From contig PAZY01000034.1 in the NCBI GenBank assembly GCA_002715765.1, positions 100,479 through 157,483 on the forward strand: a stretch of 57,005 nt of DNA, written 5' to 3'. Both the position numbers and the translations under genes were made by a program. Below the pieces are notes generated by a model. That model ran no database searches. It was not told where the DNA came from and worked only from the letters and a program-made list of their open reading frames with translations. Within the stretch, counting starts at the first letter, position 1; each line of letters opens with the position of its first letter. The DNA is from Rhodobiaceae bacterium (GTDB lineage Bacteria > Pseudomonadota > Alphaproteobacteria > Parvibaculales > Parvibaculaceae). Shown piece after piece: positions 1-57,005 of the stretch.

Positions 1-521
1 AGGAATACCAGCGCTGCCATCAGGCAAAACACCGCATGTGCACCAAAGGCCAATTCAAAGCTCGGCAAGGTGTAGATGACAAGAGAACCGACGCTGAATT
101 GTAGGAACAACAAGAGACCGAAGGCCCGATCCGGATTATTCAACCTGGCAAGAACAGAAAGAGCGATGCCGACACACAGGCCGCCCACCATCCCGGCCAG
201 AAAGCGCCAACCGAGCATTCCGCGATAGTCGTCAATATTTACCGTTGCCACGTCAATGATCGCCAGAACGACCAAAGCCGGGAGCAAGACCTGCCGCCAA
301 TCCACCCTGCGTACCAGGAAGACGGCTCCCATCGTACCGGCGATACCACCATAGCCGTTAAGAGCAACGACCCTTCCCGCCTCTGCGTCACTGAAGCCCA
401 GCCCGCCCGCGAGAGCATTCACAACACCCGGCAAAAAGTTAATATAGGACAGCCCCGCCATGGCGATAAAAGCCAGGAAAACATATGCAAGAGAGCTTTC
501 TGCGCCGATTTTTCTCAACAA
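1..521 (-). CDS. MFS transporter, N-terminal part (runs off window)
   Basis: An open minus-strand frame enters from the left edge and encodes hydrophobic helices typical of a major facilitator superfamily permease. The first helix contains AYVFLAFIAMAGLSY and later helices GYGGIAGTMGAVFLVRR and LAGMVGGLCVGIALSVL. The GYGGIAG...RR part matches the MFS loop 2-3 signature region. No ATG is in frame near the beginning. The frame is open to about 618, and I chose tandem TTG codons at 521-516 because the next residues (LRKIGAESSLAYVF) look like a normal cytoplasmic lead into helix 1. It is divergent from the lysR gene at 654 and is its likely target. The substrate cannot be told from sequence. Confidence 0.75.
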   Translation of the reverse strand, partial: MLRKIGAESSLAYVFLAFIAMAGLSYINFLPGVVNALAGGLGFSDAEAGRVVALNGYGGIAGTMGAVFLVRRVDWRQVLLPALVVLAIIDVATVNIDDYRGMLGWRFLAGMVGGLCVGIALSVLARLNNPDRAFGLLLFLQFSVGSLVIYTLPSFELAFGAHAVFCLMAALVF

Positions 522-612
522 AAGAGCTGGATCCGTTGTTCTTCGATCAGTTTCATTTTGTTGACGTGTATTGTAGGGAACAGGAAAGAAAAATAGCCCG
601 GCAACCCAAAGA

Positions 613-633
613 GTCGTGAATACTATTCACGAC
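613..633. promoter_or_regulatory. Perfect 21-bp palindrome, likely LysR-type operator
   Basis: GTCGTGAATA, one central C, then TATTCACGAC form a perfect inverted repeat with 10-bp arms. It lies between the divergent MFS transporter and lysR genes, 20 bp before the lysR start. LysR-type regulators bind interrupted palindromes in such divergent promoters. Assignment to this particular regulator is inference. Confidence 0.7.
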
Positions 634-653
634 ATTTTTGTCATACTCAGCCC

Positions 654-1616
654 ATGGACAAACTGCGGACATTAGAGATTTTTCTGGCGACCTGCGATGG
701 AGGTAGCTTCGTTGCCGCAGCAAGAAGTTGCGGTAGCGATCCGTCCACGGTCAGCAAAGCTGTCAGTCGCCTGGAAGCTGAACTGGGTCTAACGCTCTTT
801 CAGCGTTCAACCCGGCAATTGCGCATCACAACCGCTGGCGAACGGTATGCCCATACGGTGCGCAAAGTGCTTCAAGACATATCTTCGTGTGAGGACGAAC
901 TGAAGCACCTGAACGACTCCCCCAGTGGGGTTTTGCGCATCAGTTCAGCCGTCTGCTACGGGCACCTTTACCTGCGCCCGCTTCTGCACGCATTTATACA
1001 AAAATATCCGGCGATCAGACTGGAACTTGAGATCAACGATTTTCATGTCGACATTATTGAGAACGACATCGATGTCGCCTTGCGCACGGGGTACCTCAAA
1101 GACAGCCGCCTGATAGCCCGACGTCTCAGCCCGATGGATTTTCTTATCTGCGCATCACCGCAGTACTTGGCGGCACACGGTACGCCGCACAGTGCTGAAG
1201 ACTTCCACCAACATAAGTGGATAGGCTTTCGCATAAAGGAGACACAGCTGTTACAGCCTATATTTCTACCCAATCACAGCGGTGAATATGTCTCTTATGA
1301 ACTGGAACGCAGCCATGTAACCGATGACGGCGAGGCCATGGCAGACCTGTGCGCCGATGGACTTGGCTTTGCACAACTCCCCCATTTTCTGGCTAAGAAC
1401 AAACTAGACAATGGCGACCTGGTTTCTCTCTACCCGTACTTCCGCCCCCCTGAACATGATAATGGTGTGTTTGCCATCTATCCCAAGCGCGACTATTTAC
1501 CTCGGAAGGTCAGGGTGTTCATTGATTTCATGACAAGCTCTCTCGCGGCCATGGGCGAAAACCCCAGTCGCACCTGGGCTGAAGATTGGGCGCCGCTCGT
1601 AAACTTCCCCCGCTAA
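654..1616 (+). CDS. LysR-family transcriptional regulator
   Basis: 320 residues, the normal LysR length. The N-terminus is a winged helix-turn-helix (MDKLRTLEIFLATCDGGSF, then FQRSTRQLRITTAGERY at about 49-65), followed by a periplasmic-binding-protein-like effector domain from about residue 90. The ATG at 654 gives a standard LysR N-terminus. It is transcribed away from the MFS transporter gene with a palindromic operator between them, so it probably controls that transporter and itself. It ends 31 bp before the convergent nitroreductase gene. The effector is not recognisable. Confidence 0.93.
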   Translation: MDKLRTLEIFLATCDGGSFVAAARSCGSDPSTVSKAVSRLEAELGLTLFQRSTRQLRITTAGERYAHTVRKVLQDISSCEDELKHLNDSPSGVLRISSAVCYGHLYLRPLLHAFIQKYPAIRLELEINDFHVDIIENDIDVALRTGYLKDSRLIARRLSPMDFLICASPQYLAAHGTPHSAEDFHQHKWIGFRIKETQLLQPIFLPNHSGEYVSYELERSHVTDDGEAMADLCADGLGFAQLPHFLAKNKLDNGDLVSLYPYFRPPEHDNGVFAIYPKRDYLPRKVRVFIDFMTSSLAAMGENPSRTWAEDWAPLVNFPR

Positions 1617-1647
1617 GAATGGCGGCGAGGACGGTGCCACGAACCAT

Positions 1648-2325
1648 CTATTCGTCAAAGCCAACGAATACAGTCGCTTCCTCAACGGTCTTGCGTTCTG
1701 AAACAACTTCATTTGCCGGAAACGTTTCGTCTGGCCAGCCGAGCGCAATGGCTTTCATAATCACCTGGTCTTCGGCGATACCCGCATGCTCCCTTACAAC
1801 AGGCGATTGCATGATCCCTTGACTGTTTATGACGGCACCAAGCCCGCGTGACCAGGCCGCATTGACCAGAGCTGTTGTCACCGCCCCGCAGTCAAACGAA
1901 GTGTCGTCGCTATCTGCCAAAGCCCGGTCATAGGTGACGATGACACACACAGGGGCATCAAACTGGCGGAAGCCGCGCAACACCCAATCCTGACGGGCGT
2001 CCTTATCTTCGCGCGCAATGCCCATCGCCGAGAATAATTGCTTGGCAACGCCGATCTGTCTTTCGCGGTGCTTACCATCAAAAGGCTGCCCCACGCGAAA
2101 TTCACGCGAGTGCGGAATGCCCGCCAGGTTACGCTCTGTGTTGCCAGCGCGAATCCGATCCAGCGGTTCACCAGAGATGATGTAGAAATTCCACGGTTGT
2201 GTGTTCATCGACGAGGGCGCACGCATCGCCAGCGCGAGAATTTCTTCAATCAATGCCTTCGGCACGGGATCGGATTTGTAGCCCCGGATGCTCCGGCGGC
2301 CCAGAATTACGTCATCAAACTGCAT
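1648..2325 (-). CDS. Nitroreductase family protein
   Basis: 225 residues with a nitroreductase (FMN-dependent NAD(P)H oxidoreductase) fold. The N-terminus has the family motif RRSIRGYKSDPVPK, then the FMN/dimer segment APSSMNTQPWNFYII near 36-50, and a C-terminal region around ALGWPDE followed by ANEVVSERKTVEEATVFVGF. Such flavoproteins reduce nitro groups, quinones or flavins in the cytoplasm. The gene follows the rrf2/nsrR gene on the same strand after about 100 bp, so it could belong to a nitrosative-stress response, but no operator was found directly before it. The physiological substrate is unknown. Confidence 0.9.
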   Translation of the reverse strand: MQFDDVILGRRSIRGYKSDPVPKALIEEILALAMRAPSSMNTQPWNFYIISGEPLDRIRAGNTERNLAGIPHSREFRVGQPFDGKHRERQIGVAKQLFSAMGIAREDKDARQDWVLRGFRQFDAPVCVIVTYDRALADSDDTSFDCGAVTTALVNAAWSRGLGAVINSQGIMQSPVVREHAGIAEDQVIMKAIALGWPDETFPANEVVSERKTVEEATVFVGFDE

Positions 2326-2425
2326 GGGTGGCCCCTTGGATTGTCAATTCCGAAGAGATAGCTGCTATTGCAGAACAGAACAAGCCGTCGAGCCCATCCA
2401 GCTGCGACCTATACCGCGCGCAGCG

Positions 2426-2872
2426 TTACTTGTGTGCAGCCAGTACTCTTCTGATTTTCCGATATGCGCCAGGTTGCATCACCAGATCGTGTAAGGTGTA
2501 GCCATCCAGCACCTTCAGGAAAGCTGCCATTGCCTCCTCCAAGGGCCCCTTCAGCCCACATACAGGTGCGAGAATACATGTGTTCGTTTTCTTATCGAAA
2601 CACTCGACAAGATTGAAATTGTCTTCGCTTGCCCGGATGACGGCACCCAGATTGATTTCCTCCGGTGGGCGGGCGAGCGATACCCCCCCTCCCCTGCCAC
2701 GCACACTTCGAATAAAATTCGCCTGAACCAGGGTCTGGACGACTTTATTCAAATGATTGCGGGAAATATCATAGCGCGACGCCACTTCCTCCACGGTATG
2801 TTTTCGGTCTGCCTCCACTGCCAGAAGCATGAGAAGCCGGAGAGAAAAATCACTATGAAGTGTCAGATGCAT
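2426..2872 (-). CDS. nsrR: Rrf2-family NO-sensing repressor, NsrR-like
   Basis: 148 residues. It carries an Rrf2 winged HTH (MHLTLHSDFSLRLLMLLAV at the start, SRNHLNKVVQTLV recognition region, RGRGGGVSLARP wing) and three cysteines at 91, 99 and 105 in the context NLVECFDKKTNTC...VC. This cysteine arrangement is that of NsrR, whose [Fe-S] cluster is destroyed by nitric oxide. In Nitrosomonas NsrR represses the ncgABC-nirK operon, and here the gene stands beside the same operon type with NsrR-like palindromes at 7204-7275. Its own upstream region has an imperfect inverted repeat at 2884-2913. IscR is less likely because of the neighbours and cysteine context. Confidence 0.87.
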   Translation of the reverse strand: MHLTLHSDFSLRLLMLLAVEADRKHTVEEVASRYDISRNHLNKVVQTLVQANFIRSVRGRGGGVSLARPPEEINLGAVIRASEDNFNLVECFDKKTNTCILAPVCGLKGPLEEAMAAFLKVLDGYTLHDLVMQPGAYRKIRRVLAAHK

Positions 2873-2883
2873 GTGCCGCAGAC

Positions 2884-2913
2884 GATAAAATATGAACTGA
2901 TTTATATTTCATC
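2884..2913. promoter_or_regulatory. Imperfect 30-bp inverted repeat upstream of nsrR
   Basis: The arms GATAAAATATGAACT and GATTTATATTTCATC agree at 11 of 15 positions when folded. The site is 12 bp before the nsrR start codon, where an autoregulatory operator is expected. It differs in sequence from the better palindromes before ncgA, so the link to NsrR is weak. Confidence 0.35.
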
Positions 2914-2960
2914 ATCTGACGAGCCTTAGGGCAAACTTAAAAGAGAGGTCCTCCTTTCAG

Positions 2961-4028
2961 TCAGAAACTGTATTGGTAGCCGATTGTGACCGACCAATCC
3001 CGTTCAAGCTGAAGGCCGTTCAGATTACGATACACCGGCAGCCCCACTTCGACACCCAGGCGATGGTTTCGCAGAAGGCCACTTTGCCCGGCAATGTTCG
3101 CGCCCAGAAACACATCCGCCTGCTCTCCCCCATAATTCCTGGGATCTGCTGTGGGGACAGGCCCGGCGATCTGCCGGTCAGCACCGGATATCTGTTGTTG
3201 GGTGTGCGCCGCCAACCGTGCCGAAAGGCTCAACCCCGGCTCGAAGCTATAGGCGGACCATGCAGTCACAGCGTGCCTGTTGCCCAGATTGTACCCTTCA
3301 TCATTCCGGCCTGGTCGCAGCGTCGCAAGATATTGAGCACCCCAGCTCCAGGCGTCTGATCGACCGTTATAAGTCGCGCCGATCGTCGGGTCCCAGGTTC
3401 CAGAGCCCAATTGCATGCCATAGGGCATCCGCCGCGATGCCTGTTGACCGTTGGGCATCAGGACTGTGTCTTGTTCTGTGATCGACCCGGTTGGAATACT
3501 CAGTGTCATATTAGCGTGCAAGGCATGCTCGCCCTCTTTCCATAGATGGGTCAAAGCACCAACTTTCAAATCTCCCCATCCACGGGAGTGCGTCGTGAAC
3601 TCTCCCCCGATGGCGCTTCCCGCCATCCCGGCATAGGTTGTGTGGCTCATCTCCTTATCAAGGTACGCTCCCATAAGGGTGAGTGTCACAGTATCGGTTG
3701 GCGCGTACATTGCGCCCCACATATGCATCTTCATTGTCATAGAGGTCGGCAGTATCTGGTAATTGTTCCCGCCGGTCTGCAATGCCTGCACTGGGTCACG
3801 CCCGTCATTTCCCTCACGCAAGCCTTCCATTCCGCCTTGCATGTATCGATATGAGACCATCCATTCGCCCGTCTTGTGCATGTGATCACCCATTACGCCG
3901 ATAGGCGCGTGCGATGCCGCACGCACCGGTGGTGCGACGGTATCGGGGTGAGACCCGTCATGCGCCATTGCCTCGGATGTGATTGAAATGGCAAAAACCG
4001 CGTAAAGGAAGGGAGTTATCTGTTTCAT
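2961..4028 (-). CDS. Putative outer-membrane beta-barrel protein, last gene of nirK cluster
   Basis: 355 residues beginning with a signal peptide (FLYAVFAISITSEAMA, cleavage near 22), followed by a His/Met-containing stretch with GDHMHKTGEWMVSYRYMQGG. The rest alternates in the manner of a beta-barrel and ends in a C-terminal aromatic residue (TIGYQYSF), the usual Omp85-recognised ending. I recall similar transporter-annotated proteins in copper clusters, but cannot name the family safely. It follows nirK after 113 bp containing a weak hairpin, and is probably the distal gene of the operon. A role in copper or nitrite passage is only suggested by position. Confidence 0.75.
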   Translation of the reverse strand: MKQITPFLYAVFAISITSEAMAHDGSHPDTVAPPVRAASHAPIGVMGDHMHKTGEWMVSYRYMQGGMEGLREGNDGRDPVQALQTGGNNYQILPTSMTMKMHMWGAMYAPTDTVTLTLMGAYLDKEMSHTTYAGMAGSAIGGEFTTHSRGWGDLKVGALTHLWKEGEHALHANMTLSIPTGSITEQDTVLMPNGQQASRRMPYGMQLGSGTWDPTIGATYNGRSDAWSWGAQYLATLRPGRNDEGYNLGNRHAVTAWSAYSFEPGLSLSARLAAHTQQQISGADRQIAGPVPTADPRNYGGEQADVFLGANIAGQSGLLRNHRLGVEVGLPVYRNLNGLQLERDWSVTIGYQYSF

Positions 4029-4079
4029 CGATTTTACTTCTCACCAGACTTCGTCATCAGGACGGTTGCAAGGTAGGCG

Positions 4080-4109
4080 AGGAAACCACTCTGCAAATGG
4101 TGATTTCCT
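4080..4109 (-). terminator. Weak hairpin between nirK and the outer-membrane protein gene
   Basis: AGGAAA and TTTCCT pair, extended by CAC/GTG after a mismatch, around a loop of about 12 nt. No U-run follows on the minus strand. It may act as an RNA processing or attenuation point inside the operon rather than as a terminator. Confidence 0.3.
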
Positions 4110-4141
4110 CTCTTTTTCTCTATTCCACTTTCATGCGGGTT

Positions 4142-5080
4142 TTACCGAACGACGATATTGTCGCCCTTGCCGGCATCGTCAGCGACGTCGTTGGAAAACA
4201 TCATGACGGCGATGGCGCCAGACAGCGCACTGCGCATGGAGTGCGTTACCAGAGCATTGGCCCCTTCCACGGGTGAGATGAGGTCAAATGTTGCCGCATC
4301 TCCCGGGCCAACCGTAAAGCTTTGCAACCCTGTCATTTCGTTCTCCGGGTTGCCGGACAGATAGACCTTGTCCCATATGCCCGCGATCGGATGGAAGGAT
4401 GCAAACTCATTCGGCCCCGCATTTACGAAATAGACGCGTACTCGCTCGCCAGGTGCGGCTTCCAGATATCGGGAGGCATTTGGATCGTGGACAGGATCAT
4501 ACTTGAACGCCTGCCCATTAAAGACGACATGCTTCCACTCATTGGCCATCATCGCACCCAGATCTTCCGGGTTCTCATATATCTCGGACTGAACGAGCAG
4601 GTACTCGCGATCTGCCGGCGGTAACGCATCTTCGTCAGCCGGATCAACGATTATCGCGCCAAACATGCCACGCGCGATATGCTGGATCATAGGGTCACTG
4701 CCACAATGATAGAAGAAGACACCCGGATAATCCGCGGTAAAGGTGAAGGTTTTGGTTTCACCAGGTTTGATCGAACCAAACTCGTTCAACACATCCACGC
4801 GCGCTGCGTGAAAGTCCATTGAGTGCGAATTCTTGTTGTCATCGGGATTCGACAAGGTGAATTCTATCGTATCCCCCTGACGCACGCGAACGAGCGGTCC
4901 AGGCACCTGGCCATCAAATGTCCACATGCGGGCCATCGTTCCCTTATTGTCGATTGGCAAATCCACTTCCTTAGCGACAAGCTTTACTTCCACCGTTTCC
5001 GCCCACGCTGCGGGGCTGGAAAATGTTACGGCTGCAAGACATGCCGCGGCGAACGTGAAAGAGAGTTTTCGTCCTAACAT
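4142..5080 (-). CDS. nirK: Copper-containing nitrite reductase NirK
   Basis: 312 residues with a signal peptide (residues 1-27, cut after AWA) and two cupredoxin domains. Type 1 copper ligands are visible as His86, Cys126, His134 and Met139 (FFYHCGSDPMIQHIARGMF). Type 2 ligands are His91, His125 and His280, with catalytic Asp89 in MDFH and His230 in ASFHPIAG. It reduces nitrite to nitric oxide in the periplasm. At 312 residues it is shorter than classical Alcaligenes-type enzymes. It is the fourth gene of the operon, 15 bp after the monohaem cytochrome gene. The complete set of copper ligands argues that it is active. Confidence 0.93.
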   Translation of the reverse strand: MLGRKLSFTFAAACLAAVTFSSPAAWAETVEVKLVAKEVDLPIDNKGTMARMWTFDGQVPGPLVRVRQGDTIEFTLSNPDDNKNSHSMDFHAARVDVLNEFGSIKPGETKTFTFTADYPGVFFYHCGSDPMIQHIARGMFGAIIVDPADEDALPPADREYLLVQSEIYENPEDLGAMMANEWKHVVFNGQAFKYDPVHDPNASRYLEAAPGERVRVYFVNAGPNEFASFHPIAGIWDKVYLSGNPENEMTGLQSFTVGPGDAATFDLISPVEGANALVTHSMRSALSGAIAVMMFSNDVADDAGKGDNIVVR

Positions 5081-5095
5081 CGTTTTTCCTTTGGT

Positions 5096-5461
5096 TCAGT
5101 TTCCACATTTGCAGACCTGGCGCAGGTAACGCACCATCGCCGCAATCTCGTCCGGGTTCATCGCCTCACCCCATGCAGGCATGAGGATTGACTTGTTCAC
5201 GGCGAGGCCGCCCTCTTCAATCACAAGACGGATCTGATCGTCTGGCAGGTCGGCCATGGCCTTGGTATCGGTATGATCTCTGGGCTGTACGGAAAGTCCT
5301 GTCGTGTTGACGCCTTTTCCGTTTCGGCTCATGCCATGACACTGGGCGCAGTAGGTGTCATAAAGCTCCGCTGCCCGCTCCATTGGCACGGGCTCAGCCA
5401 CAGCCGCACAGGGGATAAACAGAACCGCCAGGGTTAGTGCCGTCAAAACGGGTCGCATCAT
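5096..5461 (-). CDS. ncgC: Monohaem c-type cytochrome (NcgC-like)
   Basis: 121 residues. A signal peptide covers residues 1-22. One haem site CAQCH is at 38-42 and a probable axial methionine at 94 (ILMPAWGEAM), as in class I cytochromes c. The start overlaps the end of the dihaem cytochrome gene by 4 bp, indicating translational coupling. Its position between a dihaem cytochrome and nirK equals that of ncgC in Nitrosomonas. It is probably a periplasmic electron carrier to NirK or from the multicopper oxidase. The C-terminal CKC (residues 117-119) is unusual and may bind metal or form a disulfide. Confidence 0.9.
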   Translation of the reverse strand: MMRPVLTALTLAVLFIPCAAVAEPVPMERAAELYDTYCAQCHGMSRNGKGVNTTGLSVQPRDHTDTKAMADLPDDQIRLVIEEGGLAVNKSILMPAWGEAMNPDEIAAMVRYLRQVCKCGN

Positions 5462-6150
5462 TGTTCTTCTCCCACATCTAGGGACATCAAGTAGGCCGTG
5501 AGATTTTGGACATCGCGATCCGACATCTGGAGATGAGGCATCCAGCTTCTGGGCTCAATTTCCTGTGGCTTGGCGATCATGGTCGCGATGAAGTCCGGCT
5601 GCAGACGGATGGATGCTGAATGGAGTTCCGGGCCTGACACACCGCCTTCGCCAGGGGCATTCTCGTGACAGGCAACACATCCGCGCAGTTTGTTGAATGC
5701 CATTTTCCCGAACCGCACATTTCCCTTGCCCGAATAGGCCCCTTCCGGGATCAGCGATGCGACCCCTTCGCGCTTCTGCATCAGGGCGGCAGCAATTGCC
5801 CGCGCGTCCTCCTCACCGAAAGCTGGATGTTCTGGAAGCCCTTCTGTCGCGACAACATCCTGACCATTTTCCGATGCTTCAACATGCCGGCCGAAGAACA
5901 CGCCTGCGGGGCGAATGCGCGTTGGCTTCTGCAACCAATGAACCAGCCATTCTTCATTGAACTTCGCGCCCGCATAGTGAAGGTCCGGTGCTTCTCTGGT
6001 CAGTCTATGGCTGATCAGATCGTCGGGCACATCGCTTTCTGACAGTGTGTGACACTGCGCACAGACTGCCAGAGGTTCGGATCTGGCCTGTGTTGGCAGG
6101 GCCAGAACAACCGCGAGTATCGCCATTAGAGACAGGTGCATTCTGATCAT
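5458..6150 (-). CDS. ncgB: Dihaem c-type cytochrome (NcgB-like)
   Basis: 230 residues with a signal peptide and two haem-binding motifs, CAQCH at 30-34 and CVACH at 158-162. Probable methionine ligands lie in the C-terminal half (SWMPHLQMSD). It is separated by only 3 bp from the multicopper oxidase gene and overlaps the following cytochrome gene by 4 bp. Two-haem periplasmic cytochromes in this position are called NcgB in Nitrosomonas and are thought to pass electrons among the periplasmic copper enzymes. The first haem lies immediately after the signal peptide, so the N-terminal domain must be small or irregular. Confidence 0.88.
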   Translation of the reverse strand: MIRMHLSLMAILAVVLALPTQARSEPLAVCAQCHTLSESDVPDDLISHRLTREAPDLHYAGAKFNEEWLVHWLQKPTRIRPAGVFFGRHVEASENGQDVVATEGLPEHPAFGEEDARAIAAALMQKREGVASLIPEGAYSGKGNVRFGKMAFNKLRGCVACHENAPGEGGVSGPELHSASIRLQPDFIATMIAKPQEIEPRSWMPHLQMSDRDVQNLTAYLMSLDVGEEQ

Positions 6151-6153
6151 GTT

Positions 6154-7188
6154 TTACTCCACCGGTTCGCCGCGAAAGGTTTCGGCATGATGAAGGCCAT
6201 GGGGTTTGGTCAACGCGTTTTCATAATAGAAGTCCTCCTGGAACTCCTTGTCCTTCCAGACATAGAAATCATCGTCGATGCCCACTTCCTCATATTCGAC
6301 AACGGACATGATGCCGCCATGAGGCTTGTTGCCATTCACCGTATGCATATCGATGTGGTCATGAACCATCCGGCGACCGGGGTTGTTCGCTTCAAAGATG
6401 ATGTCGTAGCGTTCTCCCGGCCCAAGCAGGAGCGTGTCTGCTTTGTAAGGTTGAGGAAGCAGATGACCATCTTTGCGCACCACATCAAACGTGTGCCCAT
6501 GCAGATGGATTGAATGCAGACTATCACCCACACCCAGGAGCCGCATTCGCACCACATCTCCCTCCCGCACGCGCATGGGCTGCGTTTCAGGGAATGACTT
6601 TCCGTTGATCGTAAAATAGTCAAACGTATCGCCCGGCACACCGCCTTCCCCAGGCTTGTGCGCCCAAGCACTCGCCCAGCTTGAGAACATCAAAATGAAA
6701 TCTTTTGTGACTGACTTCTCAAGGTCCGATTCAACTTCCGGATCGACGACAAACGGTCCCCACATCCCTCGCATGGAAACATGCTCGTTCACGTTGACGT
6801 GGCAGTGGTACCACATTGTCCCTGCAGGAGAGGCCTTGAACCGGTATGTGTATGTTTCACCGGGCGCGATCGCTTTTTGGGTTGTGTCGTTTTGGTACTG
6901 ATTAAGCCATGTGTCTTTCTGAAACATGCCGTGCCAGTGCACCGTGTGAGGCAATGTGGTGAAGTTCGTCACATGTACTTCAAGGTCATCCCCTTCTTTC
7001 ACATGAAGGAGAGGGCCGGGAACCTGTCCGTCGAAAGCAAACGTATGAAAGGTCTGCGAGCCGACCAATGTAATTTCGGCATCCTCAATCGTCATTTCAA
7101 ACGAGTGGGTTTCCGCAAGCGCAGCCACACCCCAAACCGCAAATACGCAGCCAGCGACCAACCCACGAAACAGAGACATCCTTGCCAT
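6154..7188 (-). CDS. ncgA: Two-domain multicopper oxidase (NcgA-like, type C)
   Basis: 344 residues with a signal peptide of about 25. Domain 1 carries HTVHWHG at 81-87 and a full type 1 copper motif, with His128-Cys129-His130, His136 and a Met at 139 or 142. Domain 2 has HSIHLHGH at 225-232 and MVHDHIDMH near 275-282, which supply trinuclear-cluster histidines but no type 1 cysteine. A type 1 site only in domain 1 defines type C two-domain oxidases, the class of the Nitrosomonas blue copper oxidase. It is the first gene of the operon, with two NsrR-type palindromes 16-87 bp upstream. Substrate unknown; periplasmic copper or NO-related oxidation is possible. Confidence 0.9.
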   Translation of the reverse strand: MARMSLFRGLVAGCVFAVWGVAALAETHSFEMTIEDAEITLVGSQTFHTFAFDGQVPGPLLHVKEGDDLEVHVTNFTTLPHTVHWHGMFQKDTWLNQYQNDTTQKAIAPGETYTYRFKASPAGTMWYHCHVNVNEHVSMRGMWGPFVVDPEVESDLEKSVTKDFILMFSSWASAWAHKPGEGGVPGDTFDYFTINGKSFPETQPMRVREGDVVRMRLLGVGDSLHSIHLHGHTFDVVRKDGHLLPQPYKADTLLLGPGERYDIIFEANNPGRRMVHDHIDMHTVNGNKPHGGIMSVVEYEEVGIDDDFYVWKDKEFQEDFYYENALTKPHGLHHAETFRGEPVE

Positions 7189-7203
7189 ATCACAATCCCT
7201 TAT

Positions 7204-7226
7204 AAATGGTATTTAAAATACCTTTT
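7204..7226. promoter_or_regulatory. NsrR-type operator, proximal site
   Basis: AAATGGTATTT, central A, AAATACCTTTT: the inner 15 bp (GGTATTT-A-AAATACC) are a perfect palindrome and the outer bases are nearly so. The 11-1-11 layout with ATTT-N-AAAT at the centre is that of known NsrR sites. It begins 16 bp before the ncgA start codon. Confidence 0.75.
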
Positions 7227-7252
7227 ATTGGGCCGCGTTATATGAGTCAACA

Positions 7253-7275
7253 AAAAAGTATATTGGATACCTTTT
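7253..7275. promoter_or_regulatory. NsrR-type operator, distal site
   Basis: AAAAAGTATAT, T, GGATACCTTTT has GTAT and ATAC at exactly the same spacing as the proximal site, with poly-A/T flanks that pair. The centres are 49 bp apart. Two phased sites suggest cooperative repression of the ncgA promoter. It is less symmetric than the proximal site. Confidence 0.6.
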
Positions 7276-7630
7276 ATGATTATTCCCGCTCACCAAAGAA
7301 GCCGACAAAACAGGTTTCATAGTCCGCCGGCAGCGGATGCCGGGATCCGGGATCCGGGATAATAGCTTTCAACACACTACCGAAACCTGAGAGATCAGTG
7401 CTCCGCGATATGTTTCTCCCGTCACCTAGGTCTGTCTGAAACTCGGGCGGATTGTTGCGGTTGACCCCCGATTTCTAAGCTGCTGTGCGCGCGAGGGCAG
7501 CTTCTGAAAAAAGCCGCATGACGCATCAGAACGTGCTCGTTTTCGTGAAAGGTGATCCGCGTGAAGCGAGAAAGGTATTGGGAAATGTTGAGCCGTTTGA
7601 AGTGCCCGGAGGTGGATGTTGTTGATGAGG
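7276..7630. other. Gene-free stretch with a tandem heptamer
   Basis: No convincing coding region. It contains three tandem copies of CGGGATC (the last incomplete) at 7341-7360. The rest (about 7430-7625) looks like decayed sequence: short frames in several phases, none with family resemblance. Confidence 0.5.
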
Positions 7631-8464
7631 TTAGCCCACCTTCTCAACCGGAGGATCTGTCGCCAATACCCACCGAGACAAAGTCCCGCTGATATGTGTT
7701 TCGGGTACCAAAAACGCTATGGGGAACATCATTTTTGCACTGTCGAACTTCGCAACTACGGTCTGAATGAAATTGTTGACCCAGTACCCCTCCACTAGCG
7801 ACATTTCCCAATTGTTATTGTCGGCAAGGTATGTGCGCACCAACCATTTCGTCAGACCCTCTATATTCTGCTCGGCGCGCTGCCGAGTATCGGATCCAGC
7901 CTCCAGCAAGGCAGTAGCTTTCCAGACACACGTAAGAAATCGTGCGATATGTGGGCCATCATAGACCATTACTGAATTTGGAACGTCTAGGGAACCGTGG
8001 CGGCTACCAGCGCGCAAAACACCGTAAGCTTGAACTATCCAACTTGCGAATTCATCACCGCCCATGGCAATCAAACCGGCTGAGCGGGGATAGACAGGGA
8101 GCCCATTTAGGATGGTGTCCAGATCGGCTGAACTGATCGAGCGTCTGGTAGATATTACTCCTGAGTTCTCGCTCTTGTTTGCGAACAGCATCTCAACGAC
8201 CCAAAGGAGCTCGGTGACTAAGCTCGTCATTAGAGCTTGCCTTTCACGGTTGAATTTCCCCTCCTCAATCATTTGAATCTGACTTCCGGTGAGATGGCTT
8301 GCTGCGACGGCAGCGAGACCGGCAATCAAGGCCGCAAGAAGTGTTGCAAGCACTTGGGCAAATATTTCGGTAGTGAGAAATAGATAAGCGCAGTAGGCTC
8401 CCACCAAAGCAGTTGGCATCACCAACGCCGCGCCCATGATCCATGGTGACCGTTTCCAAGCCAT
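7631..8464 (-). CDS. Hypothetical membrane protein with cytoplasmic domain
   Basis: About 277 residues. Two hydrophobic segments lie close together at the N-terminus (MGAALVMPTALVGAYCAYLF and IFAQVLATLLAALIAGLAAVA), followed by about 200 soluble, mostly helical residues with no known motif. The start at 8464 is preferred over an upstream ATG at 8503 because GGAAGGA stands 7-8 bp before it. It stands alone between the ncg operon upstream region and the island boundary and has no co-directional partner. The layout (paired N-terminal helices plus soluble tail) resembles many uncharacterised bacterial membrane proteins. I do not recognise a family. Confidence 0.65.
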   Translation of the reverse strand: MAWKRSPWIMGAALVMPTALVGAYCAYLFLTTEIFAQVLATLLAALIAGLAAVAASHLTGSQIQMIEEGKFNRERQALMTSLVTELLWVVEMLFANKSENSGVISTRRSISSADLDTILNGLPVYPRSAGLIAMGGDEFASWIVQAYGVLRAGSRHGSLDVPNSVMVYDGPHIARFLTCVWKATALLEAGSDTRQRAEQNIEGLTKWLVRTYLADNNNWEMSLVEGYWVNNFIQTVVAKFDSAKMMFPIAFLVPETHISGTLSRWVLATDPPVEKVG

Positions 8465-8552
8465 TGCATATTCCTTCCGTCTTTCGGTTAGCCAGCTTAG
8501 CATTCGCGCGGGTTTCTCCTTGAGTCTCCGGCACGATCATCGCACGATCCAG

Positions 8553-8852
8553 CTAGGATAGGTCAATCAGAGCGTTGGATATCTCGGGCGGTTTTTGTGA
8601 CGCCTCGCCGGAATTCCAGTCAGCTTGAATTCTGGTTTCTTTGGTGCAACGGCCAGGACACGTGCGGGACAGCCCCTCGATCTGCCTGCTAGGTCCGAAG
8701 TGATTGATGAGCCTGTCGAGGTCGAGTGTGTCAGACGGGCAGCGCGGTCGCGGCCCAAAGCACTCGAACCACGGACCAAGTCCATCAGCTTTCAAATCGC
8801 CAAGCGTGTCGATCTTCACTGTTGAAGGGTGCAGTTTTGGAAAGGATGACAT
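8553..8852 (-). CDS. Small cysteine-containing protein, zinc-ribbon-like
   Basis: 99 residues. The core TLGDLKADGLGPWFECF ... CP ... LDLDRLINHFGP ... CPGRC ... RIQADW resembles a common family of small alphaproteobacterial proteins that have two cysteine pairs around an LxxLxxRFG-like helix. Here the first pair is spaced C-x6-C instead of the usual tight C-x2-C, so the metal site may be altered. Function unknown. It is the last gene before the island's left attachment site. The conserved core supports translation; the first 15 and last 20 residues are less certain. Confidence 0.5.
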   Translation of the reverse strand: MSSFPKLHPSTVKIDTLGDLKADGLGPWFECFGPRPRCPSDTLDLDRLINHFGPSRQIEGLSRTCPGRCTKETRIQADWNSGEASQKPPEISNALIDLS

Positions 8853-9089
8853 GTGGCCTCAACGGGGGGTTGAAGACCTATTTAGGGAATCGTGTTTGCT
8901 GCAAGTTCAAGTGTCAAACACTGCAAAATCAAGTGGCGCGCTACAGAGGCAGCCGACGAAAGGCGCGGTCGTCTGGCCTCTCTTTATCGATAGTTGCACT
9001 ACAAGCAATCCAGAATTAGCCACGAAGTCTTTATGAAACAAAGACCAGGCTATCGGGCCGCCAATTCCATGAGTGCGTTCGGAGAGGAT

Positions 9090-9106
9090 TGGTGGAGCCA
9101 GGCGGA
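9090..9106 (+). repeat. Left attachment site core (attL), identical to tRNA-Ala 3' end
   Basis: TGGTGGAGCCAGGCGGA is identical over 17 bp to 55135-55151, the 3' end and T-arm of the tRNA-Ala gene, in the same orientation. AGAGGA precedes both copies with one extra T here. The first bases also pair with downstream GCTCCACC (9108-9115), so attL forms a hairpin. Together with the integrase next to the tRNA this marks the two ends of an integrated element. Confidence 0.85.
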
Positions 9107-9169
9107 CGCTCCACCCGAGCCATTTCTTCCAATATATTCAATGACTTATAGGCATCATGGGCGATGAAT

Positions 9170-9190
9170 GTGTACCACGATTGTGTCCCA
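9170..9190 (+). promoter_or_regulatory. Integrase arm-type sites, left end
   Basis: GTGTACCAC at 9170 and GTGTCCCA at 9183 form a pair with 13-bp periodicity, 63 bp inside the island from the attL core. The same pair in the same orientation and spacing stands 64 bp inside the right core (55050-55070). Symmetric placement is expected for arm-binding sites of a tyrosine integrase. Confidence 0.7.
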
Positions 9191-9555
9191 ATTAGAAGCG
9201 GATTGACCCCTGCTCTACAGTTGCACTCTGATCGCCTACTTCATTGGCAATGCGGGCCTTGTCCAATCCACACCAGGAGATATAGCAATCGCCCCGTTCA
9301 TGCTTGCCCGCGTGTTCAAGCAAGCTTTGAATTTGTCAGCCAGCTAAGCGCTAACGACTGCTGGACAGATGCCGGGAACACCTAAAGTAGGCGACAATAG
9401 AAAGCCCGACGGTTTCCGATTGGTTGCCGAGGTTTGCCCCTGGTGCAGATTTGCCAAGCAGTTGAACGTTAAACAAAGGTGTTGCACATTGATGTCGGAA
9501 CGGTTAGCAAAAAGCTTTCGACGAGCTGAGACGTCTTGCTGGTAAAGTAGGGAAT

Positions 9556-10296
9556 GTGACCGGACAACGCGTCGGTGGGTATGAGCGCGCGATGGACTGG
9601 AAAGGTCAATTCTGCATCGGTGAAACGTGGCTTGTGTATCGCGGTCGCGCCGCAGACAATCGGCCACATGCCCATGCAACGCTTCAGCTGACCGTCTCCC
9701 TTGGTTCGGAGATTTCAATCAGCGATGACCAAGATCGTTTGATACCTGGATCGGCGCTTTGTGTGAAAGCGGGAAAGCACCATAGACTTCATCCATCAGA
9801 CAATGTCGTGCTTGTGCTGATTGAGCCCCAATCGCAGCTGGCACACTACGTTCAAAGCTTTGCAGGGGACGCTGACATTTCGAGGGTGGATCCCAATCTC
9901 ATCGCACAAGTCAACTGGGATGGTGAACTTGAGACGCTATTTGATTGCTTGGAATTGGATTCCGGTGAGGTCGAATCCCAGATGGATACGCGTCTGATGG
10001 AGGCGCTCAAGTTCTTACGGACGGCGCGGCTAAAAGGTGCGATATCCAGAGCAGCGAAATCCTGCGGTCTATCGGAACCGAGGTTACGAGCAATTGCCCA
10101 AGAGCAGCTTGGTGTGCCTTTGTCCAAGTGGCTGATATGGCAAGCCACCCGGCGGTCAGCTCAGGCGATGGCGCAAGGCGCATCACTGGCCGATGCTGCT
10201 TATGCGGGCGGATTTGCCGACCAAGCGCACCTTACCCGAACCATGGGGAAAATTATGGGGGTCACGCCCCTTCAGGCATTGAACGCGGGTCAATAA
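9556..10296 (+). CDS. AraC-family transcriptional regulator
   Basis: 246 residues. An N-terminal cupin-like sensing region (RPHAHATLQLTVSLG, GSALCVKAGKHHRL) is followed by an AraC DNA-binding domain from about 155, with IWQATRRSAQAMAQGASLADAAYAGGFADQAHLTRTMGKIMGVTP covering both helix-turn-helix units. The frame opens with GTG at 9556; an ATG at 9592 is an alternative start. It is the first gene inside the island and precedes two plus-strand genes. What it senses is unknown; a metal or stress signal would fit the neighbourhood. Confidence 0.88.
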   Translation: MTGQRVGGYERAMDWKGQFCIGETWLVYRGRAADNRPHAHATLQLTVSLGSEISISDDQDRLIPGSALCVKAGKHHRLHPSDNVVLVLIEPQSQLAHYVQSFAGDADISRVDPNLIAQVNWDGELETLFDCLELDSGEVESQMDTRLMEALKFLRTARLKGAISRAAKSCGLSEPRLRAIAQEQLGVPLSKWLIWQATRRSAQAMAQGASLADAAYAGGFADQAHLTRTMGKIMGVTPLQALNAGQ

Positions 10297-10378
10297 AAAC
10301 ACTTCAGAAACAAGCGTTTCGTTCAATACGCATAAGAGCAGTGCCGACTATCTTCCCCCTAATTTGGGAGATGTAGAC

Positions 10379-11131
10379 ATGACGAAGCCTATAATCTTGG
10401 CCGATTTTGACGGTGACTTGGTTCGAAGCACAGCCAGTCGAATTGTCGGTGATGCTGACAACGAAAAAGAAAAATTCGACCGGCTGCTCAGCTATGTCAG
10501 AGACGACATCAAGTTTGGGTTCCCAACACGTGGCGACCTTACGAAGGCATCTGAGACAATCAGATTGGGTTTAGGGCAGTGTAACACGAAAGCGACGTTG
10601 CTCCTCGCCCTGTGCAAGGCCACCGGCATCCCAGCGCGTATACACTTTTCGCTCATTTCCAAAGAGATACAAAGAGGCTTTTTTACCGGCTTGGCCTATC
10701 GACTGATGCCCCGCGAGATTTCTCATTCTTGGCTTGAAATAAAAATCGACGGCGAATGGAAACGAACGGATGGCTTTATAAACGACGCCCAACTGCAAAT
10801 TTCGTCTGAGCGCGAGTTGCAGCAGCGAGGCTGGACAACAGGATTCTCTCTCGCGTTGGCCTCACCTGGTCAGGATTGCGGGACATGTTCCACCTTTGGG
10901 ACGTTTCAGCAGATGGCCGCCGTCACGGATGATCATGGCGTTTACGACGAGCCCGCCGATTATTTTCAGACAGCGCTTTACGAAAATCGACCCGGCCCGA
11001 TCAAACTCCTGCTTTATCGGATCTGTGTCGCAGCTATCAATCGCCGTGTGGAAGCCATGCGCGCAAGGACAGATACACCTCTGCGCAGTCGGGACGCTCA
11101 AAGCGGTACAAGCGTATCGTTCAATACTTAG
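10379..11131 (+). CDS. Transglutaminase-like (papain-fold) protein
   Basis: About 250 residues. The transglutaminase-core triad is visible: Cys in GLGQCNTKATLL, His in ISHSWLEIKIDGEW and Asp in KRTDGFIND. It lacks a signal peptide and so probably acts in the cytoplasm as a protease or amidase. GGGAG stands 8 bp before the ATG at 10379, which I prefer to the upstream ATG at 10364. A CGTC cysteine pair near residue 165 (QDCGTCSTFG) and a positively charged tail follow the core. It lies between araC and a DUF3703 gene, all co-directional. Its link to metal resistance is unproven. Confidence 0.8.
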   Translation: MTKPIILADFDGDLVRSTASRIVGDADNEKEKFDRLLSYVRDDIKFGFPTRGDLTKASETIRLGLGQCNTKATLLLALCKATGIPARIHFSLISKEIQRGFFTGLAYRLMPREISHSWLEIKIDGEWKRTDGFINDAQLQISSERELQQRGWTTGFSLALASPGQDCGTCSTFGTFQQMAAVTDDHGVYDEPADYFQTALYENRPGPIKLLLYRICVAAINRRVEAMRARTDTPLRSRDAQSGTSVSFNT

Positions 11132-11183
11132 CGATACGGATGACGGAAAAGGACCTTCGAGAACTCTAATCGAAGGTTGAACT

Positions 11184-11606
11184 ATGAAAACCGATGTCCA
11201 GACAGCATTCAGCCAAGAGATGTCTTTGGCAAAAGACGCTTACAGTCGTGATCAGTTGGATGAGGCGTTCCATCTATTGGAGCGAGCGCACATACTAGGT
11301 CAGCGCTATATCACAACGCATTTCACCTCGCATTGGTGGATGTTGAAAATTGGTATCCGGAAAACGGATTGGCGTGAAATCAGAGGTCAAGTTCTGAGGA
11401 TTATTGCGGTCATACCCGGTTACCTTTTCGGCTGGGTGCCCAAAGGGAACACCGGCGGCGCGGGCGTCTCGGCGCTCAAACCGATGCCCATTCCAGATGA
11501 TCTCGCAGCGCTATTGAAGGGCTATAATGTTTGGACCGACGTGACCTTACGCGTTCCGATATGGGCTGCAATTTCGGTCTTTATTTGGTTCGGTATGTTT
11601 GCTTGA
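11184..11606 (+). CDS. DUF3703 family protein
   Basis: 140 residues. The N-terminal half resembles DUF3703: AFHLLERAHILGQRYITTHFTSHWWMLKIGIRKTDWREIRGQ, a short helical domain with conserved His residues. A C-terminal extension includes a terminal hydrophobic helix (RVPIWAAISVFIWFGMFA), suggesting membrane anchoring. In my experience DUF3703 genes lie beside CDF and MerR genes in heavy-metal islands, as here (CDF at 12006, MerR at 12738). It follows the transglutaminase-like gene by 52 bp and is probably co-transcribed. Function unknown. Confidence 0.8.
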   Translation: MKTDVQTAFSQEMSLAKDAYSRDQLDEAFHLLERAHILGQRYITTHFTSHWWMLKIGIRKTDWREIRGQVLRIIAVIPGYLFGWVPKGNTGGAGVSALKPMPIPDDLAALLKGYNVWTDVTLRVPIWAAISVFIWFGMFA

Positions 11607-12005
11607 TCAAACCAAATTAGATCGGGCGAAACACGGGATATTGTTTCGGCTTCTGCCGGAACTAATAGCTCTACCATCGGCTGTGGAGATCAAGAATATA
11701 TCGTTTAAGACCGCGAAGCCGGAAGGGTTTTCGCAGTCGGTGGAGACCGTCGATCCTTCCGCTCTGGAGGACCTAGCCACAGCAAGATTAGGTCGTTGCT
11801 GAAGGCGTCTCCATTTCCGGGGCCAAGCCAACCCGTCCTGCCGTTTTCCCGTCGGATCAGCCGCGTTGGCATTGTCTGCAACCGAATACGCTCCTTCGGC
11901 GGCAAGCGACCGGTTGATTACTCAGGCTGCCGCAACGCTCGTTAATGCTGTATTAAAAAGCGACGCCGATCCATTGGCTAACCACCTCTTTGCCATCTAC
12001 TCTCC
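11607..12005. other. Gene-free stretch, possibly gene debris
   Basis: About 400 bp between convergent genes. No gene is supported. The last 150 bp before 12009 keep an open plus-strand frame ending in ADPLANHLFAIYSP-stop with normal amino-acid composition but no start, which could be the tail of a lost gene. No repeat ends or transposase motif seen. Confidence 0.4.
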
Positions 12006-12650
12006 CTAACGAACATCAACAACCTCTTGATCGTTTTGTGAAATTCGCAACTCACCTAGTGCTTGGCTTATGATTTGGATCGACGACCATAGAAATAGGC
12101 TCGCCATTACACCCGCAACGATCAAGTCCGGCCACGCACTGCTCGTCGCCCATACGCCGCTTGCAGCAAATATGACTGCTAGGTTGCCAATCGCATCATT
12201 GCGGCTGCACAACCAAACAGACCTGACATTCGCGTCCCCGTCGCGATGCCGAAGCAAAAGCAAAACGCTGACCATATTGGCAGTTAGAGCCAAAAGCCCA
12301 ATAGACCCCATAACCTCCGCCTGCGGAACGTCAAGCACAAGTGCATAGTAGATCGTAGAACCAAGAACCCAGATTCCCATCAGACCGAGACTCGCCCCTT
12401 TAACGAGTGCTGCGCGAGCTCGCCACACCAACGGCATTCCAAGCACCATCAGCGTAATCGTGTAGGTCGCGGTATCGCCCAAGAAGTCCAGTGCATCAGC
12501 CTTCAACGCTTGGGAACTGGCAAACATGCCTGCCGTCATTTCGACCAAAAACATGATGCCATTGATGGCGATGACCACCCAGAGTATGCGCTTGTAAGCA
12601 GCCGTCATGCCATCAAATTTCACATTGTCTTCACAACTGCAGCCAGCCAT
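12006..12650 (-). CDS. Cation diffusion facilitator (CzcD/ZitB-type) metal exporter
   Basis: 214 residues with a short Cys-containing N-terminus (MAGCSCED) and six hydrophobic segments. CDF metal-site motifs are present: ADALDFLGDTATY in helix 2 and RNDAIGNLAVIFAA in helix 5. It ends soon after helix 6, so it lacks the usual cytoplasmic domain and is short for the family. It probably exports Zn, Cd or Co from cytoplasm to periplasm by proton antiport. It is divergent from the merR gene at 12738 with a MerR-type operator between them, so it is the regulator's likely target. Confidence 0.88.
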   Translation of the reverse strand: MAGCSCEDNVKFDGMTAAYKRILWVVIAINGIMFLVEMTAGMFASSQALKADALDFLGDTATYTITLMVLGMPLVWRARAALVKGASLGLMGIWVLGSTIYYALVLDVPQAEVMGSIGLLALTANMVSVLLLLRHRDGDANVRSVWLCSRNDAIGNLAVIFAASGVWATSSAWPDLIVAGVMASLFLWSSIQIISQALGELRISQNDQEVVDVR

Positions 12651-12678
12651 GGGGGCTCCTCAATCTTCCAAATTTCTT

Positions 12679-12715
12679 TTGTCTAAGCTCAACCTATTAC
12701 CTATAGTAACTATAG
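12679..12715. promoter_or_regulatory. MerR-type promoter/operator between CDF and merR genes
   Basis: CTATAG-TAA-CTATAG at 12701-12715 is the dyad. On the plus strand TTGTCT (12679-12684) and TATAGT (12702-12707) are 17 bp apart and would drive merR, with the dyad covering the -10. On the minus strand TTGTAT and TAGGTT are 19 bp apart, the long spacing characteristic of MerR-activated promoters, reading toward the CDF gene. Confidence 0.7.
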
Positions 12716-12737
12716 ATACAAGCACAAAGAGGTCGGC

Positions 12738-13151
12738 ATGTCAGAATTCACAATTGGTCAGTTGGCAAAAGAGACCGGCTGCAAAGTGCCGACAATTCGC
12801 TACTTTGAGAAGATTGGTATGCTTCCCGAACCGGCACGATCGGCTGGTAACACGCGGATCTACACTGCAGCCGCAATGGCTCGCCTTACATTCATCTGTC
12901 ATTGCAGAGAACTCGGCTTCCCACAAAAAGCCATCCGTGAACTACTTGGGCTTGTCGATCATCCAGATCAATCTTGCGAAACAGTCACCAAAATCGCGGC
13001 GACACAATTGGACCACGTTAATCAACGTATAAGCCATCTAGCAGCGTTGAAAGTTGAGCTGGAACGTATGATTAGCAGTTGCAACGGCGGCCGTGTTGCT
13101 CAATGCCGAATTGTTGAATCTTTGGCTGACGGCACCCACGCAACAAGTTAA
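12738..13151 (+). CDS. MerR-family divalent-metal regulator (PbrR/CadR-like)
   Basis: 137 residues. The N-terminal winged HTH is MSEFTIGQLAKETGCKVPTIRYFEKIGMLP-like, followed by the dimerisation helix and a metal-binding loop. Cysteines at 80, 115 and 123 (DQSCETV, SSCNGGRVAQC) match the three-cysteine pattern of CadR/PbrR/ZntR sensors. CueR has Ser instead of the first Cys, so a divalent ion such as Cd, Pb or Zn is expected. It is divergent from the CDF exporter with an operator between. Its 3' end is adjacent to lspA, giving a pairing reminiscent of the pbr lead-resistance operon. Confidence 0.88.
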   Translation: MSEFTIGQLAKETGCKVPTIRYFEKIGMLPEPARSAGNTRIYTAAAMARLTFICHCRELGFPQKAIRELLGLVDHPDQSCETVTKIAATQLDHVNQRISHLAALKVELERMISSCNGGRVAQCRIVESLADGTHATS

Positions 13152-13239
13152 AGAAGAGTTTGCGGCACAGACAATGGAAGGTTGCTTTCATGCGTCTCGA
13201 AACCCACGACCTCCCCTACCGGCAAGAGGAACGAAAGCA

Positions 13240-13704
13240 GTGTTTACAAGACTAGGATTGCAGATTGCCTTGATTGTCTTTATTGCCGATCTCGCAACAA
13301 AATGGCTTGCGATCAACTTGTTATCGGAACCACCAAGAGTGCTTGAAGCACTTCCATTCTTCAATCTGGTTCTAGGCTTTAACCGAGGAATTAGCTTCGG
13401 TCTATTGAATTCCGCGAGCCCTGCAACGCCCTATCTTTTGTCATTGTTCGCGCTTGTCGTCATAGGTTTTTTAGTGGTTTGGTTACGGCGAGCCGACCAT
13501 ACATTCGAAGCAGTCGGCCTCGGAGCGATCATCGGAGGGGCAAGCGCGAATGTTGCCGACCGTCTCGCCGACGGCGCCGTGACGGACTTTCTCGACGTTC
13601 ACATTTCTTCGTATCATTGGCCGACTTTCAACCTTGCCGACACCGCGATAGTCTGCGGTGTCATCCTTTTCATCATCTACACCCGCCGCGACAGAGCACT
13701 TTGA
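13240..13704 (+). CDS. lspA: Lipoprotein signal peptidase (LspA/PbrC-like)
   Basis: About 154 residues with four membrane segments. Signal peptidase II boxes are present: ADLATKWLA, FNRGISFGLL, ASANVADRLADGAVTDFLD and NLADTAIV, the last two supplying the two catalytic aspartates. The open frame extends back to 13093 inside merR, but I chose GTG at 13240 because an AGAGGAA Shine-Dalgarno lies 8 bp upstream and the N-terminus then has normal LspA length. It cleaves lipoprotein signal peptides in the inner membrane. In lead islands the pbrC gene is an LspA, so this is likely an accessory metal-resistance copy and not the housekeeping one. Confidence 0.88.
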   Translation: MFTRLGLQIALIVFIADLATKWLAINLLSEPPRVLEALPFFNLVLGFNRGISFGLLNSASPATPYLLSLFALVVIGFLVVWLRRADHTFEAVGLGAIIGGASANVADRLADGAVTDFLDVHISSYHWPTFNLADTAIVCGVILFIIYTRRDRAL

Positions 13705-13786
13705 TTTCACCTTTTACAAGTAAAGTTACGGTGCTCAATGGTGTCGATCCAGCTGCATTCAGAGACCCAAGGCGTCCCATGCAGAT

Positions 13787-13808
13787 TGCGGGATGAGAGC
13801 ATCCCGCA
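13787..13808. terminator. Hairpin between convergent lspA and TPR genes
   Basis: TGCGGGATG, loop AGAG, CATCCCGCA: a perfect 9-bp stem, 13 bp past the TPR stop codon and 83 bp past lspA. No T-run on either side. Possible bidirectional transcription end. Confidence 0.45.
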
Positions 13809-13820
13809 GTCCGGCCTCAT

Positions 13821-15209
13821 CTAATCAACCTCTCCCATCGAAGCCAGGATTTCCGAAAGAAGCCTGGCGCTCGATTGATCAGCACCATCAAGCTCAACAG
13901 CCTTCCGGGCGTATGGAAGCGCTTCTGCAGCGTGGCCACCCGAGAACAGACTTTCCGCAATTCTACGGTGGTAGGTTGCATTTGAGGGTTGCAACTTCAC
14001 CACCTGCTCAAAATCCGCCTTCGCAGAAGCCGGGCTTCCCAACTGGAGCATAGCCATTCCGCGCGCCATGAAGGCCTCGACGAACCCTGGATCAAGGCCA
14101 ATCGCTTGATCGTAGTCTGCGATCGCGAGGGTAACTTGGCCATCCTGAAGGTATGCATTCCCGCGATTGTTGTAAGCAACGATATAAGAGGAGTCTAGGT
14201 TGATCGCCTGAGAATAGTCGGCGATTGCCAACTGCAACTTTCCCTGCTCTCGATACGCCCGTCCCCTATTGTTGAACGCGAATGCAAAGGTCGAACTGAG
14301 CTCGATTGCACGAGAAAAATCTGAGACGGCTAACGCTAATTCTCCAAGTTCCCGGTAGAGATTCCCGCGATTATTCAGTGCGGACACCGAGTTGGGATTA
14401 ATTCTAAGGGCTTCACTGTAATCCGATATTGCGTTCTCCCGTCGACCCAACTCTCGCTGAGCGTTGCCCCTATTCAAATAGGGAAGCTGGTAGTTTGGTT
14501 GCACCTCAATCGCTTTCGTATAATCCAGAATTGCGAGATCAAACTCACCTTGTTCCTGATAAGCATTGCCTCGGCCATTAAAGGCGAAAGCATATTTTGG
14601 GTTGAGGCGGATGGCCTCAGAATAGTCGGCAATAGCACCTTCGTACTGACCGAGTTCTCGTTTGACGTTTCCTCGTCCATTGTATGAAAACACAGAACCG
14701 GGGTCTAACCGGATAGCCTCATCATAGTCCGAGATGGCAAGCTCCGGCTTATTGATTTCGCGATACAGCGAACCTCGACTTATGTATCCATTGGAAAGAT
14801 AAGGTTCGATCCGGATAGCGTCACTATAGTCGGACAAGGCCATGTCCAGCTGACCTAGTTGCCGATAAGCATTACCCCGAGCGAGATAGAGCACACCTGC
14901 GTTATGCCCAATTTGGATGGCGGAGGTAAATGCCTCTACAGCCTCTTTGAACCTTCCTTGCTTCAAGTGGGCTTTTCCCTTCTCCCAGTGCCCAAACTGT
15001 TCAATCAATTCGCGTTCTGAAGGTTGTTCTGGGTTACCACACCCGACGCTGGATTCAACTCCGCACGACCTCGTGGCACCGCCAATATCAGAAGACTCCC
15101 GAGCTTGTGCTGTGGCTACCAGCGCTAAGACAGCAAAAGCCGATGCCCAACCGAACACGATGCATACATTTGAGCCAAGCCGCCCACCATGGTCCACAGA
15201 TCTCATCAT
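13821..15209 (-). CDS. Exported tetratricopeptide-repeat protein
   Basis: 462 residues. A hydrophobic N-terminal segment (VCIVFGWASAFAVLALVATAQA) is a signal peptide or anchor. From about residue 75 there are about ten to eleven consecutive 34-residue TPR units with the pattern RGNAYRELGQ...AISDYSEAIRLNP. Many repeats are nearly identical, including AISDYSEA, which points to recent internal duplication. The start overlaps the end of czcA by 4 bp, so it belongs to the czcCBA transcription unit. TPR arrays bind proteins. A scaffold for the efflux complex in the periplasm is a reasonable guess, but it is not a standard Czc component. Confidence 0.88.
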   Translation of the reverse strand: MMRSVDHGGRLGSNVCIVFGWASAFAVLALVATAQARESSDIGGATRSCGVESSVGCGNPEQPSERELIEQFGHWEKGKAHLKQGRFKEAVEAFTSAIQIGHNAGVLYLARGNAYRQLGQLDMALSDYSDAIRIEPYLSNGYISRGSLYREINKPELAISDYDEAIRLDPGSVFSYNGRGNVKRELGQYEGAIADYSEAIRLNPKYAFAFNGRGNAYQEQGEFDLAILDYTKAIEVQPNYQLPYLNRGNAQRELGRRENAISDYSEALRINPNSVSALNNRGNLYRELGELALAVSDFSRAIELSSTFAFAFNNRGRAYREQGKLQLAIADYSQAINLDSSYIVAYNNRGNAYLQDGQVTLAIADYDQAIGLDPGFVEAFMARGMAMLQLGSPASAKADFEQVVKLQPSNATYHRRIAESLFSGGHAAEALPYARKAVELDGADQSSARLLSEILASMGEVD

Positions 15210-18200
15210 AGCGAAGCCTCCTGGTTAGCCGAAGCATAAGCGCTCTGGTGAGTGAGCTGCCATTCTGCCAGTTTTGCTCGTGAAAAAGTTCGATAGAGTG
15301 TCGGCAGGACGAAGAGTGTCAATGCCGTTGATGAGACGAGGCCCCCAACGACAACTGTCGCCAATGGACGTTGAACCTCGGACCCAACACCGCTGGACAG
15401 CAGCATCGGAATAAGCCCCAGAGCTGCTATCGACGCCGTCATCAAGACAGGTCGCAAGCGGGATACGGCACCGGAAAATACCGCCATATCCAAAGTCTGC
15501 CCGCCCAAAACATTCTGGTTTATCGCGCTGACCATGACGACCCCATTTAGGACGGCAACACCAAATAGAGCAATAAAGCCAATCGAACCTGGAACAGATA
15601 GATATTGTCCGGTCAAAAGAAGAGAAAATATCCCTCCGATAAGGGCCAACGGTACGTTCACCATAATGAGAGCCGCTTGGCCAACCGATCCAAACGCAAA
15701 ATAGAGCAACAGAAATATGAGGGCTAGAGACAATGGTACAACGATCATAAGGCGGGCTTGCGCCCGGGCCTGATTTTCAAATTGCCCGCCAAAAACCACG
15801 GTATAACCGGCCGGAAGGTCAATCTCTCGAGAAATCCGATCTCGCAACTCAGTGACCAACCCGCCCATGTCACGACCTTCGACGTTGGTCTGAATGACAA
15901 TACGACGTTGCACGTCATCACGCCTTACCTGTGGAGGCCCGGCCTCGATTTCGACACTTGCTACTTCGTTGAGCCTAACCCACGCGCCTCGAGGAGATTT
16001 CAAAATTAGACCTCGGATCGCTTCCGGACTGGACCTGAACTGTTCAGCTAAACGAACATATATGTCATACCGTTCGTTCCCACGGATAACCTGGCCGGCC
16101 TCCTCGCCACCGATTGCGGCAGAAACGAGGTCCATCACCGCATCAACCGACAATCCATAGCGAGCAAGTTTATCTCTATCTGGACGAATAACGAGTTGTG
16201 CCTCTCCGGCGATCTGCTCCATCGCAACATCACGCGTTCCTTGAGTATCGCGCACCAGTGCTTCGATCTCCCCACCCTTCTCCGCGAGAACATCTAGATC
16301 CGCTCCGAAGAGTTTGACGGCAAGTTGTGCCTTTACGCCCGAAAGAAGCTCGTCAACACGCGTAGCAATTGGCTGCGAAAATGAAAACAGTAGTCCTGGA
16401 TGAACTGATAATTTTTCCTCCATCAAGTTTTGGAGTTCAAATCGATTTGTTGCTGATACCCATTCAGAGACCGGCTTTAATCCGACATAAATCTCGACGT
16501 TGGATACAGGTTCCGGGTCTCCGCCTAGTTCAGGTCGACCAATTCTGCTGGACGCATAAATAACCTCGGGGAATTCAAGCAGAATTTTCTCCAGCTTTTC
16601 AGCGACAGCCAGTGATGTGTCGAGACTTGACGAAGGCGCGAGTGTGACGCGAATGTTGATTGTACCTTCCTCAAGCTCCGGCACAAATTCAGTCCCGAGA
16701 AATGGAACCGCCAAAAGCGAAAGCACAAGCAAAGCGACCGCACTTGAGACTACTTTCTTTTGGCTCCGGAGCGCGCCGGTAAGAGTCTTCTTGTATAGTT
16801 TTTCCAGAGGTCGAAGCACGGGGCTTTCTCGATGTTTAACGCCCCCGCGAAAGAGATATGTCGACAGAGCAGGGACTACAATTAGCGCAACAAGCAATGA
16901 GGCGATCATTGCCAGGACAATGCTGACTGCCATTGGTTGAAACAGTTTTCCCTCCACGCCTTCAAGCGAGAACAGTGGAGCAAATACAACAATGATGATG
17001 AGGACGGCATAAAAAACAGGACTCCCCATTTCACGAGCTGCCTCTTGTACTCTCAGCTGCAATCCGTGCGGTTGCACCCCAACTGATGCCGCTGTTTCAT
17101 CGGCACCTACGTCATCATCCGGCTTTGTTAAATGACTAAAAATGTTCTCCATCATCACTACCGAGCCATCGACCATCATTCCAATGGCGATCGCGAGACC
17201 ACCAAGCGACATAAGATTGGCGGAGACGCCCCAAATCGACATCACCATGAGCGCGAGACCGATGGAGATGGGAACAGAAATGAGCACAAGAACTGTTGCA
17301 CGGAAGTTCATCAAGAAAAGTGCCAAGACCACGATAATCAGAATGAATGCCTCAATAAGCGCTCGGCTAACCGTGCTTACCGCTTGATCAACGAGATCAG
17401 CTTGGTCATATATAGGCTCTAGAATGACACCGTCCGGCAGCGCGAGCGCTACGGTTTTCAACCGATCTTTGACACTGTCAATTGCAACTTTCGTGTTTGC
17501 TCCTAGCCTTTTCAAAACGACACCAAGAACAACTTCGCCCAATTGTTGCGGATTACCATCTGCATCTCGAATTGTTAGCGTCGTTGCACCTTGGCGAATT
17601 TCGCCTCCCAGTTCGACCGTCGCTACATCGGAAATACGTACGACGAAGCCATCTTCTTCTTTGACCGGGACGTTTCCGATATCTCTCAGACCGTCGTCGC
17701 CACTGCGAACCCAGCCAACACCACGAATAACAAGTTGTTCAGCGCCCCGATCGAGATACCACCCACCAGAATTCCGGTTGCTTTCTTCTATCGCCTCACG
17801 CACATCGTCAACTTCGAGATCAAAAGAGAGAAGCTTCCGCGGATCAATATTTACCTGGTATTGCAACACATCGCCGCCGAAGGAAAGAACATCCGTGATG
17901 CCATCCACCGGCATCAACAAGAGCTTCACAACCCAGTCGTTAAGGCTACGCAATGTCTTGATATCGAATTGTCCGGGCTCTTCAGCGCGCAACACATATT
18001 GGAAAATCTGACCTAGCCCTGAAGTGTTAGGACCCATTTCCGGAGTTCCAACCCCATCAGGAATCTCATCCATTGCTGCTTGCAACCGTTCGAACACAAG
18101 CTGGCGAGCAAAGTAAATGTCGGTTCCTTCTTGGAAAACCACCGTAATTACGGAGAGCCCCGTTTTCGAGATCGAACGCACTTCTTGTACATCTGGCAAA

Positions 18201-18424
18201 GCATACATCACCGCCTCGATAGGGTAAGTGATGAGCTGTTCAACCTCTTCGGAAGCCAAACCGCGAGCCTCTGTGTTGATGGATACTTGCACGTTTGTGA
18301 CATCTGGGAATGCATCAAGATTGAGGTTCGGAAGGACCAGAACACCACCAACACATGCCGCCGCCAGGCTTAAGACAACCAGAAGTCGGCCACGTATGCT
18401 TAGATCAATTATGCTATTGAGCAT
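15206..18424 (-). CDS. czcA: Heavy-metal efflux RND pump, CzcA/CusA family
   Basis: 1072 residues, the full length of a heavy-metal RND protein: 12 membrane segments with two large periplasmic loops after helices 1 and 7. Motifs include FPDVTNVQV near the N-terminus and AIGMMVDGSVVMMEN in helix 4, which holds the proton-relay aspartate and glutamate. This helix-4 signature lies between the Czc (DFG...DGA) and Cus (AMVDAAIVMIEN) forms, so metal choice is not settled by it. With CzcB and CzcC it forms a tripartite pump driven by protons. The CDF/MerR neighbours favour Zn, Cd, Co or Ni. It follows czcB by 9 bp. Confidence 0.93.
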   Translation of the reverse strand: MLNSIIDLSIRGRLLVVLSLAAACVGGVLVLPNLNLDAFPDVTNVQVSINTEARGLASEEVEQLITYPIEAVMYALPDVQEVRSISKTGLSVITVVFQEGTDIYFARQLVFERLQAAMDEIPDGVGTPEMGPNTSGLGQIFQYVLRAEEPGQFDIKTLRSLNDWVVKLLLMPVDGITDVLSFGGDVLQYQVNIDPRKLLSFDLEVDDVREAIEESNRNSGGWYLDRGAEQLVIRGVGWVRSGDDGLRDIGNVPVKEEDGFVVRISDVATVELGGEIRQGATTLTIRDADGNPQQLGEVVLGVVLKRLGANTKVAIDSVKDRLKTVALALPDGVILEPIYDQADLVDQAVSTVSRALIEAFILIIVVLALFLMNFRATVLVLISVPISIGLALMVMSIWGVSANLMSLGGLAIAIGMMVDGSVVMMENIFSHLTKPDDDVGADETAASVGVQPHGLQLRVQEAAREMGSPVFYAVLIIIVVFAPLFSLEGVEGKLFQPMAVSIVLAMIASLLVALIVVPALSTYLFRGGVKHRESPVLRPLEKLYKKTLTGALRSQKKVVSSAVALLVLSLLAVPFLGTEFVPELEEGTINIRVTLAPSSSLDTSLAVAEKLEKILLEFPEVIYASSRIGRPELGGDPEPVSNVEIYVGLKPVSEWVSATNRFELQNLMEEKLSVHPGLLFSFSQPIATRVDELLSGVKAQLAVKLFGADLDVLAEKGGEIEALVRDTQGTRDVAMEQIAGEAQLVIRPDRDKLARYGLSVDAVMDLVSAAIGGEEAGQVIRGNERYDIYVRLAEQFRSSPEAIRGLILKSPRGAWVRLNEVASVEIEAGPPQVRRDDVQRRIVIQTNVEGRDMGGLVTELRDRISREIDLPAGYTVVFGGQFENQARAQARLMIVVPLSLALIFLLLYFAFGSVGQAALIMVNVPLALIGGIFSLLLTGQYLSVPGSIGFIALFGVAVLNGVVMVSAINQNVLGGQTLDMAVFSGAVSRLRPVLMTASIAALGLIPMLLSSGVGSEVQRPLATVVVGGLVSSTALTLFVLPTLYRTFSRAKLAEWQLTHQSAYASANQEASL

Positions 18425-18433
18425 TGTCGGCTC

Positions 18434-19660
18434 CTAATGGTTGTGAATATCGAAGCCGCCCTTGGCGAGTTCGGATTGAAGGAAAAACGCGCCGGAGACA
18501 GCGATCGACGCCCCCTCTCGGATACCTTCGATTACAGTCCATTCGCCGATGACGCGCTGGCGCTCTACTTCCACAGGTTTCAAGCCACCATCATCATCTT
18601 GTTCAAAGATGACCCAATCACCATCGGGGCTGCGTACGAGCGCGTCACTCGGCACTGCGAGCACTGGCTCGCCATTTGCCCCATTTTCGACTTCAGCTTG
18701 AACGAATTGTCCCGGTCTCAGGTTCCGATCTAGATTTGATGCAAGAATTCTTACATCAACTGTTCGCGTCTCTTCATCGACCGTTGAGCGAACTTGTTCC
18801 ACCACGCCTTTCTGAGTGCCGTTTTCGTACCGAACCCACGCGCGACCACCAACGTTGACCGTGTTTGCGTCATCAATCTCCAGTCTCGCAATAACCCAGA
18901 CGCTGTCTAGGTCAACGATCTCAAACAACTTCTGCCCGGGTTCGATAAGCTCACCATCTCTGAAGTTGTCCGAAATGATCACCCCTACTTGGCCCGCCAA
19001 CAGGGTGAATTCACCAAGAGAGTGAGCCCTCGGTTCTTTTGAGGAGGTAATAGCGTCAACGGCATCTTGCCCTAGTCCATAGGAGAGAAGCTGTGCTTCA
19101 GCCTGTTGACGAGCCACCTGGGCTTCGAGGTAGCGCCTTTCCGATACAACTTCACGACCGAGCCGACGCACACGACGCCACTCCCGATCTGCCACCAGCA
19201 GCTCGCCTTCTGCGTCCGCAACATCGCGACTAAACAAGGTGACGAGAGGATCTCCAACCTCAACAGTTTCGCTCAAACGCTTGTGGCGATTAACAACAAT
19301 CGCCGGTACACGTGGCGTTACAATACTTGAATTGTAGGCGTTTTCTTTGATCTCCGCCGGAACAGTGATGCTATTGCTCAGAACAACTGGCGCCAAAACT
19401 TCAATGCGAACGCCAGCGGCACTCAGGCTTTCTGCAGCGAGAATGAGTTCCTGTCCCCCTTCACCCTCTTCATCGTGTCCATCCACCTGTGGAGCCGGAC
19501 TGTCTGCATGATCGGAAGATTCATCGTGATCTGCCTCGTCAGCATGGGCGTGAGCATCATCTCCATCCGCCGTTCCCTGTTCTCCACTGATCACTGCATA
19601 CATCCCGAGTGATACAATCAGGATGAGGCCTACCAAAGCGGCCAGAAATTTTTGGTTCAT
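18434..19660 (-). CDS. czcB: Periplasmic adaptor subunit of metal efflux pump, CzcB-like
   Basis: About 408 residues. After an N-terminal anchor (MNQKFLAALVGLILIVSLGMY) comes a His/Asp-rich segment (HAHADEADHDESSDHAD, about 36-78) typical of metal-collecting CzcB proteins, then a membrane-fusion-protein body with barrel-sandwich hybrid and beta-barrel domains. The frame is open to 19726, but the ATG at 19660 overlaps the czcC stop as ATGA, the usual coupled arrangement, and gives a normal N-terminus. It links CzcA to CzcC across the periplasm. Confidence 0.92.
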   Translation of the reverse strand: MNQKFLAALVGLILIVSLGMYAVISGEQGTADGDDAHAHADEADHDESSDHADSPAPQVDGHDEEGEGGQELILAAESLSAAGVRIEVLAPVVLSNSITVPAEIKENAYNSSIVTPRVPAIVVNRHKRLSETVEVGDPLVTLFSRDVADAEGELLVADREWRRVRRLGREVVSERRYLEAQVARQQAEAQLLSYGLGQDAVDAITSSKEPRAHSLGEFTLLAGQVGVIISDNFRDGELIEPGQKLFEIVDLDSVWVIARLEIDDANTVNVGGRAWVRYENGTQKGVVEQVRSTVDEETRTVDVRILASNLDRNLRPGQFVQAEVENGANGEPVLAVPSDALVRSPDGDWVIFEQDDDGGLKPVEVERQRVIGEWTVIEGIREGASIAVSGAFFLQSELAKGGFDIHNH

Positions 19661-20889
19661 TGTTCCATTCCGATCCATTTTTCGACGACACCGGCTGCTT
19701 CCAGTAACTGAAACCAGGCGGTCCACGCCTGGCCTTGTAATTCAATGGAGGAATTTTGCGCGTCATAAATCTGCTGTAGCTGGACGAGATATTCGACCGC
19801 TCCAATGTCGCCGCCTCGTAAGCGTCTCTCGAGCAAATCAGTCTGCTGAGCAAGTGCATCCTCACCGTCCTTCTGCCAAAGGACCTGACTGGTTCGCAAT
19901 GCTTCATACCGACGAGCGGTTTCCCGCAAAAGGGCCGTCGCTGAGTGCTGTGCGCTTTGTAGTTCTGCTGCTGCAGAAACAGCCTCCGCACGCGTAGCTG
20001 CTACCTCTGAACGACCGGTATTCAAAACAGGAATTGGAATCGATACACTAAAGCCAAATAAGTCGGAGCCCCCTTCGTCCCCCCAACGCACCCCGATGGA
20101 GGGGTCTGGAACGCGCTCCCACTGTGCGACTTTGACTTCCTGCTCAGCCGCATCGCGGACAAAACGCGCGGCTAAAACAGCTGGCAAGCGGTCAACGTCC
20201 ACTTCTTCGATACTCAGTGGTTCTGGCAACGCTCGCCCAAAACGCGGCCAGGCCATGGACTTGGTACCGGTCAGTTCGGCAAGTTCTTGTTCTGCCCTAG
20301 ACAGTTCAGCCACGGCAAATTGCTCTGCCATGGAAGCTTGAGCGGAGGCCACACGGGCCGCCTGAACTTCAGACGGCGATATATCACCCTCCCTTGAGAG
20401 TTTTTCCGACAGCTCCACAAATCGAGACATGGCTTGCTTGCGCGTTGACGTAAGCTGCAGCGCATCTCTACGCTGATCGACCAGAACAAGCCCCGAAAGG
20501 ATACTTGCTATTACCCGCTGCCGAACACTTGCAAGCTCCAATGCGGCACTTTCTGCCCTGCTGTCTGCAGCTCGACCGCGTGCAGCTGGCTTGGAAAGCC
20601 ACTCAATGGTCTGAGAGACGCCAACCGTCTCAGTACGGACGTCAGTATTTTCTCTCTCGTATTCTATTTCAGGGTTGTAGCGCCAGAGACCTGCGCCTTC
20701 GGCCCGGGCTTGCGCTGCTTTCAACCGCGCTTGTGCCGATGCGACAGACGGGTTTTCGTTAAGTATGTTAGCAACGATGGCGGAGAGCGCGGTTCGTTGT
20801 TGCTCGTCGGTTTCTGAGGGAGCAGCAGCATTGGCTGATCCGACAGACAGGATGACAAAAAGCCACCCCGTCGTGATTAAACGAAACAT
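19657..20889 (-). CDS. czcC: Outer-membrane factor of metal efflux pump, CzcC-like (TolC family)
   Basis: 410 residues with a signal peptide (MFRLITTGWLFVILSVGSANA) and two repeated TolC-type helical segments, each starting around NPSVASAQARLKAAQARAEGA and VPDPSIGVRWGDEGG. This is the outer-membrane channel of the Czc pump. It is first of the three pump genes and overlaps czcB by 4 bp. A CzcI-like gene and two GC-rich hairpins precede it. Confidence 0.92.
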   Translation of the reverse strand: MFRLITTGWLFVILSVGSANAAAPSETDEQQRTALSAIVANILNENPSVASAQARLKAAQARAEGAGLWRYNPEIEYERENTDVRTETVGVSQTIEWLSKPAARGRAADSRAESAALELASVRQRVIASILSGLVLVDQRRDALQLTSTRKQAMSRFVELSEKLSREGDISPSEVQAARVASAQASMAEQFAVAELSRAEQELAELTGTKSMAWPRFGRALPEPLSIEEVDVDRLPAVLAARFVRDAAEQEVKVAQWERVPDPSIGVRWGDEGGSDLFGFSVSIPIPVLNTGRSEVAATRAEAVSAAAELQSAQHSATALLRETARRYEALRTSQVLWQKDGEDALAQQTDLLERRLRGGDIGAVEYLVQLQQIYDAQNSSIELQGQAWTAWFQLLEAAGVVEKWIGMEQ

Positions 20890-20918
20890 AAGTTATCCTC
20901 AAAACATATAGATGCCTG

Positions 20919-20959
20919 CCTCTTGTGCGTGCGCAAGAGGGTCTGGCCCCTGCAGGGCC
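20919..20959 (-). other. Two adjacent GC-rich hairpins between czcI-like gene and czcC
   Basis: CCTCTTG (20919-20925) pairs with CAAGAGG (20934-20940), and GG-c-CCCTGCAGGG-CC (20945-20959) is a second dyad. They fill the gap between two co-directional genes. They may act as processing or attenuation structures that set the ratio of the small protein to the pump. No T-run follows. Confidence 0.4.
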
Positions 20960-20972
20960 CAATGCGAGAGGA

Positions 20973-21287
20973 TTAATAGCGAGGGGGTTTTTCAGTCCGA
21001 GCGAACAATTCGAAGCGAGACGGGTTGTCTTTGCCTTGATGTGTAGGCGTTAAATTGCCAATCCAAAGGGTGCCCGAAGATTCAGGGTGTAACGGTACTG
21101 GAACACAATGACCGCAATGCTCAGCGCTTCGTCCCACAATGGGCAGAACGCCATTACCGCTTTCATCATCTATTAGTTGAGTTGATGCAGCCGTATCCAA
21201 GACCTGAAAATGGTCTTCGACGGCAAACGTACTTACCGGCGCGATGAACAAGGCCAGCAATACGGTTAAGATGAACATCTGTCTCAT
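20973..21287 (-). CDS. Small periplasmic CzcI-like protein
   Basis: About 104 residues. The frame is open to 21356, but MRQMFILTVLLALFIAPVSTFA starting at 21287 is a clean signal peptide, so that start is chosen. The mature part has one short metal-binding-like motif AEHCGHCVPVPLHP. Small exported Cys/His proteins ahead of czcCBA are called CzcI in Cupriavidus and are thought to modulate expression of the pump. Sequence similarity to CzcI is confined to the general layout, so the name is tentative. It is the first gene of the czc transcription unit. Confidence 0.65.
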   Translation of the reverse strand: MRQMFILTVLLALFIAPVSTFAVEDHFQVLDTAASTQLIDDESGNGVLPIVGRSAEHCGHCVPVPLHPESSGTLWIGNLTPTHQGKDNPSRFELFARTEKPPRY

Positions 21288-21612
21288 GAACTGCACAATA
21301 CGGATGAAACCAAAAACGTCAATCCCCTGTGTCCGACCTCCATACCAACCGAACAACGAAGTTTGACAGCACCCATCATAGAATTGACTTCGTGCGTGCC
21401 ATCATCCCGTTTCGTTATTGTGTTAACATAAAATAGAAAATCCGGTGATCGGGTCTATCTATTTTGGCTGGGCCTTGAGGACACTTTGTCCTGTTGGAGC
21501 TGGCCGAGAGCGCCCGGAAGAGGCGGAATGTGCCCCACAAATGTGTTCCATATCGCGGAGCAACATTCGCGGCGCAGAAGTGCACGAGAGAATAATTGGA
21601 CTTTCTGGGAGG

Positions 21613-21697
21613 TTGGTGAAGTCAGGCGGACGCTCCACCCGAACCATTTATTCAATACAAAAAATGACTTAAGGACGCGGTGGACGATGATTGTGTG
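21613..21697 (+). repeat. Diverged copy of the island's left end
   Basis: Compared with 9089-9174, the stretch begins TTGGTGAAGTCAGGCGGA (two changes within the 17-bp core), continues with an identical CGCTCCACCCGA and then a clearly related run (CCATTT, ATGACTTA, GATGA-TGTGT) with small gaps. The similarity continues past the core into island-side sequence, so it is a second left end and not a chance match. The arm-type repeats have decayed (GTGTGCTGA). Confidence 0.7.
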
Positions 21698-21957
21698 CTG
21701 AAGCCAATAGTAACCAGCCGTCGCTAATTCTTCCTCCCTTATCATGGATGAATCCGAGTGACCGAACCCATGAATTTGCAGTCTCATGGGAATGAGGTCA
21801 CCCCAGAGATCGTTTGGAACCGATTTTTATAAGCAGGCATCACAAACATTAAAAGATGCTGACATGCTTCTTTTTCGATGTTTCTTTTGTCCTAGGTCCG
21901 CTCGTCAAAGCAGCCCGTATTCACTCTACAAGCCAACCAATTAACCAGCCTATCCAT

Positions 21958-21988
21958 TTCACCTTCCACCAGGCGGAACCCTCAAGAT
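21958..21988 (+). promoter_or_regulatory. Weak CueR-type promoter upstream of acyltransferase
   Basis: TTCACC and CAAGAT are 19 bp apart, and the spacer starts TTCCACC as in the other CueR sites, but the right arm (GGCGGAACC) is only partly symmetric. It is the weakest of five such sites. Confidence 0.4.
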
Positions 21989-22001
21989 ACCGATTCGCAA
22001 T

Positions 22002-23159
22002 GTGGCGCGCTCTAGCGCCAATTTTATGAAGGCGGGAAAAGGGATGGTCGGATTTAGGGGAAGTTTAGATGTACCGTATTTAGTCGAACTCAACCAAGGA
22101 CATGACAACAATTTCAACTTGATACGTGTACTCGCTGCCGTCGCGGTTGCACTGTCTCATAGCTACCTGACTGTTACCGGTGACCCTTCAACGCGCCCAT
22201 TGCTTACTCAAACAGGCTTCACCATTGGTTACCATGCCGTAAACGTCTTCTTTGTCATCAGCGGGTTTTTGGCGACGCAGTCATGGATGCGGAGCAGCTC
22301 TTTTACAAGTTTCGCAACCGCACGCGGCCTGCGTATTTATCCTGGCATTGTCATCAGCACGCTGTTTGTCACCTTCATTGTGGGAACAGCGATGACCGCC
22401 CTCCCCGCAACGGCATACCTCACTTCGCCGGAGACCTATCTATACCTGTTTCTTACAGCAAGCCTTGCCGAACCAAGCGCGACACTTCCGGGCCTTTTCT
22501 CTGGCACACCGGACGCAGAAACCGTCAATGGTTCGCTTTGGACTCTGAGATACGAAGTCATCTGTTATGTCGTCCTCGCTGTTGCCGGCTTCCTGGGAAT
22601 TCTCGCTAGGCCCAGACTTTTCGCCGCACTAGCGGTTCCTTTGGGCGCGGGACTATTTTTGTTGTCTCTGCTGCCCATCGCGCATGACAATACGATGGTC
22701 TTTGGGCATTTCGTTCGGTTTGGCCTGTGTTTTGGCCTGGGCGTGATCGCTTACCAATATCGATCCTACATCCCGATTCATTGGGTCGGCGTTGTTGCAT
22801 TGGTAATAGTCACAACCCTTGCATTAGGCCATGCCATATATCCCTTCCTGCTGTATGCGACGACCGCCTACGCGACGTTTTGGCTGGCCTATGTTCCAAG
22901 CGGTCGGATAAGGCTCTTCAACAAGAGCGGTGATTATTCTTACGGCATTTACATCTATGCGTACCCTGTGCAGCAAACGCTCATCAGTCTGGAGCCCAAT
23001 CTGACTCCAATTCAAATGTTTGTTGCGACGATAGCTGGCTCCTTGCCCCTAGCTATGGCGTCGTGGCATTTGGTCGAGCATCCGTCGCTTCGTTGGAAAC
23101 GACCACTTGCTAGCCAAGCGATGAAGATCCCCGGTCTGCTTAAGCGGAAAAAAGTGTGA
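22002..23159 (+). CDS. Acyltransferase 3 family membrane protein
   Basis: Up to 385 residues with about ten hydrophobic helices. The N-terminal part has the family pattern NFNLIRVLAAVAVALSHSY (catalytic His) and NVFFVISGFL, and the middle has GSLWTLRYEV. These enzymes transfer acyl groups to sugars or peptidoglycan-type acceptors at the inner membrane. The exact start is unclear: GTG at 22002, ATG at 22026 or ATG at 22044, all before the first helix. It stands first in the copper segment behind a weak CueR-type promoter, so copper-induced envelope modification is possible but unproven. Confidence 0.87.
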   Translation: MARSSANFMKAGKGMVGFRGSLDVPYLVELNQGHDNNFNLIRVLAAVAVALSHSYLTVTGDPSTRPLLTQTGFTIGYHAVNVFFVISGFLATQSWMRSSSFTSFATARGLRIYPGIVISTLFVTFIVGTAMTALPATAYLTSPETYLYLFLTASLAEPSATLPGLFSGTPDAETVNGSLWTLRYEVICYVVLAVAGFLGILARPRLFAALAVPLGAGLFLLSLLPIAHDNTMVFGHFVRFGLCFGLGVIAYQYRSYIPIHWVGVVALVIVTTLALGHAIYPFLLYATTAYATFWLAYVPSGRIRLFNKSGDYSYGIYIYAYPVQQTLISLEPNLTPIQMFVATIAGSLPLAMASWHLVEHPSLRWKRPLASQAMKIPGLLKRKKV

Positions 23160-23180
23160 AGCAAGTTCCGTGTTGGCGCC

Positions 23181-23648
23181 TTATCGCTTGCGCCAAACAC
23201 AACCCATCCACAAAAAATAGACGGGCGGCAAGATCAACCATTGGGCCATCGGAGAAAGTCCAATGGCCACCTCGCCCACTCTGATTAGTGGCATCAAATC
23301 CGAATAATCCCAGGATTTACGGATATATACGTTCAGCCATTCACTAAAGACTGTGTATCCAAAGCCAATCATAACCGCACCGAATGCTGTTATTCTTTGC
23401 CGCGCCAACCCGCCACGTGGCCGCCCAGTTAGACGGATTAGGAAAATCGATGCGACCAAAGACGATAAGCCTATCAGGACATCACCGCCCGTACAGTGGA
23501 GCACGGCAAAGACAATCGCGTTAAACCGTTCAGTCCAAAGAGTGTATAAAGGAAGCTGAGCAACTTCCCATAAGAAGTTGGAAACGCCCATGTAGACAGC
23601 GTACAAGAACCAGAAGCGTGGCGGGTATTGATGGATTTCTTCAGACAT
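23181..23648 (-). CDS. Small polytopic membrane protein, copper-regulon candidate
   Basis: About 155 residues with four predicted membrane helices (FLYAVYMGVSNFLWEVAQLP, GGDVLIGLSSLVASIFLI, ITAFGAVMIGFGYTVFS, MAQWLILPPVYFLWMGCVW). No named family is recognised. The open frame begins at 23672, but that ATG lies inside the CueR operator; ATG at 23648 is the likely start, almost at the predicted transcription start, so the mRNA may be leaderless. It is divergent from the RND gene at 23745 and shares the operator. Conserved-looking polar residues inside helices (N, E, H) could serve in transport. Confidence 0.7.
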   Translation of the reverse strand: MSEEIHQYPPRFWFLYAVYMGVSNFLWEVAQLPLYTLWTERFNAIVFAVLHCTGGDVLIGLSSLVASIFLIRLTGRPRGGLARQRITAFGAVMIGFGYTVFSEWLNVYIRKSWDYSDLMPLIRVGEVAIGLSPMAQWLILPPVYFLWMGCVWRKR

Positions 23649-23660
23649 GTCGATCAAGGC

Positions 23661-23687
23661 TAGACCTTCCACCTGATGGAAGGTCTA
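23661..23687. promoter_or_regulatory. CueR-type operator, perfect dyad, divergent promoter
   Basis: TAGACCTTCCA, CCTGA, TGGAAGGTCTA: perfect 11-bp arms containing the CueR core ACCTTCC...GGAAGGT. In both directions TAGACC lies 19 bp from a -10-like hexamer (TAGTGT toward the RND gene, TAGCCT toward the membrane protein), the long spacing that CueR corrects by DNA distortion. Confidence 0.85.
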
Positions 23688-23744
23688 GTGTTCTGTCCCC
23701 TTGTCCGAGAGATCTGACGCATACACCTATCGGAGCGAAGACGA

Positions 23745-26069
23745 ATGCTGGAACGTTTTTCAAACACTATAGTCACCCGCCCCCTTCTTATCGTATTCGT
23801 AATCGTCCTCATTGCGTTGTCTCTCTCCGTTCCGATCACCCAACTAGGGATGACATCTGATTACCGGGTTTTTTTCTCGCCAGAGAATCCTGAACTGGTC
23901 GCCTCTGACCGGTTCGAGCGGACCTATACCAGCAACGACACCGCCCTCATCGCGGTCAAACCGAAGACAGGTGATATCTTTCAAAACGACGTCCTCACCT
24001 TGTTGGTAGATTTGACTGATAAGAGCTGGACGCTGCCGCATGTCATCCGAGTCGATTCACCTATCAATTTTCAAAGAATTGAGGCGCAAGGCGACGACAT
24101 CATTATCGGCGATCTTGTTCCGCAGCCAATACCGAGAGATGAGGAAGATCTGCTACTATTGCGGGAAACCGCCCTCGCGCAGCCTCTTATCGTTAAAAGG
24201 CTTTTGTCAGAAGATGCGACGACAGCTGGCATCCTGCTGACCCTAAAGTTTCCCGGGAGCGATCACTCACGCCACGTGCCTGAGTCCATCCGTGCCATCC
24301 GGTCCCTCGTATCAGAATTGGAGACTCGCCACCCAGATATTCAGTTTGCGGTCACCGGCATGGCGCCGCTCACCTACGCCATGGACGAAATCACATTGCG
24401 CGAGCTCACGATTCTGCTACCAGGTATGCTGCTCGTGCTCACGTTTGTTCTTACGCTTCTTCTCCGAAGTCTAACGGCGGTCGCCGCCACTCTTATTGTT
24501 GTCGCCCTCTCAGCTACCTCGGCTATGGGGTTCGCCGGGGTGATCGGCATTAAATTGACAACGGTCTCCGTGGTCGCGCCAATAATCATCCTTACAGTTT
24601 CAGTTGCCGACAGCATACATTTGATAAGCTCCCTGCTCGAAGAACGACGAGATGGAAAGGACCTATTGTCCGCGATATCTGAATCCATGCGAGTCAATTC
24701 TGAACCTATTTTCCTCACAAGTCTAACTACGATGGTCGGCTTCTTGAGCCTCAATTTTTCCGAGTCTCCTCCTTTTCGCGACCTAGGAAATATCACAGCT
24801 GCCGGCGTCATTGTTGCTTGGGTGCTTTCGATGACGCTGCTCCCAGCGTTGCTCGTATTGTGGGGTATCCGGCAGCCCAACAGAAGATCGCGTGAAGCAG
24901 ATTGGCTTTTTCGGCTTGCCGATTCCGTGGTCAATCGGCGGCGACTGGTTCTCGTCGTAGCTGTCCTGCTGACAGCTGGTTCAGTTGCGAGTGTGCCCCT
25001 GAACAAGCTCGACGATAGATTTCTGCTATGGTTTGATAAAAGCATGAAACCTCGAGCCGACGCGGACTTTGTGACGGAGAACCTCACTGGGCCTTATCAG
25101 ATTGAGTTTTCACTTTCATCATCCCAGACACAGTCAGTTACGGACCCAAAGTACCTTAAGGATGTTGAAGCATTTGGTGACTGGCTCACCGCACAGCCAG
25201 GCGTGTCTCATGTTTATAGCCTGCCTGATGTCATGAAGCGTTTGAATCAAGCAATGAACGCAGGTGATCCACGTTTCTTTGTGCTCCCGGACAGTGCCGA
25301 TCTCGCCGCTCAATACCTGCTACTTTATGAATTCTCCCTCCCTTATGGATTGGATCTCAACACTCAGATCAATCTCAATAAGTCCGCTTCGCGGCTAACA
25401 GTAACGACGCTCGGCATTTCCTCAGCTGAGACGCGTGACTTGGCCCGCCGGGCTGAAAACTGGATCAGATCAAATGCAGATTATATCTCGCCGTCTGAAG
25501 GCACAGGGACCTCGGTCATGTTTGCCTTTGTCTCCAAAAGGACAATCGACAGCATGTTGGTTGGGACGGCAGTCGCGATCATACTGATCGGGATCACTAT
25601 CCTTGTGGCGCTCAAGAGCCTTAAGATCGGACTCATAAGCATGTTGCCGAACATCCTGCCCGTAACGATAACATTTGGTATCTGGGGGCTCTTGGTCGGC
25701 GAGATCGGGATTATCGGCTCAACCATTGCCGCATCGACGCTTGGCTTAGTCGTCGACGATACCGTTCATTTTCTCAGCAAATACCATCGCGCGCGGGAAG
25801 AACACGGACTGTCCACTCATGATGGCATCCGGTTCGCCTTTGAGCATGTTGGTCGGGCAATGTTAACCACGACTTTTGTCTTAGCGGCTGGCTTCTTCGT
25901 GCTCACATTTTCAGATTTCCTTCTCAATTGGCAGATGGGCGTTCTGACGATGATGACCATTTTCGCAGCCCTGATTCTGGATTTTTTCCTGTTACCAGCT
26001 CTCCTGATGGCGGTTGATCGTGAAAAAACCTGCGATTGCGCCACATGCCGAGTGCATGCGCTGGCATAG
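23745..26069 (+). CDS. RND superfamily (MMPL/SSD-type) exporter in copper regulon
   Basis: 774 residues, 12 predicted membrane helices in two halves, each with a periplasmic domain after the first helix. Features include VADSIHLISSLLEERRDGKD and VVDDTVHFLSKYHRAREEHG, the paired helix-4/helix-10 segments with acidic residues found in MMPL/hydrophobe-type RND proteins. It is not a CzcA-type metal pump by length or motifs. The C-terminus ends EKTCDCATCRVHALA, a CxCxxC-like cluster that could bind Cu(I). GGAG precedes the ATG at 23745. The CueR operator upstream strongly suggests copper induction. No periplasmic adaptor or outer-membrane partner is beside it. Confidence 0.9.
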   Translation: MLERFSNTIVTRPLLIVFVIVLIALSLSVPITQLGMTSDYRVFFSPENPELVASDRFERTYTSNDTALIAVKPKTGDIFQNDVLTLLVDLTDKSWTLPHVIRVDSPINFQRIEAQGDDIIIGDLVPQPIPRDEEDLLLLRETALAQPLIVKRLLSEDATTAGILLTLKFPGSDHSRHVPESIRAIRSLVSELETRHPDIQFAVTGMAPLTYAMDEITLRELTILLPGMLLVLTFVLTLLLRSLTAVAATLIVVALSATSAMGFAGVIGIKLTTVSVVAPIIILTVSVADSIHLISSLLEERRDGKDLLSAISESMRVNSEPIFLTSLTTMVGFLSLNFSESPPFRDLGNITAAGVIVAWVLSMTLLPALLVLWGIRQPNRRSREADWLFRLADSVVNRRRLVLVVAVLLTAGSVASVPLNKLDDRFLLWFDKSMKPRADADFVTENLTGPYQIEFSLSSSQTQSVTDPKYLKDVEAFGDWLTAQPGVSHVYSLPDVMKRLNQAMNAGDPRFFVLPDSADLAAQYLLLYEFSLPYGLDLNTQINLNKSASRLTVTTLGISSAETRDLARRAENWIRSNADYISPSEGTGTSVMFAFVSKRTIDSMLVGTAVAIILIGITILVALKSLKIGLISMLPNILPVTITFGIWGLLVGEIGIIGSTIAASTLGLVVDDTVHFLSKYHRAREEHGLSTHDGIRFAFEHVGRAMLTTTFVLAAGFFVLTFSDFLLNWQMGVLTMMTIFAALILDFFLLPALLMAVDREKTCDCATCRVHALA

Positions 26070-26093
26070 ATTATCGGGCCTGACTCATAGTTG

Positions 26094-26124
26094 TTGACCT
26101 TCCACCTAGTGGAAGCTTCATATT
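26094..26124 (+). promoter_or_regulatory. CueR-type promoter for the copAB oxidase operon
   Basis: TTGACC (26094-26099) and CATATT (26119-26124) with a 19-bp spacer TTCCACCTAGTGGAAGCTT. The dyad is ACCTTCCAC...GTGGAAGCT with one mismatch. Transcription would start near 26131, so the downstream gene's start must be later than 26134. Confidence 0.85.
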
Positions 26125-26160
26125 CATCGTCCTATGTGCTCAGAACCCAGCAGATTCGCT

Positions 26161-26553
26161 ATGCACTTGCGTCGATTGACACTCGTTTTGGTGTGCGCAA
26201 TTTTCGTCACCGCGCCGCTACAGCGCGCTTATTCCCATGTTCCGGCGGCCGGGAACATCCAGACGTCAAGCCAGACTCAAGCTTCAGATATTGACGCTCG
26301 CTTACACGACAACATGCTGCACCACTCGCCTCGTCAAAGGGACGCTGGCGAAAACAATCACCAAAATACCCCAGGATGCTGCCCCACTGACCATCCTTCA
26401 CAAACGCCGACTTTTTGTGCCGACTGTCTAGTTGTTGGGATATTGGATACCCCGCCTGCGAGCCAGGCGTCCCGACTGGTTGATGTGGCGACACGCAGAA
26501 CCTTTGCTCAAAGCGTCGACTTTGCCGGCGACGCTCCGGTGCCCAAAAGTTGA
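26161..26553 (+). CDS. Small exported Cys/His protein, first gene of copper operon
   Basis: About 130 residues. The signal peptide MHLRRLTLVLVCAIFVTAPLQ begins at 26161; an upstream ATG at 26134 is almost at the predicted transcription start and adds nothing signal-like. The mature part has a His-containing segment (RLHDNMLHHSP) and the motif PGCCPTDHPSQTP followed by FCADCLVV, with two cysteine pairs. It resembles the small DUF2946-type proteins found in copper operons, but I am not certain of the family. Probably a periplasmic copper-binding or sensing accessory. It is followed by the multicopper oxidase gene after 81 bp. Confidence 0.6.
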   Translation: MHLRRLTLVLVCAIFVTAPLQRAYSHVPAAGNIQTSSQTQASDIDARLHDNMLHHSPRQRDAGENNHQNTPGCCPTDHPSQTPTFCADCLVVGILDTPPASQASRLVDVATRRTFAQSVDFAGDAPVPKS

Positions 26554-26634
26554 CCAGATAGATAGCCGACCTTGCAGCTAACAGGACGGCACTTGTTTGG
26601 CGCATCGCGCCTAGGTAACTTTTGGAGATACACA

Positions 26635-28557
26635 ATGACTATGAACATCAGATCGTGCGCGTTCGTTGCCCTGCTGGCAATGACAGGCACAGCAAATGCT
26701 GGTGAGTACACGCTTTCGATCGATGAGACGCGCGTGAACTTTACCGGCGCCGAGGCAGACGCCCTGGCGATCAACGGCAGTATCCCTGCACCCTTATTGC
26801 GTTTTACGGATGGTGAAGACGTCACCATTCACGTGACAAACAATTTGGACGAAACATCGTCCATTCACTGGCACGGACTCTTAGTGCCACCGGAGATGGA
26901 CGGAGTCCCCGGCATCAGTTTCGATGGCATTCCGCCTGGCGAAACATTCACCTACCGTTTTCCCATCCGGCAGACCGGCACCTATTGGTATCACTCGCAT
27001 TCAGGCTATCAGGAGCAGGAAGGCATCTATGGCCCCATGATTATTGATCCCATAGGTCCAGACCCGGTCGCATATGACAGAGAGTTTGTTGTTCTTCTAT
27101 CTGATTGGAAAGATGATGACCCTGCAGACGTGCACGCCAACCTGAAGGCTTCCAGCGACTACTATAATTATGCTCAAAGAACGGTGTTTGATTTTTTCGA
27201 CGATGTTTCCGAACGCGGATTGGGCGCTACTGTAGAAGATCGGCTCGCATGGGGTGAAATGCGAATGATGCCGACGGACCTATCCGACGTTTCTGGCTAT
27301 ACCTTTCTCACGAACGGCCAAACAACCGAAGCCCCATGGACGGGTCAGTTTGTACCAGGTGAACGGGTTCGCCTGCGGTTTATTAACGGCGCTGCCATGA
27401 GCTATTTTGATATCCGCATTCCTGGCTTACAGATGGAAGTGGTGCAGACTGACGGACAGAATGTTGTTCCAGTCACGGTTGATGAATTCCGTATCGCCGT
27501 CGCGGAGACCTATGACGTTGTCGTTACACCGCAGGAAGCTGGACCCTACCAAATTCTCGCTGAATCGATTGATCGGACGGGATTTGCCGCCGGCGTTCTG
27601 TCAACGCAAGAAGGCATTGGCTCAGTTACGCTCCCGCCATCACGCCCAAGATCTTTGCTAACCATGGCTGACATGGGGATGAACCATGGTGGTATGGGTG
27701 ACGAGATTTCATCGCAAGGCACGATGGACCACGCTGCTATGGGAGACGAGATGCCATCGCAGAGCACCATGGACCATGCAGCGATGGGCCAGGACATGCC
27801 ACCGCGAGGCACGATGGACCACGCTGCTATGGGACACGAGATGCCGTCGCAAGGCACGATGGACCACGCTGCCATGGGACACGAGATGCCGTCGCAAAGC
27901 ACCATGGATCATGCAGCGATGGGCCACGACATGCCACCGCAAGGCACGATGGACCACGCTGCCATGGGCCACGAGATGCCGTCGCAGAGCACCATGGATC
28001 ATGCAGCGATGGGCCACGACATGCCGCAGCAAGGCACTATGGACCACGCTGCCATGGGACATGGTGGGCCTGTCAGCAATGACGTCTTCTCACCGCCGGT
28101 TGGAGCACCTGAGGGCGCTAAAATTCTCACCTATGCAGACCTTGCGGCACTTGAACCAAACACCGACCTCAGGGAGCCTGAACGGGAAATTGTCGTCCGG
28201 CTCGGTGGCAATATGGAGCGTTACATTTGGACATTGAACGGTGAAAAATTCGCCGATGCTGGCCCAATCATGTTGCGATATGGCGAGCGCGTTAAGCTCA
28301 CCTTTATCAACGAGACCATGATGAACCACCCGATGCATCTGCACGGCATGTTTGTTGAGTTGGACAATGGTCAACCCACAGAAACCCAACCGCGCAAGCA
28401 CGTAGTAAACGTAGGACCAGGAAGAACCTACTCGGTCGATATAACCGCTGACGAAGCTGGTGAATGGGCTTTCCATTGCCACCTCATGTACCACATGTCT
28501 TCAGGCATGTTCCGTAAGGTCGTCGTGGCCAAACTCGCAGCGGAGGCAATCCAATGA
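26635..28557 (+). CDS. copA: Copper-resistance multicopper oxidase CopA/PcoA
   Basis: About 640 residues. A signal peptide (CAFVALLAMTGTANA) is followed by three cupredoxin domains. Copper motifs in order: HWHG, YWYHSHSG, HPMHLHGM and HCHLMYHMSSGM, the last giving the type 1 Cys, His and Met. Between domains 2 and 3 sits a Met/His-rich insert of eight 15-residue repeats (27697-28056). GGAGA is 8 bp before ATG 26635, which replaces the upstream in-frame ATG at 26572. It oxidises or sequesters Cu(I) in the periplasm. It is controlled by the CueR promoter at 26094 and overlaps copB by 4 bp. No twin-arginine motif is visible, which is unusual for PcoA-like proteins. Confidence 0.93.
   Translation: MTMNIRSCAFVALLAMTGTANAGEYTLSIDETRVNFTGAEADALAINGSIPAPLLRFTDGEDVTIHVTNNLDETSSIHWHGLLVPPEMDGVPGISFDGIPPGETFTYRFPIRQTGTYWYHSHSGYQEQEGIYGPMIIDPIGPDPVAYDREFVVLLSDWKDDDPADVHANLKASSDYYNYAQRTVFDFFDDVSERGLGATVEDRLAWGEMRMMPTDLSDVSGYTFLTNGQTTEAPWTGQFVPGERVRLRFINGAAMSYFDIRIPGLQMEVVQTDGQNVVPVTVDEFRIAVAETYDVVVTPQEAGPYQILAESIDRTGFAAGVLSTQEGIGSVTLPPSRPRSLLTMADMGMNHGGMGDEISSQGTMDHAAMGDEMPSQSTMDHAAMGQDMPPRGTMDHAAMGHEMPSQGTMDHAAMGHEMPSQSTMDHAAMGHDMPPQGTMDHAAMGHEMPSQSTMDHAAMGHDMPQQGTMDHAAMGHGGPVSNDVFSPPVGAPEGAKILTYADLAALEPNTDLREPEREIVVRLGGNMERYIWTLNGEKFADAGPIMLRYGERVKLTFINETMMNHPMHLHGMFVELDNGQPTETQPRKHVVNVGPGRTYSVDITADEAGEWAFHCHLMYHMSSGMFRKVVVAKLAAEAIQ
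27697..28056 (+). repeat. Eight in-frame 45-bp repeats encoding Met/His copper-binding units
   Basis: Eight tandem units of 15 codons, consensus G(D/H)EMPSQ(G/S)TMDHAAM, continue in frame with the oxidase. The copies differ by a few codons (GHEMPSQ, GHDMPPQ, GQDMPPR). Each offers about three Met and one to two His, as in other CopA Met-rich segments. Near identity in DNA indicates recent expansion by slippage or recombination. Confidence 0.95.
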
Positions 28558-29276
28558 ACATCAATAAGAAGACATACTCACTGGTGGTAGCGGGCTTCGC
28601 TCTCAGTATCACCTGGTTTGTCATACCGGCTGTTGCCGCGGAGGCAGAACCAATGTTCAAATATTTTCAATTGGAGGCTGATTATGCCGATTGGGGAAGC
28701 AATAAGCGGGAAGTGACATGGGAAGGTTCAGGCTGGTATGGCGGTGACAGCGAGAAAATCTGGGTCAAGACTGAGGGTGAATGGGGTAATGGCGACTTAG
28801 AGGAATCTGAGCTGCAGGCCCTCTACAGCCGGAACATCGCTCCTTTCTGGGATGTACAAGCAGGCCTGCGCCATGACTTCCGGCCGGACCCGACAAACTA
28901 TCTTGCTGTAGCTTTCGTTGGTCTAGCTCCCTACTGGTTTGAATTAGACACATCGCTATTCGTAAGCGACGAAGGAGACGTGAGTCTTCGAGGCCAGGCA
29001 GAATATGATCTCCTCCTCACGCAGAAGCTCATTCTGTCGCCCTACGGCGAAGTAAACATCTTTGCGAGCGATGTACCCGAGCAAGAGGTTGGTGCTGGTA
29101 TCGCCAACATCGACACTGGGCTCCAGCTCAGATATGAAATCAGAAGAGAGTTTGCTCCCTATATCGACTTCAACTATGTCGGTCTGTTTGGCGAGACTAA
29201 ATCTCTCGCCGAGGCAGACAACAAAGATGCGAACGACTTTACGGTTCGTCTTGGTGTCCGGTTCTGGTTGAATTAA
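28554..29276 (+). CDS. copB: Copper-resistance outer-membrane protein CopB/PcoB
   Basis: 240 residues with a signal peptide cut after VAAEA. The body matches CopB: FKYFQLEADYADW, EWGNGDLEESELQALYSRNIAPFWDVQAGLRHD and a C-terminal barrel ending in RLGVRFWLN. It lacks the long Met/His-rich N-terminal extension of many CopB proteins; that function is carried by the repeats in the oxidase. It overlaps the oxidase gene (ATGA) and ends 24 bp before a strong terminator, so the unit is small protein-copA-copB. Confidence 0.92.
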   Translation: MNINKKTYSLVVAGFALSITWFVIPAVAAEAEPMFKYFQLEADYADWGSNKREVTWEGSGWYGGDSEKIWVKTEGEWGNGDLEESELQALYSRNIAPFWDVQAGLRHDFRPDPTNYLAVAFVGLAPYWFELDTSLFVSDEGDVSLRGQAEYDLLLTQKLILSPYGEVNIFASDVPEQEVGAGIANIDTGLQLRYEIRREFAPYIDFNYVGLFGETKSLAEADNKDANDFTVRLGVRFWLN

Positions 29277-29300
29277 CCTACTGGCACATTGGCAAAAAGG

Positions 29301-29336
29301 AGCCCCGCAACTCACAATCTAGTTGCGGGGCTTTTC
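29301..29336 (+). terminator. Rho-independent terminator after copB
   Basis: AGCCCCGCAACT, 8-nt loop, AGTTGCGGGGCT: a perfect 12-bp stem followed by TTTCTGTT. It closes the CueR-controlled copAB operon and also separates it from the convergent minus-strand genes. Confidence 0.9.
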
Positions 29337-29353
29337 TGTTGTGATGCCATGCT

Positions 29354-29608
29354 TCAGTCAGCAGCGGCCCGCCCTATGGGAGAAAACTGGTACGCCAAAA
29401 CGTAGAGTACCGCGATGTACCACCCATAGACAATCAACTCGGCGAATCCGATCACGATGCCTATCGGTGACAGGCTAAACCCAGGCAACAGAGGAGCCCA
29501 AAGCTCGTGCATTGAGAATTGTGGCAGAAGCTGATCGAATACAAGACAGAGCGCATAGCTGACAACCAGCACACTACTTAGAGCGAAACCAATACGGTTG
29601 ATAGACAT
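29354..29608 (-). CDS. Small two-helix membrane protein (DUF5676-like)
   Basis: 84 residues from ATG 29608; an upstream ATG at 29659 is in frame but less likely. Two hydrophobic helices (IGFALSSVLVVSYALCLVF and GIVIGFAELIVYGWYIAVLYVLAY) flank the sequence MHELWAPLLPGF. The pattern matches small inner-membrane proteins annotated DUF5676 that I recall from heavy-metal and copper clusters. It is the last of three or four minus-strand genes for small exported proteins. Function unknown. Confidence 0.7.
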   Translation of the reverse strand: MSINRIGFALSSVLVVSYALCLVFDQLLPQFSMHELWAPLLPGFSLSPIGIVIGFAELIVYGWYIAVLYVLAYQFSPIGRAAAD

Positions 29609-29683
29609 TTTGTCTGTTCCTTTCAATCTGTCGAAAGACAGCACCCGGAAGCTAAGCAAATGACCTCCGGTCGCCGTTGCTTC

Positions 29684-30076
29684 CTAGTTCCCCATGCCCA
29701 TACCGCCTGAATGCATATTCTCCATACATTGACGCATTTTCCCGTGCATATGAGCGTGCATATCGGATCGATGGCCCATGGCCATATTGCCCCGTGACAT
29801 TGCATTGGCGCGCCTGCCCATCATCTCCTTACACTTAGCCATGTTCTCCATTCCTTGACCGTTCATCATAGGCATTCCATTCATCATGGGCATGTCATGC
29901 ATCGGACGATGGGTTTCCGATTGCGGCGCAGTGTCGGCCGCTGGACCTCCACTTACGTCAACGGTCTGTTGCCCGTGGCGAGGACTTCTTGTCGAGGCTG
30001 CTGACGCCTCCGCTGCAAGGAAGCCAAGACTAATGATTGCTACAGCTGCAGCATATTTTCTGTTTATCTGTTTCAT
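29684..30076 (-). CDS. Met/His-rich exported copper-binding protein
   Basis: About 130 residues from ATG 30076, with a signal peptide (KYAAAVAIISLGFLAAEASA). The mature protein is dominated by Met and His: HRPMHDMPMMNGMPMMNG, then GRRANAMSRGNMAMGHRSDMHAHMHGKM and HSGGMGMG. Such sequences bind Cu(I) in the periplasm. The frame is open up to 30154 but the extra residues look non-coding. It lies between the DUF5676-like gene and another small exported protein gene, all on the minus strand. I do not recognise a named family. Confidence 0.75.
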   Translation of the reverse strand: MKQINRKYAAAVAIISLGFLAAEASAASTRSPRHGQQTVDVSGGPAADTAPQSETHRPMHDMPMMNGMPMMNGQGMENMAKCKEMMGRRANAMSRGNMAMGHRSDMHAHMHGKMRQCMENMHSGGMGMGN

Positions 30077-30198
30077 TCTACCAACTCCAGTTTGAGTTTC
30101 TGTACCCTTTGCCAAAAGGCAGGGCCGACAGAGCTTCACGGTCTGCCCCGGCACATTTCCTTGAGCCTTTGGCCGATCACGTTTTGCGTAACTTCTCC

Positions 30199-30549
30199 CT
30201 AGGAGAGATGAATTGGCGGATGAAGCGGCGTATCGACGCTATGGGCGGATGGACTGCGAACAACAGAGTGTTTTTCGCAATCTAAGGCTAAAGGCTGGCA
30301 CACTTGCGATTGCACAATAAGTATCGCATTACACATACCGCTGTTTGAACAACACACTCCACCTGAATGGTCATGCTTCACCAACTCATCTTTTTGCTCA
30401 GGGATCCGCGAGTCGTGATCCTGTCCTAATGAGTGCTGTACTTCTGCGTGTGTTGCAGAATCCGAATGTATATGCGCAGCCGCGCTTGCCGCCCCGAATG
30501 GATGGAGCAGAAAACTCATAACGATAGCGAACACCGCGATACGGATCAT
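30199..30549 (-). CDS. Small exported His/Cys protein
   Basis: 116 residues with an N-terminal signal peptide (VFAIVMSFLLHPFGAASA) and a His-rich start of the mature part (AHIHSDSATHAEVQHSLGQDHD), then a GGVCCSNSGMC cysteine cluster. The layout is close to the exported protein at 26161, and the two may be distant paralogues (His-rich stretch, CC pair, further Cys). Probably periplasmic metal binding. It lies about 90 bp downstream of the cupredoxin gene, same strand, likely co-transcribed from the CueR-type promoter at 31175-31205. Confidence 0.65.
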   Translation of the reverse strand: MIRIAVFAIVMSFLLHPFGAASAAAHIHSDSATHAEVQHSLGQDHDSRIPEQKDELVKHDHSGGVCCSNSGMCNAILIVQSQVCQPLALDCEKHSVVRSPSAHSVDTPLHPPIHLS

Positions 30550-30640
30550 TCAAAACACCGTCTAGGTTTGGCTAGTCATCTACACGCAGACTAAGCGCTG
30601 ACCTTTTAGCTGGAAATGACACACATCAATCACAAACTCA

Positions 30641-31135
30641 TCAGCTTTGAAGCTCAAATTTGCCGCGCATTCCAGACTCAAAGTGGCCCGGGATATTGCA
30701 GCCAAATTCCAGGCTTTCCCCCTCACCAAACGTCCAAACAAGCTCAGTCGTCTCACCCGGGGCAACCATCACGGCATTCTGAGCCTGATGCTTGTGGGCA
30801 TGCCCATCTGAGGCACCAGACATCATTGCCTGCATCTCGGCTCTGTGGGCTGTCTGGGTGTCTGCGTCACCGATCGTAAAGTCGTGGTCTAATTCACCTT
30901 CGTTGCGGATCAGAAACCGGACTGTTTCGCCTGGGCTCACTTGGATTTCGTCTGTCGAGAACTCATTATCTCTGGCGATCACTTCGATCGTCCGTATCGC
31001 GTCAGCATCAGATGTCGCCGTGGTGTGGTGCGATCCTGCCGTATGACCCGCGCCCGCCAACGCGGCCTCGAAGCTCAACAACGAAGCTACTGCTGCGCCT
31101 AGCAGCGCATTGTAACGATATATCTTCGAATTCAT
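30641..31135 (-). CDS. Periplasmic cupredoxin-like copper protein
   Basis: 164 residues: signal peptide to about 27, a short His-containing linker (AGHTAGSHHTT), then one plastocyanin-like domain. Copper ligands are visible as His in GELDHDFTIG, Cys in EFGCNIPGHFESGM, the following His and the Met. An insert with HAHKHQ lies in the middle. It may carry copper or electrons in the periplasm. It is transcribed from a CueR-type promoter (31175-31205) and probably leads a minus-strand unit with the small exported proteins downstream. Confidence 0.88.
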   Translation of the reverse strand: MNSKIYRYNALLGAAVASLLSFEAALAGAGHTAGSHHTTATSDADAIRTIEVIARDNEFSTDEIQVSPGETVRFLIRNEGELDHDFTIGDADTQTAHRAEMQAMMSGASDGHAHKHQAQNAVMVAPGETTELVWTFGEGESLEFGCNIPGHFESGMRGKFELQS

Positions 31136-31174
31136 GACGTTCTCCTTTTGTTGCGAGCAAATTGCTCGACAGTT

Positions 31175-31205
31175 ACTCTCCAGCTTCCAGTGGGAGGAAG
31201 GTCAA
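31175..31205 (-). promoter_or_regulatory. CueR-type promoter for the cupredoxin gene
   Basis: On the minus strand TTGACC (31205-31200), 19-bp spacer TTCCTCCCACTGGAAGCTG, then GAGAGT (31180-31175). Dyad AGCTTCC...GGAAGGT at 31182-31202 with one mismatch. The -10 is poor, as is common in MerR-family activated promoters. Confidence 0.75.
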
Positions 31206-31239
31206 GATCAACAAAATCTATGAGTCACACGAACAGCAC

Positions 31240-31270
31240 TTTACCTTCCAGTGGGTGGAAGGAATATCTT
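31240..31270 (+). promoter_or_regulatory. CueR-type promoter for the CopA ATPase gene
   Basis: TTTACC (31240-31245), 19-bp spacer TTCCAGTGGGTGGAAGGAA, TATCTT (31265-31270). Dyad ACCTTCCA...TGGAAGGA. Transcription would start near 31277, which rules out the in-frame ATG at 31251 and supports ATG 31311 as the ATPase start. Confidence 0.85.
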
Positions 31271-31310
31271 TCGACCTAATGCCGAATTTCTGCAGGTGGA
31301 GAACACTCAA

Positions 31311-33629
31311 ATGGACACACAGGAAACCTCAATCCAAGCCCCTATCGTGAGAGATCCAGTGTGCGGGATGATTGTGGATCGGGCAACAGCCACTCATCTG
31401 GTAAACCATCAAGGCGAGCGCTTCTATTTTTGCTCCACAGGATGTGAGACAAAATTCACCACCGATCCCGACAAATTTCTTGGTGATCGCCCCGCGCCTG
31501 AACCAATGCCAGAAGGTACTGAGTTTACCTGCCCAATGCATCCCGAGATCGTCCAAGTAGGCCCCGGCGACTGTCCTATTTGTGGCATGGCGCTGGAACC
31601 AATGGCGCCAAGCCTAGAGACCGGGCCCAACCCGGAACTAGTGGACTTCACACGGCGGATGTGGATCGGTACGCCACTCGCTCTCGCCGTCCTCTTTCTT
31701 GAAATGGGTAACCATTTCGGCGTCCCCCTGTCAGGGTTTATGGGGCCTACCCTGTTCGTCTGGATCCAAATGATTCTGACGACACCTATTATGGTTTGGA
31801 TCGCCGCACCTTTCTTTAAGAGGGGGTGGAGTTCAGTTGTTAACCGCTCGCCAAATATGTGGACTCTGATCTCCCTCGGAACGGGCGCTGCCTATCTTTA
31901 CAGCATTGTGGCCGCTGTCTCGCCCTCGCTCTTCCCGCCCGCATTCTACTACTCAGACGGAACGGTGCCGGTATACTTTGAAGCAGCTGCAGTCATCATC
32001 GTCCTTGTACTGCTTGGTCAAGTCATGGAGCTGCATGCACGCGAAAGAACGGGTGACGCCATCAAGGCACTTCTCAACCTTGCGCCGAAAACAGCACGTA
32101 AGGTGAGCGCTGACGGCAGCGAGGCCGAGATTCCACTGGATGACGTCAAATTGGGTGACCACTTGCGCATACGCCCTGGAGAAGCCGTGCCTGTCGACGG
32201 CACTGTGCTTGATGGGCGGTCCTCGGTCGACGAAAGCATGCTAACAGGCGAACCAATCCCGGTCGAAAAAGTTGAGACCGATCCCCTAACAGGTGGAACC
32301 ATCAATGGGACGGGTTCTCTGATTATGGTTGCGGAGCGCGTTGGATCCGAAACGCTCCTTGCGCAAATCGTCAATATGGTTGCTTCCGCTCAACGCAGCC
32401 GCGCGCCCATTCAAGGACTTGCCGATAAGGTTTCCAGTTATTTCGTGCCTGCGGTTATGCTCATTGCCGCAATTTCTTATGCCATTTGGTCACTTTTCGG
32501 ACCAGAGCCGTCGTCGATCTACGGCCTCGTCGCAGCCGTCTCCGTTCTCATTATCGCCTGCCCGTGCGCTTTGGGGCTTGCCACGCCTATGTCAATTATG
32601 GTCGCGACAGGCAAGGGCGCGATAAACGGCGTCCTTATCAAAGATGCTGAAGCTCTTGAGCGGTTCAGCACTGTAGACACTTTAATAGTTGATAAGACTG
32701 GAACACTGACGGAGGGAAAACCCAGATTGGCAGATGTGTGCGCGGTCGCGCCACATACGTCGAACAGGGTTCTGCAGATCGCGGCGAGCCTCGAAAGAGG
32801 AAGCGAACATCCGCTAGCGACCGCTATTACACATGGTGCAGAGACACGTGAGCTGGGCCTCACGAAAGCTGAAAATTTTAACGCCATTACGGGCATGGGG
32901 GTCACCGGCGAAATAGAAGGCAATGTTGTAGCGCTGGGCAATCTAAAACTGATGCACTCGCTGAACATCGATATTGGTAGCCTTTCAGCTAAGGCGGAAG
33001 CACTCCAGTCGCTAGGTCAAACCGTGATGTATCTCAGCTACGGCCCTTCGGTGATGGGTTATGTTGCCGTTGAAGACCCGATCAAGGAAACAACGCCTGA
33101 GGCCATCCAATCCCTCCATAAACTGGGCATGAAAGTTATCATGGCGACCGGCGACAATATTCGAACCGCAAAAGCCGTGGCAGATCGGCTCGATATTGAC
33201 GATATCCGCGCCGATGTCATGCCTGAGGATAAAGCTGCCCTGGTAGCAGAGCTCAGATCGCAAGGCCGCGTCGTCGCTATGGCCGGAGACGGGGTGAATG
33301 ATGCGCCAGCACTTGCAGCAGCGGATGTCGGTATTGCCATGGGCACGGGCGCCGATGTTGCTGTTGAAAGCGCCGGTATTACCCTTGTAAAGGGCGACCT
33401 CACTGGGGCGATCAGAGCGAAAGCTCTGGCGACAGGCACAATGCGCAACATTCGCCAGAACCTGTTTTTTGCTTTTGTCTACAACGCGGCCGGTGTGCCA
33501 ATTGCTGCAGGTGTGCTTTATCCTTTCTTTGGCATCCTGCTGTCGCCGATACTAGCCGCCGCGGCCATGAGCCTTTCATCCGTATCTGTCATCGGAAATG
33601 CCCTTAGGCTGCGGAGGATCAAGCTGTGA
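31311..33629 (+). CDS. copA: Cu(I)-exporting P1B-type ATPase CopA
   Basis: About 772 residues. In place of a classical CxxC heavy-metal domain the N-terminus has a YHS domain (DPVCGM ... [11 protein letters not shown]) followed by a second zinc-ribbon-like metal-binding motif (CPMHPEIV ... CPICGM). Eight membrane helices follow, with CPCALG in helix 6, DKTGTLTEG for phosphorylation and [10 protein letters not shown] in the hinge. It pumps Cu(I) from cytoplasm to periplasm. The start is fixed by the CueR promoter upstream. It overlaps cueR by 4 bp, so the regulator is made from the promoter it activates. Confidence 0.95.
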
Positions 33630-34027
33630 ACATCTCTGAAGCGTCAGAACTTGTAGGCATACCACCGAAAACGATCCGATATTATGAAGGTATCGGACTC
33701 ATTTCGTCTCACCGCTCTGAAAACGGATACCGTGTCTATGATGACCGCGACCTTCACATGCTCAACTTTTTGGGGCGAGCAAGAAGTCTAGGCTTTACGA
33801 TTGAGAGTTGCCGCTCGCTCCTTGCGCTGTATCAGGATCCCAATCGCGCTAGCGCAGAAGTCAAAAAAGTGGCGCTACAGCACATGGATGAAATTAACTG
33901 CAAGGTTGAAGAATTACAAGCGATGCGTGCGGTCCTAACAACGCTCGTGGAGAGCTGCAGGGGCGACGAACGTCCCGATTGCCCCATTCTTAAAGCCTTG
34001 TCGGCGCCCATAAGACTACACCAATAG
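33626..34027 (+). CDS. cueR: CueR/HmrR copper-responsive regulator
   Basis: 133 residues: MerR winged HTH at the N-terminus ([21 protein letters not shown]), a long dimer helix and a C-terminal loop with Cys111 and Cys119 ([10 protein letters not shown]), the C-x7-C spacing of Cu(I) sensors. The residue at the MerR first-Cys position is Ser76, as in CueR. It starts with GTG overlapping the copA ATPase stop. It is the obvious regulator for the ACCTTCC dyads at 21961, 23661, 26097, 31182 and 31243. Confidence 0.93.
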
Positions 34028-34042
34028 TCGGAGGACACTCTC

Positions 34043-35365
34043 GTGAAAGCGGAGTATGAGGCTAACAGCTTGTCTGTGACGAATGCTGTTTCAATGGGCA
34101 CCGGCGTCATGATCGGTGCCGGGATTTTCGCGCTGACCGGTCAGGTAGCGGAGCTGGCTGGACCGTATTTTCCTCTCGCCTTTTTTGTCGCCGCAATCGT
34201 TACCGGCTTTAGCGCCTACTCCTACATAAAGATGTCCAATGCATTTCCATCTGCAGGGGGAATTGCCATGTATCTGGAAAAGGCATACGGACGGGGAACG
34301 ATCACAGGCGCCAGCGCCATCCTTATGGCCCTGTCCATGGTCATCAATGAAAGCCTTGTTGCGCGAACTTTTGGTACCTATACGCTTCAGCTTTTTGACA
34401 TCCCCGCAACTTCATTCCTGGTCCCGACACTCGGCGTTGGGCTGATCATATTTGCCTTTTTTGTAAACATCTCAGGCAATCGTTCGGTAGGTCTCTTCTC
34501 GCTGATAATGGCTGTTGCGAAGGTCGTCGGCATTGCGGTATTCGCGCTCGCAAGTTTATGGGCGGCAGGTGGGATTTGCCCTCCACCCGATCCGTCGGGC
34601 GTTTCCGAAACAAAGTTTGTGGGCTTTGTTGCCGCGCTCGCACTCGCCATTCTCGCCTACAAGGGTTTCACAACCATCACCAATAGTGGCTCTGAGCTCG
34701 TAGACCCCCACAAAAACCTTGGGTGGGTAATTATCTATGCGATCGGCATCTGTTTCATCATCTACATGCTGGTAGCAATCGCTGTCTATTCCAGCTTACC
34801 GTTAAGTCAGATCATAGAGGCAAAGGATTTCGCGCTCGCGCAGGCTGCGAAGCCTGTACTGGGGAATTATGGGCTTTGGTTTACGGTCATACTGGCAATC
34901 GTTGCTACAGCATCAGGTCTCATCGCGAGTATCTTTGCTGTCTCACGGATGCTGACCATGTTGACAGACATGAAACTCATTCCACATAGCCACTTTGGTA
35001 TGCCTGGTCCGATCAGAAGCCATTTGTTGGTGTACACGGTTGTCATCGCGATCTTGCTGACCGTCTTCTTCGACCTGAGCCGGATTGCAGCCCTGGGTGC
35101 GATCTTCTATCTCGTGATGGATGTTGCTGTTCACTGGGGTGTTTTCCGTCACCTCCGTCACGAAATTGGTGCACGCGCAGTGGTCCTTCTGTCCGCCATC
35201 TTTCTTGATGTATCAATCCTTGGGGCATTCATTTGGTTAAAGCTGGCGTCTGACCCACTTATTGCGGTCATCGCCACATCCGGCCTCACGATTGTTTTTG
35301 TTGGTGAGTGGGCCTATTTGCGTTCACAATCAACATCTGCCCAAGCCTCTGTGCACAAGCATTGA
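34043..35365 (+). CDS. APC-superfamily amino-acid/polyamine-type permease
   Basis: 440 residues, about 12 membrane helices. The first helix carries the APC motif SMGTGVMIGAGIFALTGQVAELAG. GTG at 34043 is preceded by GGAGG at 8-9 bp. It lies 15 bp after cueR and is likely co-transcribed with the copper ATPase. APC permeases take up amino acids or related cations. Copper-linked examples could import a ligand such as cysteine or histidine, but this is inference. The 3' neighbour region is non-coding, so this ends the copper segment. Confidence 0.9.
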   Translation: MKAEYEANSLSVTNAVSMGTGVMIGAGIFALTGQVAELAGPYFPLAFFVAAIVTGFSAYSYIKMSNAFPSAGGIAMYLEKAYGRGTITGASAILMALSMVINESLVARTFGTYTLQLFDIPATSFLVPTLGVGLIIFAFFVNISGNRSVGLFSLIMAVAKVVGIAVFALASLWAAGGICPPPDPSGVSETKFVGFVAALALAILAYKGFTTITNSGSELVDPHKNLGWVIIYAIGICFIIYMLVAIAVYSSLPLSQIIEAKDFALAQAAKPVLGNYGLWFTVILAIVATASGLIASIFAVSRMLTMLTDMKLIPHSHFGMPGPIRSHLLVYTVVIAILLTVFFDLSRIAALGAIFYLVMDVAVHWGVFRHLRHEIGARAVVLLSAIFLDVSILGAFIWLKLASDPLIAVIATSGLTIVFVGEWAYLRSQSTSAQASVHKH

Positions 35366-35662
35366 GAGGACTTCTACCTTCCTCAAACGTTCAAGAAGAA
35401 AATTGGAGCTGGGCGAGAGCTCCAGGGAAGCAACTCAGAGCGCGAATCAGTAATGGTTGTCCGACAGAACGTTGGCATCGCGCTAGAACACAATTAGCCG
35501 CAGAATTCAGCGCGATTTCAACCGACTATTGCCATACCGAAAAAATCTGATCAGATTACCGACACGCACATACATGGAGGTGGTGCAGTAGCGATGAGCT
35601 GCTCCACGCCTCCTCTCGCTCCTGCATCAACCGTATGTGGTTGAAAAGCTAGGAGCAATGGT
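35366..35662. other. Structured intergenic region before the primase gene
   Basis: No gene. It contains a GGAGCT/AGCTCC hairpin near 35406-35424, a perfect 14-bp palindrome AATCTGATCAGATT at 35544-35557 and a large imperfect hairpin at 35567-35639. It marks the change from copper genes to replication genes and could be an origin or promoter-control region. Confidence 0.5.
35567..35639 (+). ncRNA. Large imperfect hairpin upstream of primase, possible control RNA or origin
   Basis: CACATAC (35567-35573) pairs with GTATGTG (35633-35639) as an outer stem. Inside, GGAGGTGGTGCAG (35576-35588) pairs with CTGCTCCACGCCTCC (35599-35613) with a small bulge around loop TAGCGATGAG. The primase ATG is 24 bp after the outer stem. 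It may be a leader regulating translation, a counter-transcript target or a replication structure. No known family recognised. Confidence 0.4.
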
Positions 35663-37219
35663 ATGTCTGAAAATCAACACATTGATAATTCGGTAGCTTC
35701 GTACGGGGCAATCATGGCTCAAGCGTCGTCATTGACCAATCCATCTCCCACAGAAATTGTGGAAGGAATTCTAAACTCGTTGGTCGAAGCGAACTTGAGT
35801 GAGATTCAGAGAGAAACGGCAATCTCCCTTATTTCCAAAAAAAGTGGGCTTCGGAAAAGTGTCCTCAAAAATCAATATGATGCCAGCTATCTAAAAACAT
35901 TCGGTGTTCTCAACAACCCCATTACAAACCTCTCAAGCAGGGTTATCGAGAAGCACTTCGCCCAAGGAGAACATATCCGAGTTACCGGCGGTGGAGGTTT
36001 TGAAGCCTATCAGAAAACCCATTGGACTGATCTTCCAGAGCAGCAGCTGCGCCACCATATAATGCAGGAGATAAAGGCCAGCGGAATTATCGATGGTGGA
36101 AATATTACGGCTACAGTCAGCAAGTCCGTCCAATGCATACGCGACCTTCTAAGCGGAATAACTTCTGCCGACGCATCGGCCCCACCGGCCAACATCATCA
36201 ATACGCAGACCGGCGAGGTTCATTTGAAGAAAGATGGGAGCTTTGAGCTAAAGCCTCATTCTCCAGAGAGCAACCTGTTGAACTGCTTGCAGTTCGCCTA
36301 TGATCCGGAGGCCACCTGTCCAAAATTCGAATCCGCATTGAACGACATCTTCTGCAACGCCGAAGACCCGCAAGGGCTTAAACGCCACCTATTGGAGATG
36401 ATCGGCTATGCTTTGCAGCCATTCCGGGATATTGCCTGTTTTGTCGTCTTCACCGGCACTGGAGCAAACGGGAAAACGTCATTACTGAAGACGCTGGAGC
36501 ATCTTGTGCCCAAAGAAGCAGTACTTTCCCAGAGCGTGAAACGCTTTATGTCCGACAATTTTGCAGAGGCTTCCTTAAAAGGGAAACTTCTTCTCATCGA
36601 CGACGATATTGCCGAACGCCTGCTGCTTGATGATGCTCTCATCAAACGCATCTCCGAAAGTAAACAAGTCACTGCTCGTGGAGCTTACAGAAAAGACAAA
36701 GAAACCTTCATTTCGAACGTCCTTCCCATCTTGGCAGGAAACTCTCTCCCCAGAACAAACGATGTTTCCAATGGCATGCTTCGGCGAGCTCACATATTTC
36801 CGTTCGACAGAGAATTCTCCAAATCAGAACAGAAGCCAAAATTGTTCCAAGATATCTGGGAGAAAGAGTTGCCTGGCATTCTCAACTTAGCACTGGCGGG
36901 GCTTTCTCGGCTCCGAGCACGCGGTAATTTCGAGCTCCCCATAGACGCCGAAAACGCTCTTCGCGAGTTCATCATTCAAGCAAACCCCTTAATGTCGTTC
37001 ATCGAAAGCGAGTGCACCTTCGACGGAGACGCCCGAACAACCGGAAAACTCTTCAGAGGGGCTTACAGAGCTTGGGGGAAAGAGCAGGGTATTGGCAATG
37101 TTGACGCTGGGGATCATGCACTCAAGCGAAAGCTAGAGGGTTTGGGGCTCAAAATTGGCAGAACTAAGGGTGCAACAATGATCCATGGGCTGGCCCTTCA
37201 CGGCTACAATGTCGTTTGA
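35663..37219 (+). CDS. P4-type phage/plasmid primase-helicase (SF3 helicase)
   Basis: 518 residues. The C-terminal half is a D5/SF3 helicase with Walker A GTGANGKTS near 271, Walker B LLLIDDD and the PILAGNSLPRTND sensor region, followed by MLRRAHIFPFDREF. The middle (INTQTGEVHLKKDG ... HSPESNLLNCLQFAYDPEA) is the D5_N domain. The N-terminal 150 residues show no clear catalytic primase site. Such proteins open the origin and help replicate satellites and integrative elements. With Rep at 51982 it suggests the island can replicate after excision. Confidence 0.92.
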   Translation: MSENQHIDNSVASYGAIMAQASSLTNPSPTEIVEGILNSLVEANLSEIQRETAISLISKKSGLRKSVLKNQYDASYLKTFGVLNNPITNLSSRVIEKHFAQGEHIRVTGGGGFEAYQKTHWTDLPEQQLRHHIMQEIKASGIIDGGNITATVSKSVQCIRDLLSGITSADASAPPANIINTQTGEVHLKKDGSFELKPHSPESNLLNCLQFAYDPEATCPKFESALNDIFCNAEDPQGLKRHLLEMIGYALQPFRDIACFVVFTGTGANGKTSLLKTLEHLVPKEAVLSQSVKRFMSDNFAEASLKGKLLLIDDDIAERLLLDDALIKRISESKQVTARGAYRKDKETFISNVLPILAGNSLPRTNDVSNGMLRRAHIFPFDREFSKSEQKPKLFQDIWEKELPGILNLALAGLSRLRARGNFELPIDAENALREFIIQANPLMSFIESECTFDGDARTTGKLFRGAYRAWGKEQGIGNVDAGDHALKRKLEGLGLKIGRTKGATMIHGLALHGYNVV

Positions 37220-37487
37220 ACATGAAAACCTGGAGAAACTGCTCCTCCGAGCTAGCGAACCAACTCCCTTTGTGACGGGCCAGCATTGCCTTTTTTCCGT
37301 CGACGCAGCGGATCCCAATGACCACCGGAATGTAGGTCCCACTTCAGAATCGTGCCGGGTAAGCCAGCAAATAAATGACTTAGTAGATACTGAGTTTGCA
37401 CAACGTGGCGCCAAAAGGAGTCCGAAAAAATGCGTCAGTTATTCTAAACAAACAGCATCAAAATTTTCGAACCAACTCATTGATTGA
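37209..37487 (+). CDS. Small hypothetical protein overlapping the primase 3' end
   Basis: 92 residues from ATG 37209, overlapping the primase stop by 11 bp. The sequence (SFEHENLEKLLLRASEPTPF, later SCRVSQQINDLVDTEFAQRGAKR) has normal composition and a helical, basic C-terminus, but no family is recognised. Its end overlaps the convergent membrane-protein gene by 11 bp. Small genes commonly follow P4-type primases. Coding status is uncertain. Confidence 0.4.
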   Translation: MSFEHENLEKLLLRASEPTPFVTGQHCLFSVDAADPNDHRNVGPTSESCRVSQQINDLVDTEFAQRGAKRSPKKCVSYSKQTASKFSNQLID

Positions 37488-38136
37488 TCTTTGAATGTCC
37501 ATGCCCCACCTCATATGCGATGCCTTCAGTATTGACATCCCTGCCCGGAGAGTTCCTCAGAAATTCTTCGTACTTCTTCCTCGAGTCCCGGGCAACTAAA
37601 ACCCAAATCCAGATGCCTATGGCAGCCACCAGCCATGGGAGGCACATCTCAACGGAGAATTCCTCGGTTCCAAATAGCACCGCACCCAACCGAACATAAG
37701 CCAAAGAAACTAGGACAATCAGCGCAATGGAAAGCCCAAGATTCTTCTGTATTCTCAGATGAGAGATCATTGCCCCCTTAGGACGGTGCTTCCCGAAATA
37801 ATAGTGCACTTCTTTCAAATCTTCCTTCAACAAAAACTGCCGTTCAATATTTGCTATGATCACTAGATTCCGGTTGTACCAATGGCTAGCATCGTAGATA
37901 TGGGCCAACATCCAAACTACCGTTGCTAAAACTATTGATGCCGCGACATCTATGGAGAGAATTTGCTTTTCAACAAATCCGAAAGCTGCGGCAGCCGCTA
38001 CCAAAGTACCAATCGACTGCCATATAATTACTATGTGCCGATTGATATCGTTCATGAGCTGATTGTACATAGCGATGAGAAACTCGTCGCGCCTGCTTGG
38101 CTCACTCACTTTCTTTCTCCATCGTTGCTGCGACAT
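37477..38136 (-). CDS. Four-helix membrane protein, possible defence effector
   Basis: 219 residues. Four predicted membrane helices occur in two pairs: HIVIIWQSIGTLVAAAAAFGFV with VAASIVLATVVWMLAHIYDA, and LGLSIALIVLVSLAYVRLGAVLF with LPWLVAAIGIWIWVLVA. The pairs are joined by a charged cytoplasmic-looking segment (NIERQFLLKEDLKEVHYYF). The layout resembles membrane effectors of anti-phage systems such as SLATT-type proteins, but I cannot assign a family. Its start overlaps the upstream TGT-like gene by 35 bp, so the two are coupled. Both lie between a primase and a type I restriction system. Confidence 0.75.
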   Translation of the reverse strand: MSQQRWRKKVSEPSRRDEFLIAMYNQLMNDINRHIVIIWQSIGTLVAAAAAFGFVEKQILSIDVAASIVLATVVWMLAHIYDASHWYNRNLVIIANIERQFLLKEDLKEVHYYFGKHRPKGAMISHLRIQKNLGLSIALIVLVSLAYVRLGAVLFGTEEFSVEMCLPWLVAAIGIWIWVLVARDSRKKYEEFLRNSPGRDVNTEGIAYEVGHGHSKINQ

Positions 38137-38815
38137 GGCGATAGTTCTGCCAAATCGCGTTCATATTCTCCAAAGAAGCTTTGAGACAAACCTCGTATCC
38201 TCCTGTTGGATGAGGTCGAAATTTCTCACCGTCGAAATAGTCCCCGAAACCAGCATCAAGTGTAAACCGGTTGGTATCGAGGCTCGCTACATTCAACCGA
38301 TTAGCTAAATCCCTTTGAACGTCAGGACGCCCTCCTAACAAATGAATTTCGCGCTGACCAAACGCAGATATTGGTATTTCAGTGCCGCCGTATCGGGTGG
38401 GCACGCTATATCCAAGCCTGTAGCGGCTAGGAATTAAGGAGGTAAGATACTCTGCTAATCTCAAGTCTTTGGGAACCACTATTACAGTATTGGCATACTC
38501 CGACAATCTTTCTGCTTGATCCAGTATTTTGGACAGTTCAGCTCTATCAACGACATCTTGTGCAACGGTAACTTCCGGCCGATACGCCTTTGCCGCCGCC
38601 AAATGCCGCTCAAAATCATAGTCCTTCCAGTTTATGTCCAAGAACCCAAGTTGTGACACACCGCGTACATCTCTCAAATTGGTGTATCGCGCGCCAGGTT
38701 CCCAGCCATACAGCGCTGCGAGCTCCAACACTTTACGACTGTGACAAACGTATTTTTTTACAGTGTTAGAGATTGGGTACTCGTGGGATTTAAAAACTGG
38801 GAATTCACTTACCAT
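38102..38815 (-). CDS. DUF6610-like protein (TIM-barrel, TGT-like)
   Basis: About 237 residues from ATG 38815 (a TTG at 38845 is in frame). The pattern FLDINWKDYDFERHLAAAKA, YRPEVTVAQDVVDR, VIVVPKDLR, YRLGYSVPTRYGGTEIP, REIHLLGGRPDVQ and NRLNVASLDTNRF is what I remember of DUF6610 proteins, which look like tRNA-guanine-transglycosylase TIM barrels without the zinc site. This comes from memory, not a search. Such a fold could modify or recognise nucleic-acid bases or nucleotides. It is upstream of and overlaps the four-helix membrane protein gene. It diverges from the nuclease-like gene at 38882, making a compact three-gene locus. Confidence 0.7.
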   Translation of the reverse strand: MVSEFPVFKSHEYPISNTVKKYVCHSRKVLELAALYGWEPGARYTNLRDVRGVSQLGFLDINWKDYDFERHLAAAKAYRPEVTVAQDVVDRAELSKILDQAERLSEYANTVIVVPKDLRLAEYLTSLIPSRYRLGYSVPTRYGGTEIPISAFGQREIHLLGGRPDVQRDLANRLNVASLDTNRFTLDAGFGDYFDGEKFRPHPTGGYEVCLKASLENMNAIWQNYRHVAATMEKESE

Positions 38816-38881
38816 AAAGTAAACTACCCAATCCGATAAACACAAGCACTCCCAAGGCCCGTTTAGCGTACGAGGTTCAAC

Positions 38882-39727
38882 GTGACACCAGAATTTTCAG
38901 AGTTTACTTATGGGTTCGCTCTTACAAACGAGCTTCTCAGCTGGATACCTATCTCCGCGGTTCCGATATTCCCAAGTCTGATTGAGGAGGGGCGAGATGG
39001 AGGTGGCTACGATGTCAACTTAGACGCTCCAGGCATACCGATATATCTTCAGTTCAAGCGCGCCGATTGTATGATTAGATCAACTGCACGGGAATGTAGC
39101 CACCCCCACGCAAATCTGTCGCCGCCGTTTTACCGTTTCAAAATTACAGAAGCCCGGCGCTCACCGCAGCATCAAATGCTACTTAGTTTAGATAATGGCG
39201 AAAACATCGTCCAATATGTTGCTCCGCGTTTCCATACTCACGCTGAAATCAATGCAGCTTGGCGACGCGGCGGAATCGCCAGTCAGTCGATTTTTGTGGC
39301 TCCGTCACAAATTGGAACATTGGACGACAATCCACATTATGTCGCCTATGACTCTACGCAGGCCTATGTCTTCTCAGAACCTAAATCGGTGCAATTTCTC
39401 GCTGCCGCGGAACTAATCGCCGAAATCTCGAATAGACTCGACAAAAGCAAGCAACCGCTGGAAAAGGCGCTCCCCATCAGAAGGAGAGAGCTACGATCAG
39501 CAATTGAAGAAGGGGCACGAGCCGATTCCTACGAAGCAATCGGGTTTACCCAGCGAGCTCTTGCAGCGAGACGTGTACCCGTGGCCTCTTACGATCCTGA
39601 AATCCCACTAGATCAGCGCACTGCGAAGACATTGTCAGGGCCGAAAGCAATTCTTCGAGAGATGGCGGACGATGCTCTAAAATTTTTGAGCTCACAGCTG
39701 GTAGTTGTCCAGAGCAATTCTGGCTAA
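38882..39727 (+). CDS. Putative PD-(D/E)xK-type protein beside the TGT-like gene
   Basis: 281 residues, GTG start at 38882. The N-terminal part has EEGRDGGGYDVNL followed by PIYLQFKRAD, an acidic residue then beta strand ending in Q-x-K, the pattern of variant PD-(D/E)xK nucleases. The middle includes YRFKITEARRSPQHQMLL and a W/His-containing segment (RFHTHAEINAAWRRGG), and the C-terminus is helical and charged. No family name is recognised. It is divergent from the DUF6610-like gene with only about 66 bp between, and its end is 26 bp from hsdM. A DNA-targeting role in defence is inference from motif and place. Confidence 0.65.
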   Translation: MTPEFSEFTYGFALTNELLSWIPISAVPIFPSLIEEGRDGGGYDVNLDAPGIPIYLQFKRADCMIRSTARECSHPHANLSPPFYRFKITEARRSPQHQMLLSLDNGENIVQYVAPRFHTHAEINAAWRRGGIASQSIFVAPSQIGTLDDNPHYVAYDSTQAYVFSEPKSVQFLAAAELIAEISNRLDKSKQPLEKALPIRRRELRSAIEEGARADSYEAIGFTQRALAARRVPVASYDPEIPLDQRTAKTLSGPKAILREMADDALKFLSSQLVVVQSNSG

Positions 39728-39752
39728 GATCACTAAACTCCCCGGCACTTCC

Positions 39753-41198
39753 TCACTCATCAGCTTCACCTAGTTCAGCAGCGACCGAGCGGAACTGTTC
39801 GAGGGCGGCTTCGAGATTTTCGACAATCTCGGATGCGATGACGTCGGGCTCAGGAAGGTTGTCTACGTCTTCCAAGCTGTCATCTTTCAGCCAGAAAATA
39901 TCGAGATTCAATTTGTCTCTGGCAACAAGTTCGTCATAGGTGAAGCGTTTAAACCGCTCGGTTTCTTTTCGCTTTCGATAGCATTCGACAAAATCATCCA
40001 GGTCAGCTGAGGCTAGCTTTTTGGTCTTCAGTGTCTTGTGGACGTTGGTCCGGTAGTCATACACCCAAAGCTCTTTGGTCTGGATGGTCTTTGACGCCTT
40101 CTTTTTGTCGAAAAAGAGTACGTTGGCCTTCACACCCGGGCTGTACCAAATGCCGGTCGGCAGTCTAAGCAGCGTATGGAAATTGAATCCTTCTAGCAGC
40201 CGCTTTCGGATACCTTCTCCTGCACGCCCCGCTTCAAACAACACATTGTCCGGCAGCACGACGCCAGCACGGCCATTCGTTTCCATTACGGTCATAATGT
40301 GCTGCAAGAAATTGAACTGCTTGTTGGACGTCGTGAACTTGAAATCCTCTCGCTCGTAGCTTTCCCGTTCAGTCGTGACTGAGCCGTCTTCCCCCACGAC
40401 TCTGTAGCTCGACTTCTTACCAAAAGGCGGGTTGGTCAAGACAACATTGAAACGATCACTTCCGGCGTTCGCGAGCGCATCTCCCTGATGAACGGGACTT
40501 CCTCCATTGCCGATGCCGTGGAGATAGAGGTTCATCGCGCACAATCGAACGACTTCATCCACAATGTCGATGCCCGTGAACGACGAGTGCCGCAACATGT
40601 GTAGACGATCACGATCCTTGCTCTGATCCTTCATGTGATCATAGGCGGTGAGGAGAAAGCCGCCCGTCCCACAGGCGGGGTCGCAAATGGTTTCGCCGAT
40701 CTTTGGATTCACACATTTGACGATTGCTTCAATAACGGGGCGCGGCGTGAAGTATTGGCCTGCACCGGACTTTACTTCAGACGCATTCTTCTCCAGCAGG
40801 CCTTCGTAAATCTCGCCTTTAACGTCAACGCCGATGCCAATCCACGGGCCTTCCCGGTCAATCAGGCTCACAACACGGGTTAGCTTGGCGGGGTCTGAGA
40901 GCTTGTTCTGTGATTTTTTGAATATGGTCCCTATCAGTCCGGACTTTTTCGCCAAGGTTTCCAGGGTCTGCCGATATTGCGCCTCAAGCTCATCACCGGT
41001 TTTTTTGGCGAGTTCGACCCAAGACCATTTTCTGGGAATTGCGGAAGGCTCATTCAAAAACTCGACGCGTTCCTGATCCATCTTCAGGAAGAGGAGATAG
41101 GTTATCTGTTCGACATAGTCGCCATAGGAAATCCCTTGATCACGCAAGACATGCGCATAGTTCCAGACTTTGGAAACAAGCTGTTCGTTGGTCATCAA
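39753..41198 (-). CDS. hsdM: Type I restriction-modification methyltransferase HsdM
   Basis: 481 residues with the HsdM_N helical domain, SAM-binding motif DPACGTGGFLL and catalytic NPPFG, the N6-adenine methylase pair. It is last in the hsd unit and overlaps the upstream DUF5655 gene by 4 bp. With HsdS it methylates adenine in the split recognition sequence and protects host DNA. Gene order R-S-nuclease-M is unusual, since HsdM is normally first or adjacent to HsdS. Confidence 0.95.
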   Translation of the reverse strand: MMTNEQLVSKVWNYAHVLRDQGISYGDYVEQITYLLFLKMDQERVEFLNEPSAIPRKWSWVELAKKTGDELEAQYRQTLETLAKKSGLIGTIFKKSQNKLSDPAKLTRVVSLIDREGPWIGIGVDVKGEIYEGLLEKNASEVKSGAGQYFTPRPVIEAIVKCVNPKIGETICDPACGTGGFLLTAYDHMKDQSKDRDRLHMLRHSSFTGIDIVDEVVRLCAMNLYLHGIGNGGSPVHQGDALANAGSDRFNVVLTNPPFGKKSSYRVVGEDGSVTTERESYEREDFKFTTSNKQFNFLQHIMTVMETNGRAGVVLPDNVLFEAGRAGEGIRKRLLEGFNFHTLLRLPTGIWYSPGVKANVLFFDKKKASKTIQTKELWVYDYRTNVHKTLKTKKLASADLDDFVECYRKRKETERFKRFTYDELVARDKLNLDIFWLKDDSLEDVDNLPEPDVIASEIVENLEAALEQFRSVAAELGEADE

Positions 41199-42100
41199 GA
41201 TGCCTCATAACACTGGACTATGAGAGGTTTGGCTCGCTCCAGGTCTTCATGCGTTGCGACCGTGACCTCCAGATCACCCGTTCCAAAATGTCCAACTGAT
41301 CGGACGTCGCGGGTGAACCCTTCCTCCAACTCGAACTTCGCGGGGTCGAGTTTCAAATAGATGCGGACCACATTGAGTTGCGGTTTCACGTCGACGCAAG
41401 CAAAATTTTTGATCCGGCGGAAGGCAAAATAATATCGCAATGTCTTTTGCGTCACGTCATCCCCCAAACCAAGTAGGAATGTCTCAAGGTCAGAATAGAG
41501 GGCGGCAATTTCCGATTTCGCGCTGGCCAGCCCCATTGAAACTGTCTTGTATTGTTGTATTTTTTCGTCTGACACCGCCGCAGTGATAGCCGCCGAGGGC
41601 ACCGAAACAGAAGTGAGGAGATCAAGAAGCAAAAGGCCATCGCCAAACCGCCTATACCGAATAAGCTCGATATTTCGTCCCATTTGATTGACCGCGTGAG
41701 TGTCATACTTCGTGAAATCAGCGGCGATACAGACAAGACGGGGCGCGCTCCATTCGATCTTGTCAGCTTCTTCTTTGCCGTATTTGTCCCTAACGAGTAA
41801 CTCGAAATCGCCGCGATGATCCATCAGCCAGTCGAGGTAAAAGAGGCCCTGATTGATGATGTTCTCATTTCGATCCCGCTTATATTCGATGATGACCGGG
41901 TACCCGTTCTCATCAACCCCTAGCGTATCCATGCGACCACCATTGGTTGTCGTATACTCCGAGGCCAGGAAACGAACACCAAGAAGCGTTTCTAGATTTT
42001 TCTCAAACAGTGTTTGAAGTGTCTTCTCGAGGGGTGATGAACTGCTCGCAAGTTCCGTTAGCGACGTGCCGCCAAGTTGAAAGAGCTTAATGTCGCTCAT
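41195..42100 (-). CDS. DUF5655 protein with nuclease-like N-terminal domain
   Basis: 301 residues. The N-terminal half contains NGGRMDTLGVDENGYPVIIEYKRDR, an Asp and E-x-K separated as in PD-(D/E)xK nucleases of the NucS/RecB type, followed by an INQGLFYLDWL helix. The C-terminal half (LRYYFAFRRIKNFACVDVKPQ ... VRIYLKLDP ... VRSVGHFGTGDLEVTV) matches DUF5655. It overlaps hsdS upstream and hsdM downstream by 4 bp each, so it is fully built into the restriction operon. It may cut DNA on its own or adjust restriction. Confidence 0.85.
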   Translation of the reverse strand: MSDIKLFQLGGTSLTELASSSSPLEKTLQTLFEKNLETLLGVRFLASEYTTTNGGRMDTLGVDENGYPVIIEYKRDRNENIINQGLFYLDWLMDHRGDFELLVRDKYGKEEADKIEWSAPRLVCIAADFTKYDTHAVNQMGRNIELIRYRRFGDGLLLLDLLTSVSVPSAAITAAVSDEKIQQYKTVSMGLASAKSEIAALYSDLETFLLGLGDDVTQKTLRYYFAFRRIKNFACVDVKPQLNVVRIYLKLDPAKFELEEGFTRDVRSVGHFGTGDLEVTVATHEDLERAKPLIVQCYEAS

Positions 42101-43602
42101 GCTTTTATCTTTCGTTTAGCTGTCTTCTTACAAGATCGTTTTGGTGCGGGCTTGTTTGCTTCGCACTCTGCCCTGATGCGCTCCAGCAGCACACTCGCAG
42201 GCTCATCAGCTGGGTCTTGAGGAACAAGCTTGCCGCTGAAAGCCTGTTTAAGGACCGACTGCCGGAGGGACGCAGAGCGCTTGATTTCTGCATCACACCA
42301 TCTTTCGAGATTCCGGCCCTTGTCGACACACTCAGAAACTAACATAGAGATTTCGTACTGCTCCTTGATCGGCGGCAGCGGGACTAAGAATGACCGGATG
42401 TCGCCTTGGTTGATCTTGTAGATTCCTGCAGTAGTTTTTGCCGCGGACTCGATCTGGCTGCGCAAGAAAGGGGAGTTCCAAAATTGGATAAACCATTCTG
42501 GCAAAACATCATTTAGAGCGATTGGAACTCGGATCATGGTATCCGGATAAGCTATGTCATCAACATCGGAGACGACCAACCCGCCAGAACCAACAAGTTT
42601 CTTTGAACCGTTTCCTCTGCTCACGAGAATGTCGCCCTTCCTAACGAGAAAGGCCTCAGCAGAAGCCGCGTCCCAATCCCCGAGCTTGCGCTCGGAGATA
42701 TCAATCAAACCATCCTTCAGAGCGGTGAGCCGCATAACCGGAAAACCATTTTCGGCATCCGGCACAGACCGTCCATTCGACAGACCATCTCGTAGAACCT
42801 GATCTACAGATGCCCAAATCCAACCTTCGGGCAACTCAGGAAGGTCAGATGTGTCAGGTGCTTGCGGTTCTTTGTATTTGCCACGTCCCTGCCAGTTTTC
42901 GCGACGGGTTTTGAGGATGCGGGCGAGGATGTCGCTGGCGGGTTCAAGCTTGTCTTTGTTCGCCTCGCGCCAGTCGCGGGTGAGTTCGCCGGTGACGGCG
43001 GCCTTCAGCACTGACTGACGGTAGGTCCTCAATAGTTTTTGAGTCTGCCGGATCGCTTCCTCTCCCTTATCCAACTGGGCGAAAAGCGTCTCAATCTTTT
43101 CAACGATACGCCGTTGTTCATTGAGTGGGGCAAGTGGAAACTCCAATTCCGTTATGTGGTCGCGCTTTAGATTGTTGATGTTTGAGCCTTTGGCGAAATA
43201 GGAGACATGCTTCCGATACGATTTGGTTTGAAAGAAGTAACCAAAGTATTTGGCATTAATGCCATGTACTGGATGTAAGGCACTACAAAAGGCACCTATA
43301 GTACTGCCTTTAGAACTCCATATCTGCGCAGCCTTCCCAACTAGACTCTTACTTCCGCTCGACATGGCGATGATTACGTCACCATCTGCTAACCTTTGTT
43401 CGCTCGAAACTCGTTCGTCCTTCACGTAAACAAGGTCATCAAAATTAACCGAAACGTTTATGTTGTTGGCCCGTAGAAGTTTCGAATATCCCGGCTTAGC
43501 CTCTTTGGAGGCTTCAGATTTCGCGTAAGAAACACCGCGAACTAAATCGGATATCTCACCAACTCTGCAATTTGCCCAGGCAGTTTGTCGTTTAACGGTC
43601 AA
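42097..43602 (-). CDS. hsdS: Type I restriction specificity subunit HsdS
   Basis: 501 residues with two target-recognition domains, each followed by a conserved helical spacer: PLNEQRRIVEKIETLFAQL...RQSVLKAAVTGELT in the middle and PPIKEQYEISMLVSE...RQSVLKQAFSGKLVPQDP at the end. It sets the bipartite DNA target. Full length, so presumably functional. It overlaps hsdR and the DUF5655 gene by 4 bp. Confidence 0.93.
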   Translation of the reverse strand: MTVKRQTAWANCRVGEISDLVRGVSYAKSEASKEAKPGYSKLLRANNINVSVNFDDLVYVKDERVSSEQRLADGDVIIAMSSGSKSLVGKAAQIWSSKGSTIGAFCSALHPVHGINAKYFGYFFQTKSYRKHVSYFAKGSNINNLKRDHITELEFPLAPLNEQRRIVEKIETLFAQLDKGEEAIRQTQKLLRTYRQSVLKAAVTGELTRDWREANKDKLEPASDILARILKTRRENWQGRGKYKEPQAPDTSDLPELPEGWIWASVDQVLRDGLSNGRSVPDAENGFPVMRLTALKDGLIDISERKLGDWDAASAEAFLVRKGDILVSRGNGSKKLVGSGGLVVSDVDDIAYPDTMIRVPIALNDVLPEWFIQFWNSPFLRSQIESAAKTTAGIYKINQGDIRSFLVPLPPIKEQYEISMLVSECVDKGRNLERWCDAEIKRSASLRQSVLKQAFSGKLVPQDPADEPASVLLERIRAECEANKPAPKRSCKKTAKRKIKA

Positions 43603-46361
43603 GCCACCAACGCCCCTTGCAACTCATCGAGCATGTCATTCAACCCCGTTCCAAACAGTTCGCGGGCCTTTAGTAGCCCGCCTTTGTCGGAAAGCCCAGG
43701 GACTTCCATAAAATCGCTGGGTGAAATCTCGGCATTGGCAGCAACGAGGCTCACAATGGTTTTGAGCCAATCCAACTGCTCATTTGAATATTCTCTGCCT
43801 GCTTTCTTCTCTCGCCCGAGCCAAAGATTAAACCGCTGTTCGACCTTGTCCCCAAAAGGCTCTAGCAGGGCGTCTTGCCCCAACGCAAAACGCACAAGAG
43901 AGACGATCTCTGTTAATTGTTTGTCCACCGGGGCACCCCGCACTTTGGCCGCATCCAATCGCTTATAGGCCTGCCAAACATCCGCGGTGGTGAGGTAGTG
44001 CGGCGGGGTCGTGAGCTTCTGCACCAATTCCTTGATGGCCGCATAGGTAAGGCGTTGCGTGGCGTAAGACTGATTGTAGAGAATTTGGAGGGCTGTGAGT
44101 TCATCCTTGTTCTCCTCAATAAAGGTCTTGAAAGACGAGATGCGCTCTTTTGCATGCTTCTGATCAAAGTCAGCACTCAACAGCTCGTCGGTCGTCACCT
44201 CATCAATAATGATGTCAGACTTCTGTTTGATCTCTTTCAGAAGGTTCCGGAGGGGTGCTGCATCAAATGGCGCGCAGGCGTCGTTGATCAATTTCTCCGC
44301 AACCGCTTTTTCTTCCGCCTCGGAGGCCATAGTGCCATGCGCAGCATTGATAGCGGCGGCTTGAATATCCGGATCGATAGCATCAAGCAGCGTGTTTGCG
44401 AGATCGCGAGGGGTTTTACCTCCAGCAAGCTCGGCGACGCGCAGACGATCTTCATCATCTAACTTCCCATCTAGCACAGCCAAACGGCCTGCGAGGCTTG
44501 AGAGTGCGTCCTCGTCTCGTCTTCCCTGGGCAATTTGGTCGATCAGCTTGTCGAAAGAGATATTGCGTTTGCGCTCCAATGGTTGGGAGGCATTCTTTTT
44601 TGTTTCGGAGACGCCGACCGCATCAATCAGCACGAAACGGGTCTTAGTTTCCGCGTCTGGCGTGACGGATTTCAAATCTGCGTCCTGAATGGTGCGAACG
44701 CCGCGGCCTTTCATTTGTTCGTAGTAGCCTTCGGACTTCACATCGCGCATGAAGAGGAGCACTTCAACTGGTTTTATGTCGGTGCCGGTGGCGACCATGT
44801 CTACTGTCACCGCCACACGTGGGAATGGATCAACGCGGAAGGCTTTGATCAGTTCCTTAGGGCTTTCGCCTGTGTTCCGATATGTGATCTTTTTGGCGAA
44901 ATCGTTGCCTTCGCCGAAGACCTCTCTCACCGCGTGGACGATTTCTTCCGCATGATTGTCGTCTTTGGCAAAGATGAGGGTCTTGGGCAACCAGTCGCCG
45001 GTGCGGTCGGGAAACAGTTCCGTGAAAACGCGGTCTTTGAAGGTCTGGAGAACGGTCCGAATTTGATTGGGGGCGACGACAGAGCGGTCCAGCTCTTTGG
45101 CTGAGTATTCCAGGTCGGCGTCAAGGTCGCGATACTTCACGGCCCGGGTGCGTTTGTCCCTTACCGGCACCTGGAAATCACTTTCTTCAACTTCGACCGT
45201 GCCGCCGTCTTCTGTGACGCGGGTGCGAATACGATAGACCTCGTATCCCACATTTACCCCATCGGCGACCGAGCGCTCATAAGGATATTCTGCGACCAGG
45301 TTCTGGTTAAAAAAGCCTAACGTGTGTTTTGACGGGGTCGCTGTGAGACCGATGATTGATGCATCGAAATATTCAAGGACCTGCCGCCAGAGGCCATAGA
45401 TCGACCTGTGGCATTCGTCTGTGACGATGAAGTCAAACATCTCAATTGGGATTTGCGGGTTGTAAGAAAGCGGCTGAATTTCTCCCTCATCGTTTCCCGA
45501 CGTTTCAAATGCGGACCCTTCTTCCTCCTCTGACTCCATTTCCTCCCCCCGCAACATTGAGTAGAGGCGCTGGATCGTCGTAATGACGACCTTGGCGTCA
45601 GGGTCGATCTTGTGGCTGTGCAAATGCTGCACAATGTAGGTGTCGGTAAACCTGTTGACCGCATCTGGTGGTTGAAAGTCCTGAAACTCCTTCAACGTTT
45701 GGTCGCCAAGATTCTTTCGATCTACCAGAAAGAGGATTCGTTTGGCCCCTGCGTGCTTGATGAGGCGATAGGAGAACGAGCAGGCAGTGAACGTTTTGCC
45801 CGCGCCCGTTGCTAGCTGGATTAGCGAGCGAGGGCGGTCCTCACTCAGTGATTTTTCAAGACCGTGAATAGCTTCAATCTGACAGTCCCGTAACCCGTGG
45901 GTGATCAGTTCCGGCAACGCTCTCAATCGCCCCCGAAGGGTGTCAGGTTGCTTCAGCCACTCATGCAGCGTCTCCGGCTGGTGAAAGGCAAACACCTTTC
46001 TTGAGCGGGGCTTAGGGTCACGCATATCGCGAAAGAAGGTTTCGTCGCTCGTACTTTCGTAGTCGAATATGAGGATATCCTGCCAACGGGCCAAATGGTC
46101 CGGCAGAGCCGACATGTATTTTTCAGATTGCTCCGCCACGCCGCTTAGCGTCATCCCTGCCTTCTTGGCCTCGATGACGCCTGCCGCCTTTCCGTCGACA
46201 AACAGAAGATAGTCGCAAGGACCAGAAGCCAGCTGGAACTCACGTACTGCGACACCCAATGCGGCATTGCGGTTGAACTCGTCATTGTTTTGGATGACCC
46301 ATCCAGCAGCGCTGAGGGATGCGTCAATCTTCTGGCGGGCTATCTGTTCAGGCGTGAGCAT
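43599..46361 (-). CDS. hsdR: Type I restriction endonuclease subunit HsdR
   Basis: 920 residues. An N-terminal nuclease domain (GPCDYLLFVDGKAAGVIEAKK) is followed by an SF2 translocase with ATGAGKT, DECHRSIYG and the C-terminal helicase motif VAVTVDMVATGTDIKP, then the helical EcoEI-type C-terminal region. It translocates and cuts unmodified DNA. It is the first gene of the operon and is placed before hsdS. Confidence 0.94.
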   Translation of the reverse strand: MLTPEQIARQKIDASLSAAGWVIQNNDEFNRNAALGVAVREFQLASGPCDYLLFVDGKAAGVIEAKKAGMTLSGVAEQSEKYMSALPDHLARWQDILIFDYESTSDETFFRDMRDPKPRSRKVFAFHQPETLHEWLKQPDTLRGRLRALPELITHGLRDCQIEAIHGLEKSLSEDRPRSLIQLATGAGKTFTACSFSYRLIKHAGAKRILFLVDRKNLGDQTLKEFQDFQPPDAVNRFTDTYIVQHLHSHKIDPDAKVVITTIQRLYSMLRGEEMESEEEEGSAFETSGNDEGEIQPLSYNPQIPIEMFDFIVTDECHRSIYGLWRQVLEYFDASIIGLTATPSKHTLGFFNQNLVAEYPYERSVADGVNVGYEVYRIRTRVTEDGGTVEVEESDFQVPVRDKRTRAVKYRDLDADLEYSAKELDRSVVAPNQIRTVLQTFKDRVFTELFPDRTGDWLPKTLIFAKDDNHAEEIVHAVREVFGEGNDFAKKITYRNTGESPKELIKAFRVDPFPRVAVTVDMVATGTDIKPVEVLLFMRDVKSEGYYEQMKGRGVRTIQDADLKSVTPDAETKTRFVLIDAVGVSETKKNASQPLERKRNISFDKLIDQIAQGRRDEDALSSLAGRLAVLDGKLDDEDRLRVAELAGGKTPRDLANTLLDAIDPDIQAAAINAAHGTMASEAEEKAVAEKLINDACAPFDAAPLRNLLKEIKQKSDIIIDEVTTDELLSADFDQKHAKERISSFKTFIEENKDELTALQILYNQSYATQRLTYAAIKELVQKLTTPPHYLTTADVWQAYKRLDAAKVRGAPVDKQLTEIVSLVRFALGQDALLEPFGDKVEQRFNLWLGREKKAGREYSNEQLDWLKTIVSLVAANAEISPSDFMEVPGLSDKGGLLKARELFGTGLNDMLDELQGALVA

Positions 46362-46409
46362 AAGGACCTTGATGTTGAGGTGTACAATTCAGCTATCGTT
46401 CTGGCTTGC

Positions 46410-47324
46410 TTAGTTGGTTGATTGCAAACTCAGCCTTGTCTGAACCTCATTGATTTTCTTCAGGACTTCCGCCTGTAACTCTACTTTGCGGTCTAGGTTT
46501 GTTTGTATTTCCGATATGGTCAGTGCGCCCCGAGGAGTCACTACTCTTTCTCCTGCCGCATTCTCCAAATCCAGTATCGTTATACTCATCACAAGATCGG
46601 TCCGATCTCTCAGGTCCGGCTTGCCCCAAGGACCATAAGTGTTCGGTGCAAGCGTTAGGGTCTTGCTTTCGCCAGGTTCAAGACCACCTGTGAATTCGTA
46701 GTTGAAGTCTTCATCAATCCAAGGAATTGAACGCCCGGGCGTCTCGACAACTCCATGCGCAAACATCCGTTTGATAGCGAAACTGCCATTATTCTCAATT
46801 TTGAAATCAAAGGCTGGCGAGCGCCGATATCTATCATTACTCCAATAGTACCGCGCACCAGAAAGTTCGATTGCGCCTAGAATTCGCTCGGCTTCCGCCT
46901 CTCTCGCCCTTGCATCATCAAGGTCGTGCTGAAGGTCTTCTATCTCTTCTTGCAAAGCAACTAACTGGCGCTGATATGTCTCCAGCTGTCGCTGGTCTGC
47001 TAAAGCGATTACCTGCAGACCGGTCTTTCCATCCACTATTGGACCGACTCTTTGGAAGATGACATTTGGCGAACTGTCGGTGGCATTTGCGAGTTCCACC
47101 AGTTGCGCCAGAGCTGGTTTTTCATCACCCGTTGGATTTAACGCAATACCGAGAAGTGATTTGGTGAAACTCTCCCGACTTTCCGGGCTTAGTGACTCGC
47201 TTACGGCGCGCACCGATTCTTGAAAGCGTTCCTCACTAGATGCATCTAGCTTCGGTTCCGATTGGAAACAGGCGGCCAGCAATAGACCTATCGCAACAAT
47301 AGAACTGACTCTTGTTTTCATCAC
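46410..47324 (-). CDS. Lipoprotein with DUF6694-like domain
   Basis: 304 residues with a lipobox LLLAACFQS. Residues 25-65 (KLDASSEERFQESVRAVSESL) match the DUF6694 start as I remember it. A coiled coil (QRQLVALQEEIEDLQHDLDDARAREAEAERIL) follows at about 118-150, then a beta-rich domain (FDFKIENNGSFAIKRMFAHGVV ... YEFTGGLEPGESKTLTL). Inner- or outer-membrane attached; function unknown. It is 49 bp upstream of hsdR on the same strand and may be part of the same cargo block. Confidence 0.75.
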   Translation of the reverse strand: MMKTRVSSIVAIGLLLAACFQSEPKLDASSEERFQESVRAVSESLSPESRESFTKSLLGIALNPTGDEKPALAQLVELANATDSSPNVIFQRVGPIVDGKTGLQVIALADQRQLETYQRQLVALQEEIEDLQHDLDDARAREAEAERILGAIELSGARYYWSNDRYRRSPAFDFKIENNGSFAIKRMFAHGVVETPGRSIPWIDEDFNYEFTGGLEPGESKTLTLAPNTYGPWGKPDLRDRTDLVMSITILDLENAAGERVVTPRGALTISEIQTNLDRKVELQAEVLKKINEVQTRLSLQSTN

Positions 47325-47517
47325 CTACCCCCTATTGAATTTGATATTTCAACAGAAAATGCAGGGTTTCCCAAGTAAATTCGGGCAACACGGAAATCGG
47401 TGAAACTTTTGTCATGGCTCACCATTTGAGGGGTCACCCCAACGCGGGTTCTCCGTCCGGTCACGAAGTGCTAAGGAAAATTACCCAAAGCGGCACATTT
47501 AGTGTCGGTCACGGCAA

Positions 47518-49149
47518 CTAAATGGGCGGCGCTATAGATACCAGACCTAGGTCGTCTCTCGCTTCAAGCATTCCATTGGCCAACAGGATGAAATGAGCAC
47601 CATCATCGTTACTCTCAACGAAGTCGTATCTGGTGCCCCGGCTAGTTGTTCGCTCGCGCAATGGCTCTCTAGTTGAAGCTTCACCAACGGTTCGGATGAA
47701 GACAAGACGGTTTCCCTCGCGGCGTATCGTGATTGTGTAGCCACCAGCATGTGCAACCCAACGTCCAATGAGGTCTGGGTCGACGGGCGCGTTGTTGATC
47801 TGTTCTAGCGCATCAACCGAAAGCCCTAGGATTTGGACTTTGAGATCAGGGTTGAAATGGGTCGTTGCCCACGCACCGGCTCCATCCACCATCCCTGGTA
47901 GCAAATATACGATATAGGTCTGTGCAAAGTTCGGTTTCTCAGATTGTAAACCTCTGGCGATTGATGCGAGCGTTGCCTCGTCGATTGGTTCGGCTAGACG
48001 AACAACCAGCGAGCGCTTGGAACTTCCAAACGAAATCTCTTCAGTAATTCCGATAATCTTGTCGTGTCGTGCTGGCGTTGCCAGGGTGGAAGATACAGCT
48101 CTATCTGAGCGCACAACCTGTGGTGCGGGGCGGAGTGTGGCGGTTTCTACCGCTTGGTCACTCCCCTCATTGTCATCGATGAAAGGAACTGCCAAAGCGC
48201 TAACCGCCAAATAAATTCCGAGGCCGGTGATGATTTTGTGCCTTTTCCAGAAGGGTTCAATGTCCCCCTCTGTGACGCTTTGGGTGTTTTCAGCCACGTC
48301 TGAAGCCACAGTTCCGGGATTTTGCATTGCGTTCCGGAGAATTGACCTGTCTTTCAGAAAATAGGGGAGCTTCACCCGAGTTCCCCCAGTGCCGTGGACG
48401 ATAAGTCGCTGCCCATTATCTTTGATGCTTTCGATCTGGGTCAGATTGATTTCATCGACCTGCATTCCAAACCTTGGTTTTTTGTGGATCAAACGTCGGC
48501 TTGTCACGACGACCTTTTGTAGAGTTCTTTCTCCGTATATCCATGCGACGAGAACTAGCGTGCCAACGAAGAGACCCAACGGCCCCATGGCGGCCGATAT
48601 CATTAGTGTGATTGATGCCGCAAATACTTCCACAAGAAGTCTCGTTCCACCAAATCGTCCCCGATAGACAATCTGTTCACCCGGCGCTAGGAGGTTTTCG
48701 ATCTTGCTCATGTCGTTATCCTCCAGCCCGCTTGCAGGCTTCGCCAGCAGCTGGGCCATCATGGATGAAAACCATACTTCCATCCTTAAAAAGCGTAAAA
48801 ATGGCTCCCGCCCAACATACGCACCCAGTCTGTTCTTTGCGTTGACTGCACCGCAGACAATCCATCCGAATTGCAGTTGCGTCCCATATAGCGGGCTGTC
48901 ATTTGTGTATCCCTGTACGGGGTTTCGGAATGAGTAGAGTGGACTTGTGGGATCGATAAGCCGTTCCTCGAACCATTCCTTGATTACCTCCTGGTGGTTT
49001 TCGGGCGGCGGTGGCCCGTAGTCCGCATGCGCCAATTGATCTGAGGTCGGACCGGTTGCACATGCCGCAAGTCCACCTGATAAGCCCAGCAAAAGAACGA
49101 ACGAAACCACTTGGTTGCGACGGATGGGAAAAATACGAAAATCTGACAT
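47518..49149 (-). CDS. Lipoprotein fused to PH-domain membrane protein
   Basis: 543 residues from ATG 49149, which has GAGGAG 6-7 bp upstream (an upstream ATG at 49173 is in frame). Residues 1-140 form a stand-alone-looking lipoprotein (lipobox LAACATG; FGWIVCGAVNAKNRLGAYVG). At 48711 an internal ATG with GGAGGA 7 bp before it begins MSKIENLLAPGEQIVYRGRF, the usual start of a bacterial PH-domain protein with two membrane helices (LLVEVFAASITLMISAAMG, VGTLVLVAWIYG). A further helix and a C-terminal beta domain follow. The frame is continuous, so either a natural fusion or two genes joined by loss of a stop; the PH protein may also be made separately. Confidence 0.7.
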   Translation of the reverse strand: MSDFRIFPIRRNQVVSFVLLLGLSGGLAACATGPTSDQLAHADYGPPPPENHQEVIKEWFEERLIDPTSPLYSFRNPVQGYTNDSPLYGTQLQFGWIVCGAVNAKNRLGAYVGREPFLRFLRMEVWFSSMMAQLLAKPASGLEDNDMSKIENLLAPGEQIVYRGRFGGTRLLVEVFAASITLMISAAMGPLGLFVGTLVLVAWIYGERTLQKVVVTSRRLIHKKPRFGMQVDEINLTQIESIKDNGQRLIVHGTGGTRVKLPYFLKDRSILRNAMQNPGTVASDVAENTQSVTEGDIEPFWKRHKIITGLGIYLAVSALAVPFIDDNEGSDQAVETATLRPAPQVVRSDRAVSSTLATPARHDKIIGITEEISFGSSKRSLVVRLAEPIDEATLASIARGLQSEKPNFAQTYIVYLLPGMVDGAGAWATTHFNPDLKVQILGLSVDALEQINNAPVDPDLIGRWVAHAGGYTITIRREGNRLVFIRTVGEASTREPLRERTTSRGTRYDFVESNDDGAHFILLANGMLEARDDLGLVSIAPPI

Positions 49150-49227
49150 CTCTATTCTCCTCTTCAATGCCATTACATTTGTCCGCGGTAGTTGATATTT
49201 ATCATGGGACTGTAGTCCGTGGTTTTA

Positions 49228-50532
49228 TTAACGACAAGATGGTGATTTTACGACATGCAGATTCAGCGTGTCGTTGCTCACAATCTTCGAAAACTCAGGG
49301 TTGCCAAGGGTCTGTCTCAGGAGGCGTTGGCAGTGGATGCTGGGATTGATCGGACCTATGTCAGCCGATTGGAGCGCGGCCTCGAAAATCCCACTGTTGC
49401 CGTACTTGAGCGCATGGCCACTGCTCTGTCTGCTCAAATCGCAGACTTCTTTGTTCAACCGCGGACTGGGGAGAAGTTCCCCGAGCCGCTCCGAGGTGGT
49501 CGAAAACCGAGCCAATAGGGGTCGGTCGTAACGCCTGAGACTGTTGAGAGATCGATGCCCCGTCTGCCGCGCGATTGCGTTCGCGCCTGCGCCGAGGTTC
49601 ATCTGACTTGTGACAAAACCCGCTCTTAGGCTGTGACTGGAAAATCCTTGTGAGTTGAGACCAATCTGTTTGACCCTATTTTGGATCATTCGGCTAAGCG
49701 ATCGGACGGACAAGGACACACTCTTGTCACCCGGGGCACCATTGAACGGCCTGAACAAGACCCCTCCCTCATACCCACACTTGTTGATCCAATCCTCCAA
49801 GGCTTGTGTCGGGCATGCCGTATTCGGGAGCCTTGGAATTGCAATCCACCGTCCCCTGGCCATCTGATCAGTTTTGGACTTCACCAGACGGAGAAGCGCT
49901 CCGCCCTCGTCGAAGACGCAGTCCTCTGCGCGAACGTTTAAGAGTTCAGAGCCGCGAAATGCTCCGTAGAAGCCAACCAACAACAGTGCTTTGTCTCGAA
50001 TGTCTTTCCGGCTTAGCCCCAATCCCAAAGCAATTCGTTCCACTTGCTCTAGGAGGAGCGGGGTTGCTTGTTTTTGCTTCACGCCATGGTGCCGTTCAAT
50101 TCCTCTAAGGACCCGCTTAACGAGAACTGATTTCGTCGGATCGCTATGCCCTTGATCTCTGTGCGCCCAAGCGATCGCCGCCATCCGGCGTTTCACAGTA
50201 CTGACAGCCAACCTGCCCGCACTTTCTGCGAGATATGAGGCCACTTGTTCCGGACTGGCCGGGATCGTCCCACCCCAAGCCTCAAATTGCTCGAGGTCTG
50301 AGCGATAGGCTTGCCTCGTATTTTGCGCCTGAGATTGAGCGAGATAGAAATCCACCGGATTGGGGTGGTTCTGACTTCCATTTTCGACCGAGTTTCTCCC
50401 CTCTTCCCCGGTTTCAGCTTTTCTTTTTTGTTTTGCGTTTAAGGAGTAATTGCAGATGTCTGCAAATATTCTGGCGCATAGTGCCTTTTTGGGGCGTTTA
50501 AGAGAGTCCGATAAGTGAGAATTATTGGACAT
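49228..50532 (-). CDS. Tyrosine recombinase (second integrase) with antisense C-terminal extension
   Basis: 434 residues from ATG 50532. The core-binding domain (NTRQAYRSDLEQFEAWGG) precedes a catalytic domain with Arg in GAFRGSELL, His-x-x-Arg in HSLRAGF, His in TGHRSLNSLRRY and the Tyr in that same segment. About 96 codons follow the tyrosine and lie antisense to the XRE gene at 49255-49518; they show no domain. The start overlaps the previous gene as TAATG. It is 3-4 kb from the main integrase and may act on a different site, such as inversion or resolution. A 16-bp palindrome lies at codons 23-28. Confidence 0.88.
   Translation of the reverse strand: MSNNSHLSDSLKRPKKALCARIFADICNYSLNAKQKRKAETGEEGRNSVENGSQNHPNPVDFYLAQSQAQNTRQAYRSDLEQFEAWGGTIPASPEQVASYLAESAGRLAVSTVKRRMAAIAWAHRDQGHSDPTKSVLVKRVLRGIERHHGVKQKQATPLLLEQVERIALGLGLSRKDIRDKALLLVGFYGAFRGSELLNVRAEDCVFDEGGALLRLVKSKTDQMARGRWIAIPRLPNTACPTQALEDWINKCGYEGGVLFRPFNGAPGDKSVSLSVRSLSRMIQNRVKQIGLNSQGFSSHSLRAGFVTSQMNLGAGANAIARQTGHRSLNSLRRYDRPLLARFSTTSERLGELLPSPRLNKEVCDLSRQSSGHALKYGNSGIFEAALQSADIGPINPSIHCQRLLRQTLGNPEFSKIVSNDTLNLHVVKSPSCR
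49255..49518 (+). CDS. XRE-family repressor, antisense to the recombinase 3' end
   Basis: 87 residues: a clear Cro/CI-type helix-turn-helix (VAHNLRKLRVAKGLSQEALAVDAGIDRTYVSRLERGLENPTVAVLERMATALS) and a short tail. Its whole length lies opposite the last part of the recombinase gene, so only one of the two is an ordinary reading frame. The HTH match is strong, so this is a real gene. Likely a small regulator of the element. The 16-bp palindromes at 50450, 52941 and 53153 are candidate operators. Confidence 0.85.
   Translation: MQIQRVVAHNLRKLRVAKGLSQEALAVDAGIDRTYVSRLERGLENPTVAVLERMATALSAQIADFFVQPRTGEKFPEPLRGGRKPSQ
50450..50465. promoter_or_regulatory. 16-bp palindrome TTGCAGATGTCTGCAA, copy 1
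   Basis: Near-perfect dyad inside the N-terminal codons of the recombinase. Read on the plus strand, AAGGAG precedes its central ATG, which opens only a 20-codon frame. Same sequence as the copy covering the rep start codon. Confidence 0.7.
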
Positions 50533-51659
50533 TAGGACTCCCAAATCTCTTGTCTGAGCCGATTGAGATGAGGAAGTGCCTCCCGCATCGCCCCCAACGC
50601 TTCCGGGATCACCTCCGGGGGCAATCCGGACCACCTCGCCCGCGAGATGTATTTGAGTTCGTCATAGAGAGGGTCTGAGATTTCCTGCGTGCAAATACCT
50701 CCCTCAACCACAAACAAGAGTGCTGACAGGGCTTTCGTCTTTGCGGAACGGGATTCAAACGGTTTCAAGAGAGATTGCAGACGAGGTGTGGCCCAGAGCA
50801 GAAGCTCCAGAGCCTGCGTCCCTGTCCGTGTATATCCGTCGAGTGCATAAAGCGGGACATCATATGTGTCCCGACTGGTGTCCCGATACGTACCCGCGGG
50901 ACAGGTAAGGGTGAGTGAGAATGATCTCTGGCGGGGACTAACTAGCTTTGTGAGGGGGAAGAGCACAGGAAGAAGACATTGAGTGGTCTTTCGGCCCTGG
51001 ATACAGATCGCGAGTTCCTCTTCGTCGACAAGCTCGGCCTCATACATCTCAACTAGGAATGCATCGCACTCCCCGGCGACAACCGTCTTGAAGCGCCTTC
51101 GGGGAACAGGCCGCTCACACCGCCGGATTAGGTCTCCGGAGCGGTCCAGCAGTTCTCTTAGTTCGGGAGACCACCTTCTTCGTTCCCTCGGTGAGGGTTG
51201 GTCCTTCTCGAGTACGCCCGCGAACATGTAGGTTTCATCAACACGTCGATCCCGAGGCACCTCACAGAACTGACGGATCAGCGCCTGCGCCACGACCATG
51301 TCACCGCCCAGATCGGAGCGCACCTTCTTAGAGCCGCATGCGGCAATGACCTGCCCCCGCAAACCAATGGGTGCGGACCCAAAGTCTTCAAAGACAGCGA
51401 CAGCTAAACCCTTCCAGAGCCTTTGAGGATCACCTAGAAGCGATGCTGCTGCCTGCATCGCCCGATCCGCATCCGCACGCCTCAGCGCCTTTTGCAACGC
51501 CGAGCGGGCGACGTACGGGTCAGTGATGTCTGGGAGCTTCTTCAAGGGGCTTGGGAGCGCGTCTACCGCGTCTGAAAGGAGGCCTTTATATCTCTCCAGG
51601 CTCACGCCCGGTCCCACGATCTCTTGAGCATGGATTGAGCGTAGACCTGTGACTTCCAA
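50532..51659 (-). CDS. RarA/MgsA C-terminal-like protein without ATPase domain
   Basis: 375 residues from TTG 51659. Residues 45-100 (YVARSALQKALRRADADRAMQAA ... LWKGLAVAVFEDFG) resemble the oligomerisation domain that follows the AAA+ core in RarA/clamp-loader proteins, but no Walker motifs are present. The frame stays open upstream of the TTG for about 105 bp to a stop, with protein-like content (SDSYEDSWTIGKRASSYKITGTK in two parts) and no ATG, so the true start is unusual or lost. Its stop overlaps the recombinase ATG. Function unknown; replication or recombination of the element is likely. Confidence 0.7.
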   Translation of the reverse strand: MEVTGLRSIHAQEIVGPGVSLERYKGLLSDAVDALPSPLKKLPDITDPYVARSALQKALRRADADRAMQAAASLLGDPQRLWKGLAVAVFEDFGSAPIGLRGQVIAACGSKKVRSDLGGDMVVAQALIRQFCEVPRDRRVDETYMFAGVLEKDQPSPRERRRWSPELRELLDRSGDLIRRCERPVPRRRFKTVVAGECDAFLVEMYEAELVDEEELAICIQGRKTTQCLLPVLFPLTKLVSPRQRSFSLTLTCPAGTYRDTSRDTYDVPLYALDGYTRTGTQALELLLWATPRLQSLLKPFESRSAKTKALSALLFVVEGGICTQEISDPLYDELKYISRARWSGLPPEVIPEALGAMREALPHLNRLRQEIWES

Positions 51660-51981
51660 AGGAAAGAGAAATCGGCCTTTAGTCCCAGTTATTTTATAGG
51701 AACTGGCTCTCTTACCAATCGTCCAAGAATCTTCATATGAGTCTGAGCGCTAATGAGAGCTGTTTACCGCCGCGCCATGCATTCCTGTCCTGCCACCAGT
51801 CTCGGGACGACAATAACTTAGTCGTGTTTCTGTCGTACCGCTCTTGTGGACTTATCTGAACAGCACTCAATACACCCGAATAGAAGGAGCTTGAATTATT
51901 CTGTCGACTGACTAAAATAGAACTGTCAAAGACAATATATTCAATTCATGACCCTCAGTGATCACAGATAAAAAACAGCAA
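51660..51981. other. Gap between RarA-like and rep genes
   Basis: The first 105 bp may still be coding for the RarA-like protein (open frame without start). The rest is AT-rich with no gene or repeat that I can see. It would be the usual place for a promoter of the recombinase unit. Confidence 0.4.
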
Positions 51982-52950
51982 TCATTTTCCCAATAGAAGC
52001 CCATTTGTCTCCAAACTGTTTTTCCAGAACACCCAGATGTCGTCGGGCCTCCACAAAAGGTCTGACGATTTCTTTATGACCTTATGAAACTCTCCGCGCT
52101 CCTTGGTCGGTAATAGTTTCAGCGCTCCTACCAGACCCCTATACCGACACGCATCCTGGAACAATGCCCAGACATGGGGTTCACCTGGCGCAACACATCC
52201 ATCCATGTCCACCAACTCGACCTTCGTGAGTGGATTTTTCAGAGAAGCCAATTTCTTGAACGGTTTTTGGGTCTGCACCCGGCACTCGAAACGCGTGTAC
52301 TTTGCCTCTCCGTACTGGTTCACCCCGGCATCCAAGGACTTTCCAGTCTCCTGCGCCTGAACCTTTTTGTCGTAGAGGTAGGTGGTACTACCCTTGCTCT
52401 TCTTGTTGAGATAGACGGTCTCAATTTTTCCGCCGCTACCAAAGTAGGCATTAGTCTTCCCGGTGAACTTGTGGTCTATCAGTATGTCCTCAGGATCAAT
52501 ATTGAGTATGTCCACCGCGACATCTATTCGGGTGACCTTAGCTTCTTCTGCAAGCATCCCTTCGCTGATTTGATTCTCAGAAACTCCCGACAATAACTCC
52601 CACACAAGCTTCAACTCCAGCGGCTGCAACAAGCCCGGATTCAATTCCACCCGCAGGAAGTTGTTTGTCTTCGATTGAGGTTTTACCTGTACCAGCACGT
52701 TCGCTTGTTTGAAAGCCATCTCATAGGACCGCAGATACTTCGTGGAGCCATTCTTATTGGCCTTAGTGGCGGCAAAAACCTTGTCCGCCAACCCTCCACT
52801 TTCCGACGCAAGAGCCTCCAACTTCTTGAGCACATGAGATTCAAGAGGTGTTGGAACAGGCACCGTGAAAGCCAAACCATCAATGATTGGCTTGGAAACG
52901 GTAACCTCAAACGCGTTGGGTCGGATGTAAGAATAGGCAATTGCAGACAT
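51982..52950 (-). CDS. Replication initiation factor-like protein (Rep_trans type)
   Basis: About 322 residues from ATG 52950. The frame extends to 53142, but that part is not protein-like and the ATG at 52950 is embedded in a 16-bp palindrome. The core has VTRIDVAVDILNIDPEDIL, AYFGSGGKIETVYLNKK and STTYLYDKKVQAQETG, matching the Rep_trans/phage replication-initiation pattern in which a Tyr or Asp in the YDK region nicks the origin. It probably starts rolling-circle replication of the excised element. The palindrome over the start codon suggests tight repression. Confidence 0.8.
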   Translation of the reverse strand: MSAIAYSYIRPNAFEVTVSKPIIDGLAFTVPVPTPLESHVLKKLEALASESGGLADKVFAATKANKNGSTKYLRSYEMAFKQANVLVQVKPQSKTNNFLRVELNPGLLQPLELKLVWELLSGVSENQISEGMLAEEAKVTRIDVAVDILNIDPEDILIDHKFTGKTNAYFGSGGKIETVYLNKKSKGSTTYLYDKKVQAQETGKSLDAGVNQYGEAKYTRFECRVQTQKPFKKLASLKNPLTKVELVDMDGCVAPGEPHVWALFQDACRYRGLVGALKLLPTKERGEFHKVIKKSSDLLWRPDDIWVFWKNSLETNGLLLGK

Positions 52951-52956
52951 CTGCAA
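52941..52956. promoter_or_regulatory. 16-bp palindrome TTGCAGACATCTGCAA, copy 2, over the rep start
   Basis: The rep ATG (52950-52948 on the minus strand) is within this dyad. It has one base pair of asymmetry. Repressor binding here would block translation start or transcription entry. Confidence 0.75.
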
Positions 52957-53302
52957 TTTATGATGCTGGTTGTGCTGCGGCTTCCCTGCCCCCGTATCGG
53001 ACGCTAGGATTTTTCTGATCGTGACAGGCACATTCCCTCCATGGAAACCCCCTTCTATTCTAGAAAGAAACTCCCCAAAACCGCTACCTATTACTACCCA
53101 GAAATTCAAATCGATACAGTGGGCACGCCCGCCCAAACCCACGATTTCGGATTTGCAGACGTCTGCAATCGATATAACTCGGGCTTGTTAGACCCTCGAG
53201 AAGTGTCTCACCTGACTAAAGAGCATGTGCCCCCCTAAACACACCAGAAAAAGAGGCTCGAGAACCACTACCTACCGCTACCCACATAGTTCGCCTCCAT
53301 GA
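52957..53302. other. Gap between rep and integrase, with palindrome copy 3
   Basis: About 350 bp without a supported gene. A perfect 16-bp palindrome, TTGCAGACGTCTGCAA, is at 53153-53168. The DNA would hold the rep promoter and the integrase 3' side. A TCTAGAAAGAA-like AT-rich run is present but no -35/-10 pair is convincing. Confidence 0.5.
53153..53168. promoter_or_regulatory. 16-bp palindrome TTGCAGACGTCTGCAA, copy 3
   Basis: Perfect dyad, one or two bases different from copies 1 and 2. It lies about 200 bp upstream of the rep start. Confidence 0.75.
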
Positions 53303-55042
53303 CTAACCGACATAAAGATGACTTAGATCAAGGTCTGGGTAAGCGATCTTTGCGACATGTTCCATGAGTTGTTCAGGCTTATGCCCAGACCCGTAATTGT
53401 CGCTCACACCTTTGGACACCGACCAGCCGCCGAGGTCTCGCAGAACGAAGTCTGGAGCTTCTGCCTCACGAAGCGCATCTCTAAAGTTGTGACGAAAGCT
53501 ATGAAACGATACCCGCCCATCCTTCTTAATCACTTTGGGTAGGAATCCATCAGAGAACCAATCTGCAATCCGGTCGCTCACGTACCCATAGCTCCCTGGC
53601 TTCAGTTCTGGGAACAGGTTTTTCTTGCCCGATTTTCGAACTCTATCCACATAGTCGCCTAGACCAAACTTCAAGAGTTCCGGGTGAACAGGAAATGCTC
53701 GACTACTCGTCTTCGTTTTCAGCTTCTTACCGTCCGCATCGTTCACATCGAAATAGAAATGTCCGCCCTTCATCTCCTTCAGGTCCGCAACTTTTAGCTG
53801 TGCAATCTCATTGGCCCGCATTCCTGTATAGAGAGCAATCAATGGAAACCAAAAGCGCGCACGACGAATGACATTTGGACCTGGTTTCGCGTAGTTCCGC
53901 CCATCGTCCACGCACCCTCGAAAGAGCGGCGCATTGAAGATGCGTTGCAGCTCTCCCGTCGCAAACGGACGCCTTGCCTCCGATGCTTTTGTCTTCTCAG
54001 ACAGCGGCTGGAGCCCTTCTGATGGAACTTGGGAAATACATCCTATACGCACACCGTGCTTCAACACAGCCGTCAAAGTACGGAGATAAGTGTTCTGAGT
54101 AATATGGGACAGCGTGGGCTTTCCATCTTTTGCTGCTTGCTCAGCAGCTTCTTCTATCGAAAGATCGCCATAGATTTTCTTTCGGTTGGATGGTGTTCGC
54201 GCCAAAAGCTTCCTGAATTTTTTGCAGGCCTCGTAGTCAATTTCCGCAACAAGCGTCGCTTCCCCGATGGCCTCTTTAACAAACATCGCCTCGGCCCCGG
54301 TACTATCGATGGTCTTCTGGCTGGTTCCTTTAACAACCGCCTCATCGCGGTAATCCTCAAGAAAGCGCTCAACCAGATCACCAAAGGTCATGAGGCTTTT
54401 TGGATTGCTCATTGGAGCGTGAACAAAAGCGGGGCTGACGGCCCCATCGGCAAAGAGCTGGTCGAACGCGCTTTGCTCATGTTCAGCCTTCAACCGCGCC
54501 ATATCCCGACGGTGGAGTTCCCTAAGCCCCCTAATGACCAGACTGTAGAATTGCGCGTAGCTGAAGATAGACGGATCAAACTTGAAGGGAATGTTCGCGA
54601 TCACTTCTTCTAGGATGCGGCTGTCTATTCCATGTTCTTTCAGAAAGCGTGGATCAGCGAGAGACGCCCAGTCCTGAGTACTTTCTGCCAACATCTCTTT
54701 TCGTTGACGATCCGTCTCTGGTGGGTCTTCAGCAAAACGTTTTTCAGCCTCCCCATCTTTCTTTTCAACAAAGCCCCTCACAAGCTTCATAGCGTCGGCC
54801 TGTGTCATGGCAGCAGGGTGCAGCTGCGCCTCAATTTTCTCATCAAAGTTGGCAAACAAAGCGTCGTACTCGACGTCTTTTTGCGCTCGCCGTGATGCAG
54901 CTTCTTTTGCACTGTTCGTCTTCAAACAGTCTTTAATGATGCTTCTGCCGAACAACTCGACATAAGGATTTGGTACCCGACGACGGTAGTAATAGGTCCC
55001 CTTGACCTTGATCAGTCGATAGGTTTTTGACACGGCTTTCAT
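53303..55042 (-). CDS. int: Site-specific tyrosine integrase (DUF6538 type)
   Basis: About 579 residues. The N-terminus is a DUF6538-like arm-binding part (MKAVSKTYRLIKVKGTYYYRRRVPNPY), the middle is helical core binding, and the catalytic domain has Arg in ALYTGMRANEIAQLK, His-x-x-Arg in HSFRHNFRDAL and the C-terminal GGWSVSKGVSDNYG with Tyr. ATG 55042 is chosen; ATG 55060 lies within the arm-type repeat. It lies next to tRNA-Ala, whose 3' end is its attachment core. It should catalyse integration and excision of the 46-kb element. Confidence 0.93.
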   Translation of the reverse strand: MKAVSKTYRLIKVKGTYYYRRRVPNPYVELFGRSIIKDCLKTNSAKEAASRRAQKDVEYDALFANFDEKIEAQLHPAAMTQADAMKLVRGFVEKKDGEAEKRFAEDPPETDRQRKEMLAESTQDWASLADPRFLKEHGIDSRILEEVIANIPFKFDPSIFSYAQFYSLVIRGLRELHRRDMARLKAEHEQSAFDQLFADGAVSPAFVHAPMSNPKSLMTFGDLVERFLEDYRDEAVVKGTSQKTIDSTGAEAMFVKEAIGEATLVAEIDYEACKKFRKLLARTPSNRKKIYGDLSIEEAAEQAAKDGKPTLSHITQNTYLRTLTAVLKHGVRIGCISQVPSEGLQPLSEKTKASEARRPFATGELQRIFNAPLFRGCVDDGRNYAKPGPNVIRRARFWFPLIALYTGMRANEIAQLKVADLKEMKGGHFYFDVNDADGKKLKTKTSSRAFPVHPELLKFGLGDYVDRVRKSGKKNLFPELKPGSYGYVSDRIADWFSDGFLPKVIKKDGRVSFHSFRHNFRDALREAEAPDFVLRDLGGWSVSKGVSDNYGSGHKPEQLMEHVAKIAYPDLDLSHLYVG

Positions 55043-55049
55043 CCCAAAT

Positions 55050-55070
55050 GTGTACCACAAAAGTGTCCCA
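55050..55070 (+). promoter_or_regulatory. Integrase arm-type sites, right end
   Basis: GTGTACCAC at 55050 and GTGTCCCA at 55063, 13 bp apart and 64 bp from the core in tRNA-Ala. They overlap the int upstream region, so integrase may repress its own gene. Pairs with 9170-9190. Confidence 0.7.
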
Positions 55071-55134
55071 CAAGCGACATGTAAGCTATTGATCTAAAAG
55101 GAAGACTAGCGATAACAATGGGTTAGCTAGAGGA

Positions 55135-55210
<76 letters not shown>

Positions 55211-55362
55211 GAAACCAGATCAGATCCGCAAGGTGGGATCTTTGGGAAGGCAGCGTATGAACCCTGCCTTGTGGGGGCGGAAACTATGTCGGTCCCGCCC
55301 CAATATCAAGTGAAACTTGCAGCTTATTTGCAGTTTCCATCGCACAAGAGCTGTCGTGACGA

Positions 55363-55806
55363 TCAATCGTCGTCGTCATCCAGGCCTGGTATGAGATCAG
55401 CGACGTCGTCATCATCTTCCTCGTCATCATCGAGGAACGTGTCGTCGTCATCGTCATCATCGATGTCGAGGAAATCATCATCCTCATCATCGTCCTTATT
55501 GCCCGCCTCTTCCTTCGCGGCCAATGCGTCGAGCGAGGTGTCTTCCTCGTCGCTCTCGTCATCCGCGCTCTCATCTGCTGCGGCGGCTTTTTTGCGCTCC
55601 GGCGCCACATTGGTCGCCTCTGCCGTCTTGCGTTTTGCTCTGCCGGTGTTCACAGCTTCCTCGAAGCCGCATTTCGGGCAAATGATCGGATCTTTATTAA
55701 GATCATAGAACTTTGCGCTGCATGAAGAGCATACACGCTTTGTTCCCAAGTCCTGACTTACCAAGGCTACCCCCAGAATTCGACGATTTAAATTTCCCAT
55801 TGCCAC
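55363..55806 (-). CDS. TIGR02300 family acidic zinc-ribbon protein
   Basis: 147 residues (ATG at 55800 is an alternative). The N-terminus carries the TIGR02300 pattern [29 protein letters not shown], a CxxC...CxxC zinc ribbon, and the C-terminal half is a long run of Asp/Glu. The family is typical of alphaproteobacteria and commonly adjoins aroA and tRNA-Ala. Function unknown. It is in the chromosomal flank. Confidence 0.93.
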
Positions 55807-55887
55807 TAACGAACGCGCCTGTCAAAACCTAATCGCATTTCAATCGGGCCTTTACCGCATTTGGCGGTCCAACAGGCCAGAAGTTAA

Positions 55888-57005
<1,118 letters not shown>

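Follow-up and report, generated by a model that had tools for sequence, protein, structure and literature searches.

At 23181-26069 of a 57,005-nucleotide stretch of Rhodobiaceae DNA (contig PAZY01000034.1; hereafter the window), a palindrome of the type recognized by the copper sensor CueR separates an RND exporter gene from a divergent gene for a small membrane protein. What would a copper sensor achieve by switching on this exporter? A preliminary description of the locus, made from the sequence alone, took the two proteins for a pair and proposed that the exporter moves copper or a copper-damaged lipid. We used family models, structure models, and comparisons of related genes and their neighborhoods to evaluate these proposals. 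The locus comprises the following features.

23181..23648, minus strand: four-helix membrane protein, 155 aa (ATG at 23648 is the best start; model pLDDT 88)
23660..23688, no strand assigned: perfect CueR dyad, CTAGACCTTCC-N7-GGAAGGTCTAG, within a CueR-type promoter that is symmetric and probably bidirectional
23745..26069, plus strand: RND exporter of the HAE3/MMPL kind, 774 aa, 12 TM helices (by Pfam, NCBIfam, and structure model)
26016..26066, plus strand: C-terminal cytoplasmic tail of the exporter, DREKTCDCATCRVHALA, with CxCxxC (C763, C765, C768)

A CueR dyad shared by two divergent genes

The dyad is as perfect as first described and slightly longer: the palindrome covers 29 bp with 11-base arms, two bases more than originally given. 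Its core, ACCTTCC-N7-GGAAGGT at 23664-23684, is the single zero-mismatch match in the window, where base composition predicts 0.0002 perfect cores. Six window sites had three or fewer mismatches, compared with a mean of 2.0 in shuffled sequences, and a count of six was reached in one of 100 shuffles. The complete genome G003 contains one perfect CueR box genome-wide, which is the exporter dyad, and two one-mismatch boxes, both within the copper island; the complete genome G005 gave the same picture, its one perfect box again being the exporter dyad. The expected frequency, the shuffles, and this uniqueness in two complete genomes rule out a chance origin.

The four-helix gene (minus strand) and the exporter gene (plus strand) flank the dyad, and each is transcribed outward. 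A predicted promoter runs across it on either strand (TAGACC-N19-TAGTGT on the plus strand, TAGACC-N19-TAGCCT on the minus strand), and the exporter gene is thus preceded by the combination that marks members of the CueR regulon, a box with a 19-bp spaced promoter. The ATG of the four-helix gene lies a few bases past its predicted -10, and the mRNA is therefore probably leaderless. The dyad occupies the same position in the window, G003, and G005. In G005 (L059 8727-8786) the palindrome extends to about 20 bases per arm and includes both -10 elements, so that this promoter is bidirectional and symmetric throughout. The exporters of the window and G005 differ by a dS of about 2, meaning saturated synonymous sites, and a dN of 0.10; since the box has stayed intact over this distance, with a longer palindrome in G005, we conclude that it is under selection.

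The exporter is a partnerless member of the HAE3/MMPL kind

The exporter had been judged not to be of the CusA type, and family models agree. It matched Pfam MMPL with E = 5e-37 and 128 bits (gathering score 20.5) versus E = 9e-4 and 17 bits for the CusA/CzcA model TIGR00914 (cut-off 701), which rules out a CusA-type pump. The best NCBIfam match was HAE3 TIGR00921 (6.6e-51), at 173 bits below the cut-off of 351.9. By sequence, the protein is thus HAE3-like, MMPL by Pfam, and a divergent relative of TIGR00921. No adaptor or outer-membrane factor gene adjoins it, as the preliminary description had noted; the genes around it are those for the four-helix protein, an acyltransferase, and CopAB. With a mean pLDDT of 86, the AlphaFold model of the exporter shows 12 membrane helices, and the nearest PDB folds are MmpL3/4/5, HpnN, and NPC1, which are carriers of lipids, sterols, and siderophores. 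The gene is under purifying selection. The same genome encodes two closer paralogues, at 41% and 36% identity. A search of genome contigs with the exporter found one close relative, in Parvibaculaceae bacterium Mf 1.05b.01, and otherwise remote archaeal and clostridial matches.

Within the HAE3 group (COG1033), HpnN exports hopanoids and works without an adaptor or outer-membrane channel, and AmeD of AmeABCD exports monoterpenes and affects monoterpene tolerance and dye efflux (PMC6394551). The exporter resembles both in size, 12-helix RND plan, family models (TIGR00921/TIGR03480), and predicted fold, but it alone has the CueR box, the CxCxxC tail, five extra His, and the copper island around it; LolA-like and outer-membrane partners accompany the AmeD lineage but not this exporter. 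It shares the RND superfamily and a copper context with CusA/CzcA but is rejected by their family model, has no CusB/CusC partner, and is 774 rather than about 1050 aa long. Control of a non-metal-type RND pump by a CueR/GolS-type sensor has precedents: in P. aeruginosa, CueR activates mexPQ-opmE, which encodes a pump for drugs and not for copper (PMC7922089), and GolS drives the RND pump MdsABC/GesABC in Salmonella (PMC10333786). Those are tripartite drug-type systems, whereas the exporter here is one HAE3 protein that ends in a Cys tail. A copper link has also been described for Mycobacterium bovis, where deletion of the MmpL6/MmpS6 (TbD1) locus alters copper sensitivity under hypoxia (PMC9048740). 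MmpL6 is likewise an MMPL protein with a copper link but belongs to another subfamily and host group. To our knowledge, MmpL6/MmpS6 has no CueR box. Our search of a literature collection with few subscription journals found nothing relevant on CueR with MMPL exporters. The known theme is therefore CueR/GolS control of drug-type RND pumps; what is new is a Cys/His signature on an HAE3-type exporter, together with the loss of a LolA-like partner.

A clade marked by a Cys tail, five histidines, and a CueR box

Among 68 homologues collected from the order, the class, and plasmids, the exporters of the window, G003, and G005 form a clade with those of G042 and G275, two members of another family with 54% identity (SH-aLRT 100). 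This clade is separate from CusA and from the exporter's own paralogues. The C-terminal Cys cluster of the preliminary description proved to be a clade character: all five alphaproteobacterial members finish DREK-x-C-x-C-x-T-C, compared with none of the 63 other homologues having three Cys there, and this conservation rules out C-terminal noise. The tail is placed on the cytoplasmic side by RND topology and the 12 helices of the model, in which it is disordered (pLDDT <50) with no metal site visible. Five His are also clade-specific, H174 and H177 in the periplasmic porter domain and H687, H692, and H701 next to the tail on the cytoplasmic side, the last three placed by RND topology from the model's helices and family knowledge. 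Neither the porter domains nor the membrane-helix cores contain a clade-specific Met or Cys; the clade-specific Cys are all in the tail, and the conserved Met 261, 592, and 604 are common to sister families.

The best upstream CueR box has 0, 0, 0, 1, and 3 mismatches in the five clade members versus 4-7 in all other homologues, so four of the five have a box with at most one mismatch. The fifth, G042, has a degenerate box with three mismatches, and its exporter lies between copB-side genes and a Cu-ATPase. The G275 exporter has no copper gene nearby, yet a one-mismatch box stands in front of it with TTGACC-N19-TATCTT.

Searching more widely, we found the tail pattern in the window only among 398 genomes of the phylum and in two of three genomes in the order of G042. 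A search of 321 putative gammaproteobacterial genomes added one clade member, G993, which is 47% identical and has all eight residues (three Cys and five His); its exporter has neither a CueR box nor copper genes near it. G856 has the five His and lacks the Cys tail. The residue signature and copper control are therefore separable. G953 falls in a wider group (SH-aLRT 98), has one of the five clade His, and is separated from a CopA-type oxidase by about 2 kb; read by eye, its exporter gene (L229) adjoins a cyclopropane-fatty-acid-synthase-like gene. On plasmids, no copper-linked exporter was found in the two best exporter matches that were examined (38-40% identity), both of which lack the Cys tail and are accompanied by LolA-like partners. 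The clade is rare, with five alphaproteobacterial members and one gammaproteobacterial member in about 1580 genome searches, a sample in which some genomes were searched repeatedly. Because one clade means one origin, the correlations among tail, box, and LolA-like partner are not independent events.

The missing partner is seen best against the sister family of MMPL exporters with LolA-like genes (PF17131), which the tree places in the same lineage at 39-47% identity. There, a LolA-like gene directly follows the exporter in 31 of 36 loci, and the Cys tail is absent throughout the family, as is any CueR box with three or fewer mismatches. By contrast, no LolA-like gene was found beside the exporter in the four alphaproteobacterial relatives or anywhere in the window. 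In G993, the LolA-like frame retains its second half only and overlaps the Cys-tail end of the exporter (L227 7883-8311). Each Cys-tailed member is thus without an intact neighboring LolA-like gene, a correlation that comes from one lineage and not from independent events.

The surrounding copper island

The island encodes its own CueR, a copper ATPase, the CopA oxidase, and CopB, and has three further one-mismatch CueR boxes (26097, 31182, 31243).

26097..26117, plus strand: second CueR box, one mismatch, TTGACC-N19-CATATT; precedes the Cys-rich small protein and copA, and is kept in G003 and G005
26134-26553, plus strand: small secreted Cys/His protein preceding copAB
26629-28557, plus strand: multicopper oxidase CopA (TIGR01480, 733 bits)
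28554-29276, plus strand: CopB (Pfam CopB, 1e-74)
31182..31263, no strand assigned: two CueR boxes, one mismatch each, between a cupredoxin gene (minus) and the Cu-ATPase gene (plus)
31251..33629, plus strand: copper-translocating P-type ATPase (TIGR01511, 585 bits)
33626..34027, plus strand: CueR with the Cu(I) loop C-RGDERPD-C (C-x7-C) (TIGR02044, 158.9 bits, cut-off 147.4)

A true CusA is encoded separately from the exporter in the same island, at 15206-18424, and the CusABC set at 15206-20889 belongs to that other RND gene. Two small secreted Cys/His-rich proteins without a Pfam family precede copAB (26134-26553) and the CusCBA set (20973-21356), with the motifs CCPTDHP...CADC and EHCGHC. 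The CopA oxidase contains about eight tandem Met/His-rich repeats at 27686-28070, TMDHAAMGHEMPSQ-like, and the other open frames over this stretch are apparent artefacts of the repeat. At 4142-7188, two small copper-oxidase/nitrite-reductase-like genes, recognized by eye, enclose two c-type cytochromes and may form a second copper-enzyme cluster. Beyond the copper genes, a type I restriction set (39753-46361) and two tyrosine-recombinase-like genes (49228-55060), also recognized by eye, suggest a mobile island.

The four-helix protein belongs to copper/thiol operons

The divergent gene product remains as unnamed as the preliminary description left it: neither Pfam nor NCBIfam assigns it to a family, and PDB searches with its sequence and its fold found no match, which gives no ground for placing it in DsbB/VKOR or another named four-helix family. 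The gene is under purifying selection, and 25 positions, including W27-E28, H51-C52-x-x-G-D56, and S102-E-W-x-N106, do not vary across 28 sequences. With one conserved Cys, the protein has no redox pair.

We compared about 8 kb around the gene in 32 loci from Alphaproteobacteria, including plasmids, with 35 control loci. Multicopper oxidase genes were found in 19 of the 32, TlpA, DUF411, and CcdA in 16 each, a copper ATPase in 15, and SCO in at least 15, with CcdA often the very next gene; the same classes were near zero in the control loci. CueR adjoins the four-helix gene at one conjugative plasmid locus. One alphaproteobacterial operon recurs (L136, L138, L163-L181) in the order multicopper oxidase, DUF411, TlpA, SCO, four-helix protein, CcdA, and looks like a copper-linked thiol relay of which the four-helix protein is the unassigned part. 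None of the 32 other loci has the exporter nearby, and in the distant clade members L115 and L116 no four-helix gene lies near the exporter, which rules out an obligate pair outside the genus. The pairing first proposed thus lost its support beyond the genus, and these neighborhoods point to a copper/thiol-operon protein that in this genus was placed under the exporter's dyad.

Proposed mechanism and alternative explanations

Sequence comparison strongly supports the view that CueR controls this RND exporter, which is not of the CusA type, has no partner, and ends in a Cys cluster that looks functional. We read it as a CueR-induced, lipid-type (HAE3/MMPL) exporter of a hydrophobic envelope compound, probably copper-gated and not a Cu(I) pump, and give this reading a probability of about one half. 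Cytosolic Cu(I) would load the island's CueR and turn on the symmetric promoter, so that the exporter and, in the opposite direction, the four-helix gene would be transcribed; here the binding site is read in the sequence, and activation is expected from CueR biology. Judging by its predicted fold, the exporter may then use the proton gradient to drive a hydrophobic or amphiphilic compound from the inner membrane to the periplasm without a LolA-like carrier, as HpnN does. Candidate cargoes are lipids, intact or damaged, and lipophilic toxicants, an expectation set by the HAE3 exporters of hopanoids (HpnN) and monoterpenes (AmeD). The CxCxxC tail and the cytoplasmic-side His, to go by their clade-specific conservation, could be where a soft metal, Cu(I) or another, binds to switch or tune the pump. 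The four-helix protein would take part in this copper response on its own, being tied elsewhere to periplasmic thiol/copper handling, and would not be an obligate subunit. A narrower form of the gating idea, which we hold tentatively, is that Cu(I) on the tail and nearby His opens the pump to clear copper-damaged or copper-bound inner-membrane lipids; if true, this would be an envelope-repair arm of copper resistance that has not previously been described.

The half of the original proposal that had the exporter moving a lipid fits the fold better than the half that had it moving copper. Were it a direct Cu(I) exporter, the tail would capture cytosolic Cu(I) and the RND core would pass it to the periplasm, where the CopA oxidase and CopB would handle it. 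CueR control, the copper island, and clade-specific Cys/His on both sides of the membrane are what such a pump should have, but we consider it unlikely because no clade Met or Cys was gained along the membrane path, the Met that are conserved there being shared with sister families, and because the ATPase and true CusA of the island are already dedicated to pumping copper; the nearest folds, moreover, carry lipids and not ions. A general detoxification pump placed on CueR, like MexPQ-OpmE or MdsABC, would treat copper as a cue for toxic amphiphiles and give the tail no metal role. The multidrug RND pumps driven by CueR and GolS lend this some weight, as do the effects of the HAE3 protein AmeD on monoterpene tolerance and dye efflux, but it is doubtful in leaving unexplained a CxCxxC tail and five His that this clade alone has kept over deep divergence. 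It seems very improbable that the exporter and the four-helix protein are one two-subunit machine: in three genomes of the genus the two genes flank one symmetric dyad, and both are under purifying selection, but the four-helix loci elsewhere lack the exporter and the L115 and L116 exporters lack the four-helix gene.

Implications for copper resistance

Copper resistance is described as pumping, oxidizing, or sequestering the metal. CueR, a copper sensor, apparently turns on the exporter gene, and a lipid-type exporter that is induced by copper and has its own metal-like motif would add membrane protection or repair to this picture. Such an exporter would also make the effect of copper on the envelope testable through one gene, with the conserved eight-residue signature supplying exact targets for mutation. 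The four-helix family is a second unnamed part, belonging to copper/thiol operons in many Alphaproteobacteria and on conjugative plasmids. For the exporter, our results suggest that in some marine bacteria the export of an envelope compound is induced by copper and also tuned by it.

Follow-up and report, generated by a model that had tools for sequence, protein, structure and literature searches.

The operators of phage repressors and the stoperators of mycobacteriophages occur as several identical sites per element, some of them intragenic and proposed to stop transcription, and in this respect they resemble three copies of a 16 bp palindrome (P1 to P3, Table 1) in a stretch of DNA of 57,005 nucleotides from a Rhodobiaceae bacterium (assembly GCA_002715765.1, contig PAZY01000034.1), hereafter called the window. 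While stoperators are asymmetric and bound by a monomer (PMC9283540), P1 to P3 are perfect dyads, only three in number and confined to the replication and recombination core of their element. P2 in particular recalls the pT181 (Rep_trans) double-strand origin, which is likewise a palindrome within the gene for a Rep_trans initiator (PMC5703833), but pT181 possesses a single Rep-bound origin, whereas the element in the window carries three copies that are conserved independently of Rep. The C-boxes of restriction-modification controller proteins, which bind GAC and GTC halves (PMC3758141), offer a further comparison: the XRE protein of the element resembles such controllers and such a dyad is found at its gene, while P1 to P3 have TGCA ends and lack the GAC-N4-GTC spacing. 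The element as a whole is similar to strand-biased circularizing integrative elements and GInts in that it encodes two tyrosine recombinases and its core genes overlap (PMC10214605). Those elements are organized as IntA-Tfp-IntB-Srap, have been found in Gammaproteobacteria and have no HUH endonuclease; the genes recognised in the core of the present element are Int, Rep, P375 and Rec, with a Rep of the Rep_trans kind.

P1 to P3 lie in the core of a probable integrative island that spans about 46 kb (9090-55151) at a tRNA-Ala gene. This extent is suggested by the 17 bases at the end of the tRNA gene, which recur at the other end of the island, and by the short repeat AATGTGTACCAC a short way inside both ends; the tRNA was the sole match of an Rfam search. 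Int, rep, P375 and rec are encoded in this order on one strand, with the XRE gene past rec on the opposite strand. Pfam Rep_trans was matched in three of five Rep homologues and the Rep family profile retrieved 4cwe from the PDB (E 9e-14); MgsA_C was matched in two of six P375 homologues, and P375 retrieved RarA-type ATPases, also from the PDB (E 5e-6). P375 is like the C-terminal part of RarA without the ATPase part, and its gene overlaps or abuts that of a tyrosine recombinase in ten loci; an AlphaFold model of P375 alone (pLDDT 36) was left unused. At the overlap of the P375 stop with the start of rec, the first Rec residues are conserved. Judged by eye, the cargo of the island appears to include efflux genes of the RND type, a P-type ATPase for metals, a regulator of the MerR type and a type I restriction system.

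Table 1. Features of the island core and ends, by position in the window
Feature	Position	Strand	Description
attL candidate	9090-9106		copy of the 17 bp repeat TGGTGGAGCCAGGCGGA
C-box-like dyad	49208-49217	.	GACTGTAGTC, 5' of the XRE gene
rec	49228-50532	-	second tyrosine recombinase of the element; PF00589, E 1.8e-13
XRE gene	49255-49518	+	regulator of restriction-modification controller type; on the strand opposite the 3' end of rec; unlikely binder of P1 to P3
P1	50450-50465	+	TTGCAGATGTCTGCAA; covers codons 23-28 of rec (minus strand), encoding ADICN
dif-like inverted repeat	50507-50529	-	TCCAATAA-TTCTCAC-TTATCGGA; start of rec, inside the gene
P375	50532-51617	-	RarA/MgsA C-terminal-like domain; TAATG overlap with rec
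rep	51982-53031	-	rolling-circle initiator, Rep_trans/pT181 kind
P2	52941-52956	-	TTGCAGATGTCTGCAA; rep codons 26-31, given a rep start at GTG 53031
P3	53153-53168	.	TTGCAGACGTCTGCAA; palindromic over its whole length; between Int and rep, 122-137 bp upstream of the rep GTG
Int	53303-55042	-	tyrosine integrase (DUF6538), next to tRNA-Ala
attR candidate	55135-55151	.	17 bp repeat TGGTGGAGCCAGGCGGA at the 3' end of tRNA-Ala
tRNA-Ala	55135-55210		adjoins Int

The three copies are found exactly at the positions and on the strands given in an earlier, sequence-only reading of the window, and P2 is part of a 20 bp palindrome (52939-52958) with a 2-base centre. Throughout the 3.65 Mb genome, TTGCAGANNTCTGCAA occurs only as P1 to P3, all inside 2.7 kb and all in the island. 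When the window was shuffled 200 times at order 1, about four palindromes of the form 7+2+7 arose per shuffle, with no arm recurring even twice. A chance origin of the cluster was rejected on the grounds of this genome-wide exclusivity, the shuffles and the counts in relatives' loci versus control DNA given below, and a host global regulator was rejected as binder as the genome holds zero further sites. P1 begins 67 nt inside rec and P2 begins 75 nt inside rep (with the GTG start), so that two of the three copies are located at a similar depth among the initial codons of two core genes. Beside the sites, no good-quality promoter was found. Operators are usually perfect dyads with AT flanks.

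The placement of P2 depends on where rep begins. The sequence-only reading had P2 enclose the rep start codon and suggested that replication is controlled at this codon; the ATG concerned, at 52950, has no Shine-Dalgarno sequence, and an in-frame GTG at 53031 is preceded by GGAGG 4 nt upstream. Counted from the GTG, the N-terminus fits the Rep of the related genome G243 gap-free, with 51 residues from the start to a conserved ID in both, and some Rep similarity extends upstream of the ATG; as the automatic five-way Rep alignment gaps this poorly conserved N-terminal stretch, the co-linearity is supporting, not decisive. A start at 52950 is therefore disfavoured and the most likely start, as predicted from these features, is GTG 53031, 81 bp upstream of the ATG in P2, which would put P2 inside the coding region and leaves control at the start codon unsupported. 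Nor does the 20-codon frame said to open at P1 encode a conserved peptide, a candidate that was rejected because G008, a genome of the same genus, keeps the Shine-Dalgarno sequence, the palindrome and the ATG, but the frame has only four codons (MSAI, stop).

Recurrence was assessed in ten loci with a P375-Rec pair, the window and nine further ones from eight genomes of the class; among the nine, Rep is encoded alongside in four and a related Int in three. The search for the motif in related elements, which the sequence-only reading had proposed, recovered perfect palindromes TGCA-N2-YR-N2-TGCA in seven of the ten loci; from the other three the motif is missing. The nine relatives' loci (155 kb) contain six such palindromes, all with a YR centre, versus 0.23 expected in shuffles, a count that is partly after the fact, since the window and the first relatives were already known when the pattern was drawn up. 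Relatives are few in number, and four come from one host family. In 563 kb of control DNA the palindrome was found zero times. Among 40 family genomes, perfect palindromes TTGCASAYRTSTGCAA are restricted to those where P375 is present (G000, G008, G022), with G021 one base off; a single match in G026 to the 16-base palindrome form has unequal arms. Rep relatives were not found in plasmids, phages and viral contigs, nor P375 relatives in plasmids and viral contigs, and scanning the species genome collection twice gave no confirmed relative.

The exact gene position of the palindrome differs among relatives. G008 has a single copy, AATTGCAGACATCTGCAATT, in rec and none at rep; it is identical base for base to P1 at the same position of rec, within an otherwise diverged stretch, and about 20 flanking bases are also conserved. 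In G022, TTGCACACGTGTGCAA is located between rep and P375, and G021 has this palindrome with one end base changed, while G243 carries TTGCAATCAATTGCAA at the end of rep. The copies TTGCACTTAAGTGCAC upstream of an XRE gene in G323a and GTGCAAGCGCTTGCAC inside rec in G404, about 665 nt from the rec start, fall outside a scheme of rep leader and early gene positions and are the least expected and least well placed. The inner dinucleotide is GA in the window and G008, CA in G022 and G021 and AT in G243. P1 to P3 probably belong to a wider class, TTGCA-N2-YR-N2-TGCAA, in Int-Rep-P375-Rec integrative elements. The set is real, element-specific and partly conserved and most likely consists of operators; it is ordinary in kind and unusual in its placement.

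As a pT181-family origin is a cruciform-extruding palindrome inside rep, the palindromes might be sites of Rep binding and nicking, that is, a double-strand origin; Rep belongs to the Rep_trans/pT181 family, P2 resides inside rep as do pT181 origins (PMC5703833), and it folds as an 8 bp hairpin with the loop ATGT. We consider such an origin rather improbable, as the site does not follow the Rep lineage: G008 has the identical site, not near rep, with a Rep that is just 27% identical, and G021 keeps the site without a recognisable rep, which makes Rep an unlikely binder, while G243, the Rep of which is closest to that of the window, has a different inner sequence. Oppositely oriented copies would furthermore be unusual for an origin, and the hairpins have weak folding energies (z -1.6 to -2.1). 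An AlpA-like HTH_17 gene is found immediately upstream of rep in both G008 and G355 (L010:9242-9436, L012:10379-10597) and is absent from the rep leader of the window.

The sequence-only reading regarded the palindromes as the operator set of the element's repressor, the XRE protein. An operator set is consistent with the element-specificity of the sites, their recurrence at rep, P375 or rec in relatives and their form, which is that of sites for a dimeric regulator; the XRE protein as the binder lacks support. XRE genes are present in six of the seven motif-bearing loci (a weak one in G243) and in none of the three motif-less loci, and the palindrome of G323a lies 59 bp upstream of an XRE gene. 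The XRE protein of the window, however, matches the controller proteins C.AhdI, C.BclI and C.Esp1396I and, as in G008, has the recognition helix of controller proteins (DRTYVSRLERG) and its own conserved dyad GACTKTAGTC: GACTGTAGTC, followed by CGTGG, is located 37 bp upstream of the gene, and G008 retains it as GACTTTAGTC with CGTGGTTTTATTA after it. The XRE promoter and upstream region of the window, where GACTGTAGTC is present, contain no copy of the palindrome. The XRE proteins of G021, G022 and G323a constitute another group, no palindrome of this kind lies at the XRE gene of G021 or G022, and the GAC-GTC spacing in P3 is unfit for a controller dimer (spacing from PMC3758141). Being of the controller type with a conserved dyad of its own, the XRE protein is an unlikely binder, and operators of the XRE protein are a reading to which we assign a low probability. 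The entire XRE gene runs antisense to the 3' end of rec in G008 as well as in the window (49228-49518), and the two frames stay open in each.

P1 to P3 are best explained as operator or roadblock sites through which a putative dimeric regulator, encoded by the element, would couple rep and rec, a proposal that we regard as evenly poised. Sequence analysis shows the sites, that they are exclusive to the element and recur in relatives, and where they fall in the genes; binding by a protein, its dimeric state and repression are inferred. A homodimeric element-specific regulator would bind the dyads; at P3, in the rep leader, it would repress the rep promoter, and at P2, about 25 codons into rep, and P1, about 22 codons into rec, it would block elongation by RNA polymerase, so that replication and recombination of the integrated island would be held down together. 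Phages and restriction-modification systems provide examples of repressors and other proteins that halt elongation at internal sites (PMC9283540, PMC6237814). P375 would be the first candidate binder, although another protein of the element may take this role. It is ranked first as it is encoded in all palindrome-bearing loci and as its lineages match the inner-base variants (82% identity between the window and G008, 49% between G022 and G021), a match that is a correlation among few loci, which also have a host family in common. A rather unlikely reading is that the TTGCA-N2-YR-N2-TGCAA sites represent a hitherto undescribed control system of an island family, in which P375 or a partner reads lineage-specific dyads in the 5' parts of rep and rec and thereby couples rolling-circle replication to the second recombinase with its dif-like site inside its own gene.

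The 5' end of rec contains a second conserved block besides P1, the dif-like inverted repeat. Sequence comparison and a pattern search showed its consensus, TCCGATAA-YTCTCAC-TTATCGGA, at the P375/rec junction in most of the family, with the repeat also at L010:11810-11834, L055:3909-3933 and L056:10481-10505; it was not found intact in G355 and its arms are changed in G191. As the arms and the seven-base middle resemble a recombinase core site, the repeat is probably the core site of Rec within its own gene. P1, which is about 41 bp from the repeat (about 33 bp in G008), could be an accessory site beside this core, and P2 and P3 additional sites at which Rec or P375 binds for synapsis or to set the direction of recombination. 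That the two are the conserved blocks of this gene end accords with such a role; the distance between them varies, no core adjoins P2 or P3, and in most relatives the core is present but a palindrome near it is absent, so that accessory sites appear quite doubtful.

As sites of a regulator, P1 to P3 would provide a handle on silencing, replication and movement of Int-Rep-P375-Rec islands, of which the present one carries metal-efflux and type I restriction genes. The two inner bases vary by lineage, similar to immunity specificities, which leads to testable predictions on cross-regulation.

Two related tailed-phage contigs of IMG/VR, 3300033418_000001 (L152-L157) and 3300049841_000015 (L158, L159), contain TGCAGATGTCTGCA 28 and 8 times, with a TG centre in every copy, at about one per 3-4 kb and mostly within genes; the copies look like dispersed repressor sites. 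No protein in common with the island core was found on these two contigs, and a common origin of the phage sites and the island is thus not claimed. A third contig contains two copies.
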